Below, one piece after another: positions 1-64,000 of a stretch of 64,000 nt of DNA; within the stretch, counting starts at the first letter, position 1; every line of letters begins with the position of its first letter. This DNA is from Pseudoruegeria sp. HB172150 (GTDB lineage: Bacteria > Pseudomonadota > Alphaproteobacteria > Rhodobacterales > Rhodobacteraceae). The DNA is taken from contig NZ_JAATNG010000001.1 in assembly GCF_013184805.1 (NCBI RefSeq), forward strand, positions 496,001 to 560,000. Reading direction: 5' to 3'. The position numbers and the translations under genes are program-made. Below the pieces are notes generated by a model, which was not told where the DNA came from, made no database searches, and saw only the letters and a list, made by a program, of their open reading frames with translations.

Positions 1-24
1 AGGCACGGCAGAGGAGGCGCTGCA

Positions 25-906
25 ATGAACTCTGCCAGACCCGAACGGCTGCCGCTGCCAATCATCGTGTTCTTCTGTCTTGTCGGCCCGCTGATCGCCT
101 TCGCGGCCAGTGCGGCGCCAGAGGACGTACCGCCCGGCAAGCGGCTTCTGGCCATCGGCGGTTCGATTACCGAGATCGTCTACGCGCTGGGCGAGCAGGA
201 TCGGCTTATCGCGCGAGACACCACATCGAGTTACCCGGCCGAGGCTCAGGATCTGCCTGATGTGGGGTACATGCGTGCGCTGTCGCCGGAGGGCGTGCTG
301 TCGGTAAACCCGGATCTGATCCTCGCCGAGGATGGTAGCGGGCCGCCGGAAGCCATCGATGTGCTGCGCGCCGCAGATGTGGAGTTCGTGACGGTTCCGG
401 AAGGCTATGACCGCGCCGCGATCCGGAAAAAGATCGAGACCGTGGCAGAAGCACTTGGCGTGCCGGAGAAGGGCGCGGTGCTGGCCGACAAGGTCGACGC
501 GGCTCTGGCCGATGCGATGTCGGCGGCTGAAACCGAGACACCGAAGAAGGTGCTGTTCGTGTTGTCGACACAGGGAGGGCGGATCATGGCTTCCGGCACC
601 AACACGGCCGCCGACGCGATCATCGGGCTGGCGGGCGGCGAGAACGCGATCACCGGGTTCGAGGGCTACAAGCCGTTGACCGACGAGGCTGTCATTACCG
701 CCGCGCCGGATGTCATCCTGATGATGGCACGCGGCGATCACGCGACGGGCAACCTTTCGCTGCTGGCGATGCCGGCCATTGCCGCGACGCCCGCGGGCGT
801 CTCTGCCAGTGTCGTGCGGATCGACGGGCTGCTGTTACTGGGCTTCGGCCCGCGCACGCCGGAGGCGGTGCGCCGCCTGAACGCGGCACTCTACGGGGAA
901 GGCTGA
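25..906 (+). CDS. hmuT: Heme ABC transporter, periplasmic heme-binding protein
   Basis: Periplasmic component of a heme importer; it would take heme from an outer-membrane receptor and deliver it to the HmuU/HmuV complex. The 293-aa product has a hydrophobic N-terminal export segment (about residues 11-31), then the two-lobed helical-backbone binding fold, recognised from the LLAIGGSITEIVYALG stretch at 41-56 and the SVNPDLIL stretch at 93-100. Tyr70 in TTSSYP sits where the axial heme tyrosine lies in HmuT/ShuT-type proteins as far as I can align by eye. A GGAGG-like ribosome site precedes the ATG. It lies 3 bp before hmuU, so this is the head of hmuTUV; the receptor and hmuS, if present, lie left of the window. 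Confidence 0.9.
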   Translation: MNSARPERLPLPIIVFFCLVGPLIAFAASAAPEDVPPGKRLLAIGGSITEIVYALGEQDRLIARDTTSSYPAEAQDLPDVGYMRALSPEGVLSVNPDLILAEDGSGPPEAIDVLRAADVEFVTVPEGYDRAAIRKKIETVAEALGVPEKGAVLADKVDAALADAMSAAETETPKKVLFVLSTQGGRIMASGTNTAADAIIGLAGGENAITGFEGYKPLTDEAVITAAPDVILMMARGDHATGNLSLLAMPAIAATPAGVSASVVRIDGLLLLGFGPRTPEAVRRLNAALYGEG

Positions 907-909
907 CCG

Positions 910-2001
910 GTGACAGTGGCGGAGGCGTCGGGCGGGGCCCAAATCCAGCGTACACAATCCCGGGCCGGCGACCGCAGGGCGCGGGCGCGGATCGTCATTT
1001 GCGGATTGGCCGTGCTGCTGGCCGTGGTCAGTGTGATCAGCCTCGGCACCGGGGCGACGGCGACCTCGCCCTGGCAGGTCCTGTCGATGCTGTTCAACGG
1101 CGAAGAGGTCAGTCTGCGCGAGTCGATCATCCTGTTCGACATCCGCCTGCCACGGCTGGCGCTGGGCATGCTGGTTGGCGCCTCACTGGCCGTATCCGGC
1201 GCGGTGATGCAGGGGCTGTTCCGCAATCCGCTGGCCGATCCGGGACTGGTGGGGATCAGCTCCGGCGCCGGACTGGGCGCGATCGGCGCCATCGTGCTGG
1301 GCGGCATGCTGCCCGCCTGGGTAGGGGCGTGGACCGGTACCTACCTGGTGCCGGTGGCGGCGTTCCTGGGCGGATGGATCACGACACTTCTGCTGTACCG
1401 CGTGTCCACACGGAACGGGCGGACATCGGTCGCGATGATGCTGCTGGCGGGAATCGCGCTGGGGGCGCTGGCGGGGGCGCTGTCGGGCATCCTCGTCTAC
1501 ATGGCTGACGACGCGCAATTGCGCGACCTGACGTTCTGGGGGCTGGGGTCGCTGGCCGGCGCGACGTGGACCAAGGTGCTGGCCGCGCTGCCGCTGATCG
1601 TTCTGGCCATGGCGGCGGCGCCGTTCCTGGCGAAGGCGCTGAACGCGCTGGCACTGGGCGAGGCGGCGGCCTCGCATCTGGGCATTCCGGTGCAGAGGAT
1701 GAAGCGGATCGCGATTCTGACCGTGGCGGGGGCCACCGGCTCGGCGGTGGCCGTGTCGGGCGGCATAGGGTTCGTCGGGATCGTGGTGCCGCATCTGTTG
1801 CGACTGGCCATCGGGCCGGATCACCGCTACCTGCTGCCGGCCGCGGGCCTCCTGGGCGCGGCGCTTCTGATCGCTGCCGACATGGTGGCGCGCACCATCG
1901 TCGCCCCTGCGGAACTGCCCATAGGCATCGTGACGGCGGTGCTGGGCGGGCCGTTCTTCCTGTACATCCTGTTGCGCAACCGCGCCGTTCTGGAGGCGTG
2001 A
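910..2001 (+). CDS. hmuU: Heme ABC transporter permease (FecCD family)
   Basis: Inner-membrane permease of the heme importer, FecCD family. The 363-aa protein has about ten predicted membrane segments and typical FecCD stretches: LFDIRLPRLALGMLVGASLA near the first third (first helices of the core), GLFRNPLADPGLVGISSGAG following it, and GFVGIVVPHLLRLAIGPDHR near residue 290, the ATPase-contact region. It begins with GTG 3 bp after hmuT. Its TGA stop shares one base with the ATG of hmuV, so the two are probably translationally coupled. Length and order fit a complete hmuTUV unit. Confidence 0.9.
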   Translation: MTVAEASGGAQIQRTQSRAGDRRARARIVICGLAVLLAVVSVISLGTGATATSPWQVLSMLFNGEEVSLRESIILFDIRLPRLALGMLVGASLAVSGAVMQGLFRNPLADPGLVGISSGAGLGAIGAIVLGGMLPAWVGAWTGTYLVPVAAFLGGWITTLLLYRVSTRNGRTSVAMMLLAGIALGALAGALSGILVYMADDAQLRDLTFWGLGSLAGATWTKVLAALPLIVLAMAAAPFLAKALNALALGEAAASHLGIPVQRMKRIAILTVAGATGSAVAVSGGIGFVGIVVPHLLRLAIGPDHRYLLPAAGLLGAALLIAADMVARTIVAPAELPIGIVTAVLGGPFFLYILLRNRAVLEA

Positions 2002-2789
2002 TGCTGACCGCCCGCGATATCACCGTTTCCCTGTCCGGGGTGCCGATCCTGAAAGGTGCCGGGTTCACCGCAAGGGCGCGCGAGCTGACGTGCATCGTCG
2101 GGCCGAACGGCTCCGGCAAGACAACGCTGCTTCGGGCGCTGACAGGTGAGCTTTCCTATGGCGGCGAGGTGCGGCTGGAGGGGCGTGACATGCGCGCGAT
2201 GAAGGGGTGGGAGCTGGCCACCCGCCGTGGCGTGCTGCCCCAGGCGACACCGTTGGCCTTTCCCTTCACCGTGCTGGAAGTGCTGCGCATCGGCCTGCTT
2301 GCCGGGACCGATGCGGCGGAGGACGATCTGCCGGAACAGGCGCTCGCCCGGGTCGGTCTCGCCGGGTTCGAGGGACGGTTCTACCACGCGCTGTCGGGCG
2401 GCGAGCAGCAGCGGGTGCAGCTGGCGCGCGTGCTGCTGCAGGTCTGGCATCCGGTGGAGGATGGCAAGCCGCGCTGGCTGTTCCTGGACGAACCGGTGTC
2501 ATCACTCGACATCGGCCACCAGCTGGAGGTGATGCAGATCGCCCGTGACTATGCCGATGCGGGCGGCGGGGTGGTGGCTGTGATGCACGAGCTGAACCTG
2601 ACGGCGATGTTCGCCGACAGCGTTGCGCTGATTCACAAGGGCCGGACGATGTGCCAGGGCGCGCCGGCGGAGGTGCTGAAAGACGAAGTTCTTTCAGAGG
2701 CTTACGATTGTCGCGTCCGGGTGAACCGAACGCCCGAAGGCGTGCATGTGCCGTTCATCCTGCCGCAGGCCGCGGGCCCGATGCCGTAG
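2001..2789 (+). CDS. hmuV: Heme ABC transporter ATP-binding protein
   Basis: Cytoplasmic ATPase powering heme import with HmuU. The 262-aa product has Walker A GPNGSGKTT (residues 34-42), signature LSGGEQQRVQ, Walker B LFLDEP, D-loop SSLD and the switch histidine in VAVMHELN. I place the start at the ATG overlapping the hmuU stop by one base; the same frame stays open far upstream, but that part is a shadow of hmuU. The segment VWHPVEDGKPRWLFLDEP, a short insert before Walker B, is typical of HmuV. It is the last gene of the heme operon. Confidence 0.92.
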   Translation: MLTARDITVSLSGVPILKGAGFTARARELTCIVGPNGSGKTTLLRALTGELSYGGEVRLEGRDMRAMKGWELATRRGVLPQATPLAFPFTVLEVLRIGLLAGTDAAEDDLPEQALARVGLAGFEGRFYHALSGGEQQRVQLARVLLQVWHPVEDGKPRWLFLDEPVSSLDIGHQLEVMQIARDYADAGGGVVAVMHELNLTAMFADSVALIHKGRTMCQGAPAEVLKDEVLSEAYDCRVRVNRTPEGVHVPFILPQAAGPMP

Positions 2790-2873
2790 GAACCGCCTCG
2801 ACCTTTGCCGGTTTGTGCCGCTATAGGGGAATCCAGCCCGGCGGGGGAGACCGGGGCGGGAGGACCCGGCAGG

Positions 2874-3557
2874 ATGCGCGATATCGACCTTGTCATTTTC
2901 GATTGCGACGGCGTGCTGATCGACAGCGAGACGATCAGCGCCCGCATGCTGATCGCTGAACTGGCGGAGCGTGGCATCGATCTCGACATGGATTACGTCG
3001 CGCGGCATTTCCTCGGGCGAAGCTACCCCGTGGTGCTGGCGACGGTCCGCAAGGATTTCGGCGTCGACCTGCCCGAGAGTTTCGAACCCGCCTATCGCCA
3101 GCGCCTGCTCGACGCCTTCGAGACAGAGCTGACGATCATGCCCGGCGTGGCCGATGTGATCCGCGCGCTGGACCGGCCCTACTGCCTTGCTACCAGCTCC
3201 AGCCCCGTGCGCGTGAAGCGGTCGCTGGAGATCGTCGGCCTGGACAGCGTCTTCGCCGGAAAGGTGACCACCGCGTCCGAGGTCGCCAATGGCAAGCCGG
3301 CGCCGGACCTTTTCCTTCGCGCCGCTGAAAAGATGGGCGCGCAGCCCGAGCGCTGCCTCGTCATCGAGGACAGCCTGATGGGCGTGCGCGCCGGGCTTGC
3401 GGCGGGGATGGTCGTATGGCGGTTCACCGGCGGCAGCCACCTGCAGGGGCGTGCGCTGGAGACGCCGGACGACGCCGTGCCGCACCGCGAATTTGCAAAT
3501 TTCCGGGAATTCTTTCACTCTGACCTTCTTTCCGAAGGGACGGAGCCGCAGCGATGA
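2874..3557 (+). CDS. HAD-superfamily hydrolase (sugar-phosphate phosphatase type)
   Basis: A 227-aa haloacid-dehalogenase hydrolase of the beta-phosphoglucomutase/phosphatase group. Motif I is FDCDGVLIDSE, with the nucleophile and acid aspartates at residues 10 and 12. Motif II is LATSSSP, and the motif III/IV region runs from GKPAPDLFLRAA to VIEDSLMGVRAGLAAGM. I chose the ATG at 2874 because GGGAGG lies just upstream. The last four bases overlap the start of the SorC-type regulator, and the polyol transport operon follows, so a role in sugar- or polyol-phosphate dephosphorylation is likely. Substrate unknown. Confidence 0.82.
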   Translation: MRDIDLVIFDCDGVLIDSETISARMLIAELAERGIDLDMDYVARHFLGRSYPVVLATVRKDFGVDLPESFEPAYRQRLLDAFETELTIMPGVADVIRALDRPYCLATSSSPVRVKRSLEIVGLDSVFAGKVTTASEVANGKPAPDLFLRAAEKMGAQPERCLVIEDSLMGVRAGLAAGMVVWRFTGGSHLQGRALETPDDAVPHREFANFREFFHSDLLSEGTEPQR

Positions 3558-4513
3558 ACATGGCCGGGGACCGCGATCAGGAGGCGACGCCGCTCGACCT
3601 CGCGGCGCGGGCAGGCTGGCTGTACTACGTAGGCGGCAAGACCCAGGACCAGATCGCGAAGGAACTGGGCATCTCGCGGCAGCGGGCGCAGCGGATGGTC
3701 GCGCGGGCGATGGCCGACGGGCTGATCCGGGTGCGGATGGAACATCCGGTCTCGCATTGCCTTGCGCTGGAGGCGCGGCTGCGCGAACGGTTTTCGCTGA
3801 AGGTCTGCCGTGTCGCGCCCAGCCTGGGCGAGGGGGTCGACCCGGTGCATTCCATCGCGCCCTTCGCGGCGGCGGAAATGGAGCGCATCCTGTCCTCGTC
3901 AGAACCTCTGGTGATGGCGCTGGGAACCGGCCGGACGCTGCGCGCCACGATCGAGAACCTCAGCTCGATGGAATGCGAACAGCACAAACTGGTGTCCTTG
4001 AACGGGAACATCTCGCCGGACGGGTCGGCGTCCTTCTACGACGTGGTCATGCGGATCGCCGACAAGATCCGTGCGCCGCACTTTCCCATGCCGCTTCCGC
4101 AGATCGCCTCGTCGCCGGAGGAACGAGAGGTGTTCTACTCGCTGAAGCCGGTGCAGCAGGTGATGCGGCTGGCGCAGGGGGCGGGCGTGACCTTCGTCGG
4201 CATCGGCCAGATGAACGAGAACGCGCCGCTGCGGAAAGACGGATTCATGAGCGCCGGAGAACTGGCGCAGATGCAGGCGGCGGGTGCCGCGGGAGAGATC
4301 GCCGGCTGGGCCTATGACGCCGAGGGGCGGTACCTGGAGACGGGGACGAACCTGCGGGTCGCGGGCGTGCGGGTGGACCCTCCGGGGGAGAATCTGGTTG
4401 TCGGCGTTGCTGCGGGAACCGAGAAATTCGAAGGGCTTCAGGCCGCGCTGAAGGGCGGGCTGCTGAACGGGCTGGTGACCGACGAACCGACGGCCAAGGC
4501 GCTGCTTACCTAG
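3554..4513 (+). CDS. SorC/DeoR-family sugar-binding transcriptional regulator
   Basis: A 319-aa regulator with an N-terminal helix-turn-helix (about residues 24-52, GKTQDQIAKELGISRQRAQR) and a C-terminal SorC-type sugar-phosphate binding domain (about 60-315), recognised from MALGTGRTLRATIENL and the glycine-rich GVTFVGIGQMNENAPL stretch. Its ATG overlaps the HAD gene stop (ATGA). It is the nearest regulator upstream of the polyol ABC operon, whose promoter carries paired palindromes, so control of that operon is the natural inference. Whether it represses or activates, and its ligand, cannot be read from sequence. Confidence 0.85.
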   Translation: MNMAGDRDQEATPLDLAARAGWLYYVGGKTQDQIAKELGISRQRAQRMVARAMADGLIRVRMEHPVSHCLALEARLRERFSLKVCRVAPSLGEGVDPVHSIAPFAAAEMERILSSSEPLVMALGTGRTLRATIENLSSMECEQHKLVSLNGNISPDGSASFYDVVMRIADKIRAPHFPMPLPQIASSPEEREVFYSLKPVQQVMRLAQGAGVTFVGIGQMNENAPLRKDGFMSAGELAQMQAAGAAGEIAGWAYDAEGRYLETGTNLRVAGVRVDPPGENLVVGVAAGTEKFEGLQAALKGGLLNGLVTDEPTAKALLT

Positions 4514-4706
4514 CGGGACGCTTGTTCCGGCTCGTGGTTGTATGGGCAAACATCTGAAATTTAACAGGTTCTATGAATTGTGCGCTGCTTGCCATGCGTG
4601 GTGACGGCCGCAGGCGGGGCCTTTTCCAGACCCGTATCGTAACAACCGCAGCGCGCATTCCCGTTCGAAAGCGTTCTCAATCGGCCTAGAATTGCAGCAT
4701 TCCGGC

Positions 4707-4761
4707 TTGACAAAATGCCGCGCCGGTGTGAGCATATGCTCACTGACTGAGTATATGCTCA
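4707..4761 (+). promoter_or_regulatory. Promoter and tandem operator of the polyol operon
   Basis: A consensus -35 hexamer TTGACA is at 4707-4712. Downstream are a perfect 14-bp palindrome, TGAGCATATGCTCA (4729-4742), and a near copy, TGAGTATATGCTCA (4748-4761, one base off symmetry), 19 bp apart start to start. The left palindrome overlaps where the -10 should lie (for example AGCATA at 4731), so bound protein would block or position polymerase. The smoE ribosome site GGGAGG and ATG follow directly. The probable ligand is the SorC-type regulator encoded just upstream. No strict -10 consensus is visible. Confidence 0.72.
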
Positions 4762-4780
4762 GACGAATTGGGAGGATTCC

Positions 4781-6100
<1,320 letters not shown>

Positions 6101-6122
6101 CCCTCCCTGCAAGCTGGCGGTG

Positions 6123-6141
6123 GGGCCGGAGTTTCCGGCCC
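6123..6141 (+). promoter_or_regulatory. Stem-loop after smoE
   Basis: GGGCCGGA-GTT-TCCGGCCC forms a perfect 8-bp stem with a 3-nt loop, 22 bp past the smoE stop. No T-tract follows, so it is unlikely to be a full terminator. A hairpin here commonly protects the upstream binding-protein message and gives it higher abundance than the permease genes; that role is inferred. Confidence 0.65.
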
Positions 6142-6290
6142 TGCCCACCCAAGACGGAAACCGATCCGTTCGTCCGGCCGTGACGCACGTTTCCCGCGAC
6201 CGCGAAAGAGCGCCCCGAGGCGCCGGCATGCGGCCCCGTTTCCCGAGAACAAGCGCAACAACAAATGCGCGTTAGGGAGAGGACTGCCAG

Positions 6291-7157
6291 ATGGCAACCC
6301 AGCATTCCAAATCCGCCGCCCGCGTGATGATCTCGCCGGCCGTGATCTTCCTGCTCGGCTGGATGATCGTGCCGCTGGTGATGACGATCTATTTCTCGTT
6401 CCTCGACTACCGGCCATTGCGCGGTGTCAAGGAATGCTGCGTCGGGTTCCAGAACTACGAACGCTTCGTCACCTCCAGTTCCTTCACCGAAAGCGTGATC
6501 ACCACACTGATCATGGTCGGGGGCATCCTGCTGATCACCGTGATCGGGGGCATCCTGCTGGCGCTGCTGCTGGACCAGCCGTTCTGGGGACAGGGGATCG
6601 TCCGGATCCTCGTCATCGCCCCGTTCTTCGTGATGCCCACCGTCTCGGCGCTGGTCTGGAAGAACATGTTCATGAACCCGGTGAACGGGCTGTTCGCCTA
6701 TCTCTTCAAGTTCCTGGGGCTGGAGCCATTCGACTTCCTCACACAGGCGCCGCTGTTCTCGATCATCCTGATCGTGTCATGGCAATGGCTTCCCTTCGCG
6801 ACGCTGATCCTGCTGACCGCGACCCAGTCGCTGGACAGTGAACAATTGGAAGCCGCCGAAATGGACGGCGCGCCGGTGCTGTCACGGTTCTTCTACATCA
6901 TCCTGCCGCACCTGGCGCGCGCGATCACCGTGGTGATCCTGATCCAGACGATCTTTCTTCTGTCGATCTTCGCCGAGATCTTCGTGACCACGAACGGCGC
7001 CTTCGGCACCCGCACACTGACCTACCTGGTCTACCAGCGCGTGCTTGAAAGCCAGAACATCGGGCTCGGCTCCGCCGGCGGCATCATCGCCGTCATCCTC
7101 GCCAACATCATCGCGATCTTCCTGATGCGGATCGTCGGCAAGAACCTGGATCGCTGA
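6291..7157 (+). CDS. smoF: Polyol ABC transporter permease 1
   Basis: Inner-membrane permease of the MalF type, 288 aa with six predicted helices. The EAA loop that docks the ATPase is EQLEAAEMDGAPVLSRFFYI followed by ILP (about residues 184-206). The first helix starts near residue 10 (RVMISPAVIFLLGWMIVPL), and a typical 50-residue periplasmic loop follows. It pairs with the MalG-type permease 14 bp downstream, and the operon context names it SmoF. GGGAGAGG lies upstream of the ATG. Confidence 0.9.
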   Translation: MATQHSKSAARVMISPAVIFLLGWMIVPLVMTIYFSFLDYRPLRGVKECCVGFQNYERFVTSSSFTESVITTLIMVGGILLITVIGGILLALLLDQPFWGQGIVRILVIAPFFVMPTVSALVWKNMFMNPVNGLFAYLFKFLGLEPFDFLTQAPLFSIILIVSWQWLPFATLILLTATQSLDSEQLEAAEMDGAPVLSRFFYIILPHLARAITVVILIQTIFLLSIFAEIFVTTNGAFGTRTLTYLVYQRVLESQNIGLGSAGGIIAVILANIIAIFLMRIVGKNLDR

Positions 7158-7171
7158 GGGAGGATCGGACA

Positions 7172-8002
7172 ATGGCACGCGCAGTTACCACCCGCCGCAA
7201 GACGATCACCACCATCGTGGCCTGGGCCATCGGGATCCTGATCTTCTTCCCGATCCTCTGGACGATCCTGACCAGCTTCAAGACCGAGGCAGAGGCGATC
7301 GCCGATCCGCCGTCCTTCCTGTTCTTCAACTGGACGCTGGAGAACTACACGCTGGTGCAGGAGCGGTCGAACTACTTCCGGTTCTTGATGAACTCGGTGA
7401 TCCTGTCGGTCGGTTCCACCCTGCTCGGCATCATCATCGCGGTCCCAGCGGCCTGGGCGATGGCCTTTGTGCCCGGACGGCGCACCAAGGATGTGCTGCT
7501 GTGGATGCTGTCGACCAAGATGCTGCCGGCGGTGGGCGTCCTGTTCCCGATCGTGCTGATCGCGCGGACGCTGAACATCTATGACAGCTACATCCTGCTG
7601 ATCATGGTGCTGATGCTGATCAACCTGCCGATCATCGTCTGGATGCTCTACACCTATTTCCGGGAAATCCCGGGAGAGATCCTGGAGGCCGCCCGGATGG
7701 ACGGCGCGGGAATGCGGGAAGAGATCCTTCACGTCCTGACGCCGATGGCGCTGCCGGGGATCGCCTCCACGGTGCTGCTCAACATCATCCTCGCATGGAA
7801 CGAGGCGTTCTGGACGCTGAACCTGACAACGGTAAAGGCGGCGCCACTCACGGCATTCATCGCCTCCTACTCGAGCCCCGAGGGCCTGTTCTATGCCAAG
7901 CTCTCGGCGGCCTCGACCATGGCCATCGCGCCGATCCTCATCCTCGGCTGGTTCAGCCAGAAACAACTGGTCCGCGGCCTGACGTTCGGCGCGGTGAAAT
8001 AA
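7172..8002 (+). CDS. smoG: Polyol ABC transporter permease 2
   Basis: MalG-type partner permease, 276 aa with six predicted helices. The EAA loop is EILEAARMDGAGMREEILHV, followed by LTPMALPG (about 169-196). The C-terminus ends in RGLTFGAVK, the usual end of this subfamily. GGGAGG precedes the ATG. It is followed 12 bp later by the smoK ATPase gene. Role: with SmoF it forms the membrane channel for sorbitol/mannitol-type polyols; the substrate is inferred from neighbours. Confidence 0.9.
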   Translation: MARAVTTRRKTITTIVAWAIGILIFFPILWTILTSFKTEAEAIADPPSFLFFNWTLENYTLVQERSNYFRFLMNSVILSVGSTLLGIIIAVPAAWAMAFVPGRRTKDVLLWMLSTKMLPAVGVLFPIVLIARTLNIYDSYILLIMVLMLINLPIIVWMLYTYFREIPGEILEAARMDGAGMREEILHVLTPMALPGIASTVLLNIILAWNEAFWTLNLTTVKAAPLTAFIASYSSPEGLFYAKLSAASTMAIAPILILGWFSQKQLVRGLTFGAVK

Positions 8003-8014
8003 GGGGACAGACCT

Positions 8015-9015
<1,001 letters not shown>

Positions 9016-9019
<4 letters not shown>

Positions 9020-9789
9020 AGCGACTGGAAGATAAGACTGCCCTGATAACCGGTGCCGCGCGCGGCATCGGTTATTCTTTTGCCGAAGCCTATGTGCGCG
9101 AAGGCGCGCGGGTCGCCATCGGCGACATCAACATCGCGCGCGCCCGCGAGGCGGCGGAAGGGCTGGGCGAGGCGGCGATTGCCGTCGAGATGGACGTGAC
9201 CGATCAGGCCAGCATCGACCGCGCGGTGGCCGGGACGGTGGCCGAGTTCGGCCATATAGACATCCTGGTCAACAACGCCGCGCTGTTCACCGCAGCCCCC
9301 ATCGTCGAGATCACGCGCGAAGATTATCAGCGAGTGTTCGACATCAACGTGGCCGGCGTTCTGTTCACCATGCAGGCCGTTGCGAAACACATGATAGAGC
9401 GCGGCAAGGGCGGTAAGATCATCAACATGGCCAGCCAGGCCGGGCGCCGGGGCGAGCCGCTGGTGGCCGTCTATTGCGCGACCAAGGCGGCGGTGATCTC
9501 GCTGACGCAGTCTGCCGGGCTGAACCTGATCGAACACGGCATCAACGTGAACGCCATCGCTCCCGGCGTTGTGGACGGCGAACACTGGGATGGCGTCGAT
9601 GCGTTCTTCGCCAAATACGAAGGCAAGGCGCCCGGTCAGAAGAAGAAGGAAGTCGGCGGGGCCGTGCCCTATGGCCGGATGGGCAAGCCCGAGGATCTGA
9701 CCGGTATGGCGGTCTTCCTCGCCTCGCCCGAGGCCGATTACATCGTCGCGCAGTGCTACAATGTCGACGGCGGCCAGTGGATGAGCTGA
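9016..9789 (+). CDS. smoS: Polyol (sorbitol-type) dehydrogenase, SDR family
   Basis: NAD-dependent short-chain dehydrogenase, 257 aa, expected to oxidise an imported polyol such as sorbitol to a ketose in the cytoplasm. Cofactor motif TGAARGIG is at 12-19, NNAA at 86-89, catalytic Ser140, Tyr153 and Lys157. The sequence closely follows SmoS/L-iditol 2-dehydrogenases, including [20 protein letters not shown]. It starts at the ATG overlapping the smoK stop. No mannitol dehydrogenase or fructokinase follows; the next gene is an unrelated ABC exporter. Confidence 0.88.
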
Positions 9790-9909
9790 TAGCGGCCACG
9801 CGCTAGGACCACCCGTGCCCTATGGCCGCAGGTCCCAGGTGCGGGGCGGTCAGAGCTTGCCCGCAAACCGGCCTTTGGATATGCCCCCCTCCACGAGAGG
9901 GAGTGGCCG

Positions 9910-11700
9910 ATGGCGCGGAACAGCGAAGGTCAGGAAGAGCGGGAAAAGTCCCGGCGGGTCGGCGCGCTGGCGGGCCTCTGGCCCTTCATGCGCCCCTATC
10001 GTGGCCTGATCATTGCCGCGGTCGGCGCCCTGATCCTGACTGCGATGGTGTCCCTGACCCTGCCTGTGGCCGTGCGGCGGGTCGTCGATGGGTTCGAAAC
10101 CTCGGCGGAACAACTCCTCGACAGCTATTTCCTTGCAGCCCTCGGCATTGCCGGACTGCTCGCCGTGGGCACCGGCCTGCGTTATTACCTCGTGACGCGG
10201 CTGGGGGAACGGGTCGTGGCCGATATCCGCAAGGCGGTGTTCGACCGGATGATCGGCATGTCGCCGGCCTTCTACGAAAAGATCATGACCGGCGAGGTGC
10301 TTAGTCGCATCACCACCGATACGACACTGATCCTGTCGGTGATCGGTTCTTCGGTCTCCGTCGCCTTGCGAAACGTGCTGCTGCTTATCGGCGGCCTGAT
10401 CCTGCTGTTGCTGACCTCGGCCAAGCTGACCGCGATGGTTCTGATGATCGTGCCAGCGGTGATCATTCCCATCGTGTTCCTCGGCCGCCGCCTGCGCCGG
10501 CTGAGCCGCGAAAACCAGGACTGGATCGCCAGTTCCTCGGGCAGCGCCTCCGAGGCGCTGTCGTCTGTGCAGACGGTGCAGGCCTTTACCAATGAAGCGG
10601 CGACGCGGGCGAGCTTTGCCGATGTCACGGAACGGTCCTTCGTTTCGGCCAAGAAACGGATCGGAACGCGCGCGGTGATGACGGTGATCGTGATCGCGCT
10701 GATCTTTTCCGGTGTCGTCGGCGTGCTGTGGATTGGCGCCCGTGACGTGCGCGCGGATCTGATGTCCGTCGGCGAACTGGTGCAATTCGTCATCTACGCC
10801 GTACTGGTCGCCGGTGCGACCGGCGCGCTGTCGGAAATCTGGGGTGAACTGCAACGCGCGGCTGGCGCAACGGAACGGCTGGTGGAACTGCTGAACACCG
10901 AGGACAGCGTTAAGGATCCGGCGAAACCGCTGCCACTTCCCGCCGCCTGCACGGGTGCAATCACGTTCGAGAACGTCGTGTTCCACTACCCGGCCCGGCC
11001 CGACGTCGCGGCGCTGAACGGCATTTCCGTCGACATCGCGCCGGGAGAAACGGTGGCGCTGGTCGGACCCTCCGGCGCGGGCAAGTCCACCATCATCCAG
11101 CTGCTCCTGCGCTTCTACGACCCGCAATCCGGCGTGATCCGGATCGACGGCATGGCGCTGCCGGACATGGCGCGCGCCGATTTCCGCCGCGCCATCGCGC
11201 TGGTGCCGCAGGACCCCGTGATCTTCGCCGACACCGCGCGCGAGAACATCCGTTTCGGCCGTCCCGACGCCACCGACGCCGAGGTCGAGGCCGCCGCCCG
11301 CGCAGCCGCCGCCGACGAGTTCCTGCGGGCGCTGCCCGAAGGGTGCGACTCCTACGTCGGCGAGCGCGGCGTAATGCTGTCGGGCGGTCAGAAACAGCGC
11401 ATCGCCATCGCCCGCGCGATCCTGCGCGACGCGCCGATCCTGCTGCTGGACGAGGCGACCTCGGCGCTCGACGCCGAAAGCGAGCGGCTGGTGCAGCAGG
11501 CGGTGGAAAAGCTCAGCGAGGACCGCACGACGCTGATCGTGGCGCACCGGCTGGCGACGGTGAAGAAGGCCGACCGCATCCTCGTCTTCGACCAGGGCCG
11601 CATCGTCGCCGAGGGAAGCCATGCCGAGCTGGTGTCTCAGGGCGGGCTTTACGCCCGGCTGGCACGGCTGCAGTTCACCGAGGGTGTCGCGGCGGAATAG
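9910..11700 (+). CDS. ABC exporter, fused permease and ATPase (MsbA/ABCB-like)
   Basis: A 596-aa half-transporter. The N-terminal exporter transmembrane domain has six helices within about residues 25-320; the C-terminal ATPase has Walker A GPSGAGKST (about 386-394), signature [20 protein letters not shown], Walker B LLLDEATSALDAESE and switch His in VAHRLATV. It would act as a homodimer or heterodimer exporting a hydrophobic or lipid-like substrate, which cannot be specified. It stands alone, 120 bp after smoS. A GAGAGGGAG site precedes the ATG. Confidence 0.85.
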   Translation: MARNSEGQEEREKSRRVGALAGLWPFMRPYRGLIIAAVGALILTAMVSLTLPVAVRRVVDGFETSAEQLLDSYFLAALGIAGLLAVGTGLRYYLVTRLGERVVADIRKAVFDRMIGMSPAFYEKIMTGEVLSRITTDTTLILSVIGSSVSVALRNVLLLIGGLILLLLTSAKLTAMVLMIVPAVIIPIVFLGRRLRRLSRENQDWIASSSGSASEALSSVQTVQAFTNEAATRASFADVTERSFVSAKKRIGTRAVMTVIVIALIFSGVVGVLWIGARDVRADLMSVGELVQFVIYAVLVAGATGALSEIWGELQRAAGATERLVELLNTEDSVKDPAKPLPLPAACTGAITFENVVFHYPARPDVAALNGISVDIAPGETVALVGPSGAGKSTIIQLLLRFYDPQSGVIRIDGMALPDMARADFRRAIALVPQDPVIFADTARENIRFGRPDATDAEVEAAARAAAADEFLRALPEGCDSYVGERGVMLSGGQKQRIAIARAILRDAPILLLDEATSALDAESERLVQQAVEKLSEDRTTLIVAHRLATVKKADRILVFDQGRIVAEGSHAELVSQGGLYARLARLQFTEGVAAE

Positions 11701-11820
11701 GCGGTTCCGTTGTGTCACGGATCTGCCCAACCCCTTGATCAGCCTTGCGTGGCGCCGGAAATCCGCACATTTATGGGTTAAAACGTGCCACGGGCCGGGC
11801 CGAAACCCGGGGGAGGAAAA

Positions 11821-13716
11821 ATGGGCAAGCGAGTGTACAGGTCCGCCGCAGACCGCGACGCGATCCAGTCGGAGAAGTCGTGGGCCGAGCGCAACAACCC
11901 GGTCACGATCTATCAGCTACTCAGCGGCACAGCCGGCAGGTTCCCGGATCGCAACGCCTTTACCTTCCAGATGTTCGCCGATCCCGGTGCGAAAGCCGAG
12001 ACGCTGAGCTGGGCTGAGCTCAAGGATCAGGTCGGGCGCGCCGCCAACCTGTTCCGCTCGCTCGGCGTCGGCGAAAACGATGTCGTCGCGCTGATCCTGC
12101 CGAACTGCACCGAGACATTCGTGGCACTCTGGGGTGCGCAGGTCGCCGGCATCGCCGCGCCGATCAACCCGCTTCTCGACGCGGAACAGATCGCATCCGT
12201 CCTGCGCGAGACTGGCGCTAAGGTGCTGGTGACCTTGCGCAGCTTCCCCCACACCGACGTGGCGCAGAAGGCGGCAAGGGCGCTGCGGGACGCGCCCGGC
12301 GTGAAGACCGTGATCGAGATCGATCTGCTGCGCTATCTGAGTTTCCCCAAAAGCTGGATCGTCCCGCTGATCCGGCCGAAGGTCGGGACCGAAAGGCAGA
12401 TCCCGGTGCTCAACTGGCACAGCGAACTTCCGCGTCATGGCGCTGAACTGACCTTCGAGGACGCGAACCGCGACCGCGTTACCGCCTATTTTCACACCGG
12501 CGGAACCACCGGGATGCCAAAGGTGGCGCAGCATCTGCAATCGGGGTTCATGTACAACGGCTGGCTAGCGGACCGGCTGTTGCTGACCGAAGAAGACACG
12601 CTGATCTGCCCATTGCCGTTCTTCCATGTCTTTGCGGCGGTGGTCGTGGGCTCGGCGGTCCTGACCTCGGGCGCGCATGTCTTCTGCCCGACGCCCGCGG
12701 GGTATCGCGGCGATGGCGTGTTCGACAACTTCTGGAAGCTGATCGAGCGCTGGAAGGTCACCTTCGTCCTGACCGTTCCGACCGCGCTCTCTGCGCTGAT
12801 GCAGCGCCCGGTAAACGCCGACATTTCCTCGCTGCAGATGGCCTTCTCCGGCTCCGCGCCGCTGCCGATCGAGCTGTTCAACCGCTGCTCCAAGGCGACG
12901 GACGTGAACATCGTCGAAGGCTACGGCCTGACCGAGGCGACCTGCCTTGTCGCGGTGAACCCCCCGGATGGCGAAAAGAAGATCGGTTCTGTCGGTGTGC
13001 CGCTGCCCTACACCGACGTGCGCATCCTGCAATGCGACGAGGACGGCAATGTGCTGAAGGAGATGGGCACGGATGAGATCGGCGAGATCTGCGTGTCGAA
13101 TCCGGGCGTCTATCCGGGCAACACCTACCTCGAACCGCCCCGGAACAAGGGCCTGTTCGCCGACGGTAAGTGGCTGCGCACCGGCGATCTGGGGCGGCTC
13201 GATCCGGACGGTTACCTGTTCATTACCGGCCGGGCCAAGGACATCATCATCCGCGGCGGGCACAATATCGATCCGGCCGAGATCGAGGAGGCGCTGGTGG
13301 GGCACGATGCGGTGGCCTTCGCGGGCGCCATCGGCCAGCCGGACGCCTTCGCCGGCGAGCTGCCCTGCGCCTATGTCGAATTGGTCGACGGCAAGACCGC
13401 GGAGATCGAGGAACTGCTCGAATTCGCGAGCAAGCGCATCCACGAACGCGCCGCGCGGCCGAAATACCTCGAGATCCTGCCGGAGCTGCCGAAGACGGCT
13501 GTGGGCAAGGTGTTCAAGCCCGATCTGCGCCGGATGGCGATCAAGCGCGTCTACAACGAGGCGCTGGCGGCAAAGAGTTTGGCGGCGGAAGTGGTAGAAG
13601 TGGCCGAAGACAAGAAGCGCGGTCTGGTCGCCAAGCTGGAACGCCGGGGTGAGGTGGATGCCGAGGCGGTTGGGCACTGCCTTGGAGAGTTCGCGCGTCC
13701 CTGGGACTGGAAGTGA
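11821..13716 (+). CDS. AMP-forming acyl-CoA synthetase
   Basis: Adenylate-forming enzyme that activates a carboxylic acid to its CoA thioester with ATP; 631 aa. The phosphate-binding motif YFHTGGTTGMPKVAQH is near 223-238, EGYGLTEAT near 369, LRTGDLGRLDPDGYLFITGR near 454-473 and the C-terminal catalytic lysine in PKTAVGKVFKP. I use the ATG at 11821, which has GGGAGGAAAA directly upstream, rather than an in-frame ATG 36 bp earlier. Chain-length preference is unknown; overall it resembles FadD-like or CaiC-like ligases. It appears monocistronic. Confidence 0.83.
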   Translation: MGKRVYRSAADRDAIQSEKSWAERNNPVTIYQLLSGTAGRFPDRNAFTFQMFADPGAKAETLSWAELKDQVGRAANLFRSLGVGENDVVALILPNCTETFVALWGAQVAGIAAPINPLLDAEQIASVLRETGAKVLVTLRSFPHTDVAQKAARALRDAPGVKTVIEIDLLRYLSFPKSWIVPLIRPKVGTERQIPVLNWHSELPRHGAELTFEDANRDRVTAYFHTGGTTGMPKVAQHLQSGFMYNGWLADRLLLTEEDTLICPLPFFHVFAAVVVGSAVLTSGAHVFCPTPAGYRGDGVFDNFWKLIERWKVTFVLTVPTALSALMQRPVNADISSLQMAFSGSAPLPIELFNRCSKATDVNIVEGYGLTEATCLVAVNPPDGEKKIGSVGVPLPYTDVRILQCDEDGNVLKEMGTDEIGEICVSNPGVYPGNTYLEPPRNKGLFADGKWLRTGDLGRLDPDGYLFITGRAKDIIIRGGHNIDPAEIEEALVGHDAVAFAGAIGQPDAFAGELPCAYVELVDGKTAEIEELLEFASKRIHERAARPKYLEILPELPKTAVGKVFKPDLRRMAIKRVYNEALAAKSLAAEVVEVAEDKKRGLVAKLERRGEVDAEAVGHCLGEFARPWDWK

Positions 13717-13796
13717 CCGCTGTCGGTCCGGATACTCTGAAATAGTAAGGGCCGTTTGTCCTTGCCCGAACTTGGCATGTGGCTAATCTCCGGCCC

Positions 13797-15107
13797 ATGT
13801 CTCTGAATACCCGCCTCTGCGAAGAAATCGACGCCCGCCGCGACGACCTGATCGCGCTGACCCAGGATCTGATCCGCATTCCTACGCTGAACCCGCCGGG
13901 GTCCTGCTATGCCGATATCTGCGAGTACCTGGAGGAGCGACTTTCCGCTTCCGGCTTTACCTGCGAGATGATCCGGGCGACGGGCACTCCCGGCGACAGC
14001 GAACGGTATCCGCGCTGGAACATCGTCGCCCGGCACGAGGGCGAAGGCACCGGCGACTGCGTTCACTTCAACTCGCATACCGACGTGGTCGCGGTGGGCG
14101 AGGGCTGGACCACCGATCCTTTCGGCGGCGTCCTGATGGATGGCCGGATTTACGGCCGCGGCGCCTGTGACATGAAGGGCGGGCTGGCTGCGTCTATCCT
14201 CGCTGCCGAGGCGTTCATCGGCACCTGCCCGGATTATCGCGGCGCCATCGAGATCTCCGGCACGGCGGACGAGGAAACCGGTGGTTACGGCGGCGTCGCC
14301 TATCTGGCGGAACAGGGCTTTTTCGCGCCCGAGAAGGTGCAGCACGTCATCATCCCGGAACCCCTGAACAAGGACCGCATCTGCCTTGGCCATCGCGGCG
14401 TCTGGTGGGCCGAGATCGAGACCAAGGGGCGCATCGCCCACGGCTCGATGCCGTTCCTCGGCGACAGCGCGATCCGGCACATGAGCGCCGTGTTGGAAGA
14501 GATCGAGACCTACCTCTATCCGCTGCTCGCCGGCAAGCGCACCGACATGCCCGTGGTGCCAGAAGGCGCGCGCCAATCGACGATGAACATCAACTCGATC
14601 CATGGTGGCGAGCCGGAGCACGAGCCGGATTTCACCGGCTTCCCGGCGGCCTGCGTCGCCGACCGCTGCAGGATCGTCATCGACCGCCGCTTCCTCATCG
14701 AAGAGGACCTTGCAGAGGTGAAGTCCGAGGTCTCGGGCATGCTCGAGAAGATCCGCGCGGAACGGCCCGGCTTTCGCTACGAGATCCGGGATCTCTGGGA
14801 GGTGACGCCGACCATGACCGAGCGCGATGCGCCGGTCGTGAAAACGGTGGCGGGCGCGATTCAGAAGGTGCTGGACCGCAGTGCCGATTACGTGGTCTCG
14901 CCCGGCACCTATGACCAGAAGCATATCGACAGGATCGGGCGGCTGAAGAACTGCATCGCCTACGGGCCCGGCATCCTCGACCTCGCGCACCAGCCCGACG
15001 AATGGATCGGCGTCGACGACATGCTGGACAGCGCCAAGGTCATGGCGTTGACGCTCGCGGAACTGATCGGGCCGGGTGGGGCGGCCGAGAAGGACGACGA
15101 CGCCTGA
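13797..15107 (+). CDS. M20-family deacylase (ArgE/DapE type)
   Basis: Zinc-dependent amidohydrolase of the ArgE/DapE/CPG2 group, 436 aa. Metal and catalytic motifs are visible: HTD (His94, Asp96), Asp125 in GACDMKGG and the Glu159-Glu160 pair in GTADEETGG; the dimerisation lid lies between. It would hydrolyse an N-acyl amino acid or a small peptide. The start is uncertain: I chose ATG at 13797; a GTG at 13779 is in frame and neither has a clear ribosome site. Nearby downstream is a peptide-type ABC importer, which may supply its substrate. Confidence 0.8.
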   Translation: MSLNTRLCEEIDARRDDLIALTQDLIRIPTLNPPGSCYADICEYLEERLSASGFTCEMIRATGTPGDSERYPRWNIVARHEGEGTGDCVHFNSHTDVVAVGEGWTTDPFGGVLMDGRIYGRGACDMKGGLAASILAAEAFIGTCPDYRGAIEISGTADEETGGYGGVAYLAEQGFFAPEKVQHVIIPEPLNKDRICLGHRGVWWAEIETKGRIAHGSMPFLGDSAIRHMSAVLEEIETYLYPLLAGKRTDMPVVPEGARQSTMNINSIHGGEPEHEPDFTGFPAACVADRCRIVIDRRFLIEEDLAEVKSEVSGMLEKIRAERPGFRYEIRDLWEVTPTMTERDAPVVKTVAGAIQKVLDRSADYVVSPGTYDQKHIDRIGRLKNCIAYGPGILDLAHQPDEWIGVDDMLDSAKVMALTLAELIGPGGAAEKDDDA

Positions 15108-15335
15108 TCTTCAGATCGTCGTGCACGGCCAGGGGCTCCCGGCCGTGAGCACGAACGCTGGGGCTGGGCGCAAACTCAGGCAAACCAGGCGACGGCACGT
15201 TCCGGCGGACATCAGGGTGCGGTTTCACCCGGATGGAAACGGATCGCCGCAAAGCTACCTCTTCACCTGCGGCCCCTTCCAGATGGAACCCGGCCCGGGG
15301 CCGCGCGGTTTTGTCCGAAAGCCAGCGAGGACACC

Positions 15336-16007
15336 ATGACCCACACACTGACCCTGCAGAAGATCGAGCCTGTCACCCACAACGTGAACCACCTCGTCTT
15401 CAACCGGCCCGACGGCTACGACTTCGTGCCGGGACAGGCCACTGACTTCGCCCTCGACAAGGACGGCTGGCGCGACGAGCAGCGGCCGTTCACCTTCACC
15501 AACCTGCCGGACTCGGACACGCTGGAATTCACCATCAAGTCCTACCCATCGCATAACGGCGTCACCGAGCAGATCGCCAAGCTGACTGCCGGCGACACCG
15601 TCCTGATCGAGGATGCCTGGGGCGCGATCGAGGACAAGGGCCCCGGCACCTTCATCGCCGGCGGCGCGGGAATCACGCCCTTCATCGCCATCCTCCGCGC
15701 CCGCGAAAAGCGCGAGGGCACGCTGGAAGGCTGCCAGCTGATCTTTTCCAACGCGACCGAGAAGGACATCATCCTGCGCGGGGAATGGGAAAAGATGCCC
15801 GGTCTGAAGACCGTCTTCACCGTCACCGAGGAAGACGCCCCCGGCCTGCCGAAACGCAAGATCGACGCCGATTTCCTTGAGGAAACCGTCGCCGACTGGG
15901 ACGGCGTCTTTTACGTCTGCGGCCCCGACAAGATGGTCGAGGACATCGAGCAGATCCTCAAGGACAAGGGCGTTCCCGAGGACAGGATCGTCGTCGAGGC
16001 CGCCTGA
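15336..16007 (+). CDS. FAD/NAD(P)-binding oxidoreductase, ferredoxin-NADP reductase fold
   Basis: A 223-aa flavoprotein reductase without an iron-sulfur domain. FAD motif RPFTFT is at 50-55, the pyridine-nucleotide motif GGAGITPF at 109-116, and FYVCGPDKMVEDI near the C-terminus. It would move electrons between NAD(P)H and a partner such as a flavodoxin, ferredoxin or haem protein; the partner is not encoded beside it. The 228 bp upstream hold no gene I can support. It is followed 79 bp later by the peptide-binding protein gene. Confidence 0.78.
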   Translation: MTHTLTLQKIEPVTHNVNHLVFNRPDGYDFVPGQATDFALDKDGWRDEQRPFTFTNLPDSDTLEFTIKSYPSHNGVTEQIAKLTAGDTVLIEDAWGAIEDKGPGTFIAGGAGITPFIAILRAREKREGTLEGCQLIFSNATEKDIILRGEWEKMPGLKTVFTVTEEDAPGLPKRKIDADFLEETVADWDGVFYVCGPDKMVEDIEQILKDKGVPEDRIVVEAA

Positions 16008-16086
16008 GGAACGCTACGGAAAATTGCTGGGGTAACGCCGCGGGCTTCGCTAAGCTGGCGCAAAATGCCAACGGGAGAACCCACCG

Positions 16087-17562
16087 ATGTTCCTGAAAAC
16101 ACTTGCGCGTTCCACCGCGGCGCTCGCGCTTTGCGCCGGGGCCGCCTTTGCCCAGCAGACCGATATCACCATCGGCATGCAGCTGGAGCCGCCGAACCTC
16201 GACCCCACCGGCGGCGCCGCGGCGGCCATCGACGAGGTCGTCTATGCCAACGTCTTCGAGGGGCTGACGCGGTATCAGTCCGACGGCTCCATAGCCCCCG
16301 CGCTGGCCGAAAGCTGGGACATCAGCGATGACGGCACCGTCTACACCTTTCACCTGCATGACGGCGTGACCTTCCACGACGGCAGCACGATGGACGCCGA
16401 GGACGTCAAGTTCTCGCTCGACCGTGCCCGCGCCGACGATTCCACCAACGCGCAGAAGGCGCTGTTCGCCGGCATCGCGGATGTCGAGGTCGTCGACCCG
16501 CTGACCGTCAAGGTCACGCTGTCGGGCCCGAATTCGGCCTTCCCGACCAACATGGCCTGGGGCGACGCGGTGATCGTGGCGCCGGAAAGCATCGACAGCG
16601 CCGCCACCAACCCCGTCGGCACCGGCCCCTTCAAGTTCGCGAACTGGGTGCAGGGCGACCGGGTGGAGCTGGAGGCTTACCCGGATTACTGGGGCGAGAA
16701 ACCGGCGCTGACGAAAGCGACCTTCAAGTTCATCTCCGACCCGACCGCTGCCTTCGCGGCGATGATGGCCGGCGATATCGACGCCTTCCCGGGCTATCCG
16801 GCGCCCGAAACGCTCGTCCAGTTCGAATCCGACCCGCGCTTCAAGCTGATCATCGGCTCGACCGAGGGCGAGACGATCATGGCGATGAACAACAAGGACG
16901 AGGTCCTGTCGGACGTGAAGGTGCGCGAGGCCATCAGCCATGCCATCAACCGTCAGGAAATCATCGACGGCGCGATGTTCGGCTACGGCACGCCCATCGG
17001 CACCCATTTCGCGCCGCACAACCCCGACTACGTCGATCTGACCGCGCAGTCGGATTATGACCCGGAGAAATCAAAGGCACTCCTCGCCGAAGCCGGGCAG
17101 GAGGGTCTGACCCTGTCTCTGAAACTGCCGCCGCCCTCCTACGCGCGCCGAGGCGGAGAGATCATCGCGGCTCAGCTGCGCGCCGTCGGGATCGAGACCG
17201 AGATCGAGAATCTCGAATGGGCGCAATGGCTTGAGACCGTATTCAAGGGCAAGGATTTCGACCTGACCATCGTCAGCCATACCGAGCCGATGGACATCAA
17301 CATCTACGCCCGGCCCGACTACTACTTCCAGTACGACAAGCCGGAATTCCAGAAGCTGATGGAAGACCTGAACCTCGCCACCGATCCGGCGGAGCGGTCC
17401 GATATCCTGAAGCAGGCGCAGCAGATGATCGCGGACGATTACGTGAACGTCTACCTGTTCCAGCTGGCGCGGACCGGCGTGGCGAATGCCAAGATCGAAG
17501 GACTGTGGGAAAACTCTCCGACGCAGGCCAACGACCTGACCGGGGTGTCCTGGACCGAATAA
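16087..17562 (+). CDS. Peptide/opine-type ABC transporter substrate-binding protein (family 5)
   Basis: A 491-aa periplasmic SBP_bac_5 protein (DppA/OppA class). The signal peptide spans about 1-23 (cleavage near AFA-QQ). Family hallmarks include ALAESWDISDDGTVYTFHLHDGVTFHDG, split across about 70-100, and VGTGPFKF near 178. It would bind a di- or oligopeptide or a related compound. Its cognate permease and ATPase genes most likely begin at 19349; an AT-richer hydrolase gene and a minus-strand Nudix gene lie between. Ribosome site CGGGAGAA precedes the ATG. Confidence 0.87.
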   Translation: MFLKTLARSTAALALCAGAAFAQQTDITIGMQLEPPNLDPTGGAAAAIDEVVYANVFEGLTRYQSDGSIAPALAESWDISDDGTVYTFHLHDGVTFHDGSTMDAEDVKFSLDRARADDSTNAQKALFAGIADVEVVDPLTVKVTLSGPNSAFPTNMAWGDAVIVAPESIDSAATNPVGTGPFKFANWVQGDRVELEAYPDYWGEKPALTKATFKFISDPTAAFAAMMAGDIDAFPGYPAPETLVQFESDPRFKLIIGSTEGETIMAMNNKDEVLSDVKVREAISHAINRQEIIDGAMFGYGTPIGTHFAPHNPDYVDLTAQSDYDPEKSKALLAEAGQEGLTLSLKLPPPSYARRGGEIIAAQLRAVGIETEIENLEWAQWLETVFKGKDFDLTIVSHTEPMDINIYARPDYYFQYDKPEFQKLMEDLNLATDPAERSDILKQAQQMIADDYVNVYLFQLARTGVANAKIEGLWENSPTQANDLTGVSWTE

Positions 17563-17667
17563 AACACCGTCAATCGGCCCGGTTTTGACTGCTAGGCTGA
17601 TTGCGGCCGAGTTGAATATTCTTGAGAGATATAGTATAGTCTTCAAATCTATTTGAGGACTATTTTC

Positions 17668-18681
17668 ATGGCTGAGTATTTTTTTACTTCTCGAAACATA
17701 AAAAGGCCGCGCAATGGGGCGGAATATTTCGGGGACGAACCAGCTGAAATGGTTACATATGTGATTGCACCGGATGGTGCGACTACTATGAGTCCTGCGG
17801 ATCGAGTGACGGGGCCAAACAGAGCCAGCAGATGGGCCAATGCCATACTCGAAGACGCCACGCAGCTCTGGGAACAAAATGCGCCGCATCCCGAAAACGC
17901 ACCCGTGTCTGGCGATATCGTCGTATTCGTGCATGGATATAACACCGATGCCCAAGATGTCTTCGAATCCCACATCGAATTGGCCAAGAACTTGCGCGAC
18001 AATGGCCTAACCCATGCAGTCTTTGTCAGTTATTCGTGGTCGTCTCGGGGTGATTTTTGGAACTATTTGGAAGACGATAGCGACGCGCGGCAGACGGCAA
18101 TCCATCTGGTTCAGTCTGGTCTAGCGGTATTTGCTGCCTTCTCAACCCCGGATTGCCGCGTTCGCGTTCATGTACTGGCGCACTCAATGGGTGCGCTTGT
18201 AGTTCGTGAGGCGTTTCGCGCGGCACCCGGTGCCAAGCCCACTCGCGAAGGAGCATGGGGACTCACGCAACTAATAACCTTTGGCGCCGATATCTCGGTA
18301 CGTTCCATGCAAGGGCGCGAAGGGGATCTAATGCTCGGAAAATCGCAAAGGTTCACGAACTATTTCAATCGCCGAGACGCTGTACTGGCGACATCGAATG
18401 TTAAGCGGTTCGCCAGCTCACCGCGTCTTGGACGGCACGGCGCTCCACCAAGCCGACTTGCGCAGATCGTAGATGTTGATGTTACTGAACGTTGGCAGAA
18501 CGTTAGCTCCCGATTTGATGGGCAAGACAAGTTTCGGGAAAGCCACAGATTTTACAGAGGCGACCCTGTTTTCGCTCTTGACGTGGTCCATACAATTCTC
18601 GGGGATCTGGACAGGCGAGAGATTCCCACTCGCGTCGACTCCGACGAAGAAGGTCGTTTGAAGTTGGTGCCGCAAATCTAG
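17668..18681 (+). CDS. Alpha/beta hydrolase of the DUF900 type
   Basis: A 337-aa predicted serine hydrolase. An oxyanion-hole type HGYN stretch is at 89-92 in VVFVHGYNTDAQDVFESH, and the nucleophile elbow AHSMG is at 171-175 with Ser173. Overall organisation matches DUF900/esterase-like proteins. The ATG at 17668 follows GAGGAC at good spacing; a TTG 15 bp upstream is also in frame. The gene and the 100 bp before it are visibly richer in A/T than the neighbours, with mixed codon use, suggesting recent acquisition. No signal peptide is visible. Substrate unknown. Confidence 0.75.
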   Translation: MAEYFFTSRNIKRPRNGAEYFGDEPAEMVTYVIAPDGATTMSPADRVTGPNRASRWANAILEDATQLWEQNAPHPENAPVSGDIVVFVHGYNTDAQDVFESHIELAKNLRDNGLTHAVFVSYSWSSRGDFWNYLEDDSDARQTAIHLVQSGLAVFAAFSTPDCRVRVHVLAHSMGALVVREAFRAAPGAKPTREGAWGLTQLITFGADISVRSMQGREGDLMLGKSQRFTNYFNRRDAVLATSNVKRFASSPRLGRHGAPPSRLAQIVDVDVTERWQNVSSRFDGQDKFRESHRFYRGDPVFALDVVHTILGDLDRREIPTRVDSDEEGRLKLVPQI

Positions 18682-18707
18682 CCTCCTTTGTTGCAGCTTC
18701 GGGATTT

Positions 18708-19157
18708 TTAGAAGATCGAGATCTGCAGCGGCAGCTTTACCGGAGCCTCGGCGCCCGCGGCCAGGTCTTCCCAGAACCTGTCATGCAGCACTTCGGGAAA
18801 GACGTGCCCTTTCGGGAATTCGCCGCGCCCGAACCAGCCCGCTTCGGTGATCGCCTCTTCGGCCGGGTTCCGGCCGACGTCGATCTCGCCCGAGACATAG
18901 TCGCAGAGATACCAGAACTTCACCATCCGGCCGCTGTCGTCGATCAGTTCGTCGATATAGGCAAGGCGTTTGGGGGCCACGCGAATCCGGGTTTCCTCGA
19001 ATGCCTCGCGGATCACCGCGTCGGTCTGCTCTTCCGGCCCTTCGACGCCGCCGCCGGGCGGCGCCCAGAAGTCGTAGACGTCTGGCTTTCGGTGCCGCGC
19101 CAGCAGCAGCCGTCCGTTCCTGAGCACCAGCGCGCCGACCGAGATGCGATGTTTCAC
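18708..19157 (-). CDS. Nudix hydrolase
   Basis: A 149-aa Nudix protein. The Nudix box lies at residues 36-58, with G36, E42, R50, E51, E54 and E55 in place, but the Gly normally found near the end of the box is Arg57. The preceding WAPPGGGVEG loop is typical. It would hydrolyse a nucleoside diphosphate linked to another moiety; the substrate cannot be told. It is transcribed against the flanking ABC genes and separates the peptide SBP gene from its permeases. Confidence 0.83.
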   Translation of the reverse strand: MKHRISVGALVLRNGRLLLARHRKPDVYDFWAPPGGGVEGPEEQTDAVIREAFEETRIRVAPKRLAYIDELIDDSGRMVKFWYLCDYVSGEIDVGRNPAEEAITEAGWFGRGEFPKGHVFPEVLHDRFWEDLAAGAEAPVKLPLQISIF

Positions 19158-19348
19158 GAGGCTTCCCTTTCGACGGCTCCACGGGCGGGCCAGCCGCGCC
19201 CGGGCCTATGGTTTCAGGCCGATGCCGCGGGTGCAACCCGCCTTCGGAACCTCGGATCGGGGAGGAGTGAAACCGCGTTGCCACGCCCGCAACCGCAAGT
19301 GTTATTTCCCCGTGGCGCCGCACGCGCGGCTCGCCTAACGTCGCGCTC

Positions 19349-20296
19349 ATGCTGCGCTATCTCGGTTCGCGCCTCCTCTCCCTGTGCCTCAGCCTGGCCG
19401 TCGCCAGCCTGGTGATCTTTGCAGCCATCGAGGTGGTCCCGGGCGATCCCGCCTCGTTCATGCTGGGCCTGAACGCCGAACCCGACACGGTTGCCGCGCT
19501 GCGGCAGGAACTCGGCCTCGAGGGCGGCTATGTCGAACGCTACCTCGCCTGGACAGGCGGCATGCTGCATGGCGATTTCGGCACCTCCTACACCTACCGC
19601 GTGCCGGTATCCGAGCTGATCATCGCGCGTCTCTGGGTGTCGCTGCCGCTCACGATCTTTGCCCTGATCATCTCCACCGCCATCGCGATCCCCGCCGGCG
19701 TCTGGGCCGCCTCCCGCCGCGGCCGCCCGGCGGATATCCTCGTCATGGGCACCACACAACTCGGCATGGCCGTCCCGAACTTCTGGTTCGCGATGATCCT
19801 CGTCCTGATCTTCGCCATCAATCTCGGCTGGTTCGCCGCCGGCGGCTTTCCCGGGTGGGAGGCCGGCTTCTTCACCGCGCTGAAATCGCTGGTGCTACCC
19901 GCCCTTTCGCTCGCCCTGTTCCAGGCCTCGATCCTCGCCCGCGTCATGCGCTCCAGCCTGCTGGAAACCCTCGACCAGGACTATGTCCGCACCGCCCGCG
20001 CCAAGGGCCTGTCCCGCCGCCTCGCCATCCGCAACCACGCGATGCGCAACGCGATGATCCCGGTGATGACCATCGTCGGTCTGCAATTCTCCAACCTCAT
20101 CGCCGGCGCGATCATCATCGAGAACGTGTTCTTCCTGCCCGGCCTCGGCCGCCTCGTCTTCCAGGCCATTACCCAGCGCGACCTGATCGTCGTCGAATCC
20201 GTGGTCATGATCCTCGTCTTCGCCGTGATCCTCGTGAACTTCCTCGTCGACCTCTCCTACGCCGTCATCGACCCGCGGCTGAGGCGGCGCCGATGA
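19349..20296 (+). CDS. Peptide-type ABC transporter permease (DppB class)
   Basis: A 315-aa DppB/OppB-type permease with six predicted helices. N-terminal MLRYLGSRLLSLCLSLAVAS and VVPGDPASFMLG are hallmarks, as is the EAA-type loop DYVRTARAKGLSRRLAIRNH (about 211-230). It would form the channel with the DppC-type permease whose start overlaps its stop by 4 bp (ATGA). The matching binding protein is probably the gene at 16087. Confidence 0.88.
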   Translation: MLRYLGSRLLSLCLSLAVASLVIFAAIEVVPGDPASFMLGLNAEPDTVAALRQELGLEGGYVERYLAWTGGMLHGDFGTSYTYRVPVSELIIARLWVSLPLTIFALIISTAIAIPAGVWAASRRGRPADILVMGTTQLGMAVPNFWFAMILVLIFAINLGWFAAGGFPGWEAGFFTALKSLVLPALSLALFQASILARVMRSSLLETLDQDYVRTARAKGLSRRLAIRNHAMRNAMIPVMTIVGLQFSNLIAGAIIIENVFFLPGLGRLVFQAITQRDLIVVESVVMILVFAVILVNFLVDLSYAVIDPRLRRRR

Positions 20297-21111
20297 AACT
20301 GCCCGCCACGCTGATCCTCGGCGCGGCGCTCAGCGCCGCCTTCGTCCTGCTGGGCCTGATATCCTTTGTCTGGACGCCCTATGACGTCACCGTCCTGAAC
20401 GTCGCCGGCCGCATGCAGGGACCAAGTGCGGATCACCTTCTCGGCACCGACCATTTCGGCCGCGACATCCTGTCGATGATCATGGTCGGCGCCCGCACAT
20501 CCATCGGCGTGGCGCTGGTGTCGGTCGGCATCGGCATGGCCTTCGGCGTTCCGCTGGGCCTTTTCGCCGCCGCCAATCGCGGCGGCTGGGTGGACGAGGT
20601 GATCATGCGCGGCAACGACATGGTCTTCGCCTTCCCGCCGCTGGTCCTCGCCATCCTGATCACCGCCAATTTCGGCCCCTCCGCCGTCAATGCCATCCTC
20701 GCGATCGGCATCTTCAACATCCCCGTCTTCGCCCGCGTCACACGCGGCGGCGCGCTCAGCCTCTGGACGCTGGATTTCGTCATGGCCGCCCGCGTCGCCG
20801 GCAAGGGCCCGGGCCGGATCAGCGCCGAACACATTCTGCCCAACATCCTGAATTTGCTGATCGTTCAGGGTACCATCCAGTTCTCCGTCGGCATCATCTT
20901 CGAGGCGGCGCTCAGCTATGTGGGCCTTGGCGCCCAGCCCCCGGTTCCGTCCTGGGGCCGCATGCTCGCGGACAGCCAGACGATGATCGGCCTCGCGCCG
21001 CACATGGCGATCTTCCCCGGCCTCGCCATCGTGCTGATGGTGCTGGGGCTGAACCTGATGGGGGACGGGCTGCGCGATCATCTCGACCCGCGGCTGAGGA
21101 GGATGAGATGA
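20293..21111 (+). CDS. Peptide-type ABC transporter permease (DppC class)
   Basis: A 272-aa DppC/OppC-type permease. Diagnostic stretches are HLLGTDHFGRDILSMIMVGARTS (near 50-72), the EAA-like FVMAARVAGKGPGRISAEHI followed by LPN, and C-terminal GDGLRDHLDPRLRRMR. Start at the ATG overlapping the upstream permease stop, which is inside a much longer open frame that is only a shadow. The ATPase gene follows 31 bp later. Confidence 0.88.
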   Translation: MKLPATLILGAALSAAFVLLGLISFVWTPYDVTVLNVAGRMQGPSADHLLGTDHFGRDILSMIMVGARTSIGVALVSVGIGMAFGVPLGLFAAANRGGWVDEVIMRGNDMVFAFPPLVLAILITANFGPSAVNAILAIGIFNIPVFARVTRGGALSLWTLDFVMAARVAGKGPGRISAEHILPNILNLLIVQGTIQFSVGIIFEAALSYVGLGAQPPVPSWGRMLADSQTMIGLAPHMAIFPGLAIVLMVLGLNLMGDGLRDHLDPRLRRMR

Positions 21112-21142
21112 CACATCTCCCGGCCAGAAGAAGAGGCGCGCG

Positions 21143-22717
21143 ATGCTGAGCGTCGAGAACCTGTCGATGGCCATCCACGGCACGCCGATCCTGAACGGCG
21201 TGTCGTTCGAGATCGGCCGGGGCGAGGTGTTCGGCCTCGTCGGCGAAAGCGGGTCCGGCAAGTCGATGACCGCGCTGGGCGTGATGCGGCTGGAGCCGCG
21301 CGGCGCCGAGGTGTCCGGCCGCGTGCTTCTGGAAGGAAAAGACCTGATGCGCGAGCCGGAGTCGCGGATGAACGCGCTTCGGGGTCGCGAGATCGGGATG
21401 ATCTTCCAGGAACCGATGACCGCGCTGAACCCGGTCAAGACCATCGGCGACCAGGTGGCCGAAACGCTGCTGGTCCACGACGCCGCCGACCGTGCCAGCG
21501 CACGCAAGGTCGCGGCGGAGCGGCTGGCGCGGGTGGGGCTCGATCCCGACAAGGTGCCGCTGTCGCGCTACCCGCACGAGCTTTCCGGCGGGCAGCGGCA
21601 GCGGGTCTGCATCGCCATGGCAGTGGCGCTGCGCCCGAAACTGCTGATCGCCGACGAACCGACCACCGCGCTCGACGTCACCACCCAAGCGCAGATCCTC
21701 AAACTGTTGAAAAGCCTCGTGGAAGAGGACGGCATGTCGCTGATGCTGATTACCCACGACCTGGCGGTCGTGGCCGGCATGGCGCACCATGTCGCGGTGA
21801 TGCGCGACGGCGGAATTGTCGAGCAGGCGCCGACTGCGCGGCTGTTCCGCGAGCGGGCGCATCCCTATACCGCAAAGCTTTTTTCCGACAGCGGCCATGT
21901 ACCAAGGCGGGAACCCGACACCAGCGTCAAGCCGGTCCTTCAGGTTCTGGGGGCGACACGGGATTACCCGGTAGGCAGCTCGCTGTTCGGTCCGCGCCAG
22001 CATTTCAGGGCCGTCGATGACGTCGACCTCACGGTCTACGAAGGCGAAAGCGTCGGGCTGGTCGGTGAATCCGGCTGCGGCAAGTCCACCCTGACGCGGG
22101 CGATCCTTGGCCTCGATCCGCTGGAGGGCGGCAGCATCGAACTGGACGGAACACCGGTGATCGCAGGGCAGGTGCCGCATGCGCTCCGGCGTGGCATGCA
22201 GGTGGTGTTCCAGGATCCCTACGGCTCCTTCAACCCGCGCCACCGCGTTGGCCGCCTCGTGGCGGAACCGTTCCACCTCGATTCCGTGCCGGAGACGGAG
22301 CGGGACAGACGCGTGGCGGAAGCTTTGGAGGCCGTCGGACTTACGCCGGCCGACCGCGACAAGTACATTCACGAATTCTCCGGCGGGCAGCGCCAGCGCA
22401 TCGCCATTGCGCGTGCCATCGTGATCCGGCCCAGACTGCTTATTCTGGACGAGGCGGTCAGCGCGCTGGATGTCTCGATCCGGGCGCAGATCCTCGATTT
22501 GCTCGCGGACCTGCAGCAGCGTTTCCGGCTCAGCTACCTGTTCATCAGCCACGACCTTTCCGTGGTCCGCGCGATCACCGACAGGGTGCTGGTGATGCAG
22601 GCGGGGCGGATCGTGGAAGAGGGCGAAACCGGCACCGTTCTTACGGCGCCGCAGCATCCCTACTCGCGCAAACTGATTGCGGCTGTTCCACGGATTCCCG
22701 AGGCTTGGGTGGCCTGA
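21143..22717 (+). CDS. Peptide-type ABC transporter ATPase, two fused nucleotide-binding domains
   Basis: A 524-aa protein containing DppD- and DppF-like ATPases in one chain. Domain 1 has Walker A GESGSGKS near 34-41, signature [19 protein letters not shown] and Walker [13 protein letters not shown]. Domain 2 has Walker [10 protein letters not shown] near 310-318, signature [19 protein letters not shown] and [12 protein letters not shown]. The fusion gives a fixed one-to-one ratio of the two ATPases. It would power uptake through the two permeases immediately upstream. It is the last gene of this cluster. Confidence 0.9.
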
Positions 22718-22935
22718 ATAGGCCCGTTTCCGGTACACGGAGTGGCGGTTTTTTCGCCGTGACGGCGGGTGATTACGCAATTCATCATGAAAAATGCCGT
22801 TGAAATACAGGGCTTCCGGCGCTTTCCGGGGCGGATTGCCCGCGTTCCGGTTGCGTATCATTTGGACATTTGCTTGGATGAAGGGCGAAACAAGGGCGGC
22901 AAACGCCCAGGGGACAAAAAGACAGGGAGCGCGAT

Positions 22936-24036
22936 TTGGTATCGGACGCCGCGAACGGCGCATTCGTCGAATTTGATCGGGTGCAGAAGAGCTATGACGG
23001 GGAAACGCTCGTCGTAAAGGACCTCAATCTCTCGATCGGGAAAGGCGAGTTTCTGACGATGCTCGGGCCTTCGGGCTCCGGCAAGACCACCTGCCTGATG
23101 ATGTTGGCCGGTTTCGAAACTGCTACCCATGGAGAGATCCGGCTGGGCGGGCAGGAGATCAACAATATCCCGCCGCACAAGCGCGGTATCGGGATGGTGT
23201 TCCAGAACTACGCTCTTTTCCCGCACATGACTGTGGCCGAGAATCTCGCCTTTCCGCTGGAAGTCCGAAAGATGGGCAAGTCCGAGCGGGAAGAGAAGGT
23301 CAAGCGCGCGCTCGACATGGTGCAGATGGGCAGCTTCGGCGGCCGCCGGCCGGCGCAGCTTTCGGGCGGTCAGCAGCAGCGGATCGCCCTGGCCCGCGCG
23401 CTTGTCTTCGAGGCGGAACTGGTGCTGATGGACGAGCCGCTCGGCGCGCTCGACAAGCAGCTTCGCGAACATATGCAGTTCGAGATCAAGCATATCGCCG
23501 ACAATCTCGGGATCACCGTGGTCTACGTGACCCATGACCAGACCGAGGCGCTGACGATGTCGGACCGGGTTGCGGTGTTCAACGACGGGCGTATCCAGCA
23601 GCTGGACCCGCCGGATGTGCTGTACGAGGAGCCGCAGAACAGCTTCGTCGCGCAGTTCATCGGCGAGAACAACACCCTGTCGGGCAAGGTCACGAAAATG
23701 GAAAACGGCCGTGCCGAGGTAACGCTGGACGATGGCGAGGTGATCGACACCGTGCCGGTCAACGTGAACGCCGTGGGCGACAAGACATTGGTCTCGATCC
23801 GGCCCGAACGGGTCGAGTTCAACAAGGACCGACTGGCTCCCGATGCCCATACGCTGAAAGCCGAAGTGCTGGAATTCGTCTACATGGGCGATATCTACCG
23901 AACCAGACTGCGGGTTGCGGGCAAGGACGATTTCATCGTCAAGACCCGGAACGCCCCGGATCAGCGCCGCCTGCAAGCGGGCGAGATGCTGGAAATCGGC
24001 TGGCGACCGCAGGACTGCCGGGCGCTCGACGCCTGA
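22936..24036 (+). CDS. potA: Polyamine-type ABC transporter ATP-binding protein
   Basis: ATPase of a spermidine/putrescine-class importer, 366 aa. Walker A GPSGSGKTT is at 44-52, with Q-loop VFQNYALFPHMTVAENL, signature LSGGQQQRIALARALV, Walker B LMDEPLGALDKQLRE and a C-terminal TOBE-type domain (about 285-366). It starts with TTG; GGGAG lies upstream at suitable spacing. The 218-bp region before it has no gene and is the likely operon promoter. potD, a DUF1330 gene, potB and potC follow on the same strand. The symbol gives the family; the true substrate may be another cation or compound. Confidence 0.85.
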   Translation: MVSDAANGAFVEFDRVQKSYDGETLVVKDLNLSIGKGEFLTMLGPSGSGKTTCLMMLAGFETATHGEIRLGGQEINNIPPHKRGIGMVFQNYALFPHMTVAENLAFPLEVRKMGKSEREEKVKRALDMVQMGSFGGRRPAQLSGGQQQRIALARALVFEAELVLMDEPLGALDKQLREHMQFEIKHIADNLGITVVYVTHDQTEALTMSDRVAVFNDGRIQQLDPPDVLYEEPQNSFVAQFIGENNTLSGKVTKMENGRAEVTLDDGEVIDTVPVNVNAVGDKTLVSIRPERVEFNKDRLAPDAHTLKAEVLEFVYMGDIYRTRLRVAGKDDFIVKTRNAPDQRRLQAGEMLEIGWRPQDCRALDA

Positions 24037-24118
24037 GGAGGATTTCCCTCCGCTTCGCGGCCTTCCCGGGGCCCAGGGGGGAAAGAAACACGGGTAAATG
24101 ACAACAGGAGAACATCCT

Positions 24119-25231
24119 ATGAAACTCAAGTCACTGATGCTTACGACGAGCGCGGCTCTTGTAGCGGCGCCTGTTGCGTTCGCGCAGGACATGGCCGACA
24201 GCATGACCCTGGTCAGCTGGGGCGGCGCTTACCAGAACAGCCAGGTCAAGGCTTATGCCGAACCTTATCAGGCTGAACATTCCGAGGTCGAAATCGTCTG
24301 GGACGAAAGCTCGGCCGAAGCCGTGGCCAAGCTGCGCGCCATGAACGAAGCCGGCAACATCACCTGGGACCTCGTCGACGTCGTGGCCGCCGACGCCATC
24401 CGTCTGTGCGACGAAGGCCTTGCGATGGAATACGACCCCGAGGAACTGCTGGCTCCGGCACCCGACGGCACCTCGGCCGAGGATGACTTCGGCGACCTGC
24501 TGGTCTCGGACTGCTTCATCCCGCAGATCGTCTACTCGACCACCTTCGGCTACCGCACCGACATGGTTCCGGAAGGCGCCGAGCCGCCGTCCGAGATCTG
24601 CGACGTGTTCGACCTGGAAACCTATCCGGGCAAGCGGGCGCTTGAAAAGCGTCCGATCAACAACATGGAATGGGCCCTTCTCTGCGACGGCGTCGCCAAG
24701 GAAGAAGTCTACGACGTGCTGGAAACCCCGGAAGGCCAGGACCAGGCGCTCGCCAAGCTGGACGAGATCAAGGACGAAGTCATCTGGTGGTCCGCCGGCG
24801 CTGACACGCCGCAGCTGCTGGCCGACGGCGAGGTCTTCATGGGCTCGACCTATAACGGCCGCCTGTTCTCGGTAATCGAGGAACAGGACCAGCCCGTCGC
24901 GATGATGTGGGACGCCCAGGTGTTCGACCTTGACGGCTGGATCATCCCCGAGGGCCTGCCCGAAGACCGCCTGGCCCGCGTGAAGGACTTCGTCTACTTC
25001 GCCACCGACACCCAGCGTCTGGCCGACCAGGCTGCGTACATCTCCTACGGTCCGGCCCGCGAAAGCTCGGCGCCGCTGGTGGGTGAGCACGCGGAACTCG
25101 GTATCGACATGGGTCCGCATATGCCGACCGATCCGGACAACGCGGAGAACACCTTCGTCTACAACTACGAGTTCTGGGCCGACTATCGCGACGACATCGA
25201 CGCGAAATTCCAGGCCTGGCTGGCTCAATAA
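24119..25231 (+). CDS. potD: Polyamine-type ABC transporter substrate-binding protein
   Basis: Periplasmic binding protein of the PotD/PotF class, 370 aa. Signal peptide about 1-22 (LVAAPVAFA-QD). The mature domain opens with MTLVSWGGAYQNSQVKAYAEPYQ, the family signature stretch; IPEGLPEDRLARVKDFVYF lies near 275-294. I chose the ATG at 24119, preceded by AGGAGA, over an in-frame ATG 21 bp upstream. A strong stem-loop follows the stop codon. Specificity (putrescine, spermidine or other) is not determined. Confidence 0.87.
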   Translation: MKLKSLMLTTSAALVAAPVAFAQDMADSMTLVSWGGAYQNSQVKAYAEPYQAEHSEVEIVWDESSAEAVAKLRAMNEAGNITWDLVDVVAADAIRLCDEGLAMEYDPEELLAPAPDGTSAEDDFGDLLVSDCFIPQIVYSTTFGYRTDMVPEGAEPPSEICDVFDLETYPGKRALEKRPINNMEWALLCDGVAKEEVYDVLETPEGQDQALAKLDEIKDEVIWWSAGADTPQLLADGEVFMGSTYNGRLFSVIEEQDQPVAMMWDAQVFDLDGWIIPEGLPEDRLARVKDFVYFATDTQRLADQAAYISYGPARESSAPLVGEHAELGIDMGPHMPTDPDNAENTFVYNYEFWADYRDDIDAKFQAWLAQ

Positions 25232-25270
25232 GAAGGCCGCGCCGCATCAGGCGCAGCGCATGAAGACCGG

Positions 25271-25294
25271 AGCGGCCCCGCGAAAGGGGCCGCT
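25271..25294 (+). promoter_or_regulatory. Stem-loop after potD
   Basis: AGCGGCCCC-GCGAAA-GGGGCCGCT gives a perfect 9-bp stem with a GCGAAA loop, 40 bp after the potD stop and just before the DUF1330 gene. There is no T-run. As after smoE, it probably stabilises the binding-protein message and attenuates downstream expression. A smaller hairpin GCGCC-GCATCA-GGCGC precedes it at 25239-25254. Confidence 0.68.
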
Positions 25295-25327
25295 TCCCAG
25301 AACAAGAAAATGACAGGGGACCAACGC

Positions 25328-25621
25328 ATGCCCAAGGGCTATATCATCGGCCACATCACCGTGACCGACCCCGAGGCGTACAAGGAATACATCGCCAGGG
25401 ATACGCCCGTGCTGAAGGCGCTCGGCGCCCGCTTCCTCGTCCGCGGCGGCCAGTCCGAAGTGCCGGAAGGCGAAACCGGCCAGCGCCACATCGTTTTCGA
25501 GTTCGACAGCTACGAACAGGCCAAAAAGGCCTATTACGACCCCGAATACCAGGAGATCTCGGAGATCCGGAAACGGTCGGCCGAGAGCACCATCATTCTC
25601 GTGGAGGGCCATGATGACTGA
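25328..25621 (+). CDS. DUF1330 family protein
   Basis: A 97-aa small cytoplasmic protein of the DUF1330 family, which has a dimeric alpha/beta-barrel (ferredoxin-like) fold; the function of the family is not established. Recognised by MPKGYIIGHITVTDPEAYKEY at the start and FDSYEQAKKAYYDPEYQEI in the second half. AGGGGA lies upstream of the ATG at 25328. It overlaps the potB start by about 11 bp, so it is co-translated within the importer operon, which suggests a role linked to the imported substrate. Confidence 0.82.
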   Translation: MPKGYIIGHITVTDPEAYKEYIARDTPVLKALGARFLVRGGQSEVPEGETGQRHIVFEFDSYEQAKKAYYDPEYQEISEIRKRSAESTIILVEGHDD

Positions 25622-27239
25622 CGCGACCGCAGGCCCGGACGTCAAGACCGGCCCCACGCCCGACAACGCCATCCGCGAAGCCGAAGCCGCCAGTGGCCCC
25701 GTCCTCGCCGCCGATGGCACGCCGCTGAAACGATCCCTGCAACGGGCGCTGCGCCGCGAGAAGATGCGCGCCCTCATGCTGATCTCGCCGCTCCTGATTT
25801 TTATTCTCGTCACGTTCATCGCGCCGATTGCGGACATGCTGTTCCGCTCGGTCGAGAACCAGAGCGTCAGCGAGACCCTGCCGCGTACGGTCGTCGCCCT
25901 GAAGGACTGGGACTACAACAGCGGCGAGGCGCCGGACGAGGATGTCTTCGCTGCCTTCTACGTCGATATGATCGAGGCGGAAGAATTCAAGATTCACACC
26001 CGTCTGGGCACCCGTCTCAACTACGAGCATACCGGTATAAGCTCGCTGTTCCGGCAGACGGGCCGTGCGGTCGGACGGTTCGACACGGACGAATACACGG
26101 ACGCCTTCGTCGATCTGAACGAGGCTTGGGAGGATCCGGTAACCTGGCTCAACCTGATGCAGGTGAGCGGCATCGAAGACGTCCTGCCCGAGACCGCCTC
26201 CGCCTGGCAAAGCTGGTCCCGCATCGTCGAGGAAAACAATGACGTTCTGGCCGAGGAAGAGCCGGAAGATTTCCTTTACACCACGCTCTACCGTGACCTG
26301 ATGGCGAATGGCGACGCGGTGGCGTCCTTCGAGGGCGACGAAGCCGCATTGCTGCAGGAGGCCGCGGCCGCCGTCGGCGAATGGGAACCGGTGTCGCTGA
26401 AGGAACAGTTCCTCGACATCGACGAGGACTGGGCCGATCCCGAAATCTGGGGCACGATCCAGGCGTTCTCGCCGAACTACACGCCGGGATATTTCCTGAA
26501 CTCGGTCGATCTGCAGATGACCGCCGACGGCATCAGCGCCCAGCCCGAGAACCAGCGCATCTACCTGCTGCTGTTCAAGCGGACGCTGTTCATGAGCCTC
26601 ATGATCATGGGCTCCTGCATCCTGCTTGGCTATCCGGTCGCCTATCTGCTGTCGAACCTGCCGATGCGGGTGTCGAACGTGCTGATGATCCTTGTCCTGC
26701 TTCCGTTCTGGACCTCGCTACTGGTCCGAACGTCGGCCTGGAAGGTGCTGCTGCAGCAGCAGGGGGTGATCAATGACATTCTGGTCTGGCTTGGCATCGT
26801 CGCGGATTCGAACCGGCTGGTGATGATCAACAACCAGTTCGGCACGATCGTCGCGATGACGCATATCCTGCTGCCGTTCATGATCCTGCCGCTCTACTCG
26901 GTGATGAAGACCATTCCGCCCAGCTATGTCCGCGCCGCAAAATCGCTCGGCGCGACCAACTGGACGGCATTCTGGCGGGTCTACTTCCCGCAGTCGGTGC
27001 CGGGCATCGGCGCGGGCTCTATCCTCGTCTTCATCCTCGCCATCGGCTACTACATCACGCCGGAACTGGTGGGCGGCACCACCGGGACGTTCATCTCGAA
27101 CCGGATCGCTTACCACATCTCGTCGTCGCTCAACTGGGGCCTCGCGGCCGCACTGGGGACGATCCTTCTGGCGGTCGTGCTGGTCCTCTACTGGGTCTAC
27201 GACAAGATCGTCGGCATCGACAACGTGAGCCTGGGGTAA
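25611..27239 (+). CDS. potB: Polyamine-type ABC permease (PotB class) with large periplasmic insert
   Basis: A 542-aa permease, well above the usual PotB length of roughly 280-300. The first helix lies near 52-75 (LMLISPLLIFILVTFIAPIA). Then come about 240 hydrophilic, acidic residues (about 78-315) before the remaining five helices start at YLLLFKRTLFMSLMIMG. The EAA loop SYVRAAKSLGATNWTAFWRV is normal. The insert would be a periplasmic domain between helices 1 and 2. The start may be either of two adjacent ATGs, both overlapping the DUF1330 gene end. Channel function is firm; the insert's role is unknown. Confidence 0.82.
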   Translation: MMTDATAGPDVKTGPTPDNAIREAEAASGPVLAADGTPLKRSLQRALRREKMRALMLISPLLIFILVTFIAPIADMLFRSVENQSVSETLPRTVVALKDWDYNSGEAPDEDVFAAFYVDMIEAEEFKIHTRLGTRLNYEHTGISSLFRQTGRAVGRFDTDEYTDAFVDLNEAWEDPVTWLNLMQVSGIEDVLPETASAWQSWSRIVEENNDVLAEEEPEDFLYTTLYRDLMANGDAVASFEGDEAALLQEAAAAVGEWEPVSLKEQFLDIDEDWADPEIWGTIQAFSPNYTPGYFLNSVDLQMTADGISAQPENQRIYLLLFKRTLFMSLMIMGSCILLGYPVAYLLSNLPMRVSNVLMILVLLPFWTSLLVRTSAWKVLLQQQGVINDILVWLGIVADSNRLVMINNQFGTIVAMTHILLPFMILPLYSVMKTIPPSYVRAAKSLGATNWTAFWRVYFPQSVPGIGAGSILVFILAIGYYITPELVGGTTGTFISNRIAYHISSSLNWGLAAALGTILLAVVLVLYWVYDKIVGIDNVSLG

Positions 27240-27244
27240 TCGAC

Positions 27245-28426
27245 ATGGCCGTAATCGCACCCGTCAAAACTCCGCCGCTGCAAAGCTTCACGCTGCCGCT
27301 GTCCGCCGTTGTCGGCGCCCTGTTCGGCCTGCTGGTGGGCATCGCGAATGAGGTATCACTGATCGGGCTCTTCGTCGGCGCCGTGTTCGGCGCGGCGCTG
27401 TCCTACATGCTTGTCACCTTCGTGCCGAAGAAGAACGTGGGCAAAGGCGCCGCCGCGCTGATCTGCGCGGTGGCAGGGCTGGTCGTGGCCGGCTTTGCCG
27501 GTCTCGTGGCCGGCGCGATCATCGGCTGGATCATGGGCTGGTTCGTCTATTGGCTGCACACCGGCAAGTACCGTGCAAGCGTGCCGCCTTTCTACACGCC
27601 GGGGCAGGTTCTCTGGCATAACAGCTTCAAGTTCATCTGCGGGCTGATCTTCTTTTTCCTGATCGCGCCGATCGTCACGATCATGCCGCTCAGCTTCAAC
27701 GCCGAGGACTTCTTTACCTTCACGCCGGGCATGCTGGCGCTGGATCCCGCGGCCTTCTCGCTGAAGCACTACCAGGACTTCTTCACCAATCCCGACTGGC
27801 AGCAGGCGCTGCGCAACTCGGTCAAGATCGCGCCCGCGGCGACGATCCTGTCGGTGTCGCTGGGCACTCTGGCCGCAATCGGCCTGTCGCAGCCGCACGT
27901 ACCGTTCCGCCGCGCGATCATGGCGATCCTGATCTCGCCGATGATCGTGCCGCTGATCATCTCGGCGGCGGGGATGTACTTCTTCTATTCGCGGATCGGG
28001 CTGCAGGGGACCTATGTCGGCGTCGTGCTGGCGCACGCCGCTTTGGGCATTCCCTTTGTCATCATCACGGTGACGGCGACGCTGGTCGGCTTCGACGACT
28101 CTCTGACGCGGGCGGCAGCGAACATGGGCGCGAACCCGGTGCGCACCTTCTTCAAGGTGCAGATGCCGCTGATCCTGCCGGGCGTGATCTCGGGCGGTCT
28201 CTTCGCCTTCATCACCTCCTTTGACGAGGTGGTCGTCGTGCTCTTCGTCGGCTCGGCCGGCCAGAAGACGCTGCCCTGGCAGATGTTCACCGGCCTGCGG
28301 GAACAGATCTCTCCGACGATCCTCGCCGTGGCGACGATCCTGGTGGCGATCTCCATCGTGCTGCTGACCACGGTCGAACTTCTGCGCCGCCGGTCCGAGC
28401 GCCTGCGGGGCATGTCGCCGGGTTGA
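27245..28426 (+). CDS. potC: Polyamine-type ABC permease (PotC class) with N-terminal membrane extension
   Basis: A 393-aa permease about 110 residues longer than usual PotC. The normal six-helix core begins near residue 122 (NSFKFICGLIFFFLIAPIV) and has the EAA loop SLTRAAANMGANPVRTFFKV. Before it lie three or four glycine/alanine-rich hydrophobic segments within about 14-105 (for example VVGALFGLLVGIANEVSLIG and GLVVAGFAGLVAGAIIGWIM). The extension may be an extra membrane bundle. The ATG is 5 bp after the potB stop. It is the last gene of the importer operon. Confidence 0.84.
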   Translation: MAVIAPVKTPPLQSFTLPLSAVVGALFGLLVGIANEVSLIGLFVGAVFGAALSYMLVTFVPKKNVGKGAAALICAVAGLVVAGFAGLVAGAIIGWIMGWFVYWLHTGKYRASVPPFYTPGQVLWHNSFKFICGLIFFFLIAPIVTIMPLSFNAEDFFTFTPGMLALDPAAFSLKHYQDFFTNPDWQQALRNSVKIAPAATILSVSLGTLAAIGLSQPHVPFRRAIMAILISPMIVPLIISAAGMYFFYSRIGLQGTYVGVVLAHAALGIPFVIITVTATLVGFDDSLTRAAANMGANPVRTFFKVQMPLILPGVISGGLFAFITSFDEVVVVLFVGSAGQKTLPWQMFTGLREQISPTILAVATILVAISIVLLTTVELLRRRSERLRGMSPG

Positions 28427-28506
28427 TCAGAGCCGGCGGATGCTTCCTGCAGAGGCGTCCGCCAGCGATCACGGGTACGATGCGAACCGAGGCGTCCCCA
28501 CCCTAG

Positions 28507-28571
28507 GTTAGCGCTAACACGCCTGAAATCAATCACTTGACCCCCCGTCCCCATGGGGACGCCTAAGGCGT
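28507..28571. promoter_or_regulatory. Cluster of perfect palindromes between convergent genes
   Basis: Three symmetric elements lie in the 238 bp between potC and the minus-strand AEC gene: GTTAGCGCTAAC (28507-28518), GTCCCCATGGGGAC (28547-28560) and ACGCC-TAA-GGCGT (28559-28571). The first looks like a LacI-family operator half-symmetric core, but no LacI-type regulator is nearby. As both flanking genes end here, a role in bidirectional transcript termination or mRNA 3' structure is also possible. Confidence 0.5.
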
Positions 28572-28664
28572 TTCGATCACAATCCAATACAGATCGCACC
28601 ACGAATTGCGTTGAAATCTCCGATCTCTGGCAGCGATGCGTGGTCCGGTTTTGATCGACAATGC

Positions 28665-29594
28665 CTAGGGCAGAAGGTGCAGCCAGACCCAGATCGTGCC
28701 GATACTGAGGGCCGTCGCGATCAGCACGCTCGACGCCGCCACCCGCTTCGCCACCCCATACATGTTGGCGAAGAGGTAGGAGTTCACCCCCGGCGCCATC
28801 GAGGCCGTCACCACCGCCGATCTCAGCTGCCCCGTCGACAGCCCCAGCATCGTCCCCAGCCCGAAAGTCACCGCCGGATGAAGCACCAGCGAGATCGCAC
28901 AGATCATCGCGATGGTCGCCATGTCCCCCTCGGGTTTGTACCTCATCAGCACGCCCCCCAGCCCGAACAGAGCCGCAGGCAGCGCCGCCCGGATCACCAG
29001 GTCCAGCGCGTCGGTGAACACCCCCGGCAGCGGCAACCCGGTCAGGTTCACCACCAGCCCCAGACTGATCCCGATCACCAGCGCATTCTGGAAGATCGCC
29101 GACAGGATCGACTTCACCTTGGCCCCGATCCCCGCGCCCTCGGCCTTCACCAGCTCCATCACCGTCAGCCCCAGCGCGTAACAGAACGGCGCATGGAGGG
29201 CGACAATGGCGAAGTTCGGCTCCAGCGCCTCCGGCCCGAAGGCCCGCTCGGTGATCGGCAGGCCCAGCAGCAGCGAGTTGGAGAACAGCCCGCAGAACCC
29301 GATGGCCACGCAATCCGGCCAAGGCCGGCGAAAGATCAGCCGTGCGCCGATGAAACCGGCGATGAACCCGGTGACGGCGCCGGCGTAGAAGCTGAAGAGC
29401 AGCCGGAACTCGAAATTCTGCCCCAGATCCAGTTGCGAGATCGCCCGGAACAGCAGGCACGGGATCGCGAAGTTCTGGGCAAAACGCATCAGCCCGTCGA
29501 CAGCGCTTTCCGAGAACAGCCCGCGCCAGGCGGCGAGATAGCCAAAGCCGATCACGATAAAGACCGGCAGGATGACGTCGATCAGCGCCTGCAT
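28665..29594 (-). CDS. AEC-family (auxin efflux carrier) transporter
   Basis: A 309-aa membrane protein with about ten predicted helices in two repeats, the AEC/malonate-transporter family. The start MQALIDVILPVFIVIGFGYLA and the FCGLFSNSLLLGLPITERAFG stretch (about 100-120) are typical, as is MAPGVNSYLFANMYG near 267-281. It probably moves an organic acid or similar small anion; substrate and direction are unknown. It is convergent with potC and lies downstream of the housekeeping block, 75 bp after the metallo-hydrolase gene. Confidence 0.82.
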   Translation of the reverse strand: MQALIDVILPVFIVIGFGYLAAWRGLFSESAVDGLMRFAQNFAIPCLLFRAISQLDLGQNFEFRLLFSFYAGAVTGFIAGFIGARLIFRRPWPDCVAIGFCGLFSNSLLLGLPITERAFGPEALEPNFAIVALHAPFCYALGLTVMELVKAEGAGIGAKVKSILSAIFQNALVIGISLGLVVNLTGLPLPGVFTDALDLVIRAALPAALFGLGGVLMRYKPEGDMATIAMICAISLVLHPAVTFGLGTMLGLSTGQLRSAVVTASMAPGVNSYLFANMYGVAKRVAASSVLIATALSIGTIWVWLHLLP

Positions 29595-29669
29595 CGGCGG
29601 AGCCTGGGTCGGGCGGAGAATGCGGGAGCCGCCGGGGGGGTGATTGCGGGGGAGAAGAAAAGCGTCAGC

Positions 29670-30467
29670 CTAGACCTCATAGCGGATGACCATGCCGTCA
29701 TAGGCAGGTGTGATGTGATCCGCCGTCTCCTCCACCAGCGTGTCGTAATCCATGTCGATATGCATGTTGGTCAGCACCGCCCGTCGCGGCGCGGCGCGTT
29801 CGATCCATTCCAGCGATTGATCCAGGTGGGAATGGGTCGGGTGCGGGGTGCGCCGCAGGGCGTCGAGGATCCAGCAATCGAGCCCGGAGCAGGCCTCCCA
29901 TGCTTCCGGCGTCATCATCTCGACGTCGGGCAGGTAGGCGAGGTCCTGCACGCGGAAACCTAGCGAGTCGATAGACCCGTGCTTGACGAGAAAAGGGTTC
30001 AGCGTGACAGGGCCGCCATCGCCATCGATGGTGACCGGACCGTCGATCAGGTTCAGATCGAGGATCGGCGGGTAGGAAGAGCCTTCAGGCTGCACGAAGA
30101 CATAGGCGAACCGGGTGAGGAGGGCTTCCTGCGTGGGCGTATCTGCCCAGACAGGCAAGCGGCTTTTACGGTTGAACACCACCATGCGCAGGTCGTCGAT
30201 TCCGTGGACATGGTCGGCATGGGAATGGGTGAAGACCACGGCGTCCAGAAGGCCAATGCCTGCGTCGATCAGCTGGGCCCGCAGATCGGGGCTGGTGTCG
30301 ATCAGGACGCGGGTCGTGCCGTCATCCGTTTCGCGCTCGACCAGCAGGGAGCAGCGGCGGCGCCAGTTCTTCGGATTGGCGGGATCGCAGTCGCCCCAGA
30401 GGCCGCCCACCCGCGGCACCCCGCCAGAGGAACCACAGCCCAGGATGGTGAAGCGCAGTTCGCCCAT
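29670..30467 (-). CDS. Metallo-beta-lactamase-fold hydrolase (PhnP-like)
   Basis: A 265-aa metal-dependent hydrolase. The metal motif is HSHADH (81-86) with Asp91; the N-terminal LRFTILGCGSSGGVPRVGG is the phosphodiesterase-type opening found in PhnP and related proteins, and THSHLDQSLEWI supplies a later histidine. PhnP itself cleaves a cyclic ribosyl phosphate, but no phosphonate genes lie here, so the substrate is open. Its ATG shares a base with the tatD stop (TGATG), indicating coupling. Confidence 0.83.
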   Translation of the reverse strand: MGELRFTILGCGSSGGVPRVGGLWGDCDPANPKNWRRRCSLLVERETDDGTTRVLIDTSPDLRAQLIDAGIGLLDAVVFTHSHADHVHGIDDLRMVVFNRKSRLPVWADTPTQEALLTRFAYVFVQPEGSSYPPILDLNLIDGPVTIDGDGGPVTLNPFLVKHGSIDSLGFRVQDLAYLPDVEMMTPEAWEACSGLDCWILDALRRTPHPTHSHLDQSLEWIERAAPRRAVLTNMHIDMDYDTLVEETADHITPAYDGMVIRYEV

Positions 30468-31273
30468 CAGGCGGCGGCCTCGTAGGCGGGAACCTTGGAG
30501 AAGAGCCGTTCGAAATTCGCCTGGGTCTGGGCAGCGAAATCGGCGTAATCCATGTCGAATACATCGGCGCCGACACGGGCGGTGTGGGCGGTATAGGCCG
30601 GTTCATTGCGCCGTCCGCGATGGGGCGGAGGCGCGAGGTAAGGGCTGTCGGTCTCGACCAGCACCCGCGTCACCGGCGCGTTGGCGAAGATATCGCGTAG
30701 TTCCTGGCTTTTCGGGAAGGCGGCGATGCCGGACATTGACAGGTAGAAGCCCAGATCCAGTGCCGCCTCTGCCAGCGCGGCACTGGAGGAGAAACAGTGC
30801 ATAACACAGGTGTAAGAGCCCGCTGCGTATTCCTCGGCAAGAATACGGGCCATATCCTTGTCGGCGTCGCGAGAGTGAATGATCAGCGGTAGACCGGTGC
30901 GACGGCAGGCCTCGATATGGATGCGCAGGCTTTCCTGCTGAATATCCTTCGAGTCTGCCGTGTAGTGATAGTCGAGGCCGGTTTCGCCAATGCCGACAAG
31001 TTTCGGCTGCTGGGTCAGCGCCACCAGTTCATCGACTGTGGCAAGCGGCTCTTCGGCTGCGCTCATCGGGTGGGTGCCTGCGGCGTAGAAGACCGGTTCG
31101 AATGCCTCGGCAATGGCGCGCACCTGAGGTTCCTGGCGCAGCCTGGTGCAGATCGTCACCATGCGGGTGACGCCGGCCTTCAGCGCGCGATCGACGACGG
31201 CTTCGCGCTCGTCGTCGAAATCCGGAAAGTCGAGATGGCAGTGACTGTCGGTGATTTGCGGCGTTGCGGTCAT
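30467..31273 (-). CDS. tatD: TatD-family metal-dependent DNase
   Basis: A 268-aa TIM-barrel metal hydrolase with 3'-5' nuclease activity in characterised homologues. Metal motif DSHCHLDF (His11, His13), GIGETGLDYHY (glutamate near 98), IHSRDAD, CVMHCFS and VETDSPYLAPPPHRGRRNEP are all present. It is encoded 8 bp after holB and coupled to the metallo-hydrolase downstream, the usual arrangement in this block. Probable housekeeping role in DNA repair or degradation. Confidence 0.9.
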   Translation of the reverse strand: MTATPQITDSHCHLDFPDFDDEREAVVDRALKAGVTRMVTICTRLRQEPQVRAIAEAFEPVFYAAGTHPMSAAEEPLATVDELVALTQQPKLVGIGETGLDYHYTADSKDIQQESLRIHIEACRRTGLPLIIHSRDADKDMARILAEEYAAGSYTCVMHCFSSSAALAEAALDLGFYLSMSGIAAFPKSQELRDIFANAPVTRVLVETDSPYLAPPPHRGRRNEPAYTAHTARVGADVFDMDYADFAAQTQANFERLFSKVPAYEAAA

Positions 31274-31281
31274 GAACTGGC

Positions 31282-32403
31282 TCAGGCAGCCGTTTGCGCC
31301 GCCGTTTCTTGGGTCTTGAGCACCATATCGAGGATGAGCGCGGCAGGGTCAAGGTTCACCGCTCGGCCGTGGCGCGCACGGGCACCGAGCGTCTGGGCAA
31401 GCTCGGCCCAGCGGCGGGATGCCTGCGGGTTGGGCGAGATCTGTGCCAGCAGCCTGGCCTCGCCCGGGGCAGCTTCGGGTTCGGGGGGGGCGGAGATGCC
31501 CGCGCGGGCAGCTCGGGCGAGGAACAGGTCGAACAGTTCGATCAGCAGAGCGAAGCGGTCGGCATTGGGCCGACCGACGGCGCTGTCTGCGAGCTTGAGG
31601 GCGAGGGGGCGGGCGTTCGGGTTGCCGAGCACCTGGACGAGATCGCTGTAAAGGGCGAGCCCTTCCATCGTTATCAGGCGAAGGGCAGTGCCGACGGAGC
31701 CTTCCGATAGCGCGGCGAGAGCAGCGGCGTCCTGTCCGGGGTCTACACCGGCTTGTTCGAGGGCCTCGGCCAGGTCCACGGGCGAGAGTATCCCGCAACG
31801 CAGGCGGCGGCAGCGGGACAGGATCGTAGGCAAGAGGCGTGACGGCTGGTGCGCGATCAACAGGAGGGTCGTGTTCTTCGGCGGTTCTTCCAGAAGTTTC
31901 AGCACCGCGTTCGCGGCATTCACGTTCATCTCGTCGGCGGCGTCGATGATCACGACGCGACCGCCGCCGTCAGCGGAGGACATTTCGAAGAAATGTTTCA
32001 GTCGGCGGATTTCCTCGACGGTGATCTCCTGCTTCAGGCGTTCGCCTTTCTCGTCCCAGGGACGGCGGACGAGAAACAGGCCTGGTTCGGATAGGGCAGC
32101 GAGTCTGTGGGCGACAGGGTGGCCGGGGTCTATCTCCAGCGTCGTCGGCGGAGGCGGCGCGCCGAAAAGGCCGTCGTCTTCAGTTGGAGGTGTCGCGAGC
32201 AGAAAGCGGGCGATGCGCCACGCCAGCGTGGCCTTGCCGACGCCGCGCGGGCCGGTGATCAGCCAGCCATGATGTAGACGGTGCGAGTTATAGGCGTCGA
32301 GAAAGGCGGCCTCGGCCTCTTCCTGTCCGATCAGGTGCGGGGTCTCGCGCGGATGGGGGGCGCCCTGAACGCGGTCGGCCTCGAGCGGCGCGCCGTCGCT
32401 CAT
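31282..32403 (-). CDS. holB: DNA polymerase III delta' subunit
   Basis: A 373-aa clamp-loader subunit. The AAA+ domain includes HGWLITGPRGVGKATLAWRIA (about 40-60) as the P-loop region, VVIIDAADEMNVNAANAVLKLLEEPP for the Walker B/sensor region and LSRCRRLRC downstream, all standard in HolB. The C-terminal collar domain follows. Its start overlaps the tmk stop by 4 bp, a common tmk-holB pairing. It loads the beta clamp in the replication machinery. Confidence 0.92.
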   Translation of the reverse strand: MSDGAPLEADRVQGAPHPRETPHLIGQEEAEAAFLDAYNSHRLHHGWLITGPRGVGKATLAWRIARFLLATPPTEDDGLFGAPPPPTTLEIDPGHPVAHRLAALSEPGLFLVRRPWDEKGERLKQEITVEEIRRLKHFFEMSSADGGGRVVIIDAADEMNVNAANAVLKLLEEPPKNTTLLLIAHQPSRLLPTILSRCRRLRCGILSPVDLAEALEQAGVDPGQDAAALAALSEGSVGTALRLITMEGLALYSDLVQVLGNPNARPLALKLADSAVGRPNADRFALLIELFDLFLARAARAGISAPPEPEAAPGEARLLAQISPNPQASRRWAELAQTLGARARHGRAVNLDPAALILDMVLKTQETAAQTAA

Positions 32404-33023
32404 GCGAGTGCCTTCCGTGAGATGGACAGAACCTCGGCGGCCACCTCTTCCTGCGAGCGATCACCGTCGATAATGCGAAAACGCTCGGGGAACTCCGCGG
32501 CGAGGGCGAGAAAGCCGTCACGCATACGCTGTTGCAGGCCGAGGCCGAAGTCCTCGAACCGTTCTTCGTGTCCCTGTCGTCCCTTTGCGCGGGAGAGGCC
32601 GGTTTCCGGGTCCATGTCTATCAACAGGGTCAGGTCGGGCTCGCGCCTGATCATCAGCCTGTGCAACTCGTCGACCTTCTGGCGAAGGTTGCCGCGGGAC
32701 AGGCCCTGATACATCCGGGTGCTGTCGGCGAAACGGTCGCAGATGACGGTGCGACCCGCTGCCAGGGACGGCTCGATGAGTCGTTCCAGGTGGTCGCGGC
32801 GCGCGGCTGTGAACAGCAGGATTTCGGTTTCCGCCGACCAGCGCTCTGGGTCGCCTTCAAGCACGAGGCGACGGATTTCCTCTGCACCGGGAGAGCCGCC
32901 GGGTTCGCGGGTTAGGACGGTATCAATGCCCTGGGACTGGAGATTGTCGTGCAGCAGGCGGGCCTGGGTGGATTTGCCCGAGCCGTCGATGCCTTCGAAC
33001 GTGATGAACAAGGCATGCGTCAT
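32400..33023 (-). CDS. tmk: Thymidylate kinase
   Basis: Phosphorylates dTMP to dTDP with ATP; 207 aa, normal length. The P-loop GIDGSGKST is at 11-19, TREPGGSPGAEEIR near 39-52 carries the DR-type loop region, and VICDRFADSTRMYQG near 92-106 is the catalytic DR(Y/F) motif. The lid-region sequence RAKGRQGHEERFEDF is present. Co-transcribed with holB and tatD. Confidence 0.93.
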   Translation of the reverse strand: MTHALFITFEGIDGSGKSTQARLLHDNLQSQGIDTVLTREPGGSPGAEEIRRLVLEGDPERWSAETEILLFTAARRDHLERLIEPSLAAGRTVICDRFADSTRMYQGLSRGNLRQKVDELHRLMIRREPDLTLLIDMDPETGLSRAKGRQGHEERFEDFGLGLQQRMRDGFLALAAEFPERFRIIDGDRSQEEVAAEVLSISRKALA

Positions 33024-33124
33024 ACGGGGCCTGTGCCCAGGGGCGCGATGGAAAGGGCGGAAGTGGTGGCGATCTGCATCTTGCCCGTTGGCGTAGCCGG
33101 GCCGGATGGCCGGGTCAACCGGCG

Positions 33125-34279
33125 CTAGAGTACCTCTGCCGCCTGGCCTGCGGCCCAGGCGATCAGTACCCGCGCTGCGGTACGAATGCGGGGCAGGAAG
33201 CCGCCTCGCACAACTTCGCGGTCGGCGATCAGGGGTATGCGGGTTTCCTGCATGTCCGGCATGCGGATCACCAGTTCACCGAGTTCCTGGCCTTCGGCGA
33301 TCGGCGCCTCGATGGGGCCGCGATACACGACCTCGCCATTTATGTCGCCTTGAACAAGTGCCGGGACCAGCAGCGTCACGTCCTCCGGCACGGCAAGGCC
33401 GACGCGTTCGACATTGCCCAGCCATACCGGCGCTTCGGCCAGCACGGTGCCAGCGTCGACAACCTGTTTCTCGACGAACTGGCGGAACGCCCAGTTGACG
33501 ATACGCTCGGCCTCTTCGGCACGTTCTGCTTCGGAGTTCAGGCCGGAAATCACGAAGACGATGCGGCGGTTGCCCTGAAGAGCGGAACCGACCAGGCCGT
33601 ATCCGGCTTCGGACGTGTGCCCTGTCTTCAGCCCATCAGCGCCTATACCAAGTTTCAGCAGTGGATTTCGGTTGAAGCGATTCTGCGGAGCGCGACCATC
33701 GAACTCATACTCCTCCATACCGAAGTAGCCGTAATATTCGGGAAACTCGGTGATCAGCCTAACCGCGACCCGGCCCAGATCGTGCACAGACATGCGGTGA
33801 TTGGGATTTGGCCAGCCGCTGGCATTGGCAAAAGTCGAGTGTTCGAGGCCGAGCGCCTGCACGCGCTCGTTCATCATGCGTGCGAACGCGTCCTCAGTCC
33901 CCGCCAGCCCCTCGGCCACCACGACGCAGGCGTCATTTCCGGAAAGCACGACGATGCCCTTGATCAGTTCTTCGACCGTGGGCCTGTCGGTTTCGTCCAG
34001 GAACATGGTTGAGCCGCCCATGTTCCTGGCCCGTGAGGAAACGCCGAACCGGGTATCGAGCGTGACCCGGCCATCGCGCAGAGCCTCAAACAACATGTTC
34101 AGGGTCATGAGCTTGGACATGGAAGCCGGCGGCAGGGGTACGTCAGCCTCTTTCGACATCAGGACGGTGTCTGTCGACAGGTCGTAGACCCAAGCGGCTT
34201 TAGCCCGCGTGTCAAAGGCATGGGCCGGCACGGCGCCAAGGAACAGTGCGAGCGCTGCGAGCAGACGGGCAAAACGCAT
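33125..34279 (-). CDS. dacA: D-alanyl-D-alanine carboxypeptidase (penicillin-binding protein 5/6 type)
   Basis: Periplasmic serine peptidase trimming the terminal D-Ala of peptidoglycan stems; 384 aa. Signal peptide about 1-21. Active-site motifs are all present: SMSK with Ser53 and Lys56, SGN at 113-115, KTG at 218-220. A C-terminal PBP5-like beta domain and a terminal amphipathic helix (RTAARVLIAWAAG) for membrane anchoring follow. The gene is between the SPOR lipoprotein and tmk; the gap to tmk is about 100 bp. Symbol assigned by family. Confidence 0.88.
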   Translation of the reverse strand: MRFARLLAALALFLGAVPAHAFDTRAKAAWVYDLSTDTVLMSKEADVPLPPASMSKLMTLNMLFEALRDGRVTLDTRFGVSSRARNMGGSTMFLDETDRPTVEELIKGIVVLSGNDACVVVAEGLAGTEDAFARMMNERVQALGLEHSTFANASGWPNPNHRMSVHDLGRVAVRLITEFPEYYGYFGMEEYEFDGRAPQNRFNRNPLLKLGIGADGLKTGHTSEAGYGLVGSALQGNRRIVFVISGLNSEAERAEEAERIVNWAFRQFVEKQVVDAGTVLAEAPVWLGNVERVGLAVPEDVTLLVPALVQGDINGEVVYRGPIEAPIAEGQELGELVIRMPDMQETRIPLIADREVVRGGFLPRIRTAARVLIAWAAGQAAEVL

Positions 34280-34307
34280 GGGCCGGTAAGGTCCTTTCAG
34301 TGACGGA

Positions 34308-35387
34308 TCAGTTGTTCACGAAATATGCGTCGGAGTAGCCCAAATCCTCGAGCTTTGCCAGCAGAGACGTGCGGTCCGCCTTGGTCGGCGCCGGACCGGC
34401 AAGAACACGCCAATAAGGTTTCCCGTTGCTTTCATCCTTCACGATGGCCGGGACGATACCACTGGAGCGCAGCTTGTCGGCCGTGCTGATTGCATTGCCT
34501 TCGACGCTGTACAGGCCGATCTGGATGAATGGCTTGTCGACCTGGTTGTCCGAAACCGCGGGTGGCGGCAGCGGTGTCGTTTCCATGGCTGCCGGCACAT
34601 CTTCGGCCGGGGCCGAGGTATAGGTGACGTTGCTTATGTCTGCCGGGCTGGCAATGGCGGCTTCGAGCGCGGCGACTTCAACCTTCATCGGGTGATCGCG
34701 TGTAGCGGTTTCGATTGCATCGGCCGACATCACTGGCGTCGCCGCGACTTCAGGCTTCGGTGCATCGGCTAGCGAAAGCGGCAACGGATCGGCGGAGGCC
34801 GGTATGGGCTCTACCGCAATCGGCGCGGGAACACCGGGAAGCTCGGCCTCTGCCAAGAGTGTTTCTTCCGTTTCGGCGCTATCCTCACTTTCAGGAAGTT
34901 CCTCCGAAATTGGCAATTCCGCCGGGCCAGGTGCCGCTTCTTCGCGGCGAAGCGCGACGACTGACAGTTGCTCCGGTGCGCCAGCCAGCATACCGAGCGC
35001 CGACGCGGCATCTGACGAGACCTGGATCGAAGGCCCGGGATTGTTCCGTTCGCGTTTGAACAACGCGCCAACCACGTACTTCCCGTTGTCCTCGTTACGG
35101 ATCAGCACCCGCTCCGGTCCCGTGACGTCTGGATGCGCCACCCACACCCCACCCAGTGAGGGCCGACCATCCCAAAGCCCGCTGTCTGCCGCCTCGAATA
35201 CTTCGGGCGCCTCGACATCACGCTCGCTGATCGGTGTCTTGCCCGGTGTGGCGGCCGCAGACGTAACTTCGGCCTCAGGCTCCGGTTTCTTTTTTAGTAG
35301 TGGAAATTCTTTGTCCTCCCCGCAGCCGGCAAGCATTACCGTACCACAGAGAAGCAAGGCCATCTGCCCTGACCTCATCCTTGCCAT
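34308..35387 (-). CDS. SPOR-domain lipoprotein
   Basis: A 359-aa envelope protein. The signal peptide ends in a lipobox (LAGC, Cys22), so it should be lipid-anchored. Residues about 35-280 are low-complexity, rich in Pro, Ala and Glu, with a short conserved patch VWVAHPDVTGPERVLIRNED near 82-101. The last 75 residues form a SPOR domain (FIQIGLYSVEGNAISTADKL onward), which binds denuded septal peptidoglycan. AAGGGG lies upstream of the ATG. It sits directly before the D,D-carboxypeptidase, consistent with a cell-wall role. Confidence 0.82.
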   Translation of the reverse strand: MARMRSGQMALLLCGTVMLAGCGEDKEFPLLKKKPEPEAEVTSAAATPGKTPISERDVEAPEVFEAADSGLWDGRPSLGGVWVAHPDVTGPERVLIRNEDNGKYVVGALFKRERNNPGPSIQVSSDAASALGMLAGAPEQLSVVALRREEAAPGPAELPISEELPESEDSAETEETLLAEAELPGVPAPIAVEPIPASADPLPLSLADAPKPEVAATPVMSADAIETATRDHPMKVEVAALEAAIASPADISNVTYTSAPAEDVPAAMETTPLPPPAVSDNQVDKPFIQIGLYSVEGNAISTADKLRSSGIVPAIVKDESNGKPYWRVLAGPAPTKADRTSLLAKLEDLGYSDAYFVNN

Positions 35388-35636
35388 ACCATGCCCCTTT
35401 TCACGCGTGCTTTGTGCCGCGTTTTTTTGCTCGAACCTGCATACGGGCGCATGCAGATAGGCGGAGAATAGCCGAGCCTATGAATTATTTAAAGTGTCAA
35501 CCGGTCTGTGGGCGGTTTTTGGCTAAAGCACGTCTCTTTCGGAGTGGTCTTGCTTGGCTGCTGCGGATGCGGTTAGGCAAGCGCGGTTTGAAAGTCGGCA
35601 GGGCGGTCGAATGCGAATGCCATGCCGCTAACGCTC

Positions 35637-35684
35637 GGAAGGACGGCAGAGTGGTCGATTTCGGTGGTCTTGAAAGCCAGTGAA
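35637..35684 (+). pseudogene. 5' half of a split tRNA-Ser gene (left island junction)
   Basis: GGAAGGA (acceptor 5' strand) at 35637-35643 is followed by GCAGAGTGGTCGA, the D-arm sequence of alphaproteobacterial tRNA-Ser, and GGTCTTGAAA, an anticodon stem-loop with TGA anticodon. Homology stops just past the anticodon arm. The remainder of a serine tRNA is missing here; a matching 3' half lies at 49503-49557. Degeneration is visible: C in place of the near-universal T8. The segment TTGAAAGCCAGTGAA (35670-35684) resembles TTGAAAACCGTTGAA at the right end. Confidence 0.72.
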
Positions 35685-35871
35685 AACAGCGCCTAAGCCA
35701 CTGACATCAAAAGATACCGGGAAAAAGTGCCCCACCTTTTGTCGCAAGTACGAGGCGAAACACGTCCTTTATACAGGAAATGCTGCGTGCTTGTTTAGAT
35801 TGAAGATCTGGATTTCGTTGTCTCGACCGATTGCGTTCTGCCCTGCCCGCGCATAGACGGGGCAGGACGCG

Positions 35872-35961
35872 GGAACAGTGGCCGAGCGGTCGAAGGCACC
35901 AGTCTTGAAAACTGGCGGGCGCGGAAGCGTCCCGTGGGTTCGAATCCCACCTGTTCCGCCA
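35872..35961 (+). tRNA. tRNA-Ser (anticodon TGA)
   Basis: A complete 90-nt serine tRNA. Acceptor GGAACAG pairs with CTGTTCC, the discriminator is G and CCA is encoded. Anticodon stem CCAGT/ACTGG encloses CTTGAAA with TGA at 35906-35908. The long variable arm and the T arm (GTGGG-TTCGAAT-CCCAC) are perfect. It decodes UCN codons, chiefly UCA. It lies about 190 bp inside the left end of the island and differs in its acceptor from the split tRNA-Ser, so it is a separate gene. Confidence 0.96.
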
Positions 35962-36304
35962 CCGAGACTCGTCTCATTTCCGAATGTAGAAACCTTCCGG
36001 AATTCCCCCGACATTTCGACGGCCTGTGATTGCATGTTTGCTTCGGAGACGCACCGACATCGGCGTTTTCGCAGTTTCCCCAGCCCAAGCTCAGTTGCCC
36101 AATTTCGACGGCGGGGTTTGGGGAGAGTACGCTGATAACAGTAATTAAGGAGTGACCTAACGGTTGGCGTGATTCCCGCGGGTATCGCGGGCTGAGCGAA
36201 GGCTTTACTAGAGAAGCGAGGCCTGGGCGGGTCGCTTGGCGGCCACGGTTGTACTTCGACCGAGGTTTGGATTGCCGATCTGACTGTGACCGAGGAGATC
36301 AACC
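35962..36304. other. Non-coding stretch after tRNA-Ser
   Basis: No gene can be supported. A hairpin CCCGCG-GGTAT-CGCGGG lies at 36175-36191. The 16-bp word ATGTTTGCTTCGGAGA at 36034-36049 recurs exactly at 36707-36722 inside the IS6-family transposase remnant, so this stretch may include a second, more decayed copy of that transposase, but the flanking bases do not align. Minus-strand open frames over the tRNA are artefacts of its sequence. Confidence 0.5.
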
Positions 36305-36460
36305 ATGACCAAGGGCAGCCTATCAGCGACAGCGGCGTTGCGCGCGCTCTTGTCGGAGACCGCCGACACACACTTGCTTACCGATACGCCGGAGTTCGTC
36401 GCCGACCGTCTCAGGGCGCTGGATATCGACTCGCTCTGCGGCGCCGGGCGCAATTGCGTT
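36305..36460 (+). pseudogene. IS256-like transposase, N-terminal fragment
   Basis: The frame starting at ATG 36305 encodes about 50 residues resembling the N-terminus of IS256-family transposases: ALRALLSETADTHLL, then RLRALDIDSLCGAGR, where family members read roughly RLMELEV.. GAG. After this the similarity ends abruptly (no YRNGYR stretch), and the frame stops at 36518. It would be a truncated remnant adjacent to the IS6-family pseudogene. Resemblance is by eye, so the family call is moderate. Confidence 0.42.
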
Positions 36461-36580
36461 GACACCTGGACGTGTCTTGTCAGATCAACTTGGCTTACCG
36501 AGGCACAGTGGGCTGAATAGCGTCGCCGGATGACGAAACGCTCACCATTTCGCATCTTAAAGACATTACCTGAGATCATC

Positions 36581-37251
36581 CGTTTGGCGGTTACGAAAAA
36601 CATCCGCTTCTCGCTTTCGCTTCGGAATGTCTAGGAACTGCTGCATGAGAGGTGCGTCGATGTGAGCCATGAGGCCGCCCGTTTCTGGAGGCATCGGTTC
36701 GGTCCGATGTTTGCTTCGGAGATCCGGAAACGCCGGGTCGAAGGTATGCGAACCAGCCGCTGACGCTGGCATATAAACGAGATGTTTTTGACGACCAAAG
36801 GTGAACGGCACAATCTGTGGCGGCGGCCGATCACGAGGGCGAAATACTGGAAAGCTATGCCACCATTAACCGCTACAAGAACGTGGCATTGAAATTCCTA
36901 AATAAATCAATGAAGCATTATGGCCGGCGGGATGTCATCGTGACCGACTGACTCCGATCATATGGCGCGGCACTTAAGGAAATCGGTGCGAATGATTGCC
37001 GGGAAACTGGCCGAAGTCGAAACAGCTGCGCGGAGAATTCGCACCTGCCATTCCGACGTGAGCGGGCCACGCTGCGCTTCCGGCGGATGCGAGGTTTGCA
37101 GATGTTCGGCGACTTCGATGCCTCGGTTTTCAACCATTTCAACTCGGAGCGCAGCTTCTCCTCCAGATCCAATTTCAAGAAGGACCGCGCTGCCGCTCTC
37201 GCCGGGTGGCGCCAACTCGGCGCGGCGCAAAGGGGAGGGCTACTGTCCTAG
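36581..37251 (+). pseudogene. IS6-family transposase pseudogene
   Basis: Nearly full-length but inactive DDE transposase. Readable blocks in order are FSLSLRNV*ELLHERCVDVSH, FWRHRFGPMFASEIRKRRVEG, RWHINEMFLTTKGERHNLW, DHEGEILESYATINRYKNVA, VTD*LRSYGAALKEIG and AENSHLPFRRERATLRFRRM, ending WRQLGAA. Lesions: stop codons at 36632 (TAG), 36761 (TGA) and 36949 (TGA), and a one-base loss near 36821 shifting the frame. The first catalytic Asp (usual WHLDE) is now Asn; the second D (VTD) and the Glu (AEN) remain. Terminal repeats were not identified. Confidence 0.85.
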
Positions 37252-37451
37252 CTGAGACCCATTCCAATCCGTCTGACAGGTCCTTCCGACCGGTCGCGGC
37301 GCCCGGCATTCACCCATTTCTTCAGGTTATGAATGCCTAAGAGAACGCAATTTGACTGTGTGCGACTGCCTTCCCACACTTACGGAGTGATCTGGGGCGT
37401 CAGTCACCTGCGCAATCCAATCCACTTTTCGCGGAAAGAGAAGGGTTAAAG

Positions 37452-38279
37452 GTGAAAGTATTCATCTCGGTCGACATGGAGGGCATGGCCTGCATCACCC
37501 ATACCGACCATACTAGGATCGATGGCCATGAGTATCAGATTGCCCGCCGGTGGATGACGGCGGAGGCCAATGCGGCGGCAGAGGGCGCTTTCGAGGCTGG
37601 GGCGACCGAGGTCGTCCTTTCCGACGCTCATGGCGGAATGCATAATCTTCTGCCCGATGAACTGCACCGAGACGTACAACTGGTCAGCGGCGCGCCGCGT
37701 CCTCTGCTGCAGATGGAAGGGATCGACGCGAGCTTCGACGCAGCACTGATGATCGGGTATCACGCCCGAGCCGGCGACGCCCTTGGTATCCTGTCTCACA
37801 CCCATGTCAGCCGGCTGTCCTACGAACTGCGGCTGAACGGACAGCCCGTCGATGAGGTCGCATTCAACACCGCAGTCGCGGGCCATTTTGGCGTTCCATT
37901 GGCGCTGGTCTCGGGCGACGACAGACTGGTCGCGGGGCTTAAGGAAAGCCATCCCTGGGCCGAGTTCATCACGACGAAATGGGCCATCAGCCGGTTCTGC
38001 GCACGCAACCTCATGCCGGTGAAGGCACAAGACCTGATCCGGGAGGGCACCACGCGCGCGCTCGGGCGACTGGAAGAGATGAAGCTGGTCCAACTGGGCG
38101 ATCCGATTGAACTGGAGATCCATTTCCTCGACCCGATGTGTGCCCAGATAGCCTTAGACATCCCCGGCGCTGAACGGATCGACGGAAGGGCGATCCGCTA
38201 TGTCGGGAGGGACATGCTGGAGATTACCAGGATCTGGCGACTAAGCATCAATGCCGGAATGAGCTCGTTCCCGATATGA
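37452..38279 (+). CDS. M55-family D-aminopeptidase (DppA type)
   Basis: Zinc-dependent peptidase of the DppA family, which in Bacillus removes N-terminal D-amino acids; 275 aa. Metal ligands are visible: Asp8 and Glu10 in SVDMEG, His60 in SDAHGGMHN and His104 in GYHARAG. Catalytic-loop histidines are in LSHTHVS (116, 118). It begins with GTG after AGAGAAGGG. It heads an operon with a dipeptide-type ABC importer, amidohydrolases and a lyase, so it probably processes the imported compound. No signal peptide: cytoplasmic. Confidence 0.86.
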   Translation: MKVFISVDMEGMACITHTDHTRIDGHEYQIARRWMTAEANAAAEGAFEAGATEVVLSDAHGGMHNLLPDELHRDVQLVSGAPRPLLQMEGIDASFDAALMIGYHARAGDALGILSHTHVSRLSYELRLNGQPVDEVAFNTAVAGHFGVPLALVSGDDRLVAGLKESHPWAEFITTKWAISRFCARNLMPVKAQDLIREGTTRALGRLEEMKLVQLGDPIELEIHFLDPMCAQIALDIPGAERIDGRAIRYVGRDMLEITRIWRLSINAGMSSFPI

Positions 38280-38352
38280 CTCCGGACACCGACCCGATCC
38301 CGACAGGCCAAACTGGCCGGCAACAGAACAACGCTAACGACGCGGAAGATCC

Positions 38353-39327
38353 ATGCCATTACTAGATGTCCACGACCTTCAGGTTCACTTCAACACCGAC
38401 GCTGGCGTCGTGCGCGCAGTCAAGGGCGTGAGCTTTTCGGTCGAACGCGGCAAGACTCTGGCGGTCGTCGGTGAAAGCGGCTGCGGCAAGTCGGTTACGG
38501 CGATGGCGATCATGCGTCTGGTGAAGGCACCCGGCCGGATCGCCGGCGGCAAGATGCTGTTTTCCGTGGATGGCACAACCACGGATCTGAGCGCGTTGGA
38601 ACCGATGGGCCCCGAGATGCGCGGCATTCGGGGCAATCAGATGGCGATGATCTTTCAGGAGCCGATGACATCGCTAAACCCGGTCCATACGATCGGCCAT
38701 CAGATCATGGAGCCGATCATGCTGCACCAGGGTCTGGGCAAGCGCGCCGCGAGGACGCGCGCCATCGAAATGCTGCAGGCGGTCGGGATCCCTGCGGCTG
38801 AGTCCCGGATCGACGATTATCCGCATAATCTGTCCGGCGGAATGCGGCAGCGCGTGGTGATTGCCATGGCGCTTTCATGTAATCCGTCGCTGATAATTGC
38901 CGACGAGCCCACCACGGCGCTCGACGTGACGATCCAGGCACAGGTGTTGAAGCTGATGAATGATCTGCGGGAAAGGAGCGGGTCCTCGATCGTTTTCATC
39001 ACGCACGATCTGGGCGTGGTCGCGCAGATGGCCGACGACGTCATCGTGATGTATCTCGGCCAGATTGTCGAAAAGGCGAACGTGGAAGAACTATTCCGCG
39101 ACCCTCAGCACCCCTACACTCAGGGGCTAATGAACTCCATCCCCTCCATGGCTATCGGCAAGACCGAACGACTGGAGCCAATCAAGGGATCGGTTCCGAA
39201 CCCGCTTTCGCTATTTCAAGGCTGCGCCTTCGCTGAGCGATGCCCGCACGTAATGGACAAGTGCCGTGCCCATGAACCACCCCTGAAAGAAACGAGCACT
39301 GGCCACCTGGCCGCCTGTTGGCTGTAA
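38353..39327 (+). CDS. Dipeptide-type ABC transporter ATPase (DppD class)
   Basis: A 324-aa ATPase. Walker A GESGCGKS lies near 37-44, Q-loop [17 protein letters not shown], signature [19 protein letters not shown], Walker [13 protein letters not shown] and switch His in ITHDLGVV. The C-terminal [20 protein letters not shown] is the cysteine-containing oligopeptide-transporter C-terminal region (oligo_HPY). It overlaps or closely precedes the DppF-class gene, with which it forms the ATPase pair of the island importer. Confidence 0.92.
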
Positions 39328-39401
39328 AGCGGCGACTAGCCCGCACGAGCCGCCCGCGGCCTCCGAAGCCCGCAGCCCCAATTCGCAAGAAGGAAAAGAG
39401 A

Positions 39402-40445
39402 TTGGCTGAAAAAAACGAACCGTTGCTGGAGGTCCGGCATCTGGAAAAGCACTTTCCGGTACGCAGGGGCTTAATGCGTCGCACGCAAGGTTACGTGAAG
39501 GCGGTAGACGATGTCACCTTGTCCTTCGCCAAGGGCGAGACGGTCGGGCTGGTCGGCGAAAGTGGCTGCGGCAAGACCACAACGGGTCGGTCGATCCTGC
39601 GGCTGATCGCACCCACGAGTGGCGAAATTCTCTTTTCCAGCAAAGAACTGGCGCGGGACGGGGAAGCAACCCGCCGAGTCAATGTCGCCGATCTTCCGGA
39701 TGAAGATCTGCGCCGGCTGCGCCGGGACATGCAGATTATCTTTCAAGACCCCTATACTTCGCTGGACCCACGTATGGCCGTCGCCGACCTCGTGGGAGAG
39801 CCACTTTACGTCCACGGGATCGCACGCGGCAGCGAACTGCGCGACCGGGTCGAGAGTCTGCTGATTGCGGTAGGGCTAAGTGCGGACCATATGCAACGGT
39901 TTCCACATGAGTTTTCCGGCGGTCAGCGGCAGCGGATCGGCATAGCCCGTGCGCTTGCGCTACGTCCGCAATTCATCGTGGCCGACGAGCCGATCTCGGC
40001 ACTTGACGTGTCCATACAGGCTCAGGTGGTGACGCTGCTGCAGGACCTTCAGGAAGAATTCGACCTTACGTATTTGGTGGTGACACACGACCTGACCGTC
40101 GTCCGCTACATGAGCGACCGCGTGGCGGTGATGTATCTGGGCCAGATCGTCGAGATCGCGAAATCCGAAGAACTCTTCGAGCATCCCCGCCATCCTTATA
40201 CCGAGGCGCTGCTATCGGCCATTCCCGTGCCTGATCCGAAGACACGGGTTAATCAGATTCTGCTCGAAGGCGACGTTCCCAGCCCGCTCAATCCGCCATC
40301 GGGTTGTCGTTTCCATACGCGCTGCCGGTACGCCAAGGACATCTGTCGCAAGGAAAATCCGGAATTCCGCGCCATGGGCGAGGAACACTACTCGGCGTGC
40401 CACTTCGCCGAAACCCTGCCGCTCAAGCCGTTCGGCAAGAGCTAG
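39402..40445 (+). CDS. Dipeptide-type ABC transporter ATPase (DppF class)
   Basis: A 347-aa ATPase partner. Walker [11 protein letters not shown]-loop [16 protein letters not shown], signature [19 protein letters not shown], Walker [13 protein letters not shown], switch His VVTHDLTVV, and C-terminal [22 protein letters not shown] place the start at TTG 39402, preceded by AAGGA at good spacing; the frame also opens at a TTG at 39318 overlapping the DppD-class stop, but that adds a basic 28-residue leader with no family counterpart. A 288-bp non-coding gap follows. Confidence 0.88.
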
Positions 40446-40733
40446 ATCACCGGGCCGGACCTCGGCCTTTTGCTTCGTTTTCCGGCAATGGACAACGCTT
40501 TCAAAGCTGCGGCTTGCTGAAATCAACGGCAATAACCCAGAGGAATGAATACGCTAAATGTTCATATTGGACAGGCTGTTAAGCGAGTGAAACTCTGCAA
40601 TCGGTACTTCGGGTGTCGAAGCGACATGGCTTCAATGTTGTACGGCACATCAACAGGGAACCCACGGTTCGGAACAGAATCCTAGACCCACTGCTACCAG
40701 TTCCGGTCCCGGGTAGATGAAAGGACGGATCAC

Positions 40734-42281
40734 ATGAAAATGGGACGAATTAGATTAACTTTGGCGATAAGCGCAGTGCTTCTAGGCGCGAGCTTTTCAA
40801 GCGCTCAGGCCCAGGATCCGAAAATGGGCGGGGAACTGCGTGTGGGCATCGCCCGGGATGTCGTGAACATGGCCCCTTGGCTGTCCCAAGGCGCGAGCGT
40901 CTACATTATTCAGCAGAACGTCTACGACAACCTGATCAACTATGACGACGATGGCAACTTGGCGCCGGAATTGGCTGTTTCCTGGGAGGTCGTCGACCCG
41001 CAGACATACGTGATCCACCTGCGCGAAGGCGTCGTGTTCCACGACGGCGACACCTTCGATGCCGAGGACGCAAAAGTTTCGCTCGATATGATGCGCGACC
41101 CGACTGGAACCTCGGCGCTGGCGCCGCAGTTGGCCGACGTCGAAGAGGTGAACGTGCTCGATCCCTACACTGTTGAACTGAAACTGAGTCAACCAAATGT
41201 CGTCGTCTTCTCGGCGCTCGCCTCGTCCACGGCGCATATCCTCAGTAAGGAATGGCTTGAAGCCGGTCACGACCTGAATACCGAAATGAACGGCACCGGG
41301 CCCTTCATATTTTCGGAATTCGAGCCGGGCGTGCAGACTGTGCTGGTGAAGAACGAGCACTACTGGAAAGAGGGCATGCCCTATCTCGACAAGGTGATCG
41401 CTGTCCCCTACCGCGACGACAGCGCAAGAATCAACGCACTGCTCTCGAGTGAAGTGAACTTCATCGAGTATGTTCCTTACATCGAGTTCGACCGCCTGAA
41501 GCAGGACGATGCCTATTCGATGTATGCCGGCGTCGGTCCGTACAACTTTCTGCACCTTAACGTCAACGAACCGCCCTTCGACGACGCGCGGGTGCGTCAG
41601 GCTTTGAATTACCTGATCGACCGTGACCTACTGATCCAGCTAACGGCCGGCGGCGCGGGTGTTCCGATCGAAGTGGGGCTGCTGCAACCCGACGACCCCT
41701 ACTACAATGAAGATCTCGCGCGCTGGAAATTCGACCCGGACAAGGCGCTGGAACTGCTTCAGGAAGCCGGTTACGAAAACTTCTCTGATATATCCTTCGT
41801 GCTAACCTGCTCGACCGTGACGGTGCACAAGGATCCGGCAGAGGCGATCCAAGCTACTTTGCAGGGCTTCGGCATGAACGTCGAGATCAAGTATATCGAC
41901 GTGCCTACCTTGCTGGATTACCGCCAAAACGGCGGCTATGTCGCGATGATGGATGGTCAGTCCGCTGCCTACCAGGATCCGGACGCCTATTCCGCCTATT
42001 TCGAAACCGGCGCGCCCGGCTATTCCACTGCCACCGACTTTTCCGACGAAACGCTCGACGAACTTCTGGCCAAAGGTCGGGTAGAAAGCGACTTCGAAAC
42101 GCGTAAGCAAATCTACCATGATTTCGAAGAGCGCCTACTCGAACTGACGCCGTGGTATTTCGGTTACTTTCGTCCGCAGGGCGAAGCGATGGAGGCCAAG
42201 GTCAAAGGCTATCGGCGCTGGCCTGGCTTGCTCGGCGCCCATTCGACGAGCCGCTTCGAATACGTCTGGATCGAAGAATAA
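40734..42281 (+). CDS. Dipeptide-type ABC transporter substrate-binding protein (family 5)
   Basis: A 515-aa periplasmic SBP_bac_5 protein. Signal peptide about 1-24 (LGASFSSAQA-QD). Family features: GGELRVGIARDVVNMAPWLS after cleavage, LAPELAVSWEVVDPQTYVIHL near 78-98, and NGTGPFIFSEFEPG near 184-197. It should bind the substrate of the island-encoded importer. AAAGGA precedes the ATG. A 163-bp gap separates it from the permeases. Confidence 0.88.
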   Translation: MKMGRIRLTLAISAVLLGASFSSAQAQDPKMGGELRVGIARDVVNMAPWLSQGASVYIIQQNVYDNLINYDDDGNLAPELAVSWEVVDPQTYVIHLREGVVFHDGDTFDAEDAKVSLDMMRDPTGTSALAPQLADVEEVNVLDPYTVELKLSQPNVVVFSALASSTAHILSKEWLEAGHDLNTEMNGTGPFIFSEFEPGVQTVLVKNEHYWKEGMPYLDKVIAVPYRDDSARINALLSSEVNFIEYVPYIEFDRLKQDDAYSMYAGVGPYNFLHLNVNEPPFDDARVRQALNYLIDRDLLIQLTAGGAGVPIEVGLLQPDDPYYNEDLARWKFDPDKALELLQEAGYENFSDISFVLTCSTVTVHKDPAEAIQATLQGFGMNVEIKYIDVPTLLDYRQNGGYVAMMDGQSAAYQDPDAYSAYFETGAPGYSTATDFSDETLDELLAKGRVESDFETRKQIYHDFEERLLELTPWYFGYFRPQGEAMEAKVKGYRRWPGLLGAHSTSRFEYVWIEE

Positions 42282-42444
42282 TACAAGAAAGGTGCGAGAT
42301 GGATGACGCGGCCGGTCGGCCGATCCGCCTCGCACCGCAGCCAAGTTCCAGGGGAAGGTCAATGCCCGGACAAGCCAACCAACGCAGGAGCTGGCGAGAA
42401 ACGCCTGTCTCAGTCTTCTGCCGAGCGCCGAGATCCCGGTCGAC

Positions 42445-43398
42445 ATGATCAACTACATAATCAGGCGTCTTGTTCAGACTGCCATCACCACCTTCATCGT
42501 CGTTTCGCTAATCTTCTTTCTGGTGCACCTGCTGCCGGGAGACCCGGCGCGCACGATCCTGGGCGGAATGACCGCGCAGCCGACGGCCGAACAAATCGCC
42601 GCCGTCCGGGAACAGCTTGGCCTGGACCGGCCGCTGCACATCCAGTACCTGACCTATCTGAGAGACCTCGCTCGCGCAGATTTGGGAGAGTCTCTGGTCA
42701 ACAATCGGCCCGTCCTCGACGATATCTTACTTCGGGTTCCACGAACGTTGCAGATCGCCGTTCCGGCGCTGATTCTTGCGACGATTGTCGGAATTCCCCT
42801 CGGTGTAGTCGCCGCCCGGCGCCGCCGACGCATGGGCGACTTGGTCATATCGACCATTTCGGTCGCCGCCTTCTCGCTTCCGTCCTTCGTGAGCGGCCTG
42901 CTGTTGGTCGTAGTCTTCTCGATCAACCTACAATGGTTGCCGGCGAGTGGCTGGGTTTCGCCCGCCGATGACTTTGCGGGATTTCTGTCCCGCATCATCT
43001 TGCCGACCATCGCACTGGCCGTTGCCCCGGCAGGCCTCATCATGAGGATGATGCGGTCAAGCATGCTAGAACAACTGGGCCAGGATTATGCGACCACGGC
43101 TCGCGCAAAGGGGCTGACTGACCAGAAGGTCGTCTACGGTCACGTCTTCCGAAACTCGATGATGCCGGTAGTCACCTCGCTGGGGCTGCAGGCCGGATTT
43201 CTCTTCACCGGAAGCGTAATCGTCGAAAACGTATTCAACTGGCCGGGCATCGGGAACATGCTTTTGGATTCAGTCCTGAACCGGGACTACCCCGTCATTC
43301 AGGGTATGGTCCTCGTAGTCTCGCTCGCCTTCGTCCTAATCAACCTCATCACCGATCTGACTTACGGCCTGATCGATCCGAGGATTCGCTATGATTAA
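42445..43398 (+). CDS. Dipeptide-type ABC transporter permease (DppB class)
   Basis: A 317-aa permease with six predicted helices. It begins MINYIIRRLVQTAITTFIVV, has LLPGDPARTILGGMTAQPT, the EAA-type loop DYATTARAKGLTDQKVVYGH and the C-terminal LITDLTYGLIDPRIRYD. It overlaps the next permease gene by 8 bp. Together with the DppC-class protein it forms the channel of the island importer. Confidence 0.9.
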   Translation: MINYIIRRLVQTAITTFIVVSLIFFLVHLLPGDPARTILGGMTAQPTAEQIAAVREQLGLDRPLHIQYLTYLRDLARADLGESLVNNRPVLDDILLRVPRTLQIAVPALILATIVGIPLGVVAARRRRRMGDLVISTISVAAFSLPSFVSGLLLVVVFSINLQWLPASGWVSPADDFAGFLSRIILPTIALAVAPAGLIMRMMRSSMLEQLGQDYATTARAKGLTDQKVVYGHVFRNSMMPVVTSLGLQAGFLFTGSVIVENVFNWPGIGNMLLDSVLNRDYPVIQGMVLVVSLAFVLINLITDLTYGLIDPRIRYD

Positions 43399-44242
43399 AC
43401 GGTTCCGCGCGACTTTCCGCCTCTTATTGAAATCGCCTCAATTCGTAGTGAGCCTGATCTTACTGTCGGTCATTGGCTTTCTCACGGTCTTTGGCCCGCT
43501 GATCACCCCCTGGGAGCCATGGAGCATCGATGCCACAAAGCGGTTTGCAGGCCCATCGCTGCAGCACTGGCTGGGCAATGACGAGTTCGGGCGCGACATC
43601 TTCAGCAACATTGTTTACGGCGCAAGAATCTCACTGATCGTCAGCATTCTCAGCATGACCTTCGCCAGCGTCGTGGGGGTGATCATCGGTATGGTCGCCG
43701 GCTACTTCCGTGGCGCCTGGGAAATGCTGGCAATGCGTGGAACCGACATCATGCTGTGTTTCCCGCCGATGCTGATGGCGATCTTCCTGGTGGCATTGAC
43801 CGGGCCAAGCATCGTGAACCTAGTCTTCGTGATCGGGATCCTCTTCATTCCGCGTTTTGCCCGGATTGCCTACAGCAGCACGCTATCGGTCGCCGAAATC
43901 CAATATGTAGAGGGTGCGCGCGCGATCGGGGCGCGGAATTGGTTTATCCTCCTGCGGCATATCCTACCGAACATTCTTGCGCCGCTCTTCGTGCAATTCT
44001 CGCTGGGCCTAGGTTCCGCAATCCTGATCGAGTCGGGTCTTAGCTTTCTGGGCCTCGGACCTCCTCCGCCGGCGGCTTCGTGGGGTCGGATGATTTCTAC
44101 CGCGCAGCGCTATCTGTCGGTCAGTCCGTTCGGCGTGCTATGGCCCTCGATCTTCATCTCGGCGACGGTGATCGCAGTCAACCTCCTAGGCGACGCGCTT
44201 AGGGATACGCTCGACCCGCGCATCCGCAACCGGTCGGAGTGA
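43391..44242 (+). CDS. Dipeptide-type ABC transporter permease (DppC class)
   Basis: A 283-aa permease. Diagnostic HWLGNDEFGRDIFSNIVYGA lies near 58-77, the EAA-type loop is QYVEGARAIGARNWFILLRH followed by ILPN, and the tail is LGDALRDTLDPRIRNRSE. It overlaps the DppB-class gene. The next gene, an RraA-family enzyme, starts 122 bp later, so import and catabolism genes appear to be one unit. Confidence 0.9.
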   Translation: MIKRFRATFRLLLKSPQFVVSLILLSVIGFLTVFGPLITPWEPWSIDATKRFAGPSLQHWLGNDEFGRDIFSNIVYGARISLIVSILSMTFASVVGVIIGMVAGYFRGAWEMLAMRGTDIMLCFPPMLMAIFLVALTGPSIVNLVFVIGILFIPRFARIAYSSTLSVAEIQYVEGARAIGARNWFILLRHILPNILAPLFVQFSLGLGSAILIESGLSFLGLGPPPPAASWGRMISTAQRYLSVSPFGVLWPSIFISATVIAVNLLGDALRDTLDPRIRNRSE

Positions 44243-44364
44243 GATGATGGCCTTCGGCTCCATTACAACCCGGGAAACCATTACGGCGCGACTGGCCTTT
44301 TCGGCCGCAAGGCGCACCGCCCGCAAACGAAGACACATGACACAATAGGACAGAGGTTACGAAA

Positions 44365-45075
44365 ATGTCGTTCACTTGGAAAGACGCCCGGCTAGGCTAC
44401 ACAGTACGCAAACGCCCACCGACTCCGAACCTGGATCTGGAGCGGTTTAAGGACCTGTTCACCTCAAACTGTTCGGACATCATGGGCAAGCTCATGACCA
44501 TGGATCACCGGATCAAACCGGTCTTTCCAGTGGAAAAGCCGGTGATTGGCCATGCGATCACGGTCATGGTGCACCCCGGCGCGAATACCATGGTCAAGAA
44601 GGCGATGGAAATGGCAGAGCCCGGCGACATTATCGTCGTCAACGACTGGTTCGACCGCAACAACGCGCTGCTCGGCGGGATCATGGCCGAGATGGCCGCG
44701 GCGAAGGGCATCGCGGCCTTCGTGACCGACGGTCTGGTCCGCGACAAGGAAGAGCTTGAAGAAGCCGGTGTGCCGGTCTTTGCTCTTGGCCTGACTCCAA
44801 TCGCGCCAGCTGCCTCACGGCCGATGGGGCAGATAAATACTCCGATCAGCTGCGGCGGTATCATCGTCCACCCGGGCGACATCATCATGGCCGATAATAC
44901 CGGCATCGTGGCGATCCCCCCTGCGGACGCCGAACTAGTTCTGGAACGCGGCGAGGCGCTAATCAAAAAGGAATGGGACTGGTTACACCCGGAAGAGCCG
45001 GGAAAGTTTGCCATCTACGACGCGACCAATGCCGAGCTTGAGCGCACCGGTTGCGAGATTGAACCGGGCGCCTGA
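44365..45075 (+). CDS. RraA-family lyase (HMG/CHA aldolase-like)
   Basis: A 236-aa protein of the RraA / 4-hydroxy-4-methyl-2-oxoglutarate aldolase superfamily. The substrate-metal region is GGIMAEMAAAKGIAAFVTDG followed by LVRDKEELEEAGVPVFALG, which holds the conserved glycine-rich turn and the Arg-Asp pair. Enzymes of this family cleave 4-hydroxy-2-oxo acids or decarboxylate oxaloacetate; RraA itself inhibits RNase E. In this operon a catabolic lyase releasing pyruvate or CO2 is more likely. Exact substrate unknown. Confidence 0.78.
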   Translation: MSFTWKDARLGYTVRKRPPTPNLDLERFKDLFTSNCSDIMGKLMTMDHRIKPVFPVEKPVIGHAITVMVHPGANTMVKKAMEMAEPGDIIVVNDWFDRNNALLGGIMAEMAAAKGIAAFVTDGLVRDKEELEEAGVPVFALGLTPIAPAASRPMGQINTPISCGGIIVHPGDIIMADNTGIVAIPPADAELVLERGEALIKKEWDWLHPEEPGKFAIYDATNAELERTGCEIEPGA

Positions 45076-45219
45076 GCGGCAGGCCGGACCGACCAAACAC
45101 TAATTACAGGGCGCCCGTTGCCGTTCGACGGATCGGGGCCCATCCACAGCAGACCCGACATCCCTACCCGGCGCCGATCGACGCCGACCGGAGAAGGCGT
45201 GTCGTCAAAGGAGCTCTCC

Positions 45220-46026
45220 ATGGATCAACCTGCAAAACACGAACTGGCCCGCATGACCTATCGCGAGGCCGAAATGGCCTTCAAAAAGAACCCGGTGATC
45301 CTGATCCCGATGGGCTCGACCGAGCAGCACGGACCACAAACGCCGACCGGCGATTTCCGCCTGGCCAATGCGCTCTCACTCGAAATGGCGAGGCGCACCG
45401 GGGCGATCAGCGCCCCTGTCATTCCCTTCTCCGAGGGCGCTGCCGCACGGGATTTTCCTGGTGCCGTCGCATTGCGACGTGAGACGCTCTATAATCTGGT
45501 CTGGGATGTCTGCCGGGGTTTCACGCGCTTCGGGCTCGATCATCTGATGCTGGTCTCGGGAGATCACGGCAACGTGCCGATCCTGGAAAACCTGATCCGG
45601 GACTTTAAGGATTCCGAGGGTATCCGTATCTCGATGGTCGAGCAGTACCGCTGGTTCACCCCGGAATGGCTGGAAGAGATCTACGAGCGTCCCAACCCGC
45701 CGATCGGCCACGGCGGCGACCCGATCATGTCGCTTAATCTGCACCTTTTTCCCGATGACGTGCGCAGTGATCTGATCGAGACCGAGATCAAGAATGATTT
45801 CCAGGGCCTCCGTGCCACCAGTTTCACCCAGATGACCTTTGGCAAGCACATGTTCTATTTGCCAGTGGATTACAGCGAATTATCCCCGAACGGCGTCCGA
45901 GGTGACGCCTCGATCGCCAGCAAGGAGGTGGGCGAAAAGATCTTTAATGGCCTGGTCGATAAGGGCGTAGAGATCGTCGAGCGTTTTAAGCAGGTTGATA
46001 CTCGCTGCGAGGCGAAGCCGTGGTGA
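45220..46026 (+). CDS. Creatininase-family amidohydrolase
   Basis: A 268-aa metal-dependent amidohydrolase of the creatininase family, which opens cyclic amides or cleaves C-N bonds. Metal-binding residues are in GSTEQHGP (Glu35, His37) and TGDFRLA (Asp45); SGDHGN and GHGGDPIMS follow, the latter with Asp where many members have Glu. AAGGAG sits just before the ATG at 45220; the frame is open further upstream without a good site. It overlaps the acetamidase gene by 7 bp, implying paired action. Confidence 0.82.
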   Translation: MDQPAKHELARMTYREAEMAFKKNPVILIPMGSTEQHGPQTPTGDFRLANALSLEMARRTGAISAPVIPFSEGAAARDFPGAVALRRETLYNLVWDVCRGFTRFGLDHLMLVSGDHGNVPILENLIRDFKDSEGIRISMVEQYRWFTPEWLEEIYERPNPPIGHGGDPIMSLNLHLFPDDVRSDLIETEIKNDFQGLRATSFTQMTFGKHMFYLPVDYSELSPNGVRGDASIASKEVGEKIFNGLVDKGVEIVERFKQVDTRCEAKPW

Positions 46027-47024
46027 CCGAGCGCCCGGCCAGCACCACCGTGACTGGGCCGAAAAAACTCGGCCGGGACACCGCCGGCCACGTAGAATTC
46101 GGAGCGCACCTGGAACCGGCGCTCCGGGTTCGACAGGGGGAGATCTTTGCAGTCGAGACGCTCGACAATTGGTTCGACAGCCTGAATGAACCTGGAGCCA
46201 GACCGGATCTGACCAAACCTCCAATCGGCGCACTGCAGGTGTTTCGGGCAAACCCCGTGAACGGCCCGATCCACGTCGAGGGTGCCGAGCCTGGCGATGC
46301 GCTGCGCGTGCATATCCACGATATTGCAATCCGCGACTGGGGTTGGACCGGCATGCTAAAGGCACGCGGCATGACCGGCACGCTCGCGTACTTTGCAGAG
46401 ATCGATGAGGACTTCGCCACCATCATCCGCCATGTGCCCGGCCCTTCCGGTACTTTCGCCGATGGCGAAGCGGTGATGGATGTCGGCCGCGAAGTTCGCT
46501 GGCCCCTCGCGCCCTTTATTGGCGTTATTGCGACCGCACCCGAGCGCGGCGTCGAGAATACCGTCATCTCGCAAGGCGCCTGGGGCGGCAATCTGGACGT
46601 ACGCGACGTCAGCGCCGGGAATGTGGTAGAACTGAATTCGGCCCATGAGGGGGGGCTGCTGTTTGTCGGTGATGTCCATGCTTCGCAAGGGGACTCTGAA
46701 TTCACGGGTATCGCCAACGAAACCGCTGCAGAACTGCTGCTTTCGGTAGAAGTCATGAAGGGCCGTCAGATCCCCGGTGCGCTCAGGATTGAGAAACCTA
46801 ATAGCCTGGTGCAGGTCGAGAGCGCCCGCAATGCCGGCGGCCGTGACCGGGCATTAACCTGGGTCTTCATCAACATGATCCGCTGGCTGGTTGAGGACTA
46901 CGGCATGTCAAAACGCGAGGCAGTGCTGCACATGACCGCGAATTCGCTGGTGCGAACACATATCTACCAGAACACGTCGGGTGCGTTCTGCTGCGGTGTC
47001 GAATTTCCGAAATCCTGTGTCTAA
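46020..47024 (+). CDS. Acetamidase/formamidase-family amidase
   Basis: A 334-aa FmdA/AmdA-type amidase releasing ammonia from a small amide. Family stretches: NPVNGPIHVEGAEPGDALRV (about 77-96), HIHDIAIRDWGWTG, IGVIATAPERG, GNLDVRDVSAGNVVELN and LFVGDVHASQGDSEFTG. It starts with GTG inside the end of the creatininase-family gene, so the two are translationally coupled. Substrate likely a small amide formed after ring opening or peptide trimming of the imported compound, which is inference. Confidence 0.85.
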   Translation: MVTERPASTTVTGPKKLGRDTAGHVEFGAHLEPALRVRQGEIFAVETLDNWFDSLNEPGARPDLTKPPIGALQVFRANPVNGPIHVEGAEPGDALRVHIHDIAIRDWGWTGMLKARGMTGTLAYFAEIDEDFATIIRHVPGPSGTFADGEAVMDVGREVRWPLAPFIGVIATAPERGVENTVISQGAWGGNLDVRDVSAGNVVELNSAHEGGLLFVGDVHASQGDSEFTGIANETAAELLLSVEVMKGRQIPGALRIEKPNSLVQVESARNAGGRDRALTWVFINMIRWLVEDYGMSKREAVLHMTANSLVRTHIYQNTSGAFCCGVEFPKSCV

Positions 47025-47064
47025 CGCTCGCGCCACGCAATGACTGGATTCCGGAGATCACACC

Positions 47065-47799
47065 ATGGACAATTCGAAAACTCTACAGTTTCCAGATCTG
47101 CGCGCTAAGGTCGCGCTCGTCACCGGCGCCAGTCGCGGCATCGGTCGCGACACCGCCATATTGCTGGGCACAGCCGGAGCTACGGTATATGCCGGAACCC
47201 GCGGTGTGCAGTCCGCACCTGATGGCACACGCTGGATTGCACTTGATGTGACTTCGGACGAGTCCGTCAGCAACGCAGTCACCCAGATTCTGGCAGAGAC
47301 CGGCCGGCTCGACATCCTGGTCAATAATGCCGGCGTGATGGATTGTATTGCACCTATCGGTGAAAGCATGATCGGCACAGAGGTCAACCGTCTGCTAGAC
47401 GTCAACGTGACGGGCGTCTTGCGCTGCATGAATGCGGCCATCGAAGCGGTTCGGGACGCGGGTGGCACGATTCTAAATGTAGCCTCAGGCGCCGCTAATA
47501 GGCCTTTCGATGGCTGGGCCGCCTATTGTGCCTCGAAAGCTGCCGTCGCGATGCTTTCCGAGGTCGCCGCGCTGGAAAACGCCGGCACCGGGCTGAAAGT
47601 CTTCTCGGTCAATGTGCCGGCCACAGATACCGACATGCAGGAAACCATCCGCCAATCCCGCATCAACCAGATCAGCCAGATCGCCAAGGCCGATCTAGTT
47701 CCGGTGCGGACGGTCACGCGGTTCATGGCAGCGCACTGCACCGAAAAGGCTCGAGAACTTGATGCCGTGACGGCCGACCCTCGCGATGAGGCAATCTAG
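47065..47799 (+). CDS. Short-chain dehydrogenase/reductase
   Basis: A 244-aa SDR. Cofactor motif TGASRGIG is at 20-27, NNAG at 87-90, catalytic Ser141, Tyr154 and Lys158. It is the last enzyme of the island operon and probably oxidises or reduces a hydroxy/oxo intermediate. The C-terminus is divergent from the usual closing motif (YxxGxxxxVDGG), so substrate prediction is not possible. It follows the amidase by 40 bp. Confidence 0.85.
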   Translation: MDNSKTLQFPDLRAKVALVTGASRGIGRDTAILLGTAGATVYAGTRGVQSAPDGTRWIALDVTSDESVSNAVTQILAETGRLDILVNNAGVMDCIAPIGESMIGTEVNRLLDVNVTGVLRCMNAAIEAVRDAGGTILNVASGAANRPFDGWAAYCASKAAVAMLSEVAALENAGTGLKVFSVNVPATDTDMQETIRQSRINQISQIAKADLVPVRTVTRFMAAHCTEKARELDAVTADPRDEAI

Positions 47800-47922
47800 G
47801 CTTACCTATCGGCCGATTGACGGGCTCGCAAGGAAACGTCGGTCCGCGATATTTGCCGCAACGGAGCGGTCGGTATATCCTGAGGTTATGGGAGGGTTCA
47901 GATCATTCCGGGAAGGGGGCAG

Positions 47923-48813
47923 ATGAACTTTCGCCAGATGGAGATCTTCTATGCGATCATAACTACAGGGTCGGTCACCGCTGCAGCACGATCGCTTAAC
48001 CTTAGTCAGCCCGCCGCGACGAAAATTCTGCGCCATGCCGAGGATCGTCTGGGTTTCAAGCTTTTTCACCGCATCAAGGGGCGGCTGCTGCCTACCGACG
48101 ATGCAATGGTCATTCTACACGATGTTGAGCGGGTGTTTCAGGATGTCGTCACGGTCCGGCAAACCGTCAGCGATGTGCGCCTAGGTCGCACGGGCGCCTT
48201 GAGCGTTGTTGGAGTTCCGCCAGTCTGCCAGGTGGTCATTCCGAAGGCGATCGCGCGTTTCAAGCAAGACCGTCCCGAGGTCCAGATCAGTTTTGCGCAG
48301 CGCGAAGGCAATGCGGCAATGCAATATGTCGCAACGCAACGGGCAGATATAGGCCTATCCTTTCTCGTGCCTATCCATTCCAGCCTGCAATCCCAGACGA
48401 TCTTGGAACGCGACATGGCCTGTATCGTACCACTAGGCCATCCGTTCGCTTCACGAAGTCATGTGACTGCGTTGGATATGGAAAACCAACCACTGATCAC
48501 GTATCCCAACGACAGCAAGCTGAACCCATTCATCGAGGCGGCGTTCACCTCGAGTAGAGTAGAGATCCGGCATAGCATCCAAGCCACGTCGATACTTACG
48601 ACCTGGGGCCTCGTTCAGCAGGGCGCTGGCGTGGGAATTGTAGAAAACATCTCTCAACTTGAGGATTTGTACTCGAACATCGCTGTCGTACCCTTCAAGC
48701 CGTCGATACCCATCCGGCTCGATGTTATTACGCCGAACATGAAACCACCTTCGCGGCTTGCGTCCCAATTCATTGATACCGTGCGTGACGTGCTTATGAA
48801 GTCTGTTCCGTGA
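47923..48813 (+). CDS. LysR-family transcriptional regulator
   Basis: A 296-aa LTTR. The winged HTH lies at about 1-60 (MNFRQMEIFYAIITTGSVTA, then AARSLNLSQPAATKILRHAE), followed by a periplasmic-binding-like effector domain (about 90-290). GGGAAGGGGG precedes the ATG. It is transcribed in the same direction as the operon and at its end, rather than divergently as is usual for LTTRs, but it is the only regulator in the island and the obvious candidate to control it. Confidence 0.88.
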   Translation: MNFRQMEIFYAIITTGSVTAAARSLNLSQPAATKILRHAEDRLGFKLFHRIKGRLLPTDDAMVILHDVERVFQDVVTVRQTVSDVRLGRTGALSVVGVPPVCQVVIPKAIARFKQDRPEVQISFAQREGNAAMQYVATQRADIGLSFLVPIHSSLQSQTILERDMACIVPLGHPFASRSHVTALDMENQPLITYPNDSKLNPFIEAAFTSSRVEIRHSIQATSILTTWGLVQQGAGVGIVENISQLEDLYSNIAVVPFKPSIPIRLDVITPNMKPPSRLASQFIDTVRDVLMKSVP

Positions 48814-49500
48814 ATGGGTTTCGGACTGGAAACACTGGGGGGTGTCAGAAAGATTCTGACCGGCCTCGCGACGGTTTCGATTAACGGTTGCGCGACGGGT
48901 GGTTCTGACAGGGGCGGGCTTGGAGCGTGCCCTCCTAGGGTACAGTACAGCCGCGAGTTCCAGGCAAGCCCGACCAATTTTCATTCTCAGACGGGAAGCT
49001 GAAATGTTTAGCGCTGGCTTCAACCCGAAACGGCGACTTGCCGATTGCCAGTGCCATCCACTCGCACCTTAAGCGGTTCGCATCCTGACGATAAACATGC
49101 AAGCGACCCGCCCAAACGGAATGGATGATAGTGTACCGGGAAATGGTGCAACTTTGGTTTTCGGCCTGTTTTCGGCAGCAGTTACAGGGCGGCGTTGGTC
49201 GCCGGGTCCGCGGGTCAATGTCGCATTTGGCAGTGACTTTTTCAGGGTTGTGCAGCGGCGCGTGATCGTCCACGGAGCGTTTTGTTTTAGCATCAGCGCG
49301 CTACGAGGCGTGGGAACGGCGGCTCTTTAGGGGAACAGCAGTGGGAGAGGGAGAAACCTCCCATTTGGCCGGCATATGTTGTCCCAGAATCTGACCCGCG
49401 GCGAGGGATGTTTCCTGTTTCTTTCATCGCAACGAAATCTATATTTGGCGCGAAGATAATTTCATTGGGCTAATAGCGCTAAATATGGTATCTTTGCTGT
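48814..49500. other. Gene-free right arm of the island
   Basis: No coding region can be supported; short open frames on both strands match no family I know. The stretch becomes A/T-rich toward 49440-49500. A small hairpin GGGAG-AAAC-CTCCC occurs near 49350. It may be the decayed remains of an integration module, but no integrase motif (R..HxxR..Y) was found on either strand. Confidence 0.45.
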
Positions 49501-49502
49501 TG

Positions 49503-49557
49503 TTGAAAACCGTTGAACCGAGAGGTTCCGTGTGTTCGTATCCCACACCTTCCGCCA
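49503..49557 (+). pseudogene. 3' half of a split tRNA-Ser gene (right island junction)
   Basis: Starts in the anticodon loop (TTGAAAACCGT), then has a perfect variable-arm stem GAACC-GAGA-GGTTC, a T arm GTGTG-TTCGTAT-CCCAC with one broken pair and an altered loop base, acceptor 3' strand ACCTTCC, discriminator G and CCA (49555-49557). ACCTTCC pairs with the GGAAGG of the 5' half at 35637, but not with the intact tRNA-Ser acceptor. Joining 35637-35670 to 49504-49557 yields an 88-nt serine tRNA. Confidence 0.75.
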
Positions 49558-49833
49558 CGTAGTTTGACGTACTCTCGGGCCGGGCAGGCATCGAGTGCGA
49601 TCCCTGCCTGTTGGGGCATGCCGTTACTGCCACAACACCAGCGCGTGTCTTTCGTGAATTTCCGCCTGTCCTTTTGGGAAGTGTTTCTTTGAATTTGGGA
49701 TGGTTGGATTTGACTTGTAGAATGCGTTGAATGATTTTTCCCAAAGGTATTTCGCCAGGGCGCGGCCGAAAATTTCCAGTGACCTAAGTGAGGCAAAAAG
49801 AGAGCCGTCACCGTTGTCGCTTGTCGCGCTAAA

Positions 49834-51480
49834 CTAGCGGCGGCCGACCGGTGAGAGGGTTTCGAAAGGAATGCCCGTCGCCGCCTCGTATTCCTCTTCG
49901 TCCCAGAAACCGATCAGGATGCCGGATTCCGCGGCCTTGGTCTGCCGCGCAAGAACGGCGGGCGTCGCGGTGATGCGGGTATGGTGGCGCGTGGCCCAGT
50001 CGAGCAGCGCCTGCTCCATACGGGTGCGTACCGCGACATGCTCCGCCGCCTCCGACGCACCCAGGTCGACCAGCTCCTGCGGATCGGTGTCCAGGTCGAA
50101 CAGAACCGGACGGAACCCTTCGCAGCGGATATATTTCCAGCGCCCGTCGAAGATCATCTTCGTATGCGCGTTCTCCTGCGGCTGCTGCAGCGACCGGGCC
50201 ATGTCGGACCAGTGGTAATCGTGTTCGCTGATCACGTAGCGCCGCGAGAAGCCGTCCTCGCCGTTAAGCAACGGGGTCAGGTCGCGGCCCTCGATGACAT
50301 GGGGCTTCGGCTTGCACCCAAGGGCGTTCATGAAGGTCGGCGCGAGGTCGATCATCTCGACCAGCGCATCGGTGGCGGTACCGCGTGTCCTGTCGGCCGC
50401 CGGCCGCGGATCGGCGATGATCAGCGGCACCTTGACCGCCATCTCGTGATAGAAATCCTTGTCGCCCATCCAGTGGTCGCCCATGTAGTCGCCGTGGTCG
50501 GAGGTAACGGCGACGATGGTGTTCTCGCGAAAGCCCTTTTCCTCCATCCAAGCGAAAAGCCGGCCGAGATTGTCGTCGAGCTGCTTGATCAGGCCCATGT
50601 AGGCAGGGATGACCTGTTCGCGCACGTGATCGCGGGAAAAGCTGCGGCAGACGCGGGCCTCGTGATAGGCGGCGACCAGCGGATGGTCGGTGCCGCGCTC
50701 CGCCTCGGAACGAACTGGCGGAATGATGTGCTCGGGTCCGTACATGTCGTGATAGGGCGCCGGGACGATATAGGGCCAATGCGGCTTGATGTAGGACAGG
50801 TGGCACATCCACGGGCGCCCGTCCGCCATCGCCTGCTCCATGAAATCCATCGCCCGGTTGGTCATGTAGGCGGTTTCGGAATGCTCCTCGGGCACGTTGG
50901 CTGCGAGGCGGGAGTTCTTCAGCAGCCACGCGGAAAGCAGTTCGCCGTCAGCGTCGAGGCCGGAATTGGCGAAGTCCTCCCACGGATTCTCCGACGCGAA
51001 GCCGTGCGCGACGAGGTAATCGTCATAGGCCGACCATTGCTGGCGCGGGCTGTCCGGGTGCAGGCCATCATCGCGCTCGAAGGGCTCAAAGCCGCATTCG
51101 GACACACGCACGCCGATCTCGCTGGACGGGTCTATGCCCAGCCATGCCAGCCCTTCCGCATCGGCGGTCATGTGTGTCTTGCCCACCAGCACCGCCCGCG
51201 CGCCGGCCTCGCGCAGGTGATCGCCCAGAGTCGGCTCGCCCACACGCAGCGGCATGCCGTTCCACGTCGACCCGTGGCTGCGCACGTAGCGGCCGGTATA
51301 GGCCGACATCCGCGACGGCCCGCAGACGGGCGACTGGACGTAGGCATTGGTGAATCGCACCCCACGCAGGGCAAGAGCATCCATATGCGGCGTGTGCAGA
51401 TGCGGGTGGCCGTAGCAGCTGAGATAATCGTACCGAAGCTGGTCGGCCATGATCCACAGAACGTTGGGACGATCGGTCAT
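49834..51480 (-). CDS. Sulfatase-family hydrolase (formylglycine type)
   Basis: A 548-aa alkaline-phosphatase-superfamily enzyme. The modification motif is C-G-P-S-R with Cys53 expected to become formylglycine. Metal residues are in WIMADQ (Asp13) and TSDHGDYMGDHW near 320; LPxYH-type sequence and VKVPLIIADPR follow. No signal peptide is seen, so it acts in the cytoplasm on an imported sulfate ester, or possibly a phosphonate/phosphodiester as related phosphonate monoester hydrolases do. Its start overlaps the MarR gene stop by 4 bp; divergent TRAP genes may import the substrate. Confidence 0.85.
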   Translation of the reverse strand: MTDRPNVLWIMADQLRYDYLSCYGHPHLHTPHMDALALRGVRFTNAYVQSPVCGPSRMSAYTGRYVRSHGSTWNGMPLRVGEPTLGDHLREAGARAVLVGKTHMTADAEGLAWLGIDPSSEIGVRVSECGFEPFERDDGLHPDSPRQQWSAYDDYLVAHGFASENPWEDFANSGLDADGELLSAWLLKNSRLAANVPEEHSETAYMTNRAMDFMEQAMADGRPWMCHLSYIKPHWPYIVPAPYHDMYGPEHIIPPVRSEAERGTDHPLVAAYHEARVCRSFSRDHVREQVIPAYMGLIKQLDDNLGRLFAWMEEKGFRENTIVAVTSDHGDYMGDHWMGDKDFYHEMAVKVPLIIADPRPAADRTRGTATDALVEMIDLAPTFMNALGCKPKPHVIEGRDLTPLLNGEDGFSRRYVISEHDYHWSDMARSLQQPQENAHTKMIFDGRWKYIRCEGFRPVLFDLDTDPQELVDLGASEAAEHVAVRTRMEQALLDWATRHHTRITATPAVLARQTKAAESGILIGFWDEEEYEAATGIPFETLSPVGRR

Positions 51481-51986
51481 TTCGCCATTTCCATATCGAG
51501 CAGGTCGTCCGCCGGGGTGCGCAGGAAAGCCTCGACCCGGTCGAGCAGGGCAAGGAACTGGCGGATCTCGTCTTCCGTCAGCACCTCGCGCAGCGCGGCG
51601 CGGCGGCGGGCCATCACCGGGGCGGCGACCTCATAGGCAGCGCGGCCCTTGGCGGTGACCTCGACGATGGTCTGCCGCTTGTCGCGGTCGTCGCGGTGGC
51701 TGGTCACGTAACCCTTCCGGTGCATCTCGGGCAGGGCGCGGCTGAGGAGGGAATGGTCGGACTGCTGAATCGCCGCCAGATCGCGGATCGTCATCGGGCC
51801 GGCGTCGCACAGGTCCCAGAGCGTGCGCCATTCGACGATCGACAAACCACCGCCGAACTGAAGGAAGCGCTGACCCTGAACGCGGGAGGCTGCATAGACT
51901 GCGGGTAGTCGCGAGAAGATATTGAGCTCTTCCTGGGCACGCCTTTCGCGGATCCGCGCGGGATCAATGTTTTCTGGATCGGTCAT
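51477..51986 (-). CDS. MarR-family transcriptional regulator
   Basis: A 169-aa winged-helix regulator. The recognition segment is MTIRDLAAIQQSDHSLLSRALPEM (about 75-98), then RKGYVTSHRDDRDKRQTIVEVTAKG, the MarR wing. It is coupled to the sulfatase gene and divergent from the TRAP transporter genes, so it probably controls both units in response to the shared substrate. Confidence 0.86.
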   Translation of the reverse strand: MTDPENIDPARIRERRAQEELNIFSRLPAVYAASRVQGQRFLQFGGGLSIVEWRTLWDLCDAGPMTIRDLAAIQQSDHSLLSRALPEMHRKGYVTSHRDDRDKRQTIVEVTAKGRAAYEVAAPVMARRRAALREVLTEDEIRQFLALLDRVEAFLRTPADDLLDMEMAK

Positions 51987-52017
51987 CAGTCTCCTCCGCC
52001 TATGATAAAGCCCGAAA

Positions 52018-52043
52018 ATATAATGCGTGACAAGTCATATAAT
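52018..52043 (+). promoter_or_regulatory. Candidate promoter/operator between marR and TAXI gene
   Basis: The 150-bp divergent spacer (51987-52136) contains two copies of ATATAAT, at 52018-52024 and 52037-52043, 19 bp apart, flanking TGACAAGTCA (a TGAC/GTCA dyad, 52028-52037). The second copy includes a consensus -10, TATAAT. No clear -35 is seen. It is a plausible MarR binding site. Confidence 0.4.
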
Positions 52044-52136
52044 TTTTGCCAGTCTTGGCTGAGCCTTCCTCAACTCATGTTCGGGGACCGGCCGCACGCC
52101 TGGAGGATGGCGTGCCAATCAGGGAGGAAAAGACTT

Positions 52137-53189
52137 ATGAGGACCATGATTCTGGGTGCTGCGCTGGCGCTCTCGCCGCTTTCGGCAGCGGCTCAGGCGA
52201 CGCTGACCGCCGAGACGACGACCCCCGGATCCACGCCGCACTACATCGATACAACGCTTGCGGCAGTTCTGGACAGCGCGGGCGTGGCCACTCTGCAGAT
52301 CACCGAAGGCGCGACCCTGACCAATTCGGTTCAGGCGGTTGCCGAAGGGCGGTTGGACATGGCTCCAGCGCCGCTGATTCTGCCGTTCCTGCTGTCCAAG
52401 GGAATCGGGCCATACGCCGGTATCGGACCGGAGAAGGGTGCGGAACTGGCCGCGAACATCCGGGTTATCTTTTTCAACGCCGGTTCGGCGCAGCTGTTCG
52501 GGTATTATAACAGCAATCCCGTCGAGGACATTCGCAACCTTGAGGGACTGCGTATCTGGAATGGGCCGCCGCGTGGGGCGGCGCTGACCTCCGGGCGTGC
52601 GATGCTGCAGCTCCTGGCCGGAGCCAAGGACGGCGAGGGCTACGAAGGCGTTCAGACACCCTGGCCGGATACGGTCTCGACGATCACCGGGGGCGGAGCC
52701 GATGCCTGGACGATTCCGGAAGGCCTACCCTCGGGCCGTCAGATCGCGATTGCCGCGGTGGGCGGGATCACACTCTTCGACGTGCCGTCCGACTTGTTGA
52801 ACAGCGAACTGGGCAAGCAAATCCTCGCTGCACCGGGCCATGCGCCATATTCGGTGCCGGTTGAGGATTTCCGCGCGGCTTATGCCGGCAATGACATCAC
52901 AGTTATCACCGACGACGATACCTTCGATAGCTTCGCCACCGCGTTCGGGCAGATTGTGCCCGCCGGACTGGACGAACAGTTGGTCTACGACATCACAAAG
53001 GCGTATCTTGAGGGCGAGGACCGCTTTCTGAAGGGGTCGCCGCGCGGTCCCTACGCGATGATGAGCTTTGGTGACATTGACGGCGTGAGCCAGGGTGCTT
53101 GCGGAGCGGTGCAGATCAAGATGCACCCCGGCGCCATCCGCGCCTTCGAGGACGCCGGTCACACCGTCGCCGATTGTCTGCGCCCGTAA
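52137..53189 (+). CDS. TAXI-family TRAP transporter substrate-binding protein
   Basis: A 350-aa periplasmic binding protein of the TAXI subgroup. Signal peptide about 1-20 (SPLSAAAQ-AT). Mature sequence LTAETTTPGSTPHYIDTTLA and the NAGSAQLFGYYN region near 113-124 fit TAXI proteins. I use the ATG at 52137, preceded by GGGAGGAAAA; the frame is open 45 codons further upstream but that would bury the signal peptide. The fused TRAP membrane protein is encoded 55 bp downstream. Confidence 0.82.
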   Translation: MRTMILGAALALSPLSAAAQATLTAETTTPGSTPHYIDTTLAAVLDSAGVATLQITEGATLTNSVQAVAEGRLDMAPAPLILPFLLSKGIGPYAGIGPEKGAELAANIRVIFFNAGSAQLFGYYNSNPVEDIRNLEGLRIWNGPPRGAALTSGRAMLQLLAGAKDGEGYEGVQTPWPDTVSTITGGGADAWTIPEGLPSGRQIAIAAVGGITLFDVPSDLLNSELGKQILAAPGHAPYSVPVEDFRAAYAGNDITVITDDDTFDSFATAFGQIVPAGLDEQLVYDITKAYLEGEDRFLKGSPRGPYAMMSFGDIDGVSQGACGAVQIKMHPGAIRAFEDAGHTVADCLRP

Positions 53190-53244
53190 GGCCAGTTCGG
53201 GCGTGGCCGGAATACCGGCCACGCCCCTCCACCAGGCAATTGCC

Positions 53245-55599
53245 ATGACAGATCCCACTCAAAGTCGCCCGCTCGGACAGCGTATCGCGTACGTTCTGGC
53301 CCTGCTGCTCGTCATCGTCGGCATGATCAACACCATGCCCGAGATACCCGGTCTGCAGGATTGGGCACGCGAGGTGACGGGGCGCCCGTTCTTTCGCATA
53401 TCCGGTTTTCCTCCGGAGTATTTCTATCCTCCGGTGTTCTTCGTGATGATGGTAATCGTGGCGCTGGATTCCAGCGTCTACCGGGCGTGGAAAGAGGAGA
53501 AGCCGCACCTGGCGTGGCTGGGATTGCTGCTGGATATCGGGCTCATCGTTGCGGCCTTTCTCGGCGCGTTCGGCTATCTGGTCGAGATCGACTCGGTCTG
53601 CCTGATCGACCAGATTACCGGCGAGCGGGCGCGCCTGATGCAGGAGGCGGCGGAGCGGTCTGCCGGGGTCATACCCGGTATCTCACTGGAGGCGGAAGTG
53701 CCCGCCTGTCAGGCGCGGTTCGGGCTCTGGACGATCCCGCTGCTGTTCACGATCATCATACTGTTCTTCCTATACAATGTGCGGGTCTGGGGACTGCCGT
53801 TGGTCATAGTGTCCAGCATGGTGGTGCTTTACACCGTGGGCACCGCGCTGATCTGGATGTTCGACCTCTCCGACCACAACTTCCTGCTGACCAAACTTGG
53901 TGCGGATGGCGGTGACGTTGCCGCGGCAGCGATCCAGAAGGCGACAAACGTGTTCATCTCGCCGGACGGGTTCATGGGCCGGTTCATGGATATCGTCGTG
54001 AACCAGGTCTTTCCCTACGTGATCCTCGGCGCGCTGTTCGGGACGTCAGCGGGCGGAACCTCGCTCATCAAGCTTGCGGTGATGGCCACGCGGCGGCTGA
54101 GAGGCGGGCCGGCCCACGCCGCTATCGTGTCCTCCGCCATGTTCGGAACGATTACCGGCGGGCCGGTGACGAATGTTCTGTCCACTGGGCGCCTGACCAT
54201 CCCGATGATGCGGCGCAACGGATTTTCGCCGCAGTTCGCGGGCGGGGTCGAGGCCGCAGCTTCTTCTGGCGGGCAGATCATGCCGCCGGTGATGGGTGTG
54301 GCGGCTTTCGTGCTGGTCGCGCTGACCGCGGTGCCCTACACCAAGGTAATCACCGCGGCATTCCTGCCAGCGATGTTCTTCTTCTTCTCGATCTTCCTCG
54401 CTGTCGTATTCCAGGCCCGCCGGGAAAGGATCGAGCCAATGCGCGACATTCCCGACGATTTGATCATGGACCGCCAGGACTGGCTGAACCTGATCATCAT
54501 CTTCCTGCCGATCCTCACGATCCTGCTGCTTTTGCTTGGCAACAAGGACTCGATCGATACGGGCGTTCTTGCGTCGGTTCTGCCTGCGGGCGTGGTGCAA
54601 ACAATCAAGAATGCCACCGGCGATGCGGTGTCGGCGGGCTGGTGGGCTGTTGCGGTGTTGATTCCGTTGCTGTTCCTCGACCCCGGGACAAGGGCGCACC
54701 CTTCACGGGTCTTGGCCTCGCTCGCGGATGGCGGGATCCTGCTGTCCCGGCTCTTCCTGCTGCTTTTCGCGGTGTCGATCATCGCGGCTTTCCTCAACGA
54801 GAGCGGCCTGACCGGCGAGCTGACCCGCGCGGTGACGACCTGGCTCGAACATGCGCAGGTGCTGCGCATCTTCGGGTTCGAGATCCACATCGTCGGCGGC
54901 GTCTACCTGATGCTGGCGCTGACATGCGCGATGTTCTGCGCCATCGTGCTGGGCATGGGGATGCCGACGGTTCCGGCCTATGTGAACGTCGCGCTCCTGT
55001 TGGGGCCGCTCCTGGCCAACCTGGGAGTCAGTTTTTTCACTGCGCATATGTTTGTCTTCTATTTTGCGGTAGCCTCGGCAATCACACCGCCCGTGGCCAT
55101 AGCCGCGTTCGCGGCAGCGTCAATCACACGGACCGAACCGATGCGGACGGGCATTGCGGCGGTTCGAGTCGGGATCGTCATGTTCACGATACCATTCGTT
55201 TTTGCGTGGTATCCGGAGCTGTTGCTGATCGACGACGCCGTGACCATCACCGACGAGATGGGCAGAAAGACCCTGATCGAAGGCTATAGCGGGCAGACCG
55301 ACTGGCTTGCGATCGGGCTGCTGAGCCTGCGCTTGGTCTTGGCTCTGTATCTTGTAGCTTCCGCCCTGGCGCGGTTCGATCGCGGGCCGGTCAAACTGTG
55401 GGAGGCAGCGCTGCGCCTGCTGCTGGCGGTGATCGTGCTTTGGAAAACGGCCACTGTCATGTGGGTGGGTATTGTCTTTGGACTGGCCCTGATTGCCATC
55501 CATGCGTTGGCAGCCGGAAAGCGCGAAACCGCGGCGACTGACAACCAGCCGCCTGCAGTCGGGGATCCGCAAGACCTGGCTCGGCAAAGCCTGAACTGA
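53245..55599 (+). CDS. TRAP transporter fused membrane subunit (4TM/12TM)
   Basis: A 784-aa fused DctQ-DctM protein, the usual partner of TAXI binding proteins. The N-terminal small-subunit domain has helices within about 12-220 and a periplasmic loop containing two cysteines (VCLIDQ and VPACQARF). The large-subunit part has the family stretches GTSAGGTSLIKLAVM, FGTITGGPVTNVLSTG and GGVEAAASSGGQIMPPVMGVAAFVL, and later GMGMPTVPAYV. It catalyses Na+-driven import. Start at ATG 53245; the open frame extends upstream without a site. Ends convergent with the biuret operon. Confidence 0.9.
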   Translation: MTDPTQSRPLGQRIAYVLALLLVIVGMINTMPEIPGLQDWAREVTGRPFFRISGFPPEYFYPPVFFVMMVIVALDSSVYRAWKEEKPHLAWLGLLLDIGLIVAAFLGAFGYLVEIDSVCLIDQITGERARLMQEAAERSAGVIPGISLEAEVPACQARFGLWTIPLLFTIIILFFLYNVRVWGLPLVIVSSMVVLYTVGTALIWMFDLSDHNFLLTKLGADGGDVAAAAIQKATNVFISPDGFMGRFMDIVVNQVFPYVILGALFGTSAGGTSLIKLAVMATRRLRGGPAHAAIVSSAMFGTITGGPVTNVLSTGRLTIPMMRRNGFSPQFAGGVEAAASSGGQIMPPVMGVAAFVLVALTAVPYTKVITAAFLPAMFFFFSIFLAVVFQARRERIEPMRDIPDDLIMDRQDWLNLIIIFLPILTILLLLLGNKDSIDTGVLASVLPAGVVQTIKNATGDAVSAGWWAVAVLIPLLFLDPGTRAHPSRVLASLADGGILLSRLFLLLFAVSIIAAFLNESGLTGELTRAVTTWLEHAQVLRIFGFEIHIVGGVYLMLALTCAMFCAIVLGMGMPTVPAYVNVALLLGPLLANLGVSFFTAHMFVFYFAVASAITPPVAIAAFAAASITRTEPMRTGIAAVRVGIVMFTIPFVFAWYPELLLIDDAVTITDEMGRKTLIEGYSGQTDWLAIGLLSLRLVLALYLVASALARFDRGPVKLWEAALRLLLAVIVLWKTATVMWVGIVFGLALIAIHALAAGKRETAATDNQPPAVGDPQDLARQSLN

Positions 55600-55799
55600 A
55601 AGGGGTCAGGTGCTCTCTTCGTCGCTGGCCTTGTCACGGCGTAACGACGCAGTGGCTCGGTAATGTGGTCTCCTATCTGCTCGGGTCAGGATTGGATATC
55701 GGGCCGGTGTGCAACCGGAATTCGACAAGAGTGCATTTACGGTTCGTGCTTATCAGCGGCCGGCGGAGGCGTGAGCTGGGCCAAAGGCCGTTCCCTGGC

Positions 55800-57617
55800 T
55801 CACGCCGTGAGTGCATGTGTTGCGTCTAGGTATGAACGCCAGCCACCGTAGGACGTTATGTCCTCGGCGTCCGTTACTGCGGCGTATTCGACGAGAAAGC
55901 CGCTGCAGCTTTGTCCATCTGCAAGGGAAATGGTTCCGATCCCAAGGGGCGCTTGAATCTTCGACAGGAAGGCTCCCACGGCCGCTGTCTTCAGTGCCCA
56001 GAGTTCGACTTCCAAAGAGCGCCCATCCTTTGCGACGCGCAGCATACCGGGCTTCGGCACGGGCCCCCCGCGAAGCCGATACAGGCGATAGTCCTCGCTG
56101 GTTTGCGCTGGTCCCAGGCATCGTGCCCCAAGGTCGGTCAGTTCATGGTTCAACTGAAGGTTTGACATATGTGCGCCGACAGCGGCGATTATGGTTTCGT
56201 TGGGGCCTATCTTCGGGGTGATGATCAACGGCGCGGGAGTAGTGAGGCCGGTACCGGGGCTCTGTCCTGCATCCGTTTCGAGCCGGGCTGCCCAGGCGGC
56301 CAGCAGGCCGTCGCGACCGGCGGGGGCGAGCAAGGTCACGCTGCCCGGTCGGCCATCGGTTCGTGTAGATGTCGGAACTGCCAGCCCGCACATATCCATC
56401 AAGTTTACGAAATTTGTGTAGGTTCCGAGACGCGCATTTGGGCCGATAGGGTCCGCCGCCAGCTGCGCCAGAGTGTAGAAGGTCGGGATCGTCGGCACGC
56501 ACATCATGTCGATCTGGGCGAGTACCGGCTCGGCCACCCGTTTAAGTTCCGCCAAGCGGTAGACACCACGGAAGGCATCGACGGCGGACAGCTTGTCCGC
56601 GGCCGATACAATGGATCGCGTCACCGGATGCACGGAATCGGGGGACTCCCGCATCATCGTTTCCATGGCCGCCATACGCTCGGCGACCCAGGCACCGGAA
56701 TAGAGCATTTCTGCGGTGTCGTAGAAGGGCGACAGGTCGATCTCCTGCAGATTCGCGCCGAGCGCGCGGAGCCTTTCCAGTGCTGCGTCGAATGCGTCTT
56801 CCTGTACTCGATCACCGAAAAAACGGCGTGACGCCACGTCCGGAACGCCGATGACAGGGACAGGACGGTTGTCGAGCGCAGGAATGGGCAGGGCCCGCGA
56901 ATAGGCATCCTTCGCGTCATAACCGGCCGCAGCTTTCAGCACGGTCCATGCATCCGAGACCCCGGTGGCAAATACCGAGATGGTGTCGAGCGTGCGGCAG
57001 GCGGGGACCATGCCGGTGGCACTTAGCAGGCCGAGGGTCGGTTTGATTCCGACGATATTGTTGAGCGCCGCGGGTACACGACCGGAGCCGGCTGTGTCGG
57101 TGCCCAAGGCAAAACTGACGATGCCCTGCGCAACCGCGACGGCGGAGCCGGAGGAGGAGCCGCCGGGAACGATGTCAGGGTCGAGCGCATTGCGTGGCAC
57201 GTCGTAGGGCGTGCGCACGCCAACCAGTCCGGTCGCGAACTGATCGAGATTGGTTTTGCCGATTACCAAGGCGCCCGCGTCACGCAGTCGGGCAACGACA
57301 AACGCATCCTTGTCGGCGTCGTAGGCGAAGTCGGGGCAGGCGGCGGTTGTTGGCAGCCCGGCGACGTCGATGTTGTCCTTGACCGCAAAGGGAATACCCC
57401 AGAGCGGGTAGGCGACGGGGTCGAACGGGGGCAGGGCGGCAGCGTCTTGCGCGACATCTGCTTCCTCCCGCAACGTAATGAAGATGCCCAGATCGGCCAC
57501 GTCCACTATTCGGGCGTAGACATCTCGCAGGATCGCGGCGGGGGTCTCGCCGGCGGCGTACCTCTCGTGCAGGGCCGCAATGCCCAGATCGGGCGCGCCG
57601 CTTACCCTTGTATCCAT
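55800..57617 (-). CDS. atzF: Allophanate hydrolase
   Basis: Hydrolyses allophanate to ammonia and CO2; 605 aa. An amidase-signature domain (about 1-440) carries the Lys-Ser-Ser triad: Lys80 in FAVKDNID, Ser154 in GGSSSGS and Ser178 in DTAGSGR. The spacings (74 and 24 residues) match those I recall for AtzF (Lys91, Ser165, Ser189). The C-terminal domain (about 465-605) is the second AtzF domain, with VGAHMSNLQLNHELTDLGAR. I chose the ATG at 57617, just after the cupin stop, with a GAAGGCGAG site. Final enzyme of the operon. Confidence 0.9.
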   Translation of the reverse strand: MDTRVSGAPDLGIAALHERYAAGETPAAILRDVYARIVDVADLGIFITLREEADVAQDAAALPPFDPVAYPLWGIPFAVKDNIDVAGLPTTAACPDFAYDADKDAFVVARLRDAGALVIGKTNLDQFATGLVGVRTPYDVPRNALDPDIVPGGSSSGSAVAVAQGIVSFALGTDTAGSGRVPAALNNIVGIKPTLGLLSATGMVPACRTLDTISVFATGVSDAWTVLKAAAGYDAKDAYSRALPIPALDNRPVPVIGVPDVASRRFFGDRVQEDAFDAALERLRALGANLQEIDLSPFYDTAEMLYSGAWVAERMAAMETMMRESPDSVHPVTRSIVSAADKLSAVDAFRGVYRLAELKRVAEPVLAQIDMMCVPTIPTFYTLAQLAADPIGPNARLGTYTNFVNLMDMCGLAVPTSTRTDGRPGSVTLLAPAGRDGLLAAWAARLETDAGQSPGTGLTTPAPLIITPKIGPNETIIAAVGAHMSNLQLNHELTDLGARCLGPAQTSEDYRLYRLRGGPVPKPGMLRVAKDGRSLEVELWALKTAAVGAFLSKIQAPLGIGTISLADGQSCSGFLVEYAAVTDAEDITSYGGWRSYLDATHALTA

Positions 57618-57619
57618 CG

Positions 57620-57961
57620 TCACTCGCCTTCCAGAAAGATTACCGGTTCGGTCCACTGGATCAGGACCACGCAGCCCTCGTCCGACCGGACCGAGTGCTC
57701 CGTCCCGGCGGGGTTCACGACGAAACTGCCAACCGGGTAATGCCCGTTTTCATCCGACTGGCTGCCGTCGAGCACCAGCACCGTTTCCAGCCCAGCATGC
57801 CGGTGCCTTGGGGCATCTGCGCCCGGCTGGTAGCGCAGGAGCGCCACCTGCGGTTTGCCCGGCTGCAGAACGCAGATCTCGATGCCGTCCCGGAACGGCG
57901 AAAAGGCCATCGTTTCCCATCCACGGTCGGACAGGCCGGGGAAACGCAATGCGTCAGGCAT
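57620..57961 (-). CDS. Small cupin-domain protein
   Basis: A 113-aa single-domain cupin resembling the ChrR-type/anti-sigma cupin fold. Metal-binding motif 1 is [16 protein letters not shown], motif 2 is [20 protein letters not shown]. It overlaps the cysteine hydrolase gene by 8 bp and directly precedes atzF. It may bind an intermediate or act as an accessory or sensor protein of the amide pathway; no function is established from sequence. Confidence 0.75.
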
Positions 57962-58625
57962 CGATCGGCGCGAACGCGTCCAGGATCATGTCGACCGGCG
58001 CGGTCCAGCCGACGATTGCACCCTGCGCTCGGATCATCTGCAGCGCGGCCCGCTTGAACTCGGGGAAGTAGCTTTCGGTTGCATCTTCGGCGAGCAGGCA
58101 TTCAAAGCCGCGGTCGTTCGCCTCGCGCATGGTGGTCTGGACGCAGACCTCTGTCGTGACACCGGCGAAGATCAGTGTTCGCGTGCCTAACCCGGCGAGA
58201 TGTTCTCCGAGATCGGTGGCGTAGAAAGCACCCTTCCCGGGCTTGTCGACCACCTTTTCGGCCGGCAGCGGTGACAGTTTCGGGATGATCCCCGCGCCCG
58301 GTTCTCCGGCAATCAGGACGCGGCCCATCGGTCCCGGATCGCCGATCCTCAGCGACGGGTTGCCGCGACTGCGCTTCGCGGGCGGACAGTCCGAAAGGTC
58401 GGGGCGGTGACATTCGCGGGTGTGGATCACGGGGATGCCGGTTGCACGGCATCCTTCGATCAAACGCGCGGTCGCGGGCACTATGGCCTGCAGCAGGCTG
58501 ACATCGTTGCCCAGCGAGGCGCCGAAGCCGCCGGGCTCTATGAAGTCGCGCTGCATGTCGATGATGATCAGCGCCGTGGTAGCGGGATCGAATTCCAGCT
58601 CGAATGGTTGCGCGTCGATCTTCAT
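57954..58625 (-). CDS. Isochorismatase-family cysteine hydrolase, second copy
   Basis: A 223-aa cysteine amidohydrolase. The Asp-Lys-Cys triad is Asp23 in IIIDMQRDF, Lys128 in VDKPGKGAF and Cys161 in [20 protein letters not shown]. It is a divergent paralogue of the BiuH-like protein two genes upstream and shares the HRPDLSDCP and GDPGPMGR stretches. It probably cleaves a related ureido or amide compound, perhaps an intermediate feeding allophanate. Start at ATG 58625, after GGGAGGGC and overlapping the ATPase gene stop. Confidence 0.82.
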
Positions 58626-60184
58626 GCGTGCCCTCCCATGTGCTGGCCGATGGTCGGGATATCCGCCTGCGCCGCGATGCATTTGTAGACAAGCGCGCCT
58701 TCTGACATGACCAGCACTCGGTCGGAGAGTTCGAGGATCTCGTCGAGGTCCTCGCTCATCAGCAGGACGGCGGTGCCGGTGTTGCGGGCCGACATGATCC
58801 GTGCTCGGATCTCGGCCACGGCGGTGAAGTCGAGGCCGAAACAGGGGTTGGAAATCACCAGCAGGTCGACCTCACCGTCAAGCTCCCGCGCCAACACAGC
58901 GCGCTGGACGTTGCCGCCGGAGAGGGCGGTGATCGGGCTTTCGATGGAGGTGGTCTTGACCTTGTAGTCGGCGACCAGATGCTCTGCGCGCCGGCGCATC
59001 TCTCCGGGTGCCAGCCAGAAGCGGGTGTCGGCGCCGTTCGCCTCGAAGCTGCGGAAGGCGATGTTCTCGGCCACGGTCATGCGGGGGGCGCAGGCGTTGT
59101 GGAGGGGTTCCTCAGGGAGGTAGCGGACCTTCAGGCGGCGGGATTCGGCGCGGGTGGCGTGGTAGGGGGAGCCGTTGACCTTGATGGTGCCGGCGGAGGT
59201 GGGGCGCTGGCCGGTGAGGATCTCCATCAACTCCATCTGGCCGTTGCCGGAGATGCCGGCGATGCCGACGATCTCGCCGGAGCGGACGGAGAGGGATGCG
59301 ATGGATATCTCGCCCAGCCCGGAGCGGTCGCGGGCCCTGACGCCTTCGAGTTCGAGGACGGGGGCACCGCTGGTTTCGATGCGGGACGCGGGTTCGGCAG
59401 GTTTGGCGTCACCCATCATCATCGCGGCCATATCTGAGTGTCCCCATTCGGACACCTTTCCGCCTCCCACATGCTTTCCACGTCGAAGCACCGAAAATTC
59501 GTCGGCGTAATTCGTCACTTCGCGGAATTTGTGGGTGATCATAAGCACAGAGAGCTCGCCCGCCTCGCAAAGTTTGCGGACGTGGCCCAGAACTTCATCC
59601 GCCTCGTCCGGCGTCAGGACCGAGGTCGGTTCGTCGAGGATCAGGAATCCGCGCCCGAGGTAGAGCTGTTTCAGGATCTCCAGTTTCTGCTTCTCGCCCG
59701 CCGCCAGCCTGTGCACCGGTTCGGTCAGCGGCACGCGGAACGGCATCGCGTCCATGAATGCGCGGAGGTCCTTTAGCTCGCTGTCCCAGTTCACCACCGC
59801 CGGTACATCGGCGCGGCTGATCACCAGGTTCTCGGCGGCCGTCAGGGCCGGGACCAGTGTGAAATGCTGGTAAACCATCCCCAGCCCCTTGGCATGGGCA
59901 TCGCGCGGGTCGCGCACATCGCCGTCGAAGCCGTCGATCAGAAGGTTGCCGGAAGTCGCGTGGTAGAAACCCATGATGCACTTGACCAGCGTCGACTTGC
60001 CCGCGCCGTTCTCGCCCAGAAGCGCGTGGAAGCTGCCGGGTTTCACCTGGATCGAGACATTGTCGAGCGCGGTGAAGCTGCCGAAACGCATGGTCATGCC
60101 GACGGTTTCGATCCCGATGGCACCCTTCGCGCTGTCCGGCTTGGTGTAGGTGGCCGCCGGTTCGGCCATTGCCGCCATGTTCAT
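58622..60184 (-). CDS. ABC transporter ATPase, two fused domains (BMP-associated)
   Basis: A 520-aa RbsA/NupA-type ATPase with two nucleotide-binding domains. Domain 1 has Walker [10 protein letters not shown] near 58-66, a variant signature [15 protein letters not shown] and Walker [15 protein letters not shown]. Domain 2 has the usual degenerate Walker A GISGNGQ, signature [17 protein letters not shown] and [12 protein letters not shown]. It powers import with the two permeases and BMP protein encoded upstream. Its start overlaps the biuH stop by 4 bp. Confidence 0.9.
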
Positions 60185-60885
60185 GGCAGCACCGCCAGCA
60201 GATCGCCGGAGGTCGCGACGGCGCCGAAGACGCCGCCCTGCATCTTGATCATCTCGATGGCGGCGGCGTGGTTGGCCGGATCGGTCGCGGCGCAGCAGTC
60301 AGTCAGCATGACGCATTCAAAGCCGCGGTCGTTGGCCTCGCGCATCGTGGTGTGGACGCAGACATCCGTGGTGATGCCGGTCAGCACGATGTTGTCGATA
60401 CCCTTGAGCCGCAGGATCATTTCGAGGTCGGTGGCGCAGAAGGAGCCCTTGCCGGGTTTGTCGATGATCACCTCGCCCGGTTCGGGGGCCAGTTCGTCGA
60501 TGATCTCCCAGCCCGGTTCGCCCCGCGTCAGGATCTTGCCGCAGGGACCGGGATCGCCGATACCCGCGCCGATCTGGCGCGAGCGCCAGCGCTTGTTGGC
60601 GGGCAGATCGGACAGGTCCGGGCGATGACCTTCGCGCGTGTGGATCACCATGTAGCCCTTTTCGCGGAACGCCTTCAGCAGGCGGCTGATCGGTTCGATT
60701 GGTGCGCGGGTCAGCGAGATGTCGTAACCCATCGCGTCGACATAGCCGCCGACGCCGCAGAAATCCGTCTGCATGTCGATGACGATCAGCGCGGTGTTCG
60801 CTGGCCGGAGGTCGCCGTTGTAGGGCCAGGGGTACGGGGCGGAGGCGATGGTCGTTCCGACGGGCGTATCAGACATGACATTCAT
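60181..60885 (-). CDS. biuH: Biuret amidohydrolase
   Basis: Cysteine hydrolase converting biuret to allophanate and ammonia; 234 aa. The triad Asp37, Lys143, Cys176 is offset by exactly one from the Asp36/Lys142/Cys175 I recall for rhizobial BiuH. Other matching stretches are [39 protein letters not shown] and [14 protein letters not shown] downstream allophanate hydrolase supports the assignment. A close cyclic or linear ureide hydrolase cannot be excluded without assay. Confidence 0.83.
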
Positions 60886-60897
60886 GGCTCTCTCCGG

Positions 60898-61821
60898 TCA
60901 TTTGGTAATGGAAAGTTCGCGCGGCGCGCCTGTCAGGGCACCGGACTTGGACGAGGACAGGATCAGCACCGCCAGCGTCAGGACGAAGGGCGCGGCGTAG
61001 AACAGATAGTAGCCGGTGGTGACGCCGACCGACTGCAATGCCGGGCCGAGCGCACCGGCGGCTCCGAAGAGCAGCGCCGCGAAGAAGCAGTTGATCGGCG
61101 ACCAACGGGCGAAGATCACCAGCGCCACCGCGATCAGGCCCTGTCCCGAGGAAATGCCCTCGTTCCACGAGCCGGGGTAAAACAAGGACAGGTAAGCGCC
61201 GCCGATCCCGGCGAGGGCGCCGCCGAAGGCGGTGGCAAGGATACGCACGCGGGCGGGCTGGATTCCCAGAGCGCGGGCGGCATCGGAACTGTCGCCCACC
61301 ACCCTAAGCGTCAGCCCGATCCGCGTGCGCTTCAGCATCCATGCCAATCCAACAGCAAGCACGGCGCCGAAGATGAAGAGAACGTTGACCCGCAAGGCCG
61401 CCTGCACCTGCGGCAGGTCGGACCACCAGCCGAGGTTGATCGCCGGAAGGTCCGGTGCGACCGGCTGGATGAACGGTTTGCCGAAGAAGAATGCAAGCCC
61501 GGTGCCGAGCAGCATGAGCGCGATCCCGATGGCGATGTCGTTGACCTTGGGCAGCGAGCAGAGCAGTCCGTGGACCAGCCCGAAGACTGCCCCCGCCAGC
61601 GCCGCCGCCAGCACACCGATCCAGGCGGAACCGGTCATGTAGGCGAGCGCGTAGCCCGCCATCGCGCCGAAGACGAGCGTGCCTTCTAGGCCAAGGTTGA
61701 TGCGGCCGGAGCGTTCTGTGATGACCTCGCCAAGCGAAACAAAGAGGAAGGGTGTGGAAACCCGGATCGCGCCACCCAACATGGCGATGGGCACTGCCCA
61801 GAGACCGATATCGCCGTTCAT
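60898..61821 (-). CDS. BMP-type ABC transporter permease 2
   Basis: A 307-aa permease of the BPD_transp_2 (RbsC/NupQ) family with eight to ten predicted helices. Recognised by VITERSGRINLGLEGTLVFGA near 32-52 and TLRVVGDSSDAARALGIQPARV, the family's cytoplasmic loop. The ATG at 61821 overlaps the stop of permease 1 (ATGA); the same frame remains open far upstream but only as a shadow of permease 1. biuH starts 12 bp after it. Confidence 0.88.
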   Translation of the reverse strand: MNGDIGLWAVPIAMLGGAIRVSTPFLFVSLGEVITERSGRINLGLEGTLVFGAMAGYALAYMTGSAWIGVLAAALAGAVFGLVHGLLCSLPKVNDIAIGIALMLLGTGLAFFFGKPFIQPVAPDLPAINLGWWSDLPQVQAALRVNVLFIFGAVLAVGLAWMLKRTRIGLTLRVVGDSSDAARALGIQPARVRILATAFGGALAGIGGAYLSLFYPGSWNEGISSGQGLIAVALVIFARWSPINCFFAALLFGAAGALGPALQSVGVTTGYYLFYAAPFVLTLAVLILSSSKSGALTGAPRELSITK

Positions 61822-62927
61822 GACCGCTCTCCTTTCGTCAGCCATCCGACAAGGTCGAGGCGTCCGGTGAAGGTTTCGGAGGCGAGGATCGCCACGAAGA
61901 CGAAGCCCTGCAGAACGATCATCGTCGCATCCGGCAGGTCCATGCGGCGCTGGACCAGCCCCGAGGACGCCTCGAACCCGGCGAGAAGCAGGGCGACCGG
62001 GATGATCGCCAGAGGATTGTGGCGGGCGAGGAAGGCGATGAGGATGCCGGTATAGCCATAGCCGGCCGCGAGCGAGGCGTTGGCCGATCCGTGGACGGCG
62101 GACACTTCGAAATAGCCGGCGAGCCCGGCAAAGGCGCCGCCGAGCGCAGTGAAGCCGATCACCAGCTTGCCGACCGGCAGACCCTGCACCTGTGCGGCGC
62201 GGATGTTGCCGCCGGCGATCCGCGCGGCGAAGCCGATGGTCGTGCGCTCGATCAGGATCCAAGCGAGGATGCAGGACAGCACCGCTATCGCCAGCCCCCA
62301 GTGAACGTTCCAGCCCGGCAGGTTGCCGACGCGGAAAGCCTCTGCAATCGGCGCGGTGGACGGTTTGTTCAGGGAGGCCGGGTCGCGGAACGGTCCCTCG
62401 ACGAGGTGGTTCATGAGTGCGATTGCGATATAGGCCATGAGCAGGGAGGCAATGGTCTCGTTGACACCGCGCCATTGCCGCATCGCGCCGACCGCGCCGA
62501 TCCAGATCCCGCCGACCAGCGCCGCCATCAGTGCCAGTACCGGCATTGCGATAAAGGCGGGCCAGCCCGCCAGCGGTACCGCCAGCGCGCCAACCATGAC
62601 GCCGCCAAGAACGATCGCACCTTCGCCACCGATCACCACGAGGCCGAGCCGTGCCGGGATCGCGACACATAGCGCTGCGAGCAGCAGCGGTGCGGCGCGG
62701 GAGAGCGTGTTGGACCAGGAAAAGGCGGTGCCGAACCCCGCCTTGTAGACCAGCGAATAGAATTCCAGCGGGTTCTTTCCCAGAAGCAGCAGAAAGAGCG
62801 CGAAGGCGAGGAACCCCGCCAGAAGCGCCGCAACCGGCAGGGCGAGACCCTCGATCCGCCCTGCCAGAGGCACCAGCCAGGCGCGCGACGGCGCCTGGCC
62901 CCCCGGGATATCGCCCGCGACCGTCAT
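61818..62927 (-). CDS. BMP-type ABC transporter permease 1
   Basis: A 369-aa permease of the same family (NupP-like), about ten predicted helices. Typical stretches are RAAPLLLAALCVAIPARLGLVVIGGEGAI (first third), NETIASLLMAYIAIALMNHL and GNIRAAQVQGLPVGKLVIG. It starts 1 bp after the binding-protein stop and overlaps permease 2. In this operon it would import biuret or a related ureide; related systems elsewhere import nucleosides. Confidence 0.88.
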   Translation of the reverse strand: MTVAGDIPGGQAPSRAWLVPLAGRIEGLALPVAALLAGFLAFALFLLLLGKNPLEFYSLVYKAGFGTAFSWSNTLSRAAPLLLAALCVAIPARLGLVVIGGEGAIVLGGVMVGALAVPLAGWPAFIAMPVLALMAALVGGIWIGAVGAMRQWRGVNETIASLLMAYIAIALMNHLVEGPFRDPASLNKPSTAPIAEAFRVGNLPGWNVHWGLAIAVLSCILAWILIERTTIGFAARIAGGNIRAAQVQGLPVGKLVIGFTALGGAFAGLAGYFEVSAVHGSANASLAAGYGYTGILIAFLARHNPLAIIPVALLLAGFEASSGLVQRRMDLPDATMIVLQGFVFVAILASETFTGRLDLVGWLTKGERS

Positions 62928-62928
62928 C

Positions 62929-64000
62929 TTAGGAGGTCGATCCGATGACGCCCTCGACGAGGTAGTTCATCGATTCCAGGGCGACGTCGGTTTCCTCGTA
63001 CGAGACGCCGTCGGCGGCGATCACGTTGCCGGCGTTATCCTTCAGCGGGCCCTCGATCACGGCGAAGCCGCCGCTGATGATCTTGGCCTGCGTGTCTTCG
63101 AACTGCGCGCGGGCGGCGTCGGAGTTCGCGGGGCCGAGCGGCGACATCTTGATGAAGCCCTCGGCGAGGCCGCCGCGCACGAAGTTGTCGATGGGCTCGC
63201 CCGCCAGCGTCTTGGTCACCATGTCGGTATAGACGGTGGCCCAGTTCCACTCGGCGCCGGTCAGGTATTTCTCGGGGGCGAGTTCGGACTGGTTGGCGTG
63301 GTAGCCGCAGATGAAGCAGTCGCGGGAGGCGGCGGTTTCCATCACGACCTTCGGTCCGTCGACGTGGCAGGTGATGACGTCGGCGCCGGCATCGGCCAGC
63401 GCGTTGGTCGCTTCGGCTTCCTTGACTGCCATCGACCATTCGCCGGTGAAGATCGCCTGGCAGGTGATTTCCGGGTCAACGGCGCGGGCGCCGAGGAGGA
63501 AGGAGTTGATGTTCAGTAGGACCTGCGGGATCGGCTTGGCGGCAACGAAGCCGATCTTCTTGGTCTTGGTCGCGTGGCCGGCGGCGATGCCGTTCAGGTA
63601 CTGGCCCATGCCGATGTACCCGAAGTAGGAGCCGACGTTTTCGGGCATCCCTTCGGACCACAGGCCGCCGCAATGTTCGAAGCGGACATCGGGGTAGGCG
63701 GGCGCGACCTTCAGGATATGCGGGTCGAAATAACCGAAGGAGGTCGGGAACAGCAGTGTGGCGCCGTCGAAGTTGATCATCGACTCCATGGTCTGCTGGA
63801 CGTCCTGGGTTTCGGCGACGTTTTCTTCCTCGATGACCGTGACGCCCTCCATGGCCTTCACGGCGGCGGCGCCTTCGGCGTGGGCCTGGTTGTAGCCGTA
63901 GTCGTCGCGCGGGCCGACATAGATGAAACCGACGGTCAGCGGGCCCGCGGCGCGGGCGGGCATGGCAAGGCCGCCGAGTGCAGTGGCACCCGCCAACCCG
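62929..64000 (-). CDS. BMP-family ABC substrate-binding protein (5' end outside window)
   Basis: Basic-membrane-protein (PnrA-like) lipoprotein or periplasmic binding protein; at least 357 residues visible and the frame stays open to the window edge, so the N-terminus is missing. The visible start GLAGATALGGLAMPARAAG looks like the end of a (Tat-type) signal peptide. Family stretches: TVGFIYVGPRDDYGYNQAHA, GYIGMGQYLNGIAAGHATKT and ADAGADVITCHVDGP. First visible gene of the eight-gene operon; it would capture the imported amide. Confidence 0.87.
   Translation of the reverse strand, partial: GLAGATALGGLAMPARAAGPLTVGFIYVGPRDDYGYNQAHAEGAAAVKAMEGVTVIEEENVAETQDVQQTMESMINFDGATLLFPTSFGYFDPHILKVAPAYPDVRFEHCGGLWSEGMPENVGSYFGYIGMGQYLNGIAAGHATKTKKIGFVAAKPIPQVLLNINSFLLGARAVDPEITCQAIFTGEWSMAVKEAEATNALADAGADVITCHVDGPKVVMETAASRDCFICGYHANQSELAPEKYLTGAEWNWATVYTDMVTKTLAGEPIDNFVRGGLAEGFIKMSPLGPANSDAARAQFEDTQAKIISGGFAVIEGPLKDNAGNVIAADGVSYEETDVALESMNYLVEGVIGSTS

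Follow-up and report, generated by a model that had tools for sequence, protein, structure and literature searches.

An intact tRNA-Ser(UGA) gene inside an island that divides another tRNA-Ser(UGA) gene

The window analysed here, a stretch of 64,000 nucleotides from Pseudoruegeria sp. HB172150, contains two fragments of one tRNA-Ser(UGA) gene that are 13.8 kb apart, and between them, inside the insertion, lies an intact tRNA-Ser(UGA) gene of a different allele. We consider it very likely that a mobile element cut the first gene, supplied the second one and later lost its integrase; the gene that was cut had itself probably come from an earlier exchange of this kind.

The split gene and the intact gene between its halves

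Both fragments are present where the earlier note had placed them, and both are on the forward strand. The 5' half was assigned the correct start, but its end was set at 35670; it comprises positions 35637-35675, i.e. five bases more, because the whole 7-bp core CTTGAAA (35669-35675) is present. The loop motif TTGAAA given before belongs to a longer anticodon loop, CTTGAAA (anticodon UGA), in which the gene is cut. The 3' half (49503-49557) starts with TTGAAA at 49503 and ends with CCA at 49557, and TTGAAA is the sole sequence common to both junctions. As had been proposed, the joined halves have a length of 88 nt, and they match intact tRNA-Ser(UGA) genes of four genomes (G150, G365, G021 and G008; 92, 91, 90 and 90%, respectively) end to end, over all 88 positions. 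In the acceptor stem, GGAAGGA and ACCTTCC form pairs at 6 of 7 positions, as compared to 4 of 7 when GGAAGGA is set against the 3' strand of the intact gene. The fragments are one tRNA-Ser(UGA) gene and the split is real, in agreement with the earlier claim of a single ancestral gene that was cut in its anticodon loop; an element that integrated there is the most likely cause. The claimed decay of the halves can be seen in the mismatched T arm of the join; a tRNA search on the joined halves, suggested as a check, failed to recover the gene as ARAGORN calls no tRNA. Scans of the whole window for tRNAs and Rfam families likewise detect the intact gene alone and miss the two halves.

The intact tRNA-Ser(UGA) gene is located at 35872-35961 on the forward strand (ARAGORN; Rfam, 60.7 bits). 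The earlier note had described it as nearby, but it is more than that, lying within the interval and being the only Ser(UGA) gene among the long-variable-arm tRNA hits of the genome, so that the disrupted host tRNA has no second copy among these hits other than this gene. The UGA anticodon is needed to decode UCA codons, and the Ser(UGA) tRNA is essential. The intact gene shares only 79-80% identity with its Ser(UGA) counterparts in four congeners, whereas the values for Ser(GCU) are 89-98%. The split gene was indeed not rebuilt, as had been stated: no rebuilt copy exists at either junction, and a search for a 3' half between the 5' half and the intact gene was empty. What had been missed is the most likely replacement, i.e. 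the intact gene itself. Most likely the island brought this gene along, as in the tRNA-dependent lysogeny of phages, and with such a replacement inside the insertion the split gene did not have to be rebuilt. The intact gene could also have arrived separately.

The left end of the island, which separates the core from the intact gene (35676-35871, forward strand), is 196 nt long and thus exceeds the 55 nt within which a whole tRNA follows the 5' half in what we define as compact elements (see below). It has no match outside its own genome among the loci compared, and in 388 genomes of the family (E 1e-25) the left end of the island retrieved nothing but the tRNA itself and the stretch with IS remnants. 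A promoter scan around the genes yielded no promoter-like site.

Flanks, an older layer and the island interior

To the left, the tRNA locus is bordered by a SPOR-domain gene (34308-35387, reverse strand; Pfam SPOR, 1e-10), which is a conserved neighbour: tRNA-Ser(UGA) lies beside it in 26 of the 30 loci fetched, the own genome included. The earlier expectation that relatives carry a tRNA-Ser gene between the SPOR gene and the sulfatase gene (49834-51480, reverse strand; Pfam Sulfatase, 2.3e-44) therefore holds for the SPOR side only, as the sulfatase finds a match in 0/30 relative stretches (E 1e-8; 2.5-19.9 kb each) and was rejected as conserved right neighbour. In four congeners, the ORFs that follow the tRNA do not map to the right flank of the window, and no empty site was found in a close relative. 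One genome (G022) has a gene with 68% identity to the right-flank amidase, about 17.5 kb from the tRNA and in the same orientation, which hints at one trace of the old order on the right side.

Left of the split gene there is a still older remnant, the 5' part of a congener-type tRNA-Ser(UGA) gene on the forward strand (35588-35615; aligned region 35592-35615, predicted start 35588). The aligned region agrees with the allele of congener G001 in 22 of 24 columns with a score of 19, a value reached by none of 500 shuffles and by none of 1006 stretches elsewhere in the window (maximum 16). The distance between the SPOR start codon and the start of the remnant is 201 nt, as compared to 204-205 nt for the tRNA in G001, G002 and G004 and 242 nt in G003; the remnant thus matches the allele of three congeners and lies almost where theirs does. 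Thus, judged from the sequence, the split gene probably arrived earlier in the same way, overwriting the allele that three congeners still have, and the site was probably overwritten twice. Tandem 5' halves are found in only two of the 30 relative stretches, G016 and G020. The 9 nt preceding the split gene (35628-35636, forward strand) are a candidate for the element spacer of this older layer: spacers of 9 nt form one of the main classes among 48 compact loci, and the motif CTAACG is shared with the spacer ACTAACGAC of locus L178. This would fit the compact type, but is suggestive only.

The island has a GC content of 58.3%, as compared to 63.0-65.1% in 45 other (overlapping) stretches of equal length from the window. 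Behind the intact tRNA gene follow two remnants of transposase genes. The first (36211-36357, listed without strand) was tried as integrase remnant and rejected, as tblastn of its minus-strand reading identifies it as IS256-family remnant, matching 10 plasmid records, six of which are annotated as IS256 family transposase under the match. The second (36478-37237, forward strand) belongs to the IS6 family, based on a DDE_Tnp_IS240 match of one piece (2.9e-5, under the curated cut-off) and on DNA matches of 66-77% in other genomes. The cargo cluster (37452-48813, forward strand) encodes, according to Pfam, an M55 D-aminopeptidase, an oligopeptide-type ABC transporter comprising two ATPases, an SBP5 protein and two permeases, as well as RraA-like, creatininase-like, FmdA/AmdA, SDR and LysR proteins. 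The island contains no PF00589 match, i.e. no tyrosine integrase, and the Pfam scan revealed no phage domains in the cargo genes covered. When the proteins of the elements described below were compared with the island, matches were confined to the transporter ATPases and a LysR-like gene. They came from L204, in which no right end could be located.

The same architecture in other genomes

The architecture exists elsewhere with intact halves. A genome scan yielded 49 stretches in which a 5' half ending in CTTGAAA lies shortly before a second tRNA-Ser(UGA); they were chosen by this very pattern. In 48 of them, a set that excludes L160, ARAGORN calls the second tRNA as whole, at a distance of 8-37 nt from the half; the remaining stretch is a double stack. 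Among 20 stretches fetched, L203 and L204 have no 3' half within the stretch and L205 is a double stack, leaving 17 complete elements, L202 (0.55 kb, acceptor 5/7) being kept. As the 3'-half pattern begins with CTTGAAAA, elements with another core would be missed. In all 17 the outer halves rejoin to a tRNA-Ser(tga) called by ARAGORN, and the acceptor stems of the rejoined halves pair at 7/7 positions in 15 elements, as opposed to 26 of 272 cross pairs. The ends are 0.55-15.8 kb apart, and the host genomes are mostly titled Pseudomonadota. Related integrases occur in 13 of the 17, with a Pfam integrase match in all three tested (L186, L188 and L192). Close to the whole tRNA, restriction-modification genes are common among the families listed, the first 25 of 54.

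The spacer ACTTGTGCAGGAGTATTGT precedes near-identical whole tRNAs at four loci with 5' halves that are all different, and therefore spacer and whole tRNA travel together. The spacer ACAGTTGTA is found at eight loci with seven different halves, and the whole tRNAs behind it have acceptors of three or more types; spacer and tRNA are therefore not always one unit. Within the family the compact half-plus-whole arrangement is rare (7/394 genomes), and at the serine tRNAs GCU, CGA and GGA it was found in none of 300 family genomes, with a pattern that fixes GAGTGGT and is narrower than that for UGA. Two element integrases have no relative in IMG/VR, and the relatives of element integrases in phages are remote (88 records, all below 60% identity). 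The open-licence literature searched, for the most part at the level of titles and abstracts, holds no description of the compact elements.

A Sterolibacterium MAG exhibits an undecayed stack of two layers at tRNA-Ser(UGA). Its second junction, CTTGAAA-GCCGGTGAA, resembles that of the window, CTTGAAA-GCCAGTGAA, and the stack includes a prophage-like element with its whole tRNA on the left side, 107 nt from the core.

Origin of the arrangement and known systems

We infer the order of events and the integrase responsible as follows. A mobile element would have integrated by a crossover of the tyrosine recombinase type at CTTGAAA of the chromosomal tRNA-Ser(UGA) gene, its attachment site lacking a 3' half for rebuilding and a complete tRNA-Ser(UGA) gene being located just inside its left end instead. 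The host 5' half would have remained beside the SPOR gene with the 3' half displaced by 13.8 kb, the new gene would have taken over the decoding of UCA codons, and the split gene would then have been free to decay. Loss of the integrase would finally have left the oligopeptide/amidase cargo cluster. The split gene itself probably arrived in the same manner at an earlier time, over the congener-type allele.

Alternatively, redundancy may have come first, i.e. the intact gene was acquired independently and the dispensable other copy was later cut by an unrelated insertion, an IS or an ordinary island, that hit the anticodon loop by chance. The two IS remnants behind the intact gene, the absence of an integrase from the island and the 196 nt before the intact gene, which are unlike the compact spacers, would agree with this course. 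We nevertheless regard it as unlikely, as the intact gene lies within the interval near the left junction, which is the side used by the (pattern-selected) compact elements and also by the Sterolibacterium prophage, and as the cut falls in the same core. Islands in tRNA genes usually rebuild their target (PMC4383910), and an ordinary tRNA island with a 3' half in its attP would have done so, the rebuilt gene being lost afterwards when a deletion and an IS insertion affected the left junction. However, the 5' half has a clean end at the core, the stretch between it and the intact gene yielded no 3' half, and a different whole gene follows, all of which renders this scenario very improbable. A functional tRNA assembled in trans from the two halves, of the kind found in some archaea, can practically be dismissed in spite of their correct order and strand, as the join has a mismatched T arm and is rejected by ARAGORN, an intact gene with the same anticodon is present, and we know of no such system in bacteria.

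We find it fairly likely that the tRNA-Ser(UGA) locus acts as a docking site that renews itself. Widespread small elements with integrase and helicase genes, often accompanied by restriction-modification genes, and larger prophages would each replace the gene and at the same time provide the next target. An essential tRNA would then be passed on layer by layer from mobile elements, in the window the native allele, then the gene now split, then the intact one. If so, an essential translation gene could be replaced serially by mobile elements with the site staying open for the next, tRNA-dependent integration would extend from phages to small elements, often with restriction-modification genes, tRNA fossils would give the order of insertions, and the strong differences between the tRNA-Ser(UGA) alleles of congeners would have a reason. 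Programs that recognise islands by a restored tRNA together with a single fragment may overlook such elements or assign them to the wrong place.

tRNA-dependent lysogeny has been described for Fionnbharth, cluster L and other phages (Guerrero-Bustamante and Hatfull 2024, PMC10865867), i.e. it was demonstrated experimentally for complete temperate phages of Actinobacteria at tRNA-Lys and other genes. In contrast, the window harbours a decayed metabolic island of 13.8 kb at tRNA-Ser(UGA), and the compact type consists of small elements with the whole tRNA 8-37 nt behind the host 5' half. The window agrees with that system in the integration within a host tRNA gene, in a short common core without rebuilding at the junctions, in a disrupted tRNA that has no other copy among the tRNA hits of the genome and, most likely, in the replacement tRNA brought by the element; it differs in that its island has no integrase. 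Islander-type islands also rely on a tyrosine integrase and a crossover in the anticodon loop, but rebuild the tRNA by a fragment in attP (PMC4383910), whereas in the present case the replacement is a complete gene and the two host halves stay behind. The tycheposons of Prochlorococcus and Methylophilaceae are similar in having a tyrosine recombinase, a tRNA gene at the border and cargo islands (PMC10872708). Prophages and islands of Sinorhizobium meliloti, which carry extra tRNA genes, resemble the window in that integration inactivates the host tRNA-Leu(UAG) and a foreign-type tRNA from the element takes its place (PMC11476347). According to that paper there is no evidence for element-borne tRNA genes serving as new integration sites, whereas the Sterolibacterium stack displays one, and the window probably holds the fossil of another.

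The split tRNA-Ser gene and the intact copy behind it

The two tRNA fragments flanking the island were recognised from the sequence, the 5' half at 35637-35675 and the 3' half at 49503-49557, both on the forward strand. They have only the anticodon-loop core TTGAAA in common, and joined they give 88 nt that align end to end, over all 88 positions, with intact tRNA-Ser(UGA) genes of the relatives G150 (92%), G365 (91%), G021 and G008 (both 90%). Thus, the view of the earlier note that both halves derive from one gene is borne out. ARAGORN, however, calls no tRNA in the joined sequence, because the T arm has decayed.

An intact tRNA-Ser(UGA) gene (35872-35961; tRNA and Rfam scans) is the sole tRNA recognised by these tools in the window. 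The earlier note had placed it merely nearby; it is indeed intact and of a different allele from the split gene, but it lies inside the island, starting 196 nt inward from the left junction. Its closest counterpart among 394 family genomes is 92% identical (G138). In the assembly searched for further copies, which is 99.64% complete, 39 tRNA matches were found, nine of them long (81 nt or more), and as the other long ones are five Leu tRNAs and Ser GCU, GGA and CGA, this gene is the only Ser(UGA) found in the genome. Its position, its allele, its being the sole copy and the parallels elsewhere suggest that it most likely arrived with the island.

The island has a GC content of 58.3%, as compared to 63.0-65.1% in 45 overlapping stretches of equal length from the rest of the window. 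Just inside it, behind the intact tRNA gene, lie remnants of an IS256-family (36211-36357) and an IS6-family (36478-37237) transposase gene; an integrase was looked for in the island and none was found. The cargo (37452-48813) encodes an M55 D-aminopeptidase, an oligopeptide-type ABC transporter, RraA-like, creatininase-like and acetamidase-like (formamidase-like) enzymes, an SDR and a LysR regulator, and looks like an uptake and breakdown system for one amide or peptide-like compound.

The SPOR gene, i.e. the left neighbour of the split gene, has a match in 34 of 61 genomes searched, and tRNA-Ser(UGA) is present at 26 of 30 loci around it (own genome counted). In G013 (L117) the distance between it and the SPOR gene is 2.4 kb, against the usual 0.2 kb or so, with extra DNA between. 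No block of the island genes together with the sulfatase is seen in the 30 relative stretches, which yield single, mostly weak matches only; the best of these is to the right-flank amidase (68%, in G022, about 17.5 kb away from the tRNA). Among the ORFs that follow the tRNA in G011, G022 and four congeners, none maps to the right flank above 38% identity, in a comparison list that lacks the G022 amidase, which is cut by the stretch end. The old neighbourhood is thus the SPOR side; the tRNA-Ser gene expected between the SPOR and sulfatase genes is found next to the former, but not in a block with the sulfatase.

Half genes, whole genes and complete elements in other genomes

The genomes G020 and G016 have a 5' half with the core at its end, followed directly by a whole tRNA-Ser(UGA) that differs from it. 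With a strict pattern, a scan of named genomes gave 49 such stretches, by record title mostly from alpha- and betaproteobacteria, plus one MAG each under the labels Bryobacterales and Gemmata; ARAGORN calls the whole tRNA in 48 of them. This compact form occurs in 7 of 394 genomes of the window's family (backward control, 0). At other serine tRNAs it was seen in 0 of 300 genomes, with a pattern narrower than the UGA one. Spacers measure 8-37 nt, with two main classes of 9 nt and 17-20 nt. One 19-nt spacer recurs at four loci with near-identical whole tRNAs behind four different host halves, so spacer and whole tRNA move as a unit; this is no rule, since one 9-nt spacer (eight loci, seven different halves) precedes whole tRNAs of several types.

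Second cores with a 3' half were sought by pattern in 48 of 49 genomes, and in 17 of the 20 stretches taken both ends are present, the cores being 0.55-15.8 kb apart. ARAGORN calls a tRNA-Ser(tga) in all 17 when the outer halves are rejoined, and acceptor stems are fully paired in 15 of 17, as against 26 of 272 cross pairs. Thirteen elements encode integrases of one blastp cluster, with identities as low as 22%, and in 11 of these no other gene stands between the integrase and the distal half; Pfam Phage_integrase matched in all three elements tested (L186, L188, L192). Two element integrases had no relative in IMG/VR. Other proteins are shared as well, e.g. a DUF3987 protein (L192; relatives in four elements) and AAA_25 and HTH_17 proteins (both L199; relatives of each in six). 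Among 98 ORFs downstream of whole tRNAs (25 of 54 families listed) are at least eight N6/N4 DNA methylases and ORFs resembling the ScaI and BamHI endonucleases, a TIR protein, a PRTase-CE protein and, in one case, an integrase. The complete elements resemble small satellites or mobilisable islands.

A 2.3-kb Zoogloeaceae element (L197 whole, L172) is made up of a whole tRNA-Ser(UGA) plus genes for a DNA methylase and a NotI-like endonuclease, and lacks an integrase; it may have moved in trans or be a deletion remnant. Several right ends (L191, L192, L196, L200 and others) carry CCTACGA ahead of the core and several left ends TTGTAGG or a similar sequence behind it, possibly an inverted pair of integrase sites. 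Other contigs of the Methylophilaceae genome G426 (L194) hold two additional tRNA-Ser(UGA)-like 3' matches.

Probable layers at the integration site

Upstream of the split gene, 35592-35615 matches in 22 of 24 columns the 5' portion of the type of allele seen in the congeners G001, G002 and G004, a score that none of 500 shuffles and none of 1006 other stretches attains. The predicted start of this remnant and the start codon of the SPOR gene are 201 nt apart; by subtraction, the distance is 204-205 nt in the same three congeners and 242 in G003, which has another allele. Nine bases, a length that forms one of the two main spacer classes, separate the predicted remnant end from the split gene. 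An older tRNA layer is likely rather than proven, as the half's final 12 bases are unrecognisable.

The stack in a Sterolibacterium MAG (L205, L218, L219) is a fresh parallel to these layers: half A, 19 nt, half B, 107 nt and whole gene C, followed by an integrase and sliding-clamp, SNF2-type and DNA polymerase A domain genes (the last just below cut-off). The 3' half lies about 41.7 kb from the core of C, and the element between is prophage-like. ARAGORN accepts this half joined to either A or B; its assignment to B follows from the acceptor GGAAGCT/AGCTTCC.

Relation to tRNA-dependent lysogeny

A 2024 paper, which cites the Lactobacillus prophage Lj965 as an earlier hint, described tRNA-dependent lysogeny for phages (PMC10865867). 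In Sinorhizobium, a tRNA-Leu(UAG) is replaced in like manner, and the authors state that they have no evidence for element-borne tRNAs as new integration sites (PMC11476347). By its manner of working, the window belongs with tRNA-dependent lysogeny; as it has no integrase today, we offer it as a fossil variant and not as a lysogen. Its 196-nt spacer places it outside the compact group, and a better parallel is the Sterolibacterium prophage-like element, which likewise has a longer spacer and whose junction resembles that of the window (GCCGGTGAA against GCCAGTGAA, 8/9 by eye).
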